32,679 nucleotides of DNA from Rheinheimera sp. 1928-s (GTDB lineage Bacteria > Pseudomonadota > Gammaproteobacteria > Enterobacterales > Alteromonadaceae). Within the stretch, counting starts at the first letter, position 1, and the number at the start of each line of letters is the position of its first letter. Position numbers and translations under genes: made by a program. Of this stretch, positions 1 through 32,679 are shown in pieces. The stretch covers positions 86,809-119,487 of the forward strand of contig NZ_JARIXP010000009.1 in NCBI RefSeq assembly GCF_029269265.1. The letters are read 5' to 3'. The notes under the pieces were generated by a model that was not told the DNA's origin, ran no database searches, and worked only from the letters and a program-made list of their open reading frames with translations.

Positions 1-611
1 GATTCAACGCTTTGTGTGTCCGCTAAAAACACGTGCATATTGCCAAAGACCACAACACCACCCAATACAGTGTTGCTGGAGGGGATCCAGACAAATGTAT
101 GTTTAGGGTCATGACCATCAAGGCCAATAATTTTGACCTGTTCGCCGTCAACCACTAAGGTGTCACCTTGGATCACTTCAGGAACTACCAGCTTTTGTGG
201 TGCATTTTCTTTCAGTATCGGTCCCCAATAGGCGTTTTTCGCATCCATTGATTTTTTGATGTAGTTTTGCGTTTGTGCTGAGGCCAGTACTTTGGCATCC
301 GGATAAGCTGCGGTGATCACATCCAGACCAAAGTAAAAATCCGGGTCGCCATGGCTGATATAGATAGTGGTTAGTTTTTTGCCAGACTGTTTAATCAACT
401 CGACCACAGACAAGGCATCATTTCGTTGAAACTGGGCGTCTACTAAAATGGCTTCTGTTTTACCTGTAATTAAAACGGAGCTGACAGGAAAAGTACTTTT
501 TTCTTGTGGATTAAATACTGTTGTTTCTAAGGCTGCACCTAGTGCGTTGGCTGATAGGGCGACCATGCCAGATAAAGCGCTTGCCTGAACTAATTTGGAT
601 AGAAATTTCAT
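1..611 (-). CDS. Exported MBL-fold metallohydrolase-like protein, 3' end outside window
   Basis: The visible 203 codons start at an ATG read from 611 with a good GAGGTG ribosome site just upstream. The first ~30 residues (Lys near the start, then an Ala/Leu-rich run ending SANALGAA) look like a Sec signal peptide, so the product is probably periplasmic. The fold is suggested by the strand-loop motif ISHGDPDFYFG (His87, Asp89, Asp91) and by GHDPKHT (His167, His171), which sit where metallo-beta-lactamase-fold proteins carry metal ligands. The classical HxHxDH box is changed to HxDxDF, so metal content and activity may differ from the canonical enzymes. It is divergent from a LysR regulator 178 bp away, which probably controls it. 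The substrate cannot be told from sequence. Confidence 0.85.
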   Translation of the reverse strand, partial: MKFLSKLVQASALSGMVALSANALGAALETTVFNPQEKSTFPVSSVLITGKTEAILVDAQFQRNDALSVVELIKQSGKKLTTIYISHGDPDFYFGLDVITAAYPDAKVLASAQTQNYIKKSMDAKNAYWGPILKENAPQKLVVPEVIQGDTLVVDGEQVKIIGLDGHDPKHTFVWIPSSNTVLGGVVVFGNMHVFLADTQSVE

Positions 612-703
612 AATCACCTCTATGGTTTTGATTGTTGATTGCATGAAGAGTGAGCAACTGACAGCAGATTTATGTTGTTGTGCTTTTTCCAATTCATTAC
701 ATG

Positions 704-764
704 GTGCAAAGTGTAGGTTGCAAATAACTTGCAATAAACCATAAAACTGGCAATAGTTAGTTGC
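704..764. promoter_or_regulatory. Repeated TTGCAA elements in the divergent MBL/LysR intergenic region
   Basis: The 178-bp gap between the divergent genes holds GTGCAA (704-709), TTGCAA (718-723), TTGCAA (729-734), and an inverted pair GCAA (750-753) / TTGC (761-764). The two exact copies are 11 bp apart, about one helical turn, as expected for a dimeric or tetrameric LysR protein binding one DNA face. Assignment to the adjacent LysR protein is inference. Confidence 0.4.
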
Positions 765-789
765 ATAAATCGAACATATAGTAAAAAGA

Positions 790-1683
790 ATGGACAGGAT
801 TAAAGCGGCTGAAGTTTTTGTAAGCATTGTAGAGCAGGGCAGTTTAGTCGGAGCGGCTCAGGCGTTGGATATGTCACGCTCCATGGTGACTCGCTATCTG
901 GCTGAAATGGAGCAATGGGCCAGCGCTCAGTTAGTACACAGATCCACCCGAAAACTGACGTTGACAGTGGCAGGTGAAAAAGCATTTAGTCATTGCCGTT
1001 CTTTGCTGGATTTAGCCAAAGAAGTCTCGACACCTTTAGAGCAGAATCTGGTTGCTGCACCTGAAGGCACTATCCGTATTTCCTGCTCGCAATTTGTTGC
1101 CGAAGATTTATTACCCCAAGTGGTGGATACCTTTTTGGATGACTACCCAAAAGTGCGTATTGATGTGCATGTCAGTAATCAGGTAACCCATCTGGTGGAA
1201 GACAGAATTGATTTGGCTATCCGTATTACCAACGAATTAGATCCGAATCTGATTGCGCGTCCGCTTGGCGTTTGCCGCTCTGTACTGTGTGCAACTGAAG
1301 ATTATTTAAAGCGCCACGGTTATCCTGTGTACCTTGATGATTTAGCCTCGCATAACTGTTTAATGTATTCCAACTTTGGTAAAAGCTTGTGGCATTTCAT
1401 CAAAGACGAACAGCCTGTTGTTGCAACAGTATCAGGCAATTACAGCGCAAATGAATCGTCGTTGTTGTTGCACTCAGTGTTGAAAGGCCGGGGTATTTCT
1501 TTACAGCCACGATATGCGGTGCAGGCACTGATTAATGATAAAAAATTGGTGCAGGTATTACCAAACTACCAAGCTGTTTCGCTGGGTATTTATGCGGTTT
1601 ACCGCTCCAGAAAACATCAGTCATTAGCGCTGCGAACTTTTATCGATCGGTTGGTTCCCTATTTTGAAAAGGCAGAAACCTGA
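790..1683 (+). CDS. LysR-family transcriptional regulator (CrgA-like group)
   Basis: A full-length 297-residue LysR-type regulator. The N-terminal winged helix-turn-helix spans about residues 1-60 (GSLVGAAQALDMSRSMVTRY), followed by the linker helix. The C-terminal effector-binding domain (about residues 90-290) has the periplasmic-binding-protein-like fold, including EDRIDLAIRI and the NCLMY segment typical of the CrgA/DmlR-like subgroup. The ATG at 790 gives the usual family N-terminus, although the upstream ribosome site is weak. Its divergent orientation to the MBL-fold gene suggests that it controls that gene and itself from the TTGCAA-rich gap. The effector is unknown. Confidence 0.93.
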   Translation: MDRIKAAEVFVSIVEQGSLVGAAQALDMSRSMVTRYLAEMEQWASAQLVHRSTRKLTLTVAGEKAFSHCRSLLDLAKEVSTPLEQNLVAAPEGTIRISCSQFVAEDLLPQVVDTFLDDYPKVRIDVHVSNQVTHLVEDRIDLAIRITNELDPNLIARPLGVCRSVLCATEDYLKRHGYPVYLDDLASHNCLMYSNFGKSLWHFIKDEQPVVATVSGNYSANESSLLLHSVLKGRGISLQPRYAVQALINDKKLVQVLPNYQAVSLGIYAVYRSRKHQSLALRTFIDRLVPYFEKAET

Positions 1684-1700
1684 CGCAGCCTACCCGTTTC

Positions 1701-2588
1701 TTAGCTCTTTAGCTGTGAAATAAAAGCTCTGCCAGCAGGGCCTGGCGGGGCGTCTTTGCGATAAACAATCTTGGTGGTTAAATACATGGCTGCTGCAGGC
1801 ATGTTCTGCAGCGTCAATGACACCAAAAGTCCGTCAGCTATATCTTTTTCCACCATATGCTTTGGCATATGCCCCCAGCCAAAACCAGCTTTTAAAAACG
1901 CATGTTTAGCACCAAGATCGGCTAAACGCCAGGTAAGCGGCGACATCACACCAAAAGTGCGGCCACTGGAAAGCACAGTACGGTCTGTCAAAATTAACTG
2001 CACATGACGGCTCAGCTCATCTGCTGTGATATCAAAAGGCTGCTGGGCTAAGGCGTGAGCAGGAGAGACCACAGTGGCAAACTGTATATTACTCAGTGGC
2101 TCGACGGTCAGTTCGTCCGGCACAGTAGGAAGCGAGCCAATAATGCCTAGCCTGCAAGTGCCATCCATCACTTGTTGTGTAACGCCACCCAAAGCTTCGA
2201 CATAAAGCCGCAGCGGTGTGTGTTCAAAATGCTGTTTGCAGTAACCAACTGCCGACGTCAGGGTGTCCATTGGAAACATCACATCAACCGCCACTGACAA
2301 TTCAGGTTCCAGACCTTCAGATAACGAATGGGCTCTGGCTTTTAGCAAATCCATACTATCAATCACGGCTTTCGCATCGGTGAGCAAAGAGGCTCCGGCT
2401 GGCGTAAGTTGCGGATATCTGCTGCTACGATCAAAAAGTGTGACGCCCAGTTGCAACTCGAGATTGGCAAGAGTATGGCTCACTACAGACTGAGCCCGCC
2501 TAATCTTGCGGCCTGCGGCTGAAAAACTGCCTTGCTCTGCTGCGGCAACAAAAGTACGAAGTTGATCCAGGGTGACTGCGTCAAGCAT
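1701..2588 (-). CDS. LysR-family transcriptional regulator
   Basis: A 295-residue LysR-type regulator with the usual architecture: helix-turn-helix at about residues 5-62 (GSFSAAGRKIRRAQSVVSHT and LTPAG), then a substrate-binding domain to the C-terminus. It ends 18 bp from the stop of the preceding convergent regulator and is divergent from the pirin-family gene, with 95 bp between start codons. This is the common arrangement for a LysR protein that regulates its neighbour. The gap holds CTAT-N5-ATAG (2644-2656), a short dyad in which a T-N11-A box could lie. It probably regulates the pirin and NADP-oxidoreductase genes. The inducer cannot be read from the sequence. Confidence 0.93.
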   Translation of the reverse strand: MLDAVTLDQLRTFVAAAEQGSFSAAGRKIRRAQSVVSHTLANLELQLGVTLFDRSSRYPQLTPAGASLLTDAKAVIDSMDLLKARAHSLSEGLEPELSVAVDVMFPMDTLTSAVGYCKQHFEHTPLRLYVEALGGVTQQVMDGTCRLGIIGSLPTVPDELTVEPLSNIQFATVVSPAHALAQQPFDITADELSRHVQLILTDRTVLSSGRTFGVMSPLTWRLADLGAKHAFLKAGFGWGHMPKHMVEKDIADGLLVSLTLQNMPAAAMYLTTKIVYRKDAPPGPAGRAFISQLKS

Positions 2589-2683
2589 GTATCTAAATTC
2601 CAGATGGTTTTCATCTAATCATATAGGCTATTTTGATGTTTTTCTATCGATTATAGTTTGCTTCATCCACTGAGGAGCAAATG

Positions 2684-3556
2684 ATGAACACTGTGATCAA
2701 GCACCAAAACTATCAAGCCATTGAAGCTACACCAGATGTAGAACAACAACGCTCTGTTGTTGCGCGTACTGGTGGTGTAACCCGGGGACCTATAACTCGT
2801 CTGGTCAGTCCGTCTGATTTAGGCCAACTGATTAAGCCTTTTGTGTTTCTTGATTATGGTGTACTACCAGCGTCAAAAGCCAAGTTATTTGGTATGCATC
2901 CGCATTCAGGTATTGCCACTTTGTCCTTGCCTATCAAGGGTGACATCCTCTTTGCAGACACAACGGGTGAAACCGGTGTAGTGAAGACGGCTGGACTGGA
3001 GTGGATGAAAGCGGGTAATGGTGTCTGGCACGATGGCGGAATTTCCGGCGAAACTGCACTGGAGATGTTTCAGCTGTGGCTGACATTGCCTGAGCATGAA
3101 GAAAATGCGCCAGCTCAAAGCCGGAATATAGACCCTGCAGAAATCGAGGTTGTAGGCGCGGTTTCTGTGTTGTTGGGGCAGTATCAAGGCGCAAAAAGCC
3201 CTATTGAATTTACTGCTGGGGTTAATTATTACCATGTGCAACTACAGGATGGCGACGTCTGGCGCTATCAGCCTGAACCTGGTCAAACAGTGGCCTGGTT
3301 ATCCATCTACCAAGGCGATTTAACAGGAACAGCCACCATCAATCAGGGGGAGTTGGTGGTGTTTGATGCCTCTGAAACGGCCATTACTCTGGTGGCTCAG
3401 GGGGCCGCATCTTTTGTTTTTGGTGCGGCCATTCCACACCCACATCCGCTGGTAATGGGATCCTATTCTGTGCATTCCAGCCGGGAAGCGCTTGCAAAAG
3501 GTGAGCAGGAAATACAACGCATTGGCAGAGAGTTGCGCTTAAAAGGCCAGATCTGA
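2684..3556 (+). CDS. Pirin-family cupin protein lacking the usual metal-ligand glutamate
   Basis: A 290-residue bicupin of the pirin family (pirin N domain about 50-155, pirin C domain about 190-285). Pirins bind iron through two His in an HPH motif, a third His and a Glu. Here MHPHSG gives His72 and His74 and GVWHDGG gives His116, but the position of the Glu two residues later is Gly118. The fourth ligand is therefore missing or supplied elsewhere. Two ATGs lie in tandem (2681, 2684). The AGGAG at 2673-2677 is only 3 nt from the first but 6 nt from the second, so I chose 2684. Bacterial pirins are reported as quercetin dioxygenase-like enzymes or regulatory partners; which applies here is unknown. 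Confidence 0.9.
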   Translation: MNTVIKHQNYQAIEATPDVEQQRSVVARTGGVTRGPITRLVSPSDLGQLIKPFVFLDYGVLPASKAKLFGMHPHSGIATLSLPIKGDILFADTTGETGVVKTAGLEWMKAGNGVWHDGGISGETALEMFQLWLTLPEHEENAPAQSRNIDPAEIEVVGAVSVLLGQYQGAKSPIEFTAGVNYYHVQLQDGDVWRYQPEPGQTVAWLSIYQGDLTGTATINQGELVVFDASETAITLVAQGAASFVFGAAIPHPHPLVMGSYSVHSSREALAKGEQEIQRIGRELRLKGQI

Positions 3557-3578
3557 CAGCCAGACTTTAAATATCACT

Positions 3579-3601
3579 CGTCAGATACAGGGGCTCTGAC
3601 G
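3579..3601. other. Short inverted repeat between pirin and oxidoreductase genes
   Basis: CGTCAGA (3579-3585) and TCTGACG (3595-3601) are perfect 7-bp arms around a 9-nt loop in the 82-bp gap. No T-run follows on either strand, so it is a poor intrinsic terminator. It could be a regulator half-site pair or chance. Confidence 0.3.
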
Positions 3602-3638
3602 GTATGACAATAATTGCCCCATTCATCAGGAGAGTAGC

Positions 3639-4283
3639 ATGAGTATTGGTATTTTAGGTTCAGGAGCTTTAGGTTCTAACGTGGCACGAGCTTTGGCTAA
3701 AAGTGGTCTTTCAGCCATTATTTCTAACAGATCAGGGCCGGAGTCACTATCTGATTTGGTTAAAGAATTAGGGCCAACTATCACAGCGGGCACACTGGAA
3801 CAAGCAGCGCAAGCCGATATAGTGCTGGTTGCCGTGCCCTGGCTGGCAATCGAGTCTTTATTAGGCAGTTTGCCTGCCTGGAATAACCGTATTGTGATAG
3901 ACGGCACCAACCCGGTCTTGTTTTTAGACCCGAACTCTGCCGATGCCAAAGATCCAACCAACCCATTGGCGGCGTATGGCATTAAAGCAATAGACCTCGG
4001 TGGCAAATCATCCAGTAGCGTCGTTCGTGATTTGGTGCCTGGAGCCAGAGTAGTTAAAGCCTTTAACCATTTGGATGTTGCTGTGCTGCCAGAGCCTGAA
4101 GTGTCTGGCGGAAAACGTACTTTGTTTTATTCAGGTGACGATGCTGCCGCCAAAGCTGAAGTTCGTAGTCTGCTTGAAGCTTGTGGTTATTTCGCGGTGG
4201 ATTTGGGTTCGCTCGACACAGGTGGCCGCTTAATGGAATTGCCTTTTGGCGCTTTGGCTACCCATAACCTGATCAAAATATAA
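3639..4283 (+). CDS. NADPH-dependent F420 reductase-type oxidoreductase (NADP-binding Rossmann protein)
   Basis: A 214-residue protein that starts directly with a Rossmann beta-alpha-beta unit: MSIGILGSGALGSNVARAL contains GxGxxG (Gly7-Gly12), followed by the second strand and ISNRSGPESL, where Arg/Ser side chains would hold the 2'-phosphate of NADP. DIVLVAVPW and IVIDGTNP match the dinucleotide-binding core of the F420-dependent NADP reductase family (COG2085 type). Most bacterial members occur in organisms without F420 and act on unknown substrates, so ferric- or quinone-type reductase roles are only guesses. The ATG has an AGGAGAG ribosome site. The gene lies 82 bp behind pirin and is probably co-regulated with it. 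Confidence 0.85.
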   Translation: MSIGILGSGALGSNVARALAKSGLSAIISNRSGPESLSDLVKELGPTITAGTLEQAAQADIVLVAVPWLAIESLLGSLPAWNNRIVIDGTNPVLFLDPNSADAKDPTNPLAAYGIKAIDLGGKSSSSVVRDLVPGARVVKAFNHLDVAVLPEPEVSGGKRTLFYSGDDAAAKAEVRSLLEACGYFAVDLGSLDTGGRLMELPFGALATHNLIKI

Positions 4284-4359
4284 TCTTGTTTACGCAGCTA
4301 TCAGGTGTTGTGGGGTAGCTGTGATTTCAATTGAACTATTTTATGCAGTAAAAGATCTT

Positions 4360-4388
4360 TGGACAGATTTTGGGTGAAGGTATAAAGT
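4360..4388 (+). promoter_or_regulatory. Candidate sigma-70 promoter for nagR
   Basis: TGGACA (4360-4365) resembles the -35 box at 5 of 6 positions and is followed after 17 bp by TAAAGT (4383-4388). An overlapping alternative is TTGGAC / 16 bp / TATAAA (4359-4386). The start codon of nagR lies about 85 bp downstream. No AACGTT-type operator is seen here, so NagR does not obviously repress itself at this site. Confidence 0.4.
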
Positions 4389-4473
4389 CCTAGCTTGTGG
4401 AATTGTAAAGTTTTATCAAGCAGTTCCGTAACTTATGATCATTCACTAAAGTCTGTACTGCAGATTGGAAGCT

Positions 4474-5496
4474 ATGCCGGTTAAAAAACCTACGATCAAA
4501 GACGTGGCCCGCCTGGCGGGTGTCTCCTTCAAAAGTGTGTCCAGGGTGGTGAATAACGAAGCCTGGGTCAGTGATGAAGTGAAAGCTAAAGTTCAGGCTG
4601 TGATTGCGCAGCTAAATTATCAGCCTAACCGTACGGCCAGGCTGATGCGCACTGCACCTTTTTCTTTGGCTTTTGTCTACGATAACCCGAATAGTCACTA
4701 TGTGATTGAAATGCAAAACGGTATTTTGTCGCAGTGCCGCAAAAAAGGTTTTGAGCTGGTGATCCATCCAACGGATTCGGCTTCGGATCAGGTGTGGCAT
4801 GAGTTAACCAGCATGATTGGCACCAATCAGATCGGCGGGGTGATCCTGACTCCACCTCTATCGGAAAGCACTGAGTTAGTGCAGCAACTTCTGGCTCAGC
4901 AGGCCAAAGTGGTCCGTATTGTCTCTGGTGCTGAACCCCCGGATGAGCTTTGTCCTACTATATACGTTGACGATGAACAGGCGGGGCAGGCCATTACTGA
5001 ACATTTGTTGGCTCAGGGTCATCGGCGCATTGCTTTTCTGGGATATCACAAAGATCACAAATCTTCTTTAGGTCGTTACCGTGGTTATTGTGCTGCACTT
5101 GAAAATGCGGGTATCGAGGTACAGGAAGAACTGGTGATATCAGGTAATTTCACCTTTGATTCCGGAGTGCAAATGACAGAAACATTATTACAGCAGGGCA
5201 GTGCAGCAACAGCACTTTTTGGTTGTAACGATGAAATTGCGGCAGGGGCTTTATATGCAGCCCGTAAGCGCGAACTGGCAGTGCCGCAGGATTTATCTAT
5301 CGTAGGTTTTGAAAACAGTCCTTTCTCCCGCCAGACCTGGCCAGGTTTAACCACAGTCCATCAGCCTAATGCGGAAATTGCCGCCAAAGCAGCATCTATG
5401 CTGATTGCGCTGATGCTGGAACCTGAACAACCTCCTGCACATTGCAGCATTAAATTGCAGCTTGTTTTACGCGACTCCGTATCTTTTATTGATTAA
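4474..5496 (+). CDS. nagR: LacI-family transcriptional repressor of GlcNAc utilisation, NagR type
   Basis: A 340-residue LacI/GalR regulator. The N-terminal helix-turn-helix plus hinge is clear (KPTIKDVARLAGVSFKSVSR, then VVNN and YQPNRTARLMR). The rest is a type-1 periplasmic-binding-protein-like sensor domain ending in TTVHQPNAEIAAKAASMLI and LVLRDS. The start is ATG 4474, which gives the standard family N-terminus; an in-frame TTG at 4465 would add only three residues. It precedes the whole nag cluster on the same strand, and a pair of palindromes centred on AACGTT lies 31 bp after its stop. In Alteromonadales and Xanthomonadales the LacI-family NagR occupies this position and is known to respond to an amino-sugar intermediate. 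The ligand here is inferred by homology. Confidence 0.9.
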   Translation: MPVKKPTIKDVARLAGVSFKSVSRVVNNEAWVSDEVKAKVQAVIAQLNYQPNRTARLMRTAPFSLAFVYDNPNSHYVIEMQNGILSQCRKKGFELVIHPTDSASDQVWHELTSMIGTNQIGGVILTPPLSESTELVQQLLAQQAKVVRIVSGAEPPDELCPTIYVDDEQAGQAITEHLLAQGHRRIAFLGYHKDHKSSLGRYRGYCAALENAGIEVQEELVISGNFTFDSGVQMTETLLQQGSAATALFGCNDEIAAGALYAARKRELAVPQDLSIVGFENSPFSRQTWPGLTTVHQPNAEIAAKAASMLIALMLEPEQPPAHCSIKLQLVLRDSVSFID

Positions 5497-5522
5497 CCTG
5501 TTCTAAATCAATCATTTAAAAT
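5493..5522 (+). promoter_or_regulatory. Candidate promoter overlapping the nagR stop, upstream of the nag operators
   Basis: TTAACC (5493-5498) and TAAAAT (5517-5522) are spaced by 18 bp. A transcript from here would begin at about 5529, inside the first NagR-like operator, which suits a repressor that blocks initiation. The -35 match is poor, so this is tentative. Confidence 0.3.
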
Positions 5523-5526
5523 AACG

Positions 5527-5562
5527 GTCAACGTTGTCATGTTTTTAATTGACAACGTTGAC
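5527..5562. promoter_or_regulatory. Double NagR-type operator (mirror-image pair)
   Basis: GTCAACGTTGTCA (5527-5539) and TGACAACGTTGAC (5550-5562) each approximate the palindrome TGACAACGTTGTCA that I recall for LacI-family NagR sites. Each has one perfect half-site and one half with one or two changes. The copies are exact reverse complements of each other, and their centres lie 24 bp apart. The pair therefore also forms a 13-bp perfect stem with a 10-nt loop if transcribed. It lies between nagR and the TonB-dependent receptor and probably controls the receptor and possibly the whole downstream cluster. Confidence 0.7.
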
Positions 5563-5674
5563 AGGTGGGTGCTAATTTAAATTCAGAGTGATGAATAAAT
5601 CACCGATCAGAAAGCTCCGGATAGAGGAACAGACGATCACAAAAATAATGATTGGCAACATAGAGAGCACAGGC

Positions 5675-8332
5675 ATGAACAGGTTGAATCAGCATCCGTT
5701 TGGGAAAAAAACACTACTCGCTTCTATTTTGGCGACTTTATTTGTACCAGCCGTCACGCATGCGCAGGACAAGGCGGCTGAAGAAGAAAACGTGGAAGTG
5801 ATCCAGGTCAGTTTCCGCGGCAGTCTGGCAGCAGCTGCTGACATCAAACGTCAGGACACTAAAATTACTGACGCTATCACCACTGAGGATATAGGTAAGT
5901 TTCCAAGCGAAAACATTGCTGAGGCTATTCAGCGTATTCCGGGTGTACAAATTTCTAACGTTAATGGTCGCGGCTCAACAATCAGCGTGCGTGGTTTAGG
6001 CTCTCAATATGCCCGCACCACGTTAAATGGCCAGACCATGGCCAGTGCAGATTTTACCAGTGGTTTTCGGTTTGACATTATTCAAACTGAACTGGCATCC
6101 ACCATTGAAGTTATTAAATCCCCAACAGCCAATATGGACGCTGGCGGATTATCCGGTACCATCAACATAGATACCGCTTCGCCTTTATCCTTTAGTGAAC
6201 GCAAAATATTACTGTCAGGTAAAGGCCAATACTCAGAGTTTTCTCCAACCGACGACATTACCCCTAAAGCCAATGCTACTTATATTGATCAGTTCGCTAA
6301 TGGCACTGTAGGTGTATTGCTGAATATTGGTTATCAGGAACTGGATGACAGGGTAGATAACTTCTGGATGGACCGCTGGTTTGTCGACTCAGCTACAGAT
6401 GATGTCACACCACGTCGGCCACGTTACCGTCGTATTGACCGCGAAACAGAGCGGGAGTTATTTAACGGCACAGTGCAGTGGAAACCAACCAACGCTTTTG
6501 AAGCTAAGTTGACCACAGTGTATGCAGGGGACGACACTAAGCAGGATTTAAATCAGCAGGTGTTTCTGTTTAATGAAAACCAGATCACCCGTTTAGGCGA
6601 TGCTGAAAATGGCGTTTATAACAGCATTCAGATTGATAACTTCACCAATGAAAATAACCGTCAGATGGAAGAGAAAGATGCAACCTCTGAAGCTTATACT
6701 TTAGAGCTGGATTACGACTGGCAAGACTGGACCTTCAGCAGCGTAATGCACTACACCGCAGGTGAAGCTGTGCACAACGAAGAAGCAGCTATTCTGGCGA
6801 CAGTGATTTCACGAGCCACGTTGGATATTACTGATCCATCCAATATTAGTTTTAATATTGCCGATAATCTGGCTGATCCGGCGTTGTATCCGGCCGTGAT
6901 GCCACGTAACGAATACCCGAATGGTGCCAGTCGTCTGACGGAATCAGAGGAAAGTGCAATACAGTTCGACGCACAACGTGGGCTGGAATGGGGTTGGTTC
7001 ACCAGTGTTGCGGCTGGCGTGAAATACCGTAATGAAACTATGGAAAGGGAAGTCTACCGGACCGACAGGGCTGCTATAGGTGATGCCGATCCAGCTGATT
7101 TACCTTCAATGGCTGAATATGGTTATATAGTTTCGGATTTCCTTGATAACAAAATGGATATTCAGCACAGCTGGATAGCGCCTAATATCCAGGCTTACCG
7201 TGATGCCTTAACTGCAGAAGGCGTGACAGTACCAACTTTATTTGCCGCTCAGTCCAGCTATTCTGTTGATCAAACTATTACATCAGCTTACCTGATGACT
7301 GACTTTGAAACCGAAGTAGGCGGCTTGCCACTGCGCGGCAATATAGGCGGTCGTTATGAGCGCACCGAGCGTGATATCAACACCTACATTACAGGGGACA
7401 CTCACCCGGATAACGAAGAAATTAAGCTGGCGATAGGTGAAACCACGCAAGGCTTTAATTACGACAACTTCCTGCCAAGTGCTAACCTGGTGTTGGAATT
7501 AAACGACGATATGCAAGTGCGTCTGGCTGCAGCCAAAGTACTGGTGCGTCCTATGTTAACGTCCAACACTCAACTGGCCCCATCTGAAACTTCAGCGTCC
7601 AACTCTTTTGGTACCCGCACTTATACAGTGAATCTCGGCCAACCTGAACTGGCGGCTTTGACAGCTAATCAACTGGATTTGGGCTGGGAGTGGTATTACA
7701 GCGAAGGCGATTCCTTTACCGTCAACCTGTTCCAAAAAGATATAAAAAACGGCACTGTCAGTGAACTGATTTGTCCGGATTCATACGACGGCACAGCGCT
7801 GAGCACTTCAGGTTCTGATTGTGTCGATAGTGCAGGCAATATCTATGACATCACTGCCATTTATAACGATAGCTCAAAACTGACGGTCAAAGGCTATGAA
7901 ATAGGCTGGAACCAGGGTCTGGATAACTGGTTACCAGTGGCTGGTTTTGGTTTAAGTTCAAACTACACCCGTATACTGGTGGATGAAAGTGAAGGTTTTA
8001 CGCTGACCAACTCGTCAGAACAAACCTGGAACATCACAGGCTATTGGGAAAATGACGATTACAGTGCCCGTGTTTCACTGAACCACCGCAGTCCTTATAT
8101 ACAAGACAGCACAGATGCGTTTTTCGCTCGTGAAGGCCGCACTGTTGAAGGTCGTAATCAGATCGATGTACTGTTAGGCTGGAATATTAGCGAGCAGTGG
8201 TCAGTGCGTTTTGGTGCACTGAACCTCAATGGCAAAGACGAAGAAGCTTATCGTGATGAGCTGACCCGTGCCTGGCAAACAACCAGTGTGATTGGTCGTA
8301 GTTATTATCTGGGCATGAACTTCAGCCTGTAA
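5675..8332 (+). CDS. TonB-dependent outer-membrane receptor of the GlcNAc cluster
   Basis: A large outer-membrane beta-barrel receptor, 885 residues from ATG 5675. That start gives a normal Sec signal peptide (MNRLNQHPFGKK, then a Leu/Ala/Val core ending THAQ) and has AGAGAG upstream. The frame is open back to a GTG at 5588 and ATG 5591, which would bury the signal sequence behind ~29 extra residues. After a TonB-box-like VEVIQVS comes the plug domain (ITTEDIGKFPSENIAEAIQR, GVQISNVNGRGSTISVRGLG, EVIKSPTANMDAGGLSGTIN), then the barrel to the C-terminal YYLGMNFSL. It resembles the TonB receptors of Xanthomonas/Caulobacter type associated with carbohydrate uptake. Its place directly behind the NagR operators suggests transport of GlcNAc-containing oligosaccharides. 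Confidence 0.9.
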   Translation: MNRLNQHPFGKKTLLASILATLFVPAVTHAQDKAAEEENVEVIQVSFRGSLAAAADIKRQDTKITDAITTEDIGKFPSENIAEAIQRIPGVQISNVNGRGSTISVRGLGSQYARTTLNGQTMASADFTSGFRFDIIQTELASTIEVIKSPTANMDAGGLSGTINIDTASPLSFSERKILLSGKGQYSEFSPTDDITPKANATYIDQFANGTVGVLLNIGYQELDDRVDNFWMDRWFVDSATDDVTPRRPRYRRIDRETERELFNGTVQWKPTNAFEAKLTTVYAGDDTKQDLNQQVFLFNENQITRLGDAENGVYNSIQIDNFTNENNRQMEEKDATSEAYTLELDYDWQDWTFSSVMHYTAGEAVHNEEAAILATVISRATLDITDPSNISFNIADNLADPALYPAVMPRNEYPNGASRLTESEESAIQFDAQRGLEWGWFTSVAAGVKYRNETMEREVYRTDRAAIGDADPADLPSMAEYGYIVSDFLDNKMDIQHSWIAPNIQAYRDALTAEGVTVPTLFAAQSSYSVDQTITSAYLMTDFETEVGGLPLRGNIGGRYERTERDINTYITGDTHPDNEEIKLAIGETTQGFNYDNFLPSANLVLELNDDMQVRLAAAKVLVRPMLTSNTQLAPSETSASNSFGTRTYTVNLGQPELAALTANQLDLGWEWYYSEGDSFTVNLFQKDIKNGTVSELICPDSYDGTALSTSGSDCVDSAGNIYDITAIYNDSSKLTVKGYEIGWNQGLDNWLPVAGFGLSSNYTRILVDESEGFTLTNSSEQTWNITGYWENDDYSARVSLNHRSPYIQDSTDAFFAREGRTVEGRNQIDVLLGWNISEQWSVRFGALNLNGKDEEAYRDELTRAWQTTSVIGRSYYLGMNFSL

Positions 8333-8339
8333 TAACTAC

Positions 8340-8366
8340 AGGAGCCAGCTCAGTGGGCTGGCTCCT
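8340..8366 (+). terminator. Intercistronic hairpin between TonB receptor and GH89 genes
   Basis: AGGAGCCAGC (8340-8349) and GCTGGCTCCT (8357-8366) form a 10-bp GC-rich stem with a 7-nt loop, starting 8 nt after the receptor stop. No T-run follows, so full termination is unlikely. It more probably protects the receptor mRNA 3' end or partly attenuates transcription into the downstream catabolic genes. Confidence 0.6.
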
Positions 8367-8398
8367 TACTAAAAACCAAAAACAAGAAGGAAGATCCG

Positions 8399-10669
8399 AT
8401 GTTTTCGTTTCGTCTTAGTGCGGCAGCCTGTGGTGTTATAACCACCTTGATGCTGACCGGCTGTAGTCCGGCCGGAGCGCCAACACAAACTGCGCCAGTT
8501 CAAACCGCAGTCGCACAACAAAGCAGCTCAGAGGTTAAGCCTGTTCGGGATTTATTTGAGCGTGTCGCTGGTAAGACCGTACCTAATGTCCATTTTACTT
8601 TGTTGAAGGATAACCAGACCGACTGGTATCAGGTAGAGGCCCGTGATGGTCAGCTTTATATTAGTGCCAATGCGCTGACGGCTTTAAGTTACGGAACCTA
8701 CGAGTATCTGCGTCAAATTGGTGTGATGTCGGTCAGTTGGGAAGGCAACAGAATAGCCTTACCAGAGCACTTTGCTGATTATCCGCTTGAACGTGTCAGT
8801 TCTCTATTTAAGCAACGGGCTTATCTGAACGTTTGTGCTTATGGTTACACCACACCATGGTGGGGTTGGACCCGATGGGAGCAAGAACTGGACTGGATGG
8901 CACTGCATGGGGTGAATAATCCTGTGGCTATGGAAGGTCAGGAATTTATCTGGCAACAACTCTGGCGTGAGTTTGGGGTCAATGACTCTGAACTGGCCAG
9001 CTATTTCTCAGGCCCGGCTTTTACGCCGTGGCAACGTATGGGCAATATTGAAGGCCACGAAGGCCCTTTGCCTGATGAATATATTGAAAAAAAACGTCAG
9101 CTGCAAAAACAGATTATGGCGCGTATGGCCGACTACGGCATGAAACCTGTAGTACCGGCGTTTTCAGGTTATGTGCCTAAGCAATTCAAAACTTTGTTTC
9201 CGGACGCCAAAATTTCCGCTATGCCAAAATGGTCTGGTTTTGCCAATGAAACCTATTGGCTGGACCCGGCCGATCCGTTATTTGCCAAAGTCGCGAAACG
9301 TTTTATCGAATTGTATAACGTCGAATATGGTGAGCAGAAGTATTACCTGCTGGATGCCTTTAATGAAATGTTGCCACCAGTGTCGGCCGATCAGCGCCAT
9401 CAGGATTTAGCCGGTTACGGCGAAGCTTTGTATCAGTCTCTGGCGCAATCCGTACCTGATGCCACCTGGGTGATGCAGGGCTGGATGTTTGGTTCGGATC
9501 AGCATTTTTGGGATCTGAAATCTATCGAAGCCTTTTTAAGTAAAGTGCCTGACAACAAGCTGATGATCCACGACATAGGCAACGACAGGTTTGATGTTTG
9601 GCAAAAAGCCAAAGGTTTTTACAACAAAGACTGGGTCTTTGGTTTTATTCACAATTATGGCGGCAGCAACCCTGTGTATGCCGACTTTGATTACTACAAA
9701 GAAAAAGTCGATGCCGCCTTGCATCATGCTGATAAAGGCAATTTGACGGGTTACGGTGTGTTCCCTGAAGGTATTCACAGCACCTCAGTGGCTTACGAAT
9801 ATATGTTTGACGTGGCCTGGCAAGGTCAGGCGACAGCAACCAGTGATTGGTTAGAGCATTACCTGAAAGCCCGTTATGGCGCTGCAAGTCCGGCGTTGTT
9901 ATCGGCCTGGAATAAATTATACAAAGCGGTGTTCAGTACTAAATACTGGGAACCACGCTGGTGGGAAGGTTCTGCCGGAGCTTACCTGTTATTTAAGCGG
10001 CCTTCACTGGATTATCTGCGCTATACCGGTGCTCCCGGCAATCTGGTTTTACTGGATCAGGCACTGCGTGAACTGGTGGCTTTGCCAGAAAATGAGCGCA
10101 GCACACTGCTGAAGTATGACCTGATTGATCTGACCCGTCATGCAGTTACTCAGCATATTGATATGTTGCTGCAGCACAGCATGCTGGCCTATCAGCAAGG
10201 CAATATTGAACAAGGCGATAGCTGGCGGCAACAGGCCAAAGCGCTGATCCTGGGGGTTGACGCACTGATTGGGGGCCAGCAGGAAACGTTGCATAGCTGG
10301 GTGAAAGAGGCGCGTGATTATGCCGACACACCAGAATTAGCGGCTTTGTATGAACGCAATGCCAGACGTCAGGTGACCAGTTGGGGTGGTTTGAAGCTGA
10401 AAGATTATGCGTCCAAAGCCTGGCAGGGCATGTATGCCGATTTTTATCTGCCGCGCTGGGAGCTGATGTTTGATGCGCAGCGCAAAGCCGCCCAAGAGGG
10501 GAAAACCCTTGATAAAGCCGCAGTAGAGCAGCAACTGGTCGACTGGGAAGCTGCCTGGCTGGACAAAGCTCTGCCTGCACCAGCTCAACAGCCAGCAGAT
10601 GCTTTTACAGCTATTGCTGCTTTGCAGGCTCTGGTCACGGCCAGCAAAGCGCCCCCTTCAAATCTGTAA
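8399..10669 (+). CDS. Alpha-N-acetylglucosaminidase lipoprotein, GH89 (NAGLU family)
   Basis: A 756-residue homologue of human NAGLU and bacterial GH89 enzymes, which release terminal alpha-linked GlcNAc. The N-terminus is a lipoprotein signal with lipobox LTGC (Cys22; Ser at +2 suggests outer-membrane sorting). A small N-terminal domain (about 45-125) is followed by the catalytic barrel, recognised by RAYLNVCAYGYTTPWWGWTR, by LLDAFNEM with the likely acid/base Glu323, and by GVFPEGIHSTSVAYEYMFDV with the likely nucleophile Glu457. These match the positions of Glu316 and Glu446 in human NAGLU. A helical C-terminal domain completes the usual length. It lies between the TonB receptor and nagX in the nag cluster. 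Likely substrates are GlcNAc-alpha-capped glycans such as gastric-type mucin or heparan-sulfate ends; the natural one is unknown. Confidence 0.93.
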   Translation: MFSFRLSAAACGVITTLMLTGCSPAGAPTQTAPVQTAVAQQSSSEVKPVRDLFERVAGKTVPNVHFTLLKDNQTDWYQVEARDGQLYISANALTALSYGTYEYLRQIGVMSVSWEGNRIALPEHFADYPLERVSSLFKQRAYLNVCAYGYTTPWWGWTRWEQELDWMALHGVNNPVAMEGQEFIWQQLWREFGVNDSELASYFSGPAFTPWQRMGNIEGHEGPLPDEYIEKKRQLQKQIMARMADYGMKPVVPAFSGYVPKQFKTLFPDAKISAMPKWSGFANETYWLDPADPLFAKVAKRFIELYNVEYGEQKYYLLDAFNEMLPPVSADQRHQDLAGYGEALYQSLAQSVPDATWVMQGWMFGSDQHFWDLKSIEAFLSKVPDNKLMIHDIGNDRFDVWQKAKGFYNKDWVFGFIHNYGGSNPVYADFDYYKEKVDAALHHADKGNLTGYGVFPEGIHSTSVAYEYMFDVAWQGQATATSDWLEHYLKARYGAASPALLSAWNKLYKAVFSTKYWEPRWWEGSAGAYLLFKRPSLDYLRYTGAPGNLVLLDQALRELVALPENERSTLLKYDLIDLTRHAVTQHIDMLLQHSMLAYQQGNIEQGDSWRQQAKALILGVDALIGGQQETLHSWVKEARDYADTPELAALYERNARRQVTSWGGLKLKDYASKAWQGMYADFYLPRWELMFDAQRKAAQEGKTLDKAAVEQQLVDWEAAWLDKALPAPAQQPADAFTAIAALQALVTASKAPPSNL

Positions 10670-10720
10670 CTTTTAAGCAGAGCAGTGCGGACTTTTATGT
10701 CAGCACAGCAGGAATTCACT

Positions 10721-11797
10721 ATGCAAGCACAACGTTTACTGGCGTTAGATTTGTTCCGGGGCCTGACCATTATTTTGATGATTATGGTCAACAGCCCCAA
10801 CACCTATGGCGAATTTTCCCATGCGTATTGGGATGGTGTGACTTTCGCTGATTTTATTTTTCCGTTTTTCCTGATCATTGTCGGTGTGGCTATTGCCATA
10901 GGGATGAGGCCCATTGAACGCAGCGCTGAAGAATTATCAGCACTGCGATTAAAGGTACTGCGCCGCAGTCTGATTATGTTTGGCTTAGGTATTGTCGTCA
11001 ATCTGATGTATCTGAAGTTTGCTGATATCCGCATTTTGGGTGTGCTGCAGCGTATCGCTGTGGTCTATCTCGTGTGCTCCTTTTTGGCGATGCAGTTCAG
11101 CAGCAAACGACTGATGCACATACTGGGTTTTATTCTGATCAGCTACTGGCTGTTAATTTTACTGGTGCCAGCTCCTGGTTTAGTGGCCGGTCAGTTGGAA
11201 CGTGATGCCAACCTGATCAACTGGTTCGACAGCGCTTTTTTACCCGGCATGTTGTGGCGTGGAAGCTGGGATCCTGAAGGCATTCTGAGTACTTATCCTG
11301 CTATTGCCAGTGGTTTGTTTGGTGTGCTGATGGGGCGGCTGGTGCTGGCTTACAAGCAACAACTGCCGCAACTGGTGATGTCTTTGTTTGTATTAGGTTT
11401 TTGTAGCTTTTTGCTGGGGTGCCTCTGGAGTTTGTTTTTTCCTTTGATTAAGCAGATCTGGAGCAGCTCTTTTGTGCTGGTCACCAGCGGTATGGCGAGT
11501 ATGGTGTTGGCCTTGCTGATTTGGTTCTCTGATGTCAAAGGGTACCAGCAATTGACCCGTGTTCCGCTGATTTTTGGTGCCAACGCTATAGTGGCTTATG
11601 TGCTGCATGTGGCCATGGAAAAACTGCTGGAAGTGCCGGTGGCTGGACAGTCGGTGCATGGTGCTTATCAGCAGTGGGTTGCAGCTTTAGGCTGGAACCA
11701 GTTTTTCAGTGTTGGCGTGTGGATTGCGGCTTTTCTGGTGCTTTGTTATCTGCCGGTCTGGTGGCTGTATCAGCGCAAAATCTTCGTAAAAATTTAA
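10721..11797 (+). CDS. nagX: NagX, HGSNAT-like integral membrane protein (DUF5009 family)
   Basis: A polytopic inner-membrane protein, 358 residues with roughly ten hydrophobic helices. The opening RLLALDLFRGLTIILMIMVN is the hallmark of this family, which is related to heparan-alpha-glucosaminide N-acetyltransferase (HGSNAT). The next segment, SHAYWDGVTFADFIFPFF, aligns without gaps to the human HGSNAT region that carries the acetyl-accepting active-site His; here that is His34. I chose ATG 10721 because AGGA lies 7 nt upstream and family members start just before RLL; ATG 10697 and GTG 10685 are in-frame alternatives. In Xanthomonas and Alteromonadales nag clusters nagX is assigned a putative transport-related role in GlcNAc use. 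The retained His also allows transmembrane acetylation of glucosamine ends, which is inference. Confidence 0.88.
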   Translation: MQAQRLLALDLFRGLTIILMIMVNSPNTYGEFSHAYWDGVTFADFIFPFFLIIVGVAIAIGMRPIERSAEELSALRLKVLRRSLIMFGLGIVVNLMYLKFADIRILGVLQRIAVVYLVCSFLAMQFSSKRLMHILGFILISYWLLILLVPAPGLVAGQLERDANLINWFDSAFLPGMLWRGSWDPEGILSTYPAIASGLFGVLMGRLVLAYKQQLPQLVMSLFVLGFCSFLLGCLWSLFFPLIKQIWSSSFVLVTSGMASMVLALLIWFSDVKGYQQLTRVPLIFGANAIVAYVLHVAMEKLLEVPVAGQSVHGAYQQWVAALGWNQFFSVGVWIAAFLVLCYLPVWWLYQRKIFVKI

Positions 11798-11817
11798 CAG
11801 ATCCAGGTTCTGCAGAT

Positions 11818-11836
11818 CATCTGGTTTTGCCAGATG
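11818..11836 (+). other. Small hairpin between nagX and nagK
   Basis: CATCTGG (11818-11824) and CCAGATG (11830-11836) are perfect 7-bp arms around TTTTG. It lies in the 84-bp gap before nagK and has no terminator T-run. It may tune mRNA stability or be incidental. Confidence 0.3.
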
Positions 11837-11893
11837 GTATGCCCTTGGTTTACCCAAAAACTGACCTGAAAGGGGATCCGGGTGACGAACACT

Positions 11894-12805
11894 ATGCAGA
11901 AAACTATTCAGCAAACAATGCAACACGAACAACTTTTTATTGGAGTGGATGGCGGCGGCACCAAGTGCAAAGCCAGACTGGAAACCGGCAAGGGTGCTTT
12001 ATTGGCTGAGGCTGTAACAGGACCGGCCAATCCGGCGACAGATTTTGCTGTGGCTGTGGATTCCATACTGCAGGCCTGTCAGCAGGTGGTACAGCAGGCA
12101 GGCTATACCGACACTGCTTTGGCTAATTGTCATGTAGTGATGGGTTTAGCAGGTGTTAATGTGCCTCGTGTGCAAAGCCAGATGCAACATTGGTCTCATC
12201 CTTTTGCCAGTTTAACTGTAACTACAGATTTGCATATCGCCTGTCTCGGTGCTCATGCAGGCCGGGACGGTGCCATTTTAATTACCGGCACAGGCACAGC
12301 GGCTTTTTCTACTGTGGATAACGAGCAGTTTTTATTCAGTGCTCAGGGTTTTCCACTTGGAGACAGAAGCAGCGGCGCCTGGTTTGGCTGGCAGGCGGTA
12401 TGCGCCACTTTGGATAGTTTGGATGGTTTAACGGCTGAGACTGAGCTGACCAAAACTATTTGCCGGACTTTAGGTGTTGGTAGCAATACAGACCTGATCA
12501 GCTGCTGTATAGGCTACAAAGCAACGGACTATGCCCAGTTGGCGCCGCTGGTCTTAAGGTATCAGCAGCTTGCTGATCCGCATGCGCTGGATATTACCAG
12601 CCGTGGTCTGGATTACATTCAGGCGTTGTTACATCGGCTATTAAAAACCGGAGCGTCCCGTATCGCCATGATAGGTGGTTTAGCGCCATTTTTAGCCGAC
12701 TTGTTACCTACGGACTTACAACAACAGCTCAGCCCTGTGCTGGGTCCCCCTGAGGTTGGCGCAGTGGTGCTGGCCCGACAGCTTTTTGCGGAGAGAGCAG
12801 CATGA
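11894..12805 (+). CDS. nagK: N-acetylglucosamine kinase, BadF/BadG-type ASKHA ATPase
   Basis: A sugar kinase of the BadF/BadG/BcrA/BcrD ATPase family (about 303 residues) that phosphorylates imported GlcNAc to GlcNAc-6-phosphate. Visible ASKHA motifs are the phosphate-1 loop FIGVDGGGTKCKA near the N-terminus, the phosphate-2 region LITGTGTAAF, GDRSSGAWFGWQA, and the adenosine loop MIGGLAPFL. The start is ambiguous. ATG 11894 has GGGTG 9 nt upstream, while GTG 11882 has AGGGG at a good 6-nt spacing and would add four residues; the catalytic core is unaffected. The stop overlaps the next start in an ATGA, so kinase and deaminase are translationally coupled. A phosphotransferase permease is not needed because NagP plus NagK does the same job. 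Confidence 0.92.
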   Translation: MQKTIQQTMQHEQLFIGVDGGGTKCKARLETGKGALLAEAVTGPANPATDFAVAVDSILQACQQVVQQAGYTDTALANCHVVMGLAGVNVPRVQSQMQHWSHPFASLTVTTDLHIACLGAHAGRDGAILITGTGTAAFSTVDNEQFLFSAQGFPLGDRSSGAWFGWQAVCATLDSLDGLTAETELTKTICRTLGVGSNTDLISCCIGYKATDYAQLAPLVLRYQQLADPHALDITSRGLDYIQALLHRLLKTGASRIAMIGGLAPFLADLLPTDLQQQLSPVLGPPEVGAVVLARQLFAERAA

Positions 12806-13800
12806 CGTTAATGCGACAAGAAGCCAGTTCAAGCTGGCAAAAAATTGAACAGCAAAATCAGAGTAACGAGGCTTTATATCAGGAGTTGGCGAAAAAGATC
12901 AGAGATTTTGATCCGGCTTTTGTTTATATGGTTGGCCGTGGCACTTCAGACCACGCTGGTGTGTTTGCCCGTTATCTGATTGAAGTGGAATTGGGAGTTG
13001 TGGTGGCTGCCGCCGCGCCTTCGGTTGCCAGTTTATTCTCCAGGCAACTGAAGCTGAATAAGGCACTGGTTCTGCTGATTTCTCAGTCGGGCCGCAGTGA
13101 AGATTTGCTGGCTCAAGGCAGGGCGGCCAAACAAAGTGGCGCTTTAGTTGTGGCTTTGGTCAATGACATCAGCTCTCCGCTGGCCGCTTTAGCGGACTAT
13201 GCCATACCTCTGCTGGCCGGGCCTGAAAAAGCAGTAGCAGCTACCAAAAGTTATCTTTGTACACTTTCTGCTTTGCTGCAACTGGTCGCACATTGGAAGC
13301 AGGACGAAGAGCTGCTGGATGCGTTAGAGAACTTGCCTGCTGCGTTGCAACAAGTGCTAGATCAGCCGGCCCAGCTGCATGCCGATCACATCAAAACGCT
13401 TCGTCATTGTGTGGTGTTAGGGCGGGCTTTTGGTTACGCGATATCCAGAGAGATAGCTCTAAAAATCAAAGAAGTCTGTGGTATTCAGGCGGAAGCGTTT
13501 AGCAGCGCAGAGTTTTTACATGGTCCTATTTCGTTACTGAATCAGCCTTTGACGCTGTTGAATGTGCAACTGAATGATGAAAGCAGTGAAGCCCATCAGG
13601 CGCAAATCGCCGAAGTAAAAAAACGTGGTGGTGTGGTTCTGACTTTGGCTTTAAACGCAGCTCAGCAGACTATTCACCCACGATTACAGCCTTTATTGCT
13701 GATGCAGCGCTTTTATCTTGATATAGAAGCTGTGGCTTTGGCGCTTGGCCATAATCCGGATGCGCCTGTTGGCCTGAATAAAGTGACCAGCACCTTATGA
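12802..13800 (+). CDS. nagB-II: Glucosamine-6-phosphate deaminase, SIS-domain type NagB-II
   Basis: A 332-residue double-SIS-domain protein that replaces the classical NagB. It is predicted to convert glucosamine-6-phosphate to fructose-6-phosphate and ammonia. The first SIS domain shows VGRGTSDHAG and LISQSGRSEDLL, followed by GPEKAVAATKSYL. The second has VLGRAFGYAISREIALKIKE and AEAFSSAEFLHGPISLL. There is no glutamine-amidotransferase domain, which separates it from GlmS. ATGA overlaps join it to nagK upstream and nagA downstream. The assignment to NagB-II rather than another SIS aldose-ketose isomerase rests on this context and on the pattern known from Shewanella-type nag clusters. Confidence 0.92.
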   Translation: MTLMRQEASSSWQKIEQQNQSNEALYQELAKKIRDFDPAFVYMVGRGTSDHAGVFARYLIEVELGVVVAAAAPSVASLFSRQLKLNKALVLLISQSGRSEDLLAQGRAAKQSGALVVALVNDISSPLAALADYAIPLLAGPEKAVAATKSYLCTLSALLQLVAHWKQDEELLDALENLPAALQQVLDQPAQLHADHIKTLRHCVVLGRAFGYAISREIALKIKEVCGIQAEAFSSAEFLHGPISLLNQPLTLLNVQLNDESSEAHQAQIAEVKKRGGVVLTLALNAAQQTIHPRLQPLLLMQRFYLDIEAVALALGHNPDAPVGLNKVTSTL

Positions 13801-14945
13801 ACAGCATTTATGTTTCCCATTGTTTTGATGGCAAAGAGCTGCTGCAGGATGTTCGGCTGGACTGGCTGCAGGGCCGTATAGTTGCGCTGCAATCCGGTGT
13901 AAAACCGCAGCTTCACCATCAGCCTCAACTGCAAGGCTTGCTTTGTCCTGGCTTTATTGATATTCAGGTCAATGGTGGCGGTGGGGTGTTATTTAACCAG
14001 TTACCTGATGTCACAGCGCTCAAAACCATTAGCAAAGCTCATCTTGGCTTTGGCACTACGGGTATGTTGCCGACAGTGATCACCGACAGTCTGGAGGTGA
14101 TGCAACGTGCTGCAGATGCTGTGGCTGAACTCTTGCCAGAGCCGCAGCATACAGTGTTGGGTATTCATTTTGAAGGCCCGCATTTGTCGGTTGCTCGCCG
14201 TGGTATTCATCCTGCAGAGCAGATCAGGCCTTTGTCGGATAAAGAAATGCAGCTGATTTGCCGCAAAGACATAGGCAAAGTGATGGTGACCCTAGCACCT
14301 GAAACTGTGCCTGTGGAGCAAATCCGAGAGCTTGTGGCTCAAGGCGTCATCGTCAGTCTGGGACATTCTGCAGCTACCGCAGAACAAGCATTGGCCGCTA
14401 TTGACGCCGGAGCCCGCTGTTTTACCCATTTATTTAATGCGATGTCGCCTTTGACCAGTCGTGAACCCGGCATGGTAGGGGCGGCTTTGGCCAGTTCGCA
14501 GGTGTATTGTGGTTTGATTCTGGATCATTTGCATGTTCATCCTGTGTCGGCGCGTATTGCAGCGCAGTGCAAAGGCGAAGACAAACTGATTCTGGTGACA
14601 GATGCAATGGCTCATACTGGCAGTGACTTACAGCTATTACCCTATTTGCAGACTGCGATTCGTCGGGAAGGTCTGAAACTGACTTTACCTGATGGCACAT
14701 TAGCGGGTTCAGCTTTGGACATGAATACAGCCTTGCGGCATTTTTGTCTGGATTTGGCATTACCCTTAACCTCAGGTTTAAAAGCCTTGAGCACCAATCC
14801 GGCGCGTTTGGCTGGATTGGATCATATGGGGCAGCTGCAAAGCGGAGCTGCTGCCAATATGCTGTTATTAGACGACAACCTGAATGTGCAGCGCTGCTGG
14901 TTACAAGGCGTGGAACAACAGAATAATAAAAAGGAAACTATATGA
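13797..14945 (+). CDS. nagA: N-acetylglucosamine-6-phosphate deacetylase
   Basis: A 382-residue amidohydrolase of the NagA family that removes acetate from GlcNAc-6-phosphate. The metal and catalytic set is complete: GIHFEGPHLS gives Glu126, LGHSAAT gives His190, FTHLFNAMSPL gives His211, and LVTDAMAHTGS gives the catalytic Asp269. These match Glu131, His195, His216 and Asp273 of E. coli NagA in order and spacing. LCPGFIDIQVNGGGG near residue 50 and LAGSALDMNTALR near 300 are further family signatures. Its start overlaps the nagB-II stop and its stop overlaps the nagP start, both as ATGA, so all four enzymes and the transporter should be made from one coupled message. Confidence 0.96.
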   Translation: MNSIYVSHCFDGKELLQDVRLDWLQGRIVALQSGVKPQLHHQPQLQGLLCPGFIDIQVNGGGGVLFNQLPDVTALKTISKAHLGFGTTGMLPTVITDSLEVMQRAADAVAELLPEPQHTVLGIHFEGPHLSVARRGIHPAEQIRPLSDKEMQLICRKDIGKVMVTLAPETVPVEQIRELVAQGVIVSLGHSAATAEQALAAIDAGARCFTHLFNAMSPLTSREPGMVGAALASSQVYCGLILDHLHVHPVSARIAAQCKGEDKLILVTDAMAHTGSDLQLLPYLQTAIRREGLKLTLPDGTLAGSALDMNTALRHFCLDLALPLTSGLKALSTNPARLAGLDHMGQLQSGAAANMLLLDDNLNVQRCWLQGVEQQNNKKETI

Positions 14946-16261
14946 GCAACGTTACTCAGAACCCATCAGGCAGTTCATCAAGCCTGCAGCCGATCATCAT
15001 TATCGGCGTGCTGTTTTTTATGTTTGGTTTTATTACCTGGCTTAATGGCGCTTTGATCCCGTTTTTACAGCTGGTATGCCAGTTAGAGGAATTTCAGGCA
15101 CTTTTAATCGCCTTTAGTTTTTATATTGCTTATGTGGTGATGGCTTTACCTATGGCGAGAGTGCTGGCCTGGTCGGGCTATAAAAACGCCATGTCTATCG
15201 GCTTAGGGCTGATTGCTTTGGGCTGCGCTTTGTTTATTCCTGCCGCTTACAGCCAACAGTTTATGGTGTTTTTACTGGCGCAGTTTGTGGTCGGATCGGG
15301 TTTAACTTTGTTGCAAACCGCTTCAAACCCTTATTTGGTAAGAGTAGGGCCAGAACACTCAGCCGCTGCCCGTATTTCCTTAATGGGCATTTTAAATAAA
15401 AGTGCAGGTGTATTGGCGCCTTTGGTGTTCACCTGGCTGGTATTACAGGATTTAGGCCATATCACGGCAGACAGTCTGGCTCTGCTGGGCGAGGCGGAAC
15501 GTCAGCAGCAATTAACTTTGTTAGCGTCGCAGCTGATTACACCTTATACCGGAATTGCTGTGGCTATTTTGCTACTGGCTGTCGCTTTGCGTTTTTCTGC
15601 CTTGCCGGATTTACCGGCAGAAGCTGCACCTGTAACAATAGATGGTAGTGAAACTTCTGTCTGGCAACACCGTCATCTGGTGCTTGGTGTTATTACCTTG
15701 TTTTGTTATGTCGGAGTAGAGGTCATAGCAGGGGATACCATAGGTTTATTGGGTTCTGCACTCAATGTTCAGGGCGCTACCACTTTAGCCTCCTATACCA
15801 TGGCCTTTATGGTGCTGGGTTACAGTCTGGGTTTATTGCTGGTGCCTAAAGTTTTATCGCAGCGCCAGGCTTTGGCTACATCTGCTGGTTTAGGTTTGGT
15901 GTTGTCGATAAGTATTTTAGTTTCAGACCCAAGTAACACTGCGATTTCTGCGCTGTTATGGGGGTGGGCTGGATTACCTTTGTTACCCGATCCTATCAGT
16001 CTGGTGGCCTTATTAGGTCTGGCTAATGCGTTAGTTTGGCCTGCAGTCTGGCCTTTGGCGTTGGCTGGTTTAGGTTCATTAACACCCAAAGCTTCAGCGC
16101 TGCTGATTATGGGCATAGCAGGTGGTGCTTTGCTGCCGCTACTCTATGGCGCTTTATCTCAACACTTTGGTGCTATAGCCGGTTATATGGTGTTGTTACC
16201 TTGTTATGCCATGATTCTGTATTACGCAGTCTGGGGTTGTAAGGTGAAGTCCGACATATAA
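14942..16261 (+). CDS. nagP: N-acetylglucosamine MFS transporter NagP (FucP-like)
   Basis: A 439-residue major-facilitator permease with about 12 transmembrane segments, of the fucose/glucose/GlcNAc (FucP) subfamily. The N-terminal helix has FFMFGFITWLNGALIPFLQL, and the fourth to fifth helices carry LLQTASNPYLVRVGPE and AARISLMGILNKSAG, both typical of this group. It should import free GlcNAc across the inner membrane by proton symport, to be phosphorylated by NagK. It is the last gene of the cluster, overlaps nagA by 4 nt, and is followed 13 bp later by a hairpin terminator. Confidence 0.93.
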   Translation: MSNVTQNPSGSSSSLQPIIIIGVLFFMFGFITWLNGALIPFLQLVCQLEEFQALLIAFSFYIAYVVMALPMARVLAWSGYKNAMSIGLGLIALGCALFIPAAYSQQFMVFLLAQFVVGSGLTLLQTASNPYLVRVGPEHSAAARISLMGILNKSAGVLAPLVFTWLVLQDLGHITADSLALLGEAERQQQLTLLASQLITPYTGIAVAILLLAVALRFSALPDLPAEAAPVTIDGSETSVWQHRHLVLGVITLFCYVGVEVIAGDTIGLLGSALNVQGATTLASYTMAFMVLGYSLGLLLVPKVLSQRQALATSAGLGLVLSISILVSDPSNTAISALLWGWAGLPLLPDPISLVALLGLANALVWPAVWPLALAGLGSLTPKASALLIMGIAGGALLPLLYGALSQHFGAIAGYMVLLPCYAMILYYAVWGCKVKSDI

Positions 16262-16274
16262 GATATGTAACAAA

Positions 16275-16298
16275 AAGCCTCTGAGTTTTCAGAGGCTT
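16275..16298. terminator. Bidirectional intrinsic terminator between nagP and amidohydrolase gene
   Basis: AAGCCTCTGA (16275-16284) and TCAGAGGCTT (16289-16298) form a perfect 10-bp stem with a 4-nt GTTT loop. Read on the minus strand the stem ends in CTTTTTG, a good U-tract for the convergent gene at 16323. On the plus strand the tail TTGATTT is weaker. It sits between convergent genes and can serve both. Confidence 0.85.
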
Positions 16299-16322
16299 GA
16301 TTTCAAGGGATTTCAACAGTAA

Positions 16323-18413
16323 TTAATGCAAATGCCGGTGTCCTTGCCGGGTTTTGCCACCACCTTGTCCTGCTTCTGTCGCAAAGTCGCGGATTTTCAC
16401 CTGATCTTTGACAAAAGGCTCAACCCCCAGTTTGCGGTATAAGTCAGCCGGAACCATAACTTTGCCTTGGGTGATCACCAAAGCCAGTTTGCGGATATCC
16501 GCTATGTTTTTAGTTGGATCGCCATCGACCAGCAATAAGTCGGCGTCAAAACCTACTTTAATCTGACCTTTGTGTTGTTCCACTTTGCTGTAGCGGGCGC
16601 CGTTTAACGTGGCGACCTGCAAAGCTTCAGCAGCGGTAAGGCCGGCTTTGACTAATAATTCCAGCTCACCTTGCAAGGTAAAACCTGCCAGTTCGTCTGT
16701 ACCTGCGACTACCGGAATGCCAGCTTTGTACATCATGCCAACAAATTCGACCATTTTGGCGTAGGATTTGGCATACAGCTCGGCGGAGGCCTGATCCGGA
16801 ATATCCAGTTCTGCCCTGGCATAAGAGCGCTGAATATCAGGGGGCAGGTGTTTGACTATAGCGCGCCATGGTTCACCCACTGTGCCATCGGTTTTTTTCA
16901 GGAAATCAAAAGTCGCCAGCGTCGGGTCGACAGTCACATTATTAGTTTTTAACAGACGGATAAAGTCCTGTACGGCTTTGCCGTTTAAATCCAGAGCAGC
17001 CACTTGTTTGGCGGGTAGGTAAAAACGGTCTAAGGTGCGGGTATCTGTGTCGGGTTTGACTAAAAAATTCAGCATCAGTTGATTAATATGCTGAATTTCA
17101 TCAAAACCTGCCGCTATAGCATCTTCAGCTTTCAGAAAAGCCGGTACATGACCGCTGACCCGCAAACCACGGCTATGGGCGTAAGTCACGGTATCTTTGA
17201 GTATGTCTTTCGGGAAAGAGTTATAAATTTTCAGCTGCGGATAACCATGAGCGGCATACCAGTCGATGGCGTTTTTTGCTTCAGCGAGATCTTTAATGAC
17301 AAAACCATTGCGGGCAGAATAGGCGCTTTCGCCTTCCAGAAACCCCGTCGGCACTATGGTCGGAGCCAACAGCTGATCGGTGTCGATTTCATCCATCATC
17401 AGTTGCAAAGTGGCGTTGTCATTGCCCATATCCCGCAGGGTTGTGACACCTGCAGCTAAATGCAGCGGACCTTCCCAACGCGAAAGGTGACCATGCATAT
17501 CAAACAGGCCGGGTAACACAATACGGTTAGCTGCGTCAATTTCATGCTCGACTGGGCTTTGCAATGTTCCGGTTGGCACTATGCTGGTGATTTTGCCGCG
17601 TAGCAGATAGATATCACTGGGACTACTGAGTTTCAGTGTTGCGCTATCAAAAATTCGGGCATGACGAACGACTGTTAAACCCTTCAGCTTTTTAGGCATT
17701 TGAGCCAGCTTTTCCAGTAAAAGCGTTTCAGCTTTTTGCTGGATATCAAGCATAGCTTTGGCATTATGCTGCCAGCCTTCTTCAATCAGTGTGATATAAC
17801 CCGGTATCAAATAAGCAAACAGCCGTGGGTTTTCACCTTGGGTGGCCCAGACAAAGTTTGGTTCAAAACCTACACCTGTTTGCACCAGTAACTGCACCTG
17901 CTGCTTTTCACCTCCGTTATCTACGATAAGTTCGCTGACGACGTCCTGAGTTAAAGTGCCGCTTGGTAACAAAGGCAAGGAATTTTTGCCACTTTTGGCC
18001 ATGGCAGCTATCGCAATAGACGACAGATAAGGCGAGCCATCCACCGGCAGATACAAAGCGTTTTGCTGATACGTGGCTTGGCTTTGTTCTTTGCCTGTGC
18101 TCCAACTGGCGTTATTACCTGTCACTTTAAACCTTTCGTTAATGACAGAGCCAAAGGTGGTATTGCCTTTGGCCTGATAATCCTTGATAAAACCCTCTTT
18201 GTTTAAGCTGATTTTTTCATCCAGTTCAGGGCCGCGGCCGTTGTCTTTAAAAATATAGCGGACGCTGATTTCGCCGTCGTCATTCACTTCAACAATCTGC
18301 TCACCAGCTTTGACGCCATTGTCGACCAGAATAGTGTAAGAATACTGTTCATCCGCCCACACCGAGCCGGAGCAAGCTAACAAAGTCAGCAGACTTAATG
18401 CTTTGATTTTCAT
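16323..18413 (-). CDS. Exported amidohydrolase with an extra N-terminal domain
   Basis: A 696-residue secreted metal-dependent hydrolase. ATG 18413 has GGAA 7 nt upstream and starts a classical signal peptide (MKIKALSLLTLLACSGSVWA); in-frame ATGs further out would spoil it. Residues about 20-245 form a domain I do not recognise. From about 250 comes an amidohydrolase of imidazolonepropionase/prolidase-like type with a full binuclear set: HxH His307 and His309 in DMHGHLS, Lys395 in LKIYNS, His422 in SGHVPAF, His442 in IQHIN, and Asp573 in GTDEL. The C-terminus is His-rich (GHRHLH). A periplasmic hydrolysis reaction is likely, but dipeptides, lactams and other amides all fit. It is convergent with nagP and is probably not part of the GlcNAc pathway. 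Confidence 0.88.
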   Translation of the reverse strand: MKIKALSLLTLLACSGSVWADEQYSYTILVDNGVKAGEQIVEVNDDGEISVRYIFKDNGRGPELDEKISLNKEGFIKDYQAKGNTTFGSVINERFKVTGNNASWSTGKEQSQATYQQNALYLPVDGSPYLSSIAIAAMAKSGKNSLPLLPSGTLTQDVVSELIVDNGGEKQQVQLLVQTGVGFEPNFVWATQGENPRLFAYLIPGYITLIEEGWQHNAKAMLDIQQKAETLLLEKLAQMPKKLKGLTVVRHARIFDSATLKLSSPSDIYLLRGKITSIVPTGTLQSPVEHEIDAANRIVLPGLFDMHGHLSRWEGPLHLAAGVTTLRDMGNDNATLQLMMDEIDTDQLLAPTIVPTGFLEGESAYSARNGFVIKDLAEAKNAIDWYAAHGYPQLKIYNSFPKDILKDTVTYAHSRGLRVSGHVPAFLKAEDAIAAGFDEIQHINQLMLNFLVKPDTDTRTLDRFYLPAKQVAALDLNGKAVQDFIRLLKTNNVTVDPTLATFDFLKKTDGTVGEPWRAIVKHLPPDIQRSYARAELDIPDQASAELYAKSYAKMVEFVGMMYKAGIPVVAGTDELAGFTLQGELELLVKAGLTAAEALQVATLNGARYSKVEQHKGQIKVGFDADLLLVDGDPTKNIADIRKLALVITQGKVMVPADLYRKLGVEPFVKDQVKIRDFATEAGQGGGKTRQGHRHLH

Positions 18414-18511
18414 TGTAAGTTCCATGGTTTTTATTCTGACAACCACAGCTTAAAACAAATTGAACTCAGAGTGTAGAAATTGCGGGAAGGGGAGTTTATT
18501 GCAGGAGTAAT

Positions 18512-18558
18512 AAGCCACCTGATAACCATATTCTTTGTTGTGGGCTATCAGGTGGCTT
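18512..18558 (-). terminator. Long-armed inverted repeat after the small secreted-protein gene
   Basis: AAGCCACCTGATA (18512-18524) and TATCAGGTGGCTT (18546-18558) are perfect 13-bp arms around a 21-nt loop. It begins 9 bp beyond the stop of the minus-strand gene at 18567. The tail CTTATTACT is only moderately T-rich, so it should terminate or stabilise the message with limited efficiency. Confidence 0.6.
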
Positions 18559-18566
18559 TCAGATGT

Positions 18567-18968
18567 TTACTGCTTTGCGTACGTTGCTGAAGCAGCGCCT
18601 GCTTTAGTGACTTTGTAACCTACTTTGGCTTCCATTTTGTCACAGATGTCAGCGCTTTCGCCTTTATTTACAAAGCCTTTGTTACCTACGTCTTCGCATG
18701 TCCAGCGTTTTACTTCCTGCCACTTCATCGCTTTTAGCTGTGGGGTAGAATCAATTTTTTGTTTCATTTTGCTGATGGCTTCATCACATTGCTTTTTGTA
18801 CGACGCATCTTTGGTTCTGGCTTCGTACAGCAAGCCTACTTTGTTTGGTGTATCAACTGCGATAAAACCACACAGGCGTGAGCCAGACTGAGCATGGGCC
18901 TGGCCAGCTGTTAATAAAAGCACTGCTGTTGCAGCAATAGATAAAGTGAAATGTTTCTTTAAGTTCAT
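18567..18968 (-). CDS. Small secreted protein with four cysteines, function unknown
   Basis: A 133-residue protein with a clear signal peptide from ATG 18968 (MNLKKHFTLSIAATAVLLLT, then AGQAHAQ) and a GGAG ribosome site about 7 nt upstream. The frame stays open further upstream, but that extension would mask the signal. The mature part of about 105 residues has four cysteines (in LCGF, KQCDE, WTCED and DICDK), enough for two disulfides in the periplasm, and is Lys-rich. I recognise no family. It is monocistronic, flanked by its own candidate promoter and a hairpin. Confidence 0.75.
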   Translation of the reverse strand: MNLKKHFTLSIAATAVLLLTAGQAHAQSGSRLCGFIAVDTPNKVGLLYEARTKDASYKKQCDEAISKMKQKIDSTPQLKAMKWQEVKRWTCEDVGNKGFVNKGESADICDKMEAKVGYKVTKAGAASATYAKQ

Positions 18969-19023
18969 GATGTAACTCCGGTTGTTGTTGGTTAGGATGA
19001 ACACAGCTTTAAGTGAGCATCCA

Positions 19024-19052
19024 GTTAAAAAATTTAAGCATTTACAAGTCAA
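19024..19052 (-). promoter_or_regulatory. Candidate promoter for the small secreted-protein gene
   Basis: On the minus strand TTGACT (19047-19052) and TTTAAC (19024-19029) are 17 bp apart, with the start codon about 55 nt further on. The -35 box is 5/6 and the -10 box 4/6 of consensus. Confidence 0.4.
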
Positions 19053-19063
19053 ATAGTTCGGGT

Positions 19064-21037
19064 TTAAGGATTCGCTACCTCTTGTAATATGTTTTTCATC
19101 CGTGGCAATGCAGACCAGTCATCCAGTTGAATGTCATTGGTTCTGGCGTTAAAAGCGCGAGCTTTGCGTGACATAGGTTGAATATGCGCGACAAGTTCCG
19201 GCCATTTTTCGCTCAGTTCTTTGTGGGCAAACTGACGTAATTCTTTGATGCTTTCTGCGGGTTCTTCAGCGTGCAGCTGGTCGGCTTCTGCACTTTGCAG
19301 TGTTCTGTCGTAGCTTGGCACACGTCTGGGGGTGATCAGGATCAGCACAGATTTTTTATAGGACTGTTGAGTGTTTTTTGAAAACAGGTTTTTAATACCC
19401 GGAATATCTTTAATTAATGGCACACCTGAGCTGCCTGAAATCACTTCACTTTCCACCAGACCGGACAAAATCAGGGTTTCATTCACTTTGACACTGGTGG
19501 CGGCAGACACAGTATTTCGTGAGGTTTGAACGGATTGCGAGAAGGTCGATGAACCGGTGATAGGTTCAAAAAATGTGCGGGCGGCTTTTACGTTCAACAG
19601 CATATGTTCATCGTCAATAAAAGTAGGAGTGACAGACAAGCTGACACCGACATTGATTTGATTAAATGAACTTGAACCACCATCGCTGCCTGCCAGTCCC
19701 ACCGCGATATTTGATCCTGAGAAAAACTGCGCAGACTGTCGATCCAGCACCAATAAACTGGGGCGAGCGACCACTTCAGTGGTTTGCTCTGTCACATTGG
19801 CAATATTCAGCGAATAGGCAATGGCGCCGCCAGCCGAAGTACCCAAACCTATATCTCTGGTTAAGGTGGTGTTGGTGACGCTGGGTTCACCTGAGGTAGT
19901 GGTGGTTATTTTATTGGTTGTGTTCTGAATGCTGACAGCAAGGTTATCCAGCAAATTTAAACCTGTGCTGGAGGTATTCAATTGGTTGTTGCGCAAAATG
20001 ACGACATCAATGACAGCCATCTGTGGCAGTGGCCGTCCAATACAAGGTGAGGGCAGGCTGGGCAATACTTTGGTTTCATCCACGGCCACACCTTGGGTTG
20101 CTGAGTCATCAGAGGCAGAGCTATCATCGCTTCCTTCTGCAACCGGGGTCTGGCGTTGTACGCAGTCTGACCAGGCATACATCAATGGGCCTGATGTGGC
20201 AGTGGCATCTTTAACGCTCCCGGCGACAGCAGCCAAAGGCAAGACAGGACTGGTTTTATTCTGTATCTCTGCTGCATCATTGAATTGATACGACTGTTGC
20301 CACTGGGCAAGGCGTTGACTGAGCTTTTGTTTTTCTTGTGTTGAAAAACTCTGCTGTGTGCTCTGGTAGAGATCCAAGGCTTGGGCCGTCAATCCAGCCG
20401 AACTGTAAATAATGGGCGAGATTCGGCTTGTGGTTGCATCCATAGGCGCACTGTTTCGCAGCTTCTGTATCGCCCATAACGCCAGCTCTGTTTCACCCAA
20501 ATAATAAGAAGCACTGGCCAGCAACTGTAAAGTTTCCAGATCCGCAGTGTCCAGCTTTAAGGCATAGGCCGCAGCCAGCTGAGCCTGTTTATATTGTTTA
20601 TTTTCAAGATAAAGATGCGCCAATTGCAGCACAGCGTTTTGAGAATCGTGCTGTTGCTCAAGTGCAATCAGATAACCGGTTTCAGCCAGTTCAAACAAAT
20701 CACGCTCACCATGACGGGTTCTCATTTGATAAGCCAAAGCGTTGGCCGTGTGTAAAGCGGCGTTATGCATATCCAGAGAGATGGCTGTATTAAAAGCCTG
20801 ATTTGCTTTTGTCGCATCACCTTGGGTCAAAGCAGCTATGCCTTGCGTCAGATTTTCTTGTACGGGGCCCTTAGGCTTGTGTAAGTAACGTTCACTGGCA
20901 ACACCAGGAGAATTGTGGTGGCCTGTTTGAAAGGAGCCAGAACTGGTGTTGGCTGTGCAGGAGACTAAACTACAAACCGCCAGCGAAACTGCGAAGGGAT
21001 AAAGCTGTTTTGCCGGAAATGGCACCCCTTTAAACAT
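19064..21037 (-). CDS. Lipoprotein with TPR repeats fused to a secretin (GspD/PilQ-type) domain
   Basis: A 657-residue protein from ATG 21037 (GGAG 8 nt upstream) with a lipoprotein signal ending in lipobox LVSC (Cys27). Residues about 65-230 contain helical TPR-like repeats (AALTQGDATKANQAFNTAIS, NKQYKQAQLAAAYALKLDT). After a Ser/Asp-rich linker comes a secretin core (about 320-570), identified by VVARPSLLVLDRQSAQFFSG and by the C-terminal signature GVPLIKDIPGIKNLFSK followed by SVLILITPRRV. Secretins form the outer-membrane pores of type II/III secretion, type IV pili and phage export. Here there is no ATPase, pilin or inner-membrane partner nearby. It is divergent from a two-component system across a palindrome-rich gap, which suggests regulation by that system. 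Its partner machinery is unknown. Confidence 0.85.
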   Translation of the reverse strand: MFKGVPFPAKQLYPFAVSLAVCSLVSCTANTSSGSFQTGHHNSPGVASERYLHKPKGPVQENLTQGIAALTQGDATKANQAFNTAISLDMHNAALHTANALAYQMRTRHGERDLFELAETGYLIALEQQHDSQNAVLQLAHLYLENKQYKQAQLAAAYALKLDTADLETLQLLASASYYLGETELALWAIQKLRNSAPMDATTSRISPIIYSSAGLTAQALDLYQSTQQSFSTQEKQKLSQRLAQWQQSYQFNDAAEIQNKTSPVLPLAAVAGSVKDATATSGPLMYAWSDCVQRQTPVAEGSDDSSASDDSATQGVAVDETKVLPSLPSPCIGRPLPQMAVIDVVILRNNQLNTSSTGLNLLDNLAVSIQNTTNKITTTTSGEPSVTNTTLTRDIGLGTSAGGAIAYSLNIANVTEQTTEVVARPSLLVLDRQSAQFFSGSNIAVGLAGSDGGSSSFNQINVGVSLSVTPTFIDDEHMLLNVKAARTFFEPITGSSTFSQSVQTSRNTVSAATSVKVNETLILSGLVESEVISGSSGVPLIKDIPGIKNLFSKNTQQSYKKSVLILITPRRVPSYDRTLQSAEADQLHAEEPAESIKELRQFAHKELSEKWPELVAHIQPMSRKARAFNARTNDIQLDDWSALPRMKNILQEVANP

Positions 21038-21140
21038 TGGTACAGCTCCTGTTGCCTGATCAAAACGCTGCAACTTTGCCAGCGCAGGTTTTTTACCCTG
21101 TGAAGTGCACTCATCATAGGCGCACTAAGCTCAGAGGGTC

Positions 21141-21160
21141 TGTCACTAGAACTAGTGACA
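21141..21160. promoter_or_regulatory. 20-bp palindrome between secretin and two-component genes
   Basis: TGTCACTAG (21141-21149) and CTAGTGACA (21152-21160) are perfect 9-bp arms with a 2-bp AA centre. The compact symmetry fits a dimeric regulator site, for example the NarL-type regulator encoded next door. It lies about 100 bp from the secretin start and 175 bp from the regulator start. Confidence 0.6.
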
Positions 21161-21168
21161 AACAGAAG

Positions 21169-21197
21169 ACTAAACAAAGGTTTAGTTAGGCTATACT
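21169..21197. promoter_or_regulatory. Second dyad and -10-like box upstream of the response regulator
   Basis: ACTAAAC (21169-21175) and GTTTAGT (21180-21186) are perfect 7-bp arms around AAAG. A -10-like TATACT follows at 21192-21197, so the dyad would cover the -35 position of a plus-strand promoter, where no good -35 box is present. That pattern suits an activator-dependent promoter. A second -10-like TATAAA lies at 21281-21286. Confidence 0.4.
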
Positions 21198-21334
21198 CGA
21201 CCAGCTACTTGCGTGTAACTAAAGATCATCTGGCACATTGCAAGGCTGGTTATCAAAGTATGTTGTTTCTCCTTTGCTGCTATAAAGTGAAGAACAATGT
21301 TCGGCTAAACCTTTTTTTGGGGTAGTTCTCGAAT

Positions 21335-22018
21335 ATGTCGCAGCAAATTAATCCGTCCGTTGTGCGAGTTGCCTTAGTGGACGACGACACTGGTTTTCAA
21401 ACTGCGGTTGCAGAGGCGTTGAAGCTGGCTTCAGACATGATGTTGGTATCGGTCAGCGGCACTCTTGCTGGGGGGCTAAAATTACTCAAATCGCCACCTG
21501 TCGATATTTTAATTGTAGATTTGGGTTTACCTGATGGCTCCGGTATCACATTAGTGCAACAGGCTTATCAACTCTGGCCAACCTGCAACATTATGGTCAG
21601 CACCACCTTTGCGGATGAATCCAATGTGATGAAATCGCTGGAGGCTGGTGCGACCGGCTATTTGTTAAAAGACAGCAGTCAGCAGAATTTAATCAATGAA
21701 CTACGCAGTTTGCATTCTGGCGGTAGTCCAATTAGTCCTTTGATTGCCCGTAAGATCCTGATGAGGTTTCGACCAGAACAGATATTGGTTAAAACTCCGC
21801 CATCGGCAGGAGAAAGCTGTGTTACGCTTTCGGCCCGTGAACAAGAAGTGCTGGAACTCATTACCAAAGGCTTTACCTCGAATGAAATTGCGGCATTGCT
21901 TTCAGTTTCGCATCATACAGTGCTTACTTTTGTCAGGCGTATTTATGCCAAACTCAAAGTGAACTCCAAAACTGAGGCTATCTATGAAGCACGGATCCAG
22001 GGTTTGCTGGACAAATAG
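21335..22018 (+). CDS. NarL/LuxR-family response regulator
   Basis: A 227-residue two-component regulator. The receiver domain (about 10-130) has the acidic triplet Asp16-Asp18 in VALVDDDTGF, the phospho-acceptor Asp62 in LIVDLGLPDGSG, and the conserved Lys in GYLLKDSS. The C-terminal LuxR-type helix-turn-helix spans about 160-222 (LSAREQEVLELITKGFTSNE, HHTVLTFVRRIYAKL). ATG 21335 gives the natural start. The histidine kinase starts 49 bp after its stop, so they form a cognate pair. Divergence from the TPR-secretin gene and the palindromes between them point to that gene as a target. Confidence 0.93.
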   Translation: MSQQINPSVVRVALVDDDTGFQTAVAEALKLASDMMLVSVSGTLAGGLKLLKSPPVDILIVDLGLPDGSGITLVQQAYQLWPTCNIMVSTTFADESNVMKSLEAGATGYLLKDSSQQNLINELRSLHSGGSPISPLIARKILMRFRPEQILVKTPPSAGESCVTLSAREQEVLELITKGFTSNEIAALLSVSHHTVLTFVRRIYAKLKVNSKTEAIYEARIQGLLDK

Positions 22019-22067
22019 CTCTTTCTTTTGCAATCCACCAATGGACAATGACGCCGAATGTATCTGA

Positions 22068-23312
22068 ATGTTAAAAATGCATAATCCTTTTCGTTTTGCT
22101 GAAAACCCAATACTGCAGGAACAAATTACGCTGGTGATGGGGCATTTTCGCAGCACGTTGGTGATTATTCCCATTTGTTTGCTGATCTGGTGGAATCTAT
22201 CCAATGAAGTGAATACGCCTTACCTGCACTGGTGGGCTGTGGCTGCTATATCGTCAAACCTGCTACTGCAACTTTATAGCTGGTACTATCTGAAACAGGC
22301 TTCACTGAGTGCAAACACCCGCCGTATTGCCCTGATCTATACCTTACTACATTTGGTTGACGGCATGATGTGGGGGTTGGTGACCTGGTTGGTGCTGGGC
22401 AATGTCAGTGATGTTGAGGGCATTTTGCTGATGGCCGTTTTTGCCGGCATGTTGGGCGGAAGCCTGGCAACATTATCGCCTGTGCCTCTGTTTTATCTCG
22501 CGTTTTCTCTGCCTCAGGTGATCGGTATGACCTCTAAACTCTGGAGTATGGAGGACATCAGTTACCGCTCGTTGTGTATGGCTGTGCTGTTGTACTTCGT
22601 GGCCTTACTGGGCCAGTTGCTTACTAGTACAAAAACAACCTTGTCTGCTATTACTATGAAATTTGAACTGGCCAGCAGCAATGCGAAATTACGCGCTATT
22701 GAAAAATCTCAAACTTTGGAGCAGGAACGGCAACGTTTGATGCAGGAAATGCATGATGGTTTAGGTTCGTCTCTGGTCAGCGCGTTGCGGGTCGTTGAAA
22801 ATGGCAAAATGCAGTCAGGCGAACTGGCCGGGGTATTAAAGGATTGCATTGACGATTTGAAACTGGCCATTGATTCGATAGAGCCTGTGGATGATGATTT
22901 GTTATTACTGTTGGCCACCTTGAGATTCCGTTTAGGCGGGCGACTTGAAAGCACAGGTGTCCGACTGCATTGGAAAGTAGCGCAGATCCCGCCACTGGAT
23001 TGGCTTGACCCCAGAACTTCGTTGCATGTATTACGTATTTTGCAGGAAGCCTTCACTAATATCATTAAACATACCAAGGCCACAGAAGTAACGTTAAGCA
23101 CTCGTCTTGACGGGGATTATGTGGTTGTCACAGTAACAGACAATGGGAGTGGATTTGAACTGACTAACGCTATACAAAACGGCGGCAGGGGGCTTGCCAG
23201 TCAATTGCACCGGGCTAAAGCCATTGGTGCACAAGTGAGCTGGTTGTCAAACAGCAACCAGACGTCTGTGATACTAAAACTACCCGTAAAACAAAAATCT
23301 CTGGTGTTTTAG
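22068..23312 (+). CDS. NarL-type (HisKA_3) sensor histidine kinase, membrane-bound
   Basis: A 414-residue kinase. The N-terminal ~190 residues hold about six hydrophobic segments with short loops and no large periplasmic domain, so the stimulus is probably sensed in the membrane or inside the cell. A coiled linker (LEQERQRLMQE) leads to the HisKA_3 phospho-acceptor MHDGLGSSLVSAL with His229. The HATPase domain has the N box LRILQEAFTNIIKHTKA, the G1 box VTDNGSGFEL and the G2 box GGRGLASQLHRAKAIG. All catalytic boxes look intact. It is the partner of the response regulator immediately upstream. The ribosome site before ATG 22068 is weak; ATG 22077 is an in-frame alternative. Confidence 0.9.
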   Translation: MLKMHNPFRFAENPILQEQITLVMGHFRSTLVIIPICLLIWWNLSNEVNTPYLHWWAVAAISSNLLLQLYSWYYLKQASLSANTRRIALIYTLLHLVDGMMWGLVTWLVLGNVSDVEGILLMAVFAGMLGGSLATLSPVPLFYLAFSLPQVIGMTSKLWSMEDISYRSLCMAVLLYFVALLGQLLTSTKTTLSAITMKFELASSNAKLRAIEKSQTLEQERQRLMQEMHDGLGSSLVSALRVVENGKMQSGELAGVLKDCIDDLKLAIDSIEPVDDDLLLLLATLRFRLGGRLESTGVRLHWKVAQIPPLDWLDPRTSLHVLRILQEAFTNIIKHTKATEVTLSTRLDGDYVVVTVTDNGSGFELTNAIQNGGRGLASQLHRAKAIGAQVSWLSNSNQTSVILKLPVKQKSLVF

Positions 23313-23316
23313 TGTT

Positions 23317-23568
23317 GTGTTTTTCTGCTTCAGGTGCTGTCTGTTGCTACTAGCCGTTCCGATCCGTGTTATTGAAGAAAGTTTCTTTTTTTCCGCTGTT
23401 TATCTGTTGTATGCCAGCTATGCTATAAACTCATTCGCATTTTTTCTGTTTTGTGGTGTCAGCTCTTTTTGTGCACTGTTGCTAATTTTTAGTTTTTATC
23501 GTATTTTTCATTTCGAGGCGATAAGCTATGATGCAGATCAACAGTGTTACCAAAAGCTGTGTGTATAA
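23317..23568 (+). CDS. Possible small membrane protein (doubtful ORF)
   Basis: An 83-codon frame opens at a GTG 4 nt after the kinase stop and has no convincing ribosome site. The translation has two hydrophobic stretches (around VIEESFFFSAVYLLYASY and FALLF-type residues up to FYRIF) and a polar, Cys-containing tail. Such a T-rich frame can arise by chance. I list it because the 389-bp gap before cheV holds nothing else except the sigma-28-like promoter. No family is recognised. Confidence 0.25.
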   Translation: MFFCFRCCLLLLAVPIRVIEESFFFSAVYLLYASYAINSFAFFLFCGVSSFCALLLIFSFYRIFHFEAISYDADQQCYQKLCV

Positions 23569-23596
23569 TAAAGTGAGCCAGGGTTAAAATAAACGT

Positions 23597-23623
23597 TAAG
23601 TAAATCTGATATTTAGTCGATTA
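23597..23623 (+). promoter_or_regulatory. Candidate sigma-28 (FliA) promoter of cheV
   Basis: TAAG (23597-23600), a 15-bp spacer, then GTCGATTA (23616-23623) closely match the FliA pattern TAAA-N15-GCCGATAA (3 of 4 and 6 of 8). The spacing is exact. It lies about 80 bp before cheV, a chemotaxis gene commonly under flagellar control. Confidence 0.5.
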
Positions 23624-23701
23624 GCTAAGTCAGTACTACTCTGTGTTGGTGCTATAAAGCCTGTCTGGGCGACAAAATTTGAGTAAGAAGAGGTGTACCT
23701 T

Positions 23702-24625
23702 ATGACCAGTTTGATGAATTCAGTTGACCAACGCACCAATATTGTCGGTCAAAATCGCCTCGAACTTTTAATGTTTCGTCTGCATGGCCCTCAGCCTTAT
23801 GGCATTAACGTGTTCAAAGTGCGTGAAGTGATACGTTGTCCTGAACTCAGTGAATTGCCTGGTGCTAATCCTAATGTGCGTGGTATAGCGCATTTACGGG
23901 GGGTTCCTGTCACTGTCATCGACTTAAGTCAGGCCACCGGTGGTAAACCTATTTCCGATTTATCCAATGCCTTTATTCTGGTCACTGAATACAACCGTAA
24001 TACCCAGGGCTTTTTAGTCGGTGGCGTCGACCGTATTGTCAACGTCAACTGGGAGCAGATTTTGCCTCCGCCTCATGGTGCAGGGCGTACGCATTATTTA
24101 ACTGCAGTCACTGAAGTTGATAAAAAGCTGGTGCAAATTATTGATGTGGAAAAAGTATTTTCCGAAATTTCTCCTGTGGATGAAACGGTCAGTGAGTCTG
24201 TCAAAGAAAAAGCCAAAAATGCAGACTTTAAAGATTTAACTGTCTTAGTGGCAGATGACTCTGCAGTGGCCCGTAATCAGGTGAAACGAGCTTTATCCAC
24301 TATAGGTATTAATGTTGAAACTGTGAACGATGGCCGTCTGGCACTGAACTGGCTCGAAGCCAAGGCCCAGGAGCTCGGTGGTGACATCTCCGGCAAAGTA
24401 CCACTGATTATTTCTGATATCGAAATGCCGGAAATGGATGGTTATACCTTAACGGCTGAAGTGAAAGCCAATGAGCATTTACGCAATGTGCATATTATTC
24501 TTCACTCTTCTTTAAGTGGCGTCTTTAACGAGGCTATGGTGAAAAAAGTAGGTGCTGATCAGTTTATTGCCAAGTTCCACCCTGATGAGCTGGTATCTGC
24601 TGTACAACAGTGGATGAATAGCTAG
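23702..24625 (+). CDS. cheV: Chemotaxis coupling protein CheV (CheW-receiver fusion)
   Basis: A 307-residue CheV, the normal family length. The N-terminal CheW-like domain (about 15-165) includes LMFRLHGPQPYGINVFKVRE and IAHLRGVPVTVIDLSQATGG and would couple chemoreceptors to CheA. The C-terminal receiver domain (about 180-305) has LTVLVADDSAVARNQVKRAL with its acidic pair, and the phospho-acceptor Asp239 in IISDIEMPEMDGY. ATG 23702 has AAGAGG 8 nt upstream; an in-frame GTG at 23693 overlaps that ribosome site and is rejected. It stands alone here, away from other che genes, as cheV often does in gammaproteobacteria. Its presence says the cell is motile. Confidence 0.96.
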   Translation: MTSLMNSVDQRTNIVGQNRLELLMFRLHGPQPYGINVFKVREVIRCPELSELPGANPNVRGIAHLRGVPVTVIDLSQATGGKPISDLSNAFILVTEYNRNTQGFLVGGVDRIVNVNWEQILPPPHGAGRTHYLTAVTEVDKKLVQIIDVEKVFSEISPVDETVSESVKEKAKNADFKDLTVLVADDSAVARNQVKRALSTIGINVETVNDGRLALNWLEAKAQELGGDISGKVPLIISDIEMPEMDGYTLTAEVKANEHLRNVHIILHSSLSGVFNEAMVKKVGADQFIAKFHPDELVSAVQQWMNS

Positions 24626-24671
24626 TCACTAAAGAACCTTACTGCTTTACTATTCCTTTATTGCTGCCTAT

Positions 24672-24705
24672 TATAACAGTCATTAAGTAGTTAATGACTG
24701 TTATA
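24672..24705. promoter_or_regulatory. 15-bp perfect inverted repeat, probable HipB operator
   Basis: TATAACAGTCATTAA (24672-24686) and TTAATGACTGTTATA (24691-24705) are perfect arms with a GTAG centre, ending 2 bp before the hipB ATG. The left arm begins with TATAAC, a plausible -10 box, so bound HipB would block RNA polymerase. In RNA the same sequence can fold into a hairpin reaching the start codon, and no Shine-Dalgarno lies outside it. Confidence 0.75.
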
Positions 24706-24707
24706 TC

Positions 24708-24995
24708 ATGCATGATTCTGCTGATTTACTTTTAAAACAATGGGGCGCTTTAATTCAGAGTTGCCGTGCTGAGCGTGAAAGCCAAAGCCAATTTGCCAAA
24801 CGTCTGGGCGTGGGGCGCTCAACTGTATCAGCATTGGAAAACGGCAGCGCTCAGGTGGCTGTGGGCACTTATCTGCAGGCCATGCTGGTGCTGGGTTTGG
24901 CAGGCTCTTTTGCCGACTGGCTGAGCCAGCAAGAGCAGGAACAGCAACGACAGCGTTTTCGTGTTTCAGCGCAGAGGCTGGATAATGATTTCTGA
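24708..24995 (+). CDS. hipB: HipB-like antitoxin, XRE-family DNA-binding protein
   Basis: A 95-residue protein with a Cro/CI-type helix-turn-helix at about residues 12-70 (SQFAKRLGVGRSTVSALENG) and a Gln/Arg-rich tail. In HipBA modules this partner neutralises the HipA kinase and represses the operon by binding palindromes. A 15-bp inverted repeat sits immediately before its start. Its last codons overlap the hipA start by 11 nt, so translation is coupled. The C-terminal tail (QEQEQQRQRFRVSAQRL) is longer and more charged than a minimal XRE domain needs and could be the HipA contact. Confidence 0.88.
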   Translation: MHDSADLLLKQWGALIQSCRAERESQSQFAKRLGVGRSTVSALENGSAQVAVGTYLQAMLVLGLAGSFADWLSQQEQEQQRQRFRVSAQRLDNDF

Positions 24996-26193
24996 CTCAC
25001 TCAAACCCAGTTGTTATGTGTTTGTCGAAGGCTTGTATGCTGAAGCTGTGATTTGTGCTGTGTTTCAGTTGGATCTGGCTTCGGGGACAGGTTACTTTCG
25101 TTACGGTAAATCCTGGCTAGAACGAGCCGATGCTTTCCCGCTGGACCCATTGCATTTACCTTTGTCTGAACAGGAATTTATCTGCCGTTTGCCAAAAGCA
25201 GTGTTTGGCGTCTTGTCTGACGCCGCTCCTGATAGCTGGGGTCGTAAACTGATGTTGTCCTTGCACAGCACTAAACCTGCGCATGAAGTTGATTTTTTGC
25301 TGGCTGGTAGCGGTGAAGGAGTAGGTGCCTTAGCCTTCAGTTTGTCGCGGCATCAAGCGAAAAAGAAAATCGCTAAAAACCAGTTTGCTGATTTACAGAG
25401 CCTGACCCAAAGTAAAAATGATGTACTGGCCCACAACAGCTTAAGTGCAGAAGCGAAAAAAGCACTGGAGTACGGCATCAGCATGGGCGGCGCCCGGCCT
25501 AAATCTTCAGTGCAGGATGGTGATGTTTTGTATCTGGTTAAATTTAACAAACCAGATGACTTAGTGAATATGGCCAGAGTTGAGCACGCCACTTTAACCT
25601 TGGCACAGCAGTTTGGAATTCGGGTGGCACACAGCAAAGTGGTGCAAACCGGCTTTGAAGACGTGCTGTTAGTCGAGCGTTTTGATCGCAGTGCCAGTCA
25701 AATCCACTCTCATTTTATCAGTGCTGAATCGTTGTTCTCTGAACAGAAAGTGTCGGAGCTAAGCTTAAAAAGCAGTTATGGTTATCCGGCTTTGGCTGAA
25801 ATGTTGCGCCAGTACAGTGTTGAATCTTCAGACAGTGAAGAATTATATCGGCGCATGCTGTTTAATCTGCTGATAGGCAACACAGACGATCATGGGCGCA
25901 ACCATGCTTTACTGCTGGATTTGGCCAGTAAACACTGGCGCTTGTCGCCAGCCTACGACATGGTGCCTGTGAATAATTCGCGCCAACATGCAATGGGGCT
26001 TGGAGACTTTGGCCGTGTCGGTACAGTGGAAAACGCCTTAAGCCAATGCAGTCGTTTTGGTTTAAAGCTAAACAAAGCCAGACAGATAGTGGCAGAAGCT
26101 GAACAGCTTATTCGGAGCTGGCCGCAGCATTTTAGCAAGGTGGGTGTTTCAACTACCGACATTGAAGTGTTAAAAGCTCTGATCCCACACTGA
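24985..26193 (+). CDS. hipA: HipA-family serine/threonine kinase toxin
   Basis: A 402-residue HipA-type kinase from ATG 24985, which has AGG 8 nt upstream and overlaps hipB. The N-terminal HipA subdomain (about 10-115) includes FGVLSDAAPDSWGR, a strong family mark. The P-loop-like segment SMGGARPKS (Ser166-Ser174) follows. The catalytic loop NTDDHGRNH gives the likely catalytic Asp301 and Mg-binding Asn306, and SPAYDMVP gives Asp325, the DFG-equivalent. All kinase residues appear present, so the toxin is probably active. HipA of E. coli phosphorylates glutamyl-tRNA synthetase and causes growth arrest; the target here is unknown. Confidence 0.92.
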   Translation: MISDSLKPSCYVFVEGLYAEAVICAVFQLDLASGTGYFRYGKSWLERADAFPLDPLHLPLSEQEFICRLPKAVFGVLSDAAPDSWGRKLMLSLHSTKPAHEVDFLLAGSGEGVGALAFSLSRHQAKKKIAKNQFADLQSLTQSKNDVLAHNSLSAEAKKALEYGISMGGARPKSSVQDGDVLYLVKFNKPDDLVNMARVEHATLTLAQQFGIRVAHSKVVQTGFEDVLLVERFDRSASQIHSHFISAESLFSEQKVSELSLKSSYGYPALAEMLRQYSVESSDSEELYRRMLFNLLIGNTDDHGRNHALLLDLASKHWRLSPAYDMVPVNNSRQHAMGLGDFGRVGTVENALSQCSRFGLKLNKARQIVAEAEQLIRSWPQHFSKVGVSTTDIEVLKALIPH

Positions 26194-26220
26194 TTGAGCT
26201 GCTGCAGTAGTGCAATTTTC

Positions 26221-26229
26221 TGTTAGAAT
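26221..26229 (+). promoter_or_regulatory. Extended -10 promoter candidate of the J-domain operon
   Basis: TGTTAGAAT contains a TGn extended -10 followed by TAGAAT (5 of 6), 68 bp before the J-domain gene start. No good -35 is needed for this class. Downstream, AGCTCAG and CTGAGCT form 7-bp arms in the leader around 26242-26272. Confidence 0.45.
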
Positions 26230-26296
26230 CGCCGTACTTCAGCTCAGGCATCTTTTGCAAAAAACTGAGCTTATGTTTTAACTCAATGGACTTTGA

Positions 26297-26593
26297 ATGA
26301 TTAATTATTTTCGCATTTTGGGCGTGAAAGCCAGCGCCAATGAAGACGAGATTAAAAAAGCCTACAAGCGTTTATCCAATAAATACCATCCGGATAAGCT
26401 GCTGAATTTAACGGATGATGAAAAAGAGCAGGCTGGCGCACAATTACAACGGGTAAAAGAAGCCTATGATGTATTGTCTGACGCCAAAAAACGCGCGGCT
26501 TTTATTAAAGATTTTAATAATGTGATAGTGCCGGACCCGACCGCAGCGATGAAAGAGCTGTGGGATAGTTATTACCCGTCCGTAAAAGGTTAA
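26297..26593 (+). CDS. Small J-domain (DnaJ-like) co-chaperone
   Basis: A 98-residue protein that is almost entirely a J domain: [20 protein letters not shown] (helix I-II), the HPD motif at His31-Asp33, then helices III-IV through [17 protein letters not shown]. The catalytic HPD is intact, so it should stimulate an Hsp70 (DnaK-type) ATPase. It lacks the Gly/Phe region, zinc domain and substrate-binding domains of true DnaJ, and has only ~25 extra residues. Such class-C J proteins usually serve one client or complex. It starts a four-gene run with gaps of 5, -1 and 19 bp, so its client is probably encoded by the next genes; that is inference. Confidence 0.9.
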
Positions 26594-26598
26594 AACTC

Positions 26599-27153
26599 AT
26601 GAGCAAAACATTCGACAAAAACCGGTTAGAAGCGTTAAAAACTGACGCTTATGAAAATATAGAATCTTATAACGATCCGGATACGCCAAAAGCACTGGAA
26701 AAATTTACCAGCCAAATCAAAAGCATTTTACAGGCCGATCCTAAGATGTTGCATTCAGTGCCTGAATATTTGCCTGTGGCTTTATTTGGCCGGGTTAAAT
26801 TCACCCCTGAAGCCAATTTAAAATGGGCTGGCTGGCTTGCAAAAAATACCATGCCGGTATGGGATGAGTTTAAAACTTCGGTCGCTTTTAATAACGCTGA
26901 TTTACCACTGGTCAAAACCATTCGTGAATTTAACGAAGATTTACTGATCGAAAGCTGTGCTGTGCTTTTTATGCTGAATAATCATATAGCTGCAGCGCCA
27001 GGCCCACGCAACACAGATGATGACGAAGACGAAGATTCGGACGAGTCATCCTTCCGTAATGACGCTGATGACGATTACGAAGGCACTGATGACGAAGAAG
27101 AAGGTTACGATAACCAATACGATGAAATCACTTTTAACCGGGAAGGGCGTTGA
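26599..27153 (+). CDS. Unrecognised soluble protein with very acidic C-terminus (J-domain operon)
   Basis: A 184-residue protein with no family I recognise. Residues 1-135 look helical with mixed charge (KALEKFTSQIKSILQADPKM, WAGWLAKNTMPVWDEF). Residues about 138-178 are extremely rich in Asp/Glu (DDDEDEDSDESS, DDEEEGYDNQYDE) and likely disordered. No signal peptide or membrane segment is seen, so it is cytoplasmic. The start is 5 nt after the J-domain gene stop, and its TGA overlaps the next ATG by one base (TGATG). Acidic tails of this kind can mimic nucleic acid or hold basic clients, but nothing here proves either. Confidence 0.85.
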   Translation: MSKTFDKNRLEALKTDAYENIESYNDPDTPKALEKFTSQIKSILQADPKMLHSVPEYLPVALFGRVKFTPEANLKWAGWLAKNTMPVWDEFKTSVAFNNADLPLVKTIREFNEDLLIESCAVLFMLNNHIAAAPGPRNTDDDEDEDSDESSFRNDADDDYEGTDDEEEGYDNQYDEITFNREGR

Positions 27154-27914
27154 TGAATAATCTGATTGAAATTGCCGTTGCGGAAATTAAAGAACTCGCC
27201 ATTGTTGAGCCAAAACAGGCCAGCAAAAAGTTTGAGCTGATGGCCAATACCATGTCGGACGCGCAACTGGTTGAAGTGATTGAAAATATTGATATTGTTA
27301 CCTTGACCCAAATTAACAGCCAACACGATATTTCTTTTCCTTCGATTATTTCTGAGCTGATGACACCGGAAAAAATCCGCGACATCGTTTGCCAACAGCC
27401 GTTGTACTGGGAAGAAAAAATCAAAAATAATGCCGAAGATTTAAAGCAGCATACCTTTGATTTTTTGACCTACCTTATTCGTACTCAGGACAGTGAAACC
27501 AAGCAGGCCGAAATTCTGGAAGCCATAGCTGAAGACCCAGCGGGTTTGTTTTATTTGTCTATTCCTTTTATCGAGCTGTACCGCGGCGAAGTGATTGAAG
27601 ATGAAGACGAAGTGCATGATTTATTGCACGAGGAAGAAGAAGATTTAGAAGAAGCCATCAGCTATACAGAACGCCATCTGAACGAAGAAGTGCATGGTTT
27701 GGGTTACGACGACCCTCGCAGCTTATTGGCACTTATTCGCCAATTAACACCGCAGGTTGAGCAAGCGATTAAAAATCTGGTGCGTAACGAAAACTCTGGC
27801 TGGGAACATATTATCAATAAGTTTGCTGCTGAGCTTGTGATGCAAGCCAAAGAGAAAAACCAGTCTTCGGACGAGTACGCCGAAGTGGACGATATGTTTA
27901 GTTTCCTCGATTAA
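27153..27914 (+). CDS. Unrecognised acidic helical protein (J-domain operon)
   Basis: A 253-residue soluble protein with no recognised domain. It reads as consecutive amphipathic helices (IAVAEIKELAIVEPKQASKK, MSDAQLVEVIENIDIVTLTQ), with an acidic middle stretch near residues 150-175 (VIEDEDEVHDLLHEEEEDLE) and an acidic end. The overall pattern of short helix pairs is reminiscent of HEAT- or TPR-like solenoids, but no repeat consensus can be claimed. I use ATG 27153, overlapping the previous stop by one base; the TTG at 27150 is less likely. It is translationally coupled to the preceding gene. Confidence 0.85.
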   Translation: MNNLIEIAVAEIKELAIVEPKQASKKFELMANTMSDAQLVEVIENIDIVTLTQINSQHDISFPSIISELMTPEKIRDIVCQQPLYWEEKIKNNAEDLKQHTFDFLTYLIRTQDSETKQAEILEAIAEDPAGLFYLSIPFIELYRGEVIEDEDEVHDLLHEEEEDLEEAISYTERHLNEEVHGLGYDDPRSLLALIRQLTPQVEQAIKNLVRNENSGWEHIINKFAAELVMQAKEKNQSSDEYAEVDDMFSFLD

Positions 27915-27933
27915 GCTGAGTAAAGGATCCGTT

Positions 27934-28830
27934 ATGCAGTTAGTGGTGCGGGATGCCAATCAGGGACCTTTTTTAACTAAGGTGCTGAATTATGCCAAGG
28001 CAGAGCAAAAACTCTCGGATGCACAGCTGGAGCAAGTCAAAAGCAAAGCTGTGCTGATGAGTCTGAAGTTTGCCGACAAGTTTTACAACAAATACAAAAT
28101 GCATCTGTTAGAACAAGCAGCCCACGATATTATTGGTGTGGCGAGTTTGGGCCTGGCAGAACTCTCAGATCATGATTTAGATAAAGCCCTGGCATTGCTG
28201 GTCAGTCCTGAAGGTATAGTTAAACCTTTCCAAAAAGGCTGGAGCATGTTGTCGCAGGTAAGCCAACTTACGCCAAACCGCAAGTCGTTGTACGGTGAAG
28301 TGGAAGAGCAGTTGTTGCAGGATATTGCCAGTCCACCCGACATCGAAGAGTGGCAGGGTGTTCAGGTGTATCAGCAGGCCTTGGTTGAATCCCGCCGCCG
28401 TCAGGCTATTAGTGTGGTGAAACAAACTTATTTCTACCATACCCAGCTGGACCCGTTCGAGCACTTCAATCTTGAAGATATGTTGGCTGAAGTGGTGTTG
28501 TATCGTCTTTGCACTAAAGGTGGCAAGGTGAAACAGGATTTAAAACAAAGGTTACGCGATATCGATTTAGCCGATGAATGGTTTGACGTAACTTTTATTA
28601 AAGCTCATACCGAACAAGTGCTTAGCTTATTGCCTGCTGGTTTTTCAGAGGCTGTGACTATGGAGCTGGGTGACAACTTCCATGCCGCTTTAGTTCGTAC
28701 TTTGCAGTTTGCCAAAGGCTACAAAAAGCTGTTGGCAGAGAACGCCTCGCCAGAACGCCGTGATGCTTACGAGCATAAACAAGGCATGCTAAATCCACTA
28801 TTAGGCTGGCCTCAATATATCGAAATGTAA
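27934..28830 (+). CDS. Unrecognised helical protein, last gene of the J-domain operon
   Basis: A 298-residue soluble protein without signal peptide, membrane segment or recognised motif. It has an AAGG ribosome site and starts 19 bp after the preceding stop. The sequence is largely helical with scattered basic clusters (ESRRRQAISVVKQTYFYHTQ, GGKVKQDLKQRLRD) and is much less acidic than the two genes before it. A complex between this more basic protein and its acidic neighbours is possible. A palindromic element begins 6 bp past its stop codon and probably terminates the operon. Confidence 0.85.
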   Translation: MQLVVRDANQGPFLTKVLNYAKAEQKLSDAQLEQVKSKAVLMSLKFADKFYNKYKMHLLEQAAHDIIGVASLGLAELSDHDLDKALALLVSPEGIVKPFQKGWSMLSQVSQLTPNRKSLYGEVEEQLLQDIASPPDIEEWQGVQVYQQALVESRRRQAISVVKQTYFYHTQLDPFEHFNLEDMLAEVVLYRLCTKGGKVKQDLKQRLRDIDLADEWFDVTFIKAHTEQVLSLLPAGFSEAVTMELGDNFHAALVRTLQFAKGYKKLLAENASPERRDAYEHKQGMLNPLLGWPQYIEM

Positions 28831-28835
28831 AATTG

Positions 28836-28878
28836 GGGTCAGATCACATTGTTAACTGTTAACAATGTGATCTGACCC
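28836..28878. repeat. 43-bp palindrome, REP/RAYT-type element or bidirectional terminator
   Basis: Arms at 28836-28856 and 28858-28878 are perfect 21-bp reverse complements around a single T. The left arm begins GGGTCAGATCACATTG and the right ends GATCTGACCC. It fills the 51-bp gap between two convergent genes. The GGGGTCAGA/TCTGACCC ends resemble palindromes that I recall around REP-associated tyrosine transposases in gammaproteobacteria. It must extrude or fold very stably and, with the A/T tails on both sides, could terminate transcription both ways. Confidence 0.75.
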
Positions 28879-28881
28879 ATT

Positions 28882-29913
28882 TTAAGTTTTTGGGCAGTGC
28901 TGCTGTACTTCCTTCCACCAGATCACATGACGTTTTAGCTCTGCTTTTAATGCGGTATTAGGAACTTCCAAGCGCTGCTGAATAGGTCGTACCAAAGCTG
29001 TGCCTTGATACAGCTGCTGCAATAGCGGATACAACTGCTGATATGCGCCGTCTATCTGAGCGAAATAAAGCTGCACTTTGGCAATAAAATACTGTAGCAA
29101 AATGGTGTTTAAAATATCTGCCTTGTTGGAGCTTTTACCGACAGGGCATTGGGCTTTTAGATCAAGCTGTTCTAACTGCTGATTTAAGCTTTGCAGCCAG
29201 TGCTGGCTGAAGCGTAAGCTTTGTTGCAACTGACTTAGCGTGTTGGCCTTGTATAAAGCTTCCAAAGCCTGTTCTGGGTTGATGCTACTGGCCTGCTGCC
29301 AGTTCTGCTGAACAATACTTTTTTGTAGCGCAAGCAACAAATGCAAAGCCTGCATAGTCTCAACCACACCAGCCACTGAATTGGGTTCTGACAAGCTACG
29401 GGAAGGATGCAGTTGTTGGCGTAAGGTTTCGTCCTGCTGCAGGAAGTTCTGCCAGTGTTTATCGATTTGTGCGGTTTTCTCTAAGGCAAGCCCTGAGAGT
29501 TTCTGTTGTAAATCTGGTGCTATATCCGGATTGGTTAAACAAGGCTGTACTTGTTTTAACAACTCTAATTCATACTTCAGACGCTGGCTTGGGCTCATCA
29601 CTTTACCCAGACTGCTATTACGTTCACCCAGCAATAAATCCAGGCCACAAGCTCGTGTGGCGACTAGCTCCACCATAGTGATTCGGCTTTCAACAATCTC
29701 TGCTCTGGTTTCTGTAATGGATGGCAAAGGCTGCAAATCCAGCGGCGCTGGGTCTTGGATCTCCAGCGCCAAAGTACGACCAAGCCTTTTGGCATAGTCG
29801 TCCATCAGGGATTGAGCTGGATCACTGCAGCCGCTTAACACAAAAACAACGGCAAGCAGGCTCAGAGCTTTAGTGAGAGGCCGCTGCCTGTTGCTGCTGT
29901 AAAATTTTGCCAT
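28882..29913 (-). CDS. Lipoprotein of DUF3080-like family
   Basis: A 343-residue lipoprotein. The signal peptide (residues 1-29) has a basic start, a Leu/Val core and lipobox LSGC (Cys29, then Ser-Asp). The mature part is helical and Gln/Leu-rich, opening MDDYAKRLGRTL and including RITMVELVATRACGLDLLLG with two further cysteines (ACGLD, QPCLT) and CPVGKS near the end. This matches my recollection of the DUF3080 lipoproteins of gammaproteobacteria, whose function is unknown. Its start overlaps the end of the MATE gene by 44 nt in another frame, and no later start keeps the signal peptide, so the overlap looks real and the two are co-transcribed. Confidence 0.82.
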   Translation of the reverse strand: MAKFYSSNRQRPLTKALSLLAVVFVLSGCSDPAQSLMDDYAKRLGRTLALEIQDPAPLDLQPLPSITETRAEIVESRITMVELVATRACGLDLLLGERNSSLGKVMSPSQRLKYELELLKQVQPCLTNPDIAPDLQQKLSGLALEKTAQIDKHWQNFLQQDETLRQQLHPSRSLSEPNSVAGVVETMQALHLLLALQKSIVQQNWQQASSINPEQALEALYKANTLSQLQQSLRFSQHWLQSLNQQLEQLDLKAQCPVGKSSNKADILNTILLQYFIAKVQLYFAQIDGAYQQLYPLLQQLYQGTALVRPIQQRLEVPNTALKAELKRHVIWWKEVQQHCPKT

Positions 29914-31258
29914 CTTCTAATCGCCTGATTTGGTTTTTCAGAATAAGCGCCAGCATCACAGCTGCGCAGGACAAACCCACTATAATGCCAATCCAAAAGC
30001 CATGAGCGCCCATCTTAGGCAAAATCCAGTCGGTTAAACCTAATACAGTGCCCAAACCAAAACCGATCGGCCAATAGGCAATAAAGGTGATAAAAAAGAT
30101 AGGTTTGGTGTGTTTTAAACCACGTAAGGCACAGGCCGAGACGACTTGTATCGCATCAGAAATCTGATAAAAACACGCCAGAACCAAAATTGAAGTCGCA
30201 ACTGCAAGTACGGCAGGATCAGTAGAGTAAAGCGATGCCACTAAAAAACGACCAAAATAAGTCACCAGCGCTATGCCGACCGCCATCATCATCGCCAGTT
30301 GCACTGCGGTTGATACGGCTTTTTTCAGCTCCTGCACATCGTTACTGCCAACCAGATGACCGACCCGTATTGTGGTCGCCATGCCCATACTCATAGGCAA
30401 CATAAAGACCAAAGCGCTGTAATTATTAGCAATTTGATGACCGGCGACCACTATAGGGCCTAAATGCACAATCATCAGCGGGATAGAGGAAAACAGTGTC
30501 ACTTCAAAAAACAGCGAAAAGGCGATAGGTGTGCCTATAGCAATGATCTGCCATAAGTCTTTCCGATTTGGCCTTATGCTGTCAGGCTTTTTCATATAAA
30601 GCGCTGTACTGCGGCTTCTGAAGGCGTAAATGGTGATGGCAATAAACATCGCCAGAAAAACTAAAGAAGTCGCCACACCGCAGCCAGCGCCGCCTAAAGC
30701 CGGCATTCCTAACTTGCCATAGATAAACACATAGTTGGCCGGAATATTTACCAGAATACCGACAAAAGCTATCCACATGGTGGCTTTGGTATTGCCTATG
30801 CCTTCAAACAGATTACGAAACACCATATAGCCCGCGGCCGGATAAACGCCGTAACTAACATAGACCAGATAATCGACGGCTTTCTGACGCAAATTATCTT
30901 CCATCGACAGATAGTGCAGTGGCAGATGAATAAACTGCATTGCTATCACTATCACAGTGGCCAGTACCATCGCCAGATAAAAGCCTTGCAGCGCGTTATG
31001 AGGAATAGCCTTATGGTTTTTCGCACCATAAAGCTGAGAAATAATAGGGGTCAGTGCCAGCAATAAACCCTGCAAGGTCAGAATAATAGGCAGCCAAATG
31101 GCTGAAGCCACAGCAATAGCGGCCATATCCAGCGCACTAACACGACCTGCCATAATAGTATCAATGACAAACATCATGGTTTGGGTCAGTTGGGCCAGCA
31201 TAATAGGGCCGGATAATTTCAGAATGGTTTTTGCTTCAAAGCGGGAAAAAGGTAACAT
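29870..31258 (-). CDS. norM: MATE-family multidrug efflux pump, NorM/MdtK type
   Basis: A 462-residue inner-membrane exporter with about 12 transmembrane helices in two similar halves. The N-terminal helix LKLSGPIMLAQLTQTMMFVI and the following DTIMAGRVSALDMAAIAVAS are typical of the NorM branch, which expels cationic drugs and dyes by sodium or proton antiport. PLMIVHLGPIVVAGHQIANN begins the second-half repeat. The gene is divergent from riboflavin synthase with 56 bp between. The same norM/mdtK-ribE neighbourhood is known in E. coli, which supports the assignment. Confidence 0.92.
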   Translation of the reverse strand: MLPFSRFEAKTILKLSGPIMLAQLTQTMMFVIDTIMAGRVSALDMAAIAVASAIWLPIILTLQGLLLALTPIISQLYGAKNHKAIPHNALQGFYLAMVLATVIVIAMQFIHLPLHYLSMEDNLRQKAVDYLVYVSYGVYPAAGYMVFRNLFEGIGNTKATMWIAFVGILVNIPANYVFIYGKLGMPALGGAGCGVATSLVFLAMFIAITIYAFRSRSTALYMKKPDSIRPNRKDLWQIIAIGTPIAFSLFFEVTLFSSIPLMIVHLGPIVVAGHQIANNYSALVFMLPMSMGMATTIRVGHLVGSNDVQELKKAVSTAVQLAMMMAVGIALVTYFGRFLVASLYSTDPAVLAVATSILVLACFYQISDAIQVVSACALRGLKHTKPIFFITFIAYWPIGFGLGTVLGLTDWILPKMGAHGFWIGIIVGLSCAAVMLALILKNQIRRLEDGKILQQQQAAASH

Positions 31259-31266
31259 AACAACTC

Positions 31267-31296
31267 TTGTCAGACAGGCGAAAAACGCCGTAAAGA
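31267..31296 (+). promoter_or_regulatory. Weak promoter candidate for riboflavin synthase
   Basis: TTGTCA (31267-31272) is followed after 18 bp by TAAAGA (31291-31296), 19 bp before the ATG. The -10 box is poor. The 56-bp gap leaves no room for an FMN riboswitch. Confidence 0.25.
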
Positions 31297-31314
31297 TAGC
31301 ACAGCAGAGGTTTT

Positions 31315-31938
31315 ATGTTTACAGGAATAGTGCAGGCAAAAGTTAAAGTCAGTGAAATCAGCGACCAGAAGCAGTTTCGCAGGCTCACTCTTGAAGTGCC
31401 TGTGCAGTTGTTACAAAACCTGGAGCGGGGCGCCAGTATCTCAGTCAATGGAACTTGTTTAACGGCTACCGAATTTCATCAGCAGACGCCATTAGGCCAG
31501 GTCAGTTTTGATGTGATTGATGAAACCTTAGCCAAAACCAATTTGGGTGCTTTAACCGCAGACTCTTTAGTCAATTTCGAACGCTCTTTAACTTTTGGCC
31601 GTGAAATAGGCGGGCATTTGGTGTCAGGCCATGTGCATGGTACAGCGACTATTTTAGCTGTGACCCAAACGGGTGCGAACTGGCGGGTAGATATTGAACT
31701 CAAGCCAGAGTTCAAAGCTTATGTGCTCAGCAAAGGTTTTATCAGCATTGATGGCATCAGCCTGACGGTAGGCGAAGTGACTGCAAACAGTTTTAGCCTG
31801 CATTTAATACCTGAAACCCTGGAGGTGACCACTTTAGGCCAACGCAAAGCGGGCGACAGGGTGAATATCGAACTGGATCAGCAAACCGTGACCATAGTGG
31901 ACACCGTAGAACGGGTACTTGCAGCTAAAAACGCTTAA
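31315..31938 (+). CDS. ribE: Riboflavin synthase, alpha chain
   Basis: A 207-residue enzyme that dismutates two 6,7-dimethyl-8-ribityllumazines to riboflavin. The N-terminus MFTGIVQ is invariant in the family and fixes the start. Two lumazine-binding repeats are visible: the first with ISVNGTCLTA and ERSLTFGREIGGHLVSGHVH at the junction, the second with ISIDGISLTVGEV and LIPETLEVTTLGQRKAGDRV. Length is normal. It is monocistronic, divergent from the MATE pump and convergent with the CPXCG protein 21 bp beyond its stop. Confidence 0.97.
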   Translation: MFTGIVQAKVKVSEISDQKQFRRLTLEVPVQLLQNLERGASISVNGTCLTATEFHQQTPLGQVSFDVIDETLAKTNLGALTADSLVNFERSLTFGREIGGHLVSGHVHGTATILAVTQTGANWRVDIELKPEFKAYVLSKGFISIDGISLTVGEVTANSFSLHLIPETLEVTTLGQRKAGDRVNIELDQQTVTIVDTVERVLAAKNA

Positions 31939-31959
31939 CGACAATTGCTTTAGAATGAC

Positions 31960-32160
31960 TTAATAATACTGCTCATCTTCAGCGTCGATAAACACCTGCA
32001 CTTTGTTATGCAGCTCATCTTTATGGGTTTGTACATGAATAGGATTGCAGCAGTTGCTGCAATCCTCAATGTCGTCCTGATCTTCACCGCTGATATCCAG
32101 AGTGATATGAGTGGGATGGCCACAGAAAGGGCAAAGAATAGTTTTATGCAGTAAGTCCAT
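31960..32160 (-). CDS. Small CPXCG-motif zinc-ribbon protein
   Basis: A 66-residue cytoplasmic protein with CPFCG near the N-terminus and CSNCC about 23 residues later: four or five cysteines arranged like a zinc ribbon (CPXCG-motif cysteine-rich family). The C-terminus is acidic. ATG 32160 has a strong GGAGGAT ribosome site 2-3 nt further than ideal but clearly defines the start; the open frame upstream is ignored. The family is widespread in gammaproteobacteria and has no assigned function. Confidence 0.88.
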   Translation of the reverse strand: MDLLHKTILCPFCGHPTHITLDISGEDQDDIEDCSNCCNPIHVQTHKDELHNKVQVFIDAEDEQYY

Positions 32161-32314
32161 AGATCCTCCGTTTGCCAATGCCTGTTGCAGCAAGCGCTGA
32201 CGACTGACTATCCGCGGGTCCTTCCGTTTTAAGCTCCTGATAAGTTTTAGTGTAGGCCTTAATGCTGCATCAGGCGAAAAAATAGCCTTCTTTATACCGC
32301 TATTGGCTTGGTTG

Positions 32315-32344
32315 TTGCCGATAAAGCGCCGTATCGGTTATGAT
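32315..32344 (+). promoter_or_regulatory. Promoter-like pair with no gene behind it
   Basis: TTGCCG (32315-32320), an 18-bp spacer and TATGAT (32339-32344) make a fair sigma-70 promoter pointing at ~300 bp of non-coding DNA. It may drive a small RNA, or have belonged to a gene displaced by island insertion. Confidence 0.35.
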
Positions 32345-32611
32345 GCAGCCGCTTTTTGTTAAAAACAGAGACAACTACGTGTTGTACTGTTTTGTTCTAC
32401 CGCTCGTAAGGTTGAACCGCAAAAAACATACCCTTAATTTAAATTGAATCAACACGTGACCCTTGGTATAAGTCCCCCTCTGTATTTCACCTGTTTTCGC
32501 ATTAGTTCATAAACTTCCATGTAAGCCACGCCAATTCTGGTGTTTTCAGTGGTTTTCACTCTTTATCATTTCACACCTTTTCATTGATCTATCACTTACT
32601 ATCAGACAAAC

Positions 32612-32633
32612 TGTGTACCAAATGTGTACCAAA
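32612..32633. repeat. Tandem TGTGTACCAAA repeats upstream of integrase
   Basis: Two perfect copies of TGTGTACCAAA (32612-32622 and 32623-32633) abut, 11 bp apart or one helical turn, and end 11 bp before the integrase ATG. Placement fits integrase arm-type binding sites or an autoregulatory operator. Confidence 0.6.
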
Positions 32634-32644
32634 TCGGCTTTAAC

Positions 32645-32679
32645 ATGGCACTCAGCGACACCAAACTACGAAGCATTAG
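32645..32679 (+). CDS. N-terminus of a probable tyrosine-recombinase integrase (truncated by window end)
   Basis: Only 11 codons are visible: MALSDTKLRSI. This short stretch matches the usual opening of P4-type island integrases (M-x-L-x-D-T-x-[IL]-R, the DUF4102 arm-binding domain). No clear ribosome site precedes the ATG, but tandem 11-bp repeats just upstream fit integrase binding sites. If right, a genomic island or prophage begins here and lies to the right of the window. Confidence 0.6.
   Translation, partial: MALSDTKLRSI

What the first reader, a model, noticed from the sequence alone, without database searches (positions are those of the whole stretch)
8399..11797. Bacterial pairing of NAGLU (GH89) and HGSNAT (NagX) homologues, mirroring two steps of lysosomal heparan-sulfate breakdown
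Seen: a GH89 lipoprotein with both catalytic Glu (323, 457) sits 51 bp before a DUF5009/NagX membrane protein that keeps the segment SHAYWDGVTFADFIFPFF, including His34 at the HGSNAT acceptor-His position. Known: in human lysosomes HGSNAT acetylates terminal glucosamine across the membrane and NAGLU then removes the resulting alpha-GlcNAc. Inference: NagX here may acetylate unsubstituted glucosamine ends in the periplasm with cytoplasmic acetyl-CoA, turning them into GH89 substrates, rather than only aiding transport.
Basis: partly seen in the sequence, partly recalled or inferred. Interest (0 to 1): 0.75.

Follow-up and report, generated by a model that had tools for sequence, protein, structure and literature searches.

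The report
Conserved bacterial GH89–NagX sugar-trimming pair
Next to an enzyme that clips alpha-linked N-acetylglucosamine, this bacterium encodes a membrane protein related to the human lysosomal enzyme that adds the acetyl group; the two genes stay together in many proteobacteria, which suggests (but does not prove) that the two lysosomal steps also run in the bacterial envelope.

Summary
Window 8399-10669 encodes a GH89 lipoprotein with both catalytic Glu (323, 457). After 51 bp, 10721-11797 encodes a 358-aa NagX with the HGSNAT catalytic residues (N24, H34, D44), CoA-site Arg and glucosamine-binding Arg/Glu; its AlphaFold model matches human HGSNAT (TM 0.80-0.85). That NagX is a transmembrane glucosamine N-acetyltransferase like HGSNAT was already published (Price 2022) and is in NCBIfam. 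What I found no report of is the pairing. Among 80 GH89 loci (best 80 of 530 hits), NagX is present in 54 of 56 from Pseudomonadota (the other two contigs end at GH89) and 2 of 24 from Bacteroidota. Of 48 paired loci with at least 8.4 kb on both sides, 18 show none of the nag genes probed. At least two NagX lineages partner GH89. Heparan sulfate is not supported (no Hepar_II_III_C match). GH115 in 12 loci points instead to glycans with alpha-glucuronic acid, such as plant GIPC head groups, which carry GlcN or GlcNAc caps.

The parts
4465..5496 (+). LacI-family regulator (NagR-like by position)
   Evidence: Pfam LacI and Peripla_BP_3; TTG start from the mechanical ORF list, not verified
5526..5539 (+). 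palindromic operator-like site GGTCAACGTTGTCA
   Evidence: 2 mismatches to TGACAACGTTGTCA; two sites in the window, 0.13 expected by chance, 1 of 100 shuffles has two
5550..5563 (+). palindromic operator-like site TGACAACGTTGACA upstream of the TBDR
   Evidence: similar sites upstream of nagK in the second nag operon of the same genome and before both nagX and the TBDR in G106, where they are divergent
5588..8332 (+). TonB-dependent receptor
   Evidence: TIGR01782 E 5.1e-183, Pfam
8399..10669 (+). GH89 alpha-N-acetylglucosaminidase, lipoprotein (Cys22), catalytic Glu323 and Glu457
10721..11797 (+). NagX, HGSNAT-like transmembrane N-acetyltransferase (N24, H34, D44; R13, R82; R104, E186; H296)
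11882..12805 (+). NagK-type N-acetylglucosamine kinase (BcrAD_BadFG family)
   Evidence: NF046058 E 1.2e-93, below its cut-off (313.8 of 370 bits)
12802..13800 (+). NagB-II glucosamine-6-phosphate deaminase (SIS)
   Evidence: NF046059 over cut-off (503.3, cut-off 430 bits)
13797..14945 (+). [quoted passage not shown]
   Evidence: TIGR00221 over cut-off
14942..16261 (+). NagP-like MFS transporter
   Evidence: NF046060 E 7e-148, below its cut-off (493 of 625 bits); TIGR01272 over cut-off

Best explanation
The eight genes form an alpha-GlcNAc utilisation operon. A TonB-dependent receptor brings in an amino-sugar-capped oligosaccharide; [quoted passage not shown] GH89 then releases GlcNAc, which NagP, NagK, NagA and NagB turn into fructose-6-phosphate. 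Shown here by sequence and model: the family identities, the catalytic and CoA-site residues, the HGSNAT fold and the conserved GH89-NagX linkage. Inferred: the acetyltransferase activity (from HGSNAT and published mutant fitness) and the acceptor being the alpha-GlcN end that GH89 then cleaves.
For: (1) HGSNAT homology: phmmer E 1.6e-27 with N286, H297, D307 aligned to N24, H34, D44; mutating these HGSNAT residues drastically reduced activity, H297 most (PMC11199644 section 8). AF2 model pLDDT 93.4; Foldseek ranks 1-15 are HGSNAT (E 1.0e-12 or better, TMq 0.80-0.85), ranks 16-17 the acyltransferase GWT1; the first carrier fold is at E 0.053. (2) Residues binding GlcN in HGSNAT, R372 and E499, are R104 and E186 here; conserved in 59/59 linked NagX and in 55/56 and 56/56 unlinked. 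(3) Linkage: NagX in 56 of 80 GH89 loci: 54 of 56 Pseudomonadota, 48 of them adjoining GH89 on the same strand (one, L085, in two pieces) and 6 on the divergent half, the two misses on contigs that end at GH89; 2 of 24 Bacteroidota, one adjoining, one 2.8 kb away. Background: NagX in 34 of 349 genomes drawn from the phylum. (4) In the order, GH89 is in 5 of 295 genomes; these five hold the NagX at 56-100% identity to P0002, while the best full-length NagX of any other genome is 40% (three partial matches of about 90 residues reach 43-44%). (5) 18 of 48 paired loci with at least 8.4 kb on both sides show none of the nag genes I probed for, so NagX there does not look like a nag-operon passenger. 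(6) GH89-linked NagX fall in more than one lineage (4 label changes; AU test against one clade p 0.018). (7) Operator-like palindromes of one kind stand before the TBDR-GH89 unit, before nagX where the two are divergent, and before the second nag operon. (8) Price 2022: in five bacteria NagX matters for growth on glucosamine but not on GlcNAc, with a possible exception in Caulobacter.
Against: No activity was measured. Price 2022 concerns free glucosamine, and Caulobacter vibrioides DSM 9893 has a single NagX match, the GH89-adjacent one, so a GH89-linked NagX probably serves free GlcN as well. GH89 makes GlcNAc, which needs no acetylation, so adjacency could also fit a NagX that only salvages free GlcN. 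The own genome has a second NagX in a nagK-B-A-P-X operon beside a GH20 gene, where alpha-GlcN logic does not apply. A genome with a distant GH89 (G851) has no NagX match, and 22 of 24 Bacteroidota GH89 loci show no NagX in the fetched flanks; the one such genome looked at, L083, has NagX elsewhere. The feature that separates linked from unlinked NagX (H614- or E615-equivalent, 58/59 against 4/56) reflects few clade-level events; independent pairs were too few to test it (3 pairs, median p 1).
Confidence: 0.6

Rival explanations
1. NagX acetylates only free periplasmic glucosamine so that the GlcNAc transporter and NagK/NagA can use it (the Price 2022 proposal); it sits beside GH89 because both belong to the GlcNAc regulon.
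For: Mutant fitness in five bacteria on free glucosamine; NagX also sits in a second nag operon beside a GH20 gene in this genome; shared operator-like sites; the two GlcN-binding residues compared (R104, E186) are the same in linked and unlinked NagX.
Against: 18 of 48 well-flanked paired loci show GH89-NagX without the probed nag genes; GH89 yields GlcNAc, not GlcN; the order's GH89 genomes keep a separate NagX clade, three of five alongside a second divergent copy.
Confidence: 0.28
2. NagX is an inner-membrane carrier for the GlcNAc that GH89 releases, as proposed for the distant homologue TfMurT (cited in Price 2022; that paper was not read).
For: In TBDR-GH89-NagX loci without nagP or PTS matches in reach, NagX is the only inner-membrane protein of the three (one of them, L101, has an unassigned MFS gene further off); Price notes that NagX might matter for GlcNAc in Caulobacter.
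Against: HGSNAT fold with no carrier match under E 0.03; catalytic His/Asp and CoA-site Arg in all 115 sequences compared; NagP is present in the same operon here; Price found GlcNAc growth otherwise not dependent on NagX and argued against a transporter.
Confidence: 0.07
3. The linkage is an inheritance effect: one ancestral GH89-nagX cassette spread by descent and transfer, with no mechanistic coupling.
For: Linked NagX form two large clades, so the number of independent events is small.
Against: A single clade is disfavoured (p 0.018, groups named after seeing the tree); gene order, strand and surrounding genes differ between lineages while the pair persists.
Confidence: 0.05

Closest known systems
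Human HGSNAT (TmAT superfamily, PF07786)
   Same: Catalytic N-H-D residues, CoA-site Arg, GlcN-binding Arg and Glu, predicted fold
   Different: 358 aa, no room for the luminal domain and TM1; 26-27% identity in the HGSNAT rows of the Foldseek search; bacterial inner membrane in place of the lysosome; acceptor untested
NagX of Shewanella-type GlcNAc operons (NF046061; Price 2022; PMC2996990)
   Same: Same family (E 7.6e-54) and same neighbours nagK, nagB, nagA, nagP
   Different: Below the NF046061 cut-off (183 of 480 bits); separate clade from the unlinked NagX sampled; N24-H34 loop 4 residues shorter than in the four unlinked NagX; H296 where unlinked NagX mostly have Ser (42 of 56); partner is GH89
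GH89 / NAGLU (human NAGLU, CpGH89)
   Same: All three NAGLU domains and both catalytic Glu
   Different: Bacterial lipoprotein inside an operon with TBDR and GlcNAc catabolism; aglycone preference unknown
Lysosomal HGSNAT then NAGLU steps of heparan-sulfate breakdown
   Same: The two enzyme families and the presumed order acetylate, then hydrolyse
   Different: No Hepar_II_III_C match in the genome; substrate probably not heparan sulfate

Membership tests
HGSNAT/NagX transmembrane acetyltransferases (PF07786) | Profile match over the curated cut-off | tested here: met
   30.5 bits against 22; hmmscan of the protein gave no family, a disagreement I did not resolve
HGSNAT/NagX transmembrane acetyltransferases (PF07786) | Catalytic Asn, His, Asp (HGSNAT 286, 297, 307) | tested here: met
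   N24, H34, D44
HGSNAT/NagX transmembrane acetyltransferases (PF07786) | Acetyl-CoA pore residues (R275, R345) and DxxR motif | tested here: met
   D10, R13, R82 present here and in 115 of 115 NagX compared
HGSNAT/NagX transmembrane acetyltransferases (PF07786) | TmAT (HGSNAT) membrane fold | tested here: met
   AF2 model, Foldseek to HGSNAT; a predicted model, TM helices not counted one by one
HGSNAT/NagX transmembrane acetyltransferases (PF07786) | Acetyl transfer from acetyl-CoA to glucosamine | not testable with these tools
   needs an assay
NagX_SO_3504 equivalog (NF046061) | Score over the equivalog cut-off | tested here: not met
   183 of 480 bits: related, not filed as this equivalog
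DUF5009 | Pfam match | tested here: inconclusive
   no Pfam family up to E 10 by hmmscan, but that search also missed PF07786; DUF5009 was not searched separately
GH89 alpha-N-acetylglucosaminidase | NAGLU domains over cut-off | tested here: met
   PF12971, PF05089, PF12972
GH89 alpha-N-acetylglucosaminidase | Two catalytic Glu | tested here: met
   E323 in FNEM, E457 in PEGI, aligned with E of the human and Clostridium enzymes; that these are the catalytic Glu is recalled
GH89 alpha-N-acetylglucosaminidase | Release of terminal alpha-GlcNAc | not testable with these tools
   needs an assay
Heparan-sulfate degradation pathway | Heparinase-type lyase in the genome | tested here: not met
   no Hepar_II_III_C (PF07940) match in the own genome; other lyase families were not tested
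Heparan-sulfate degradation pathway | Sulfamidase/sulfatases | tested here: inconclusive
   two Sulfatase-family matches, substrate class not determined

The most novel reading that the evidence does not exclude
GH89-NagX is a widespread bacterial re-acetylate-then-cleave module, equivalent to the lysosomal HGSNAT-NAGLU relay. It lets proteobacteria consume glycans whose caps are a mixture of GlcN and GlcNAc, above all the plant sphingolipid (GIPC) head group GlcN(Ac)-alpha1,4-GlcA-alpha1,2-inositol, with GH115 removing the alpha-glucuronic acid. At least two NagX lineages joined GH89 and kept a polar or acidic residue at the extracytoplasmic mouth (HGSNAT H614 or E615) that most other NagX lack.
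Probability: 0.2. Interest if true: 0.82.

Novelty: new variant of a known kind. Interest (0 to 1): 0.6.

Why it matters
If true, two steps known from lysosomal heparan-sulfate breakdown (deficient in Sanfilippo C and B) have a conserved, genetically linked bacterial counterpart that can be tested in laboratory bacteria. It would explain how GlcNAc-specific hydrolases deal with unacetylated sugars, give NagX a role on glycan ends beyond free glucosamine, and offer small bacterial homologues for HGSNAT mechanism work. It also suggests a possible route for bacteria to use plant sphingolipid head groups.

Tried and rejected
His34 conservation as a discriminator: useless, present in all sequences of both groups. 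Heparan sulfate as substrate: no Hepar_II_III_C match. Carrier function: no carrier match under E 0.03. NagX as a mere nag-operon passenger: weakened by 18 of 48 well-flanked paired loci without the probed nag genes. H614/E615 as independent evidence: only 3 independent pairs, median p 1. GH89 tree: one very long branch (L172), so its root means nothing and I draw nothing from it. A one-base reference made the alignment meaningless. Grouping of the 80 loci by taxon was done by hand from record titles. The nag probes were built from sequences in hand; full Pfam annotation of neighbours was run only for parts of five loci: L120 and L101, L069, L077, L072. Unlinked NagX loci mostly carry about 1.5 kb of flank; their genomes lack a GH89 match, except second copies in G000, G052 and G254 and copies in the ten genomes. 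Dropped rows: three partial NagX before the 115 (one from L001, two pieces from L085) and L142 before the tree.
Full report
What is there. The window lies in an unnamed 4.64-Mb genome, contig C24; the closest named loci by GH89 identity are Rheinheimera. Genes 4465-16261 (+) read LacI, TonB-dependent receptor, GH89, NagX, NagK, NagB-II, NagA, NagP. GH89 has all three NAGLU domains, both Glu and a lipobox; NagX starts at ATG 10721, 51 bp after the GH89 stop. The finding's observation is confirmed.

What NagX is. phmmer finds only human HGSNAT chains in the PDB, up to E 10 (best E 1.6e-27). N24, H34, D44 match HGSNAT N286, H297, D307; R13 and R82 match R275 and R345, which contact the CoA diphosphate; R104 and E186 match R372 and E499, which hold the 6-OH and 3-OH of glucosamine (residue roles: PMC11199644 section 8; alignment). 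The AF2 model has mean pLDDT 93.4 and matches HGSNAT chains at TMq 0.80-0.85; the only other matches with E under 0.001 are two chains of GWT1, another acyltransferase. A Caulobacter GH89-linked NagX gives the same picture (pLDDT 94.0; TMq 0.77-0.80). This argues for an acyltransferase and against a carrier.

What was known. Price et al. 2022 (PMC9007349; [quoted passage not shown] NCBIfam carries the name (NF046061). A 2025 TmAT paper (PMC12423673; outline, passages and part 1 of section 6) takes DUF5009 proteins as likely HGSNAT orthologues. I saw no paper on GH89-NagX pairing in searches of this open-licence library. Searches returned nothing; of the others I saw the listings only, 30 of 417 papers, 26 of 26, 25 of 86, 15 of 49 and 12 of 16. 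Most subscription papers are not in the library.

How conserved the pairing is. In the window's order GH89 is in 5 of 295 genomes and NagX in 53 of 295. The five GH89 genomes hold the NagX at 56-100% identity to P0002; elsewhere the best full-length match is 40%, with three partial matches of 43-44%. Three of the five also have a second NagX at 35-36%. NagX is in 56 of 80. By group: 54 of 56 Pseudomonadota, of which 48 adjoin GH89 (one of them, L085, in two pieces) and 6 (Alteromonadaceae) lie on the divergent half of the locus; the two misses (L061, L064) are on contigs that end at GH89. Bacteroidota: 2 of 24. Only 34 of 349 genomes drawn from the phylum have any NagX. In the same draw 4 have GH89: three with NagX, and G851, whose GH89 is distant (E 3.7e-76), without. 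Of 48 paired loci with at least 8.4 kb on both sides, 18 contain none of the probed nag genes (NagA, NagB, NagK, NagP, PTS); they are from Asticcacaulis, Caulobacter, Phenylobacterium, Sphingomonas, Azospirillaceae, an unclassified alphaproteobacterium and two Bacteroidota. Probes were built from sequences in hand, so distant nag genes could be missed; L101, for instance, has an MFS gene of unknown substrate.

Evolution. In a tree of 79 NagX (27 linked, 52 not) linkage needs four changes against 22.6 for shuffled labels: one clade of Rheinheimera and Alteromonadaceae, one of Xanthomonas relatives, Caulobacteraceae, Sphingomonas, Azospirillaceae and Croceivirga (with one unlinked member), and one lone Bacteroidetes row. 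Holding the first two together is rejected at p 0.018, with the caution that the groups were named after seeing the tree. Catalytic and CoA residues do not separate linked from unlinked NagX, apart from N24 (58 of 59 against 43 of 56). One further place does: at HGSNAT H614/E615, which line the luminal entrance (PMC11357348, passages, its numbering +28), linked NagX have His (19) or Glu (39) in 58 of 59, unlinked in 4 of 56. This reflects few events and could not be tested by independent pairs.

Regulation. Two palindromes near TGACAACGTTGTCA stand before the TBDR (0.13 expected in the window). The second nag operon of the genome (nagK-B-A-P-X, L037, with a GH20 gene nearby on the other strand) has one before nagK, and in G106, where nagX and TBDR-GH89 are divergent, both halves have one. 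So the GH89 unit and nagX look co-regulated with GlcNAc catabolism. That the Shewanella GlcNAc repressor NagR is a LacI-family protein is from PMC2996990 (passages); that these sites bind the LacI protein here is inference.

Substrate. GH115, known for xylan alpha-1,2-glucuronidases (title and start of the abstract of PMC13059095), lies in 12 of the 80 GH89 loci, all 12 among the 56 with NagX: Sphingomonas 7, Asticcacaulis 2, Caulobacter 2, Croceivirga 1; Pfam was run on two of them, L120 and L077. The window's genome has two GH115 matches, neither in the window. The core of plant GIPCs is GlcNAc-alpha1,4-GlcA-alpha1,2-inositol (PMC6151786, figure legend); infected tomato gave two head-group ions that differ by an acetyl group (PMC11496612, passages), and plants attach GlcN or GlcNAc to this core (PMC12201980, passages). 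Such a mixture is what an acetylate-then-cleave pair would serve. This is a hypothesis from co-location; the 9 Rheinheimera-group loci show no GH115 in their flanks, and xylan could explain GH115 independently. Bacterial GH89 enzymes can cleave GlcNAc-alpha1,4-GlcA (Bt3590; PMC8225759, passages), the same cap as in heparosan and GIPC.

Verdict. A real GH89-NagX module, conserved among close relatives of this GH89. NagX is very probably a transmembrane glucosamine N-acetyltransferase (about 0.9). That it primes alpha-GlcN ends for GH89 is the best single explanation of the linkage (about 0.6) but is untested; action on free glucosamine, supported by published genetics and by the single GH89-adjacent NagX of C. 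vibrioides (that this is the gene Price used is inference), is the main rival.

Noticed in passing
L037 (G000:C1:302500-322400), nagK-nagB-nagA-nagP-nagX at 5469-10984: The same genome has a second complete nag operon with its own divergent NagX (about 30-35% identity to the window's) and a GH20 gene nearby on the other strand (C1:305329-306579): apparently parallel beta-GlcNAc and alpha-GlcNAc operons.
   Followed up: partly
G000:C1:234253-234888 and G000:C19:251185-251814 (L173, L174): Two further HGSNAT_cat proteins in the genome, scoring higher than the window's NagX against PF07786 (67.5 and 44.6 bits); function not looked into.
   Followed up: no
GH89 loci L063, L065, L073, L077, L094, L097, L103, L112, L115, L118, L120, L124: GH115-type alpha-glucuronidase genes lie within about 10 kb of GH89-NagX in 12 of 80 loci; relatives of a GH2 protein (Pfam run on L072 only) accompany 11 Xanthomonas and several Sphingomonas and Asticcacaulis loci.
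   Followed up: partly
L085:12369-13625 and 13009-13602: In Xanthomonas arboricola pv. guizotiae CFBP 7408 the NagX next to GH89 matches in two pieces in different frames, so it looks interrupted; two other X. arboricola loci (L081, L084) have it as one open frame.
   Followed up: no
window 10721-11797; Pfam hmmscan reports no family for this NagX even at E 10, while a genome search with PF07786 scores the same gene over its cut-off; annotation by hmmscan alone would miss it.
   Followed up: partly
window 24961-26193 (+) and 19064-21073 (-): A HipA-like protein (HipA_C, Couple_hipA) and a secretin lie downstream of the operon.
   Followed up: no
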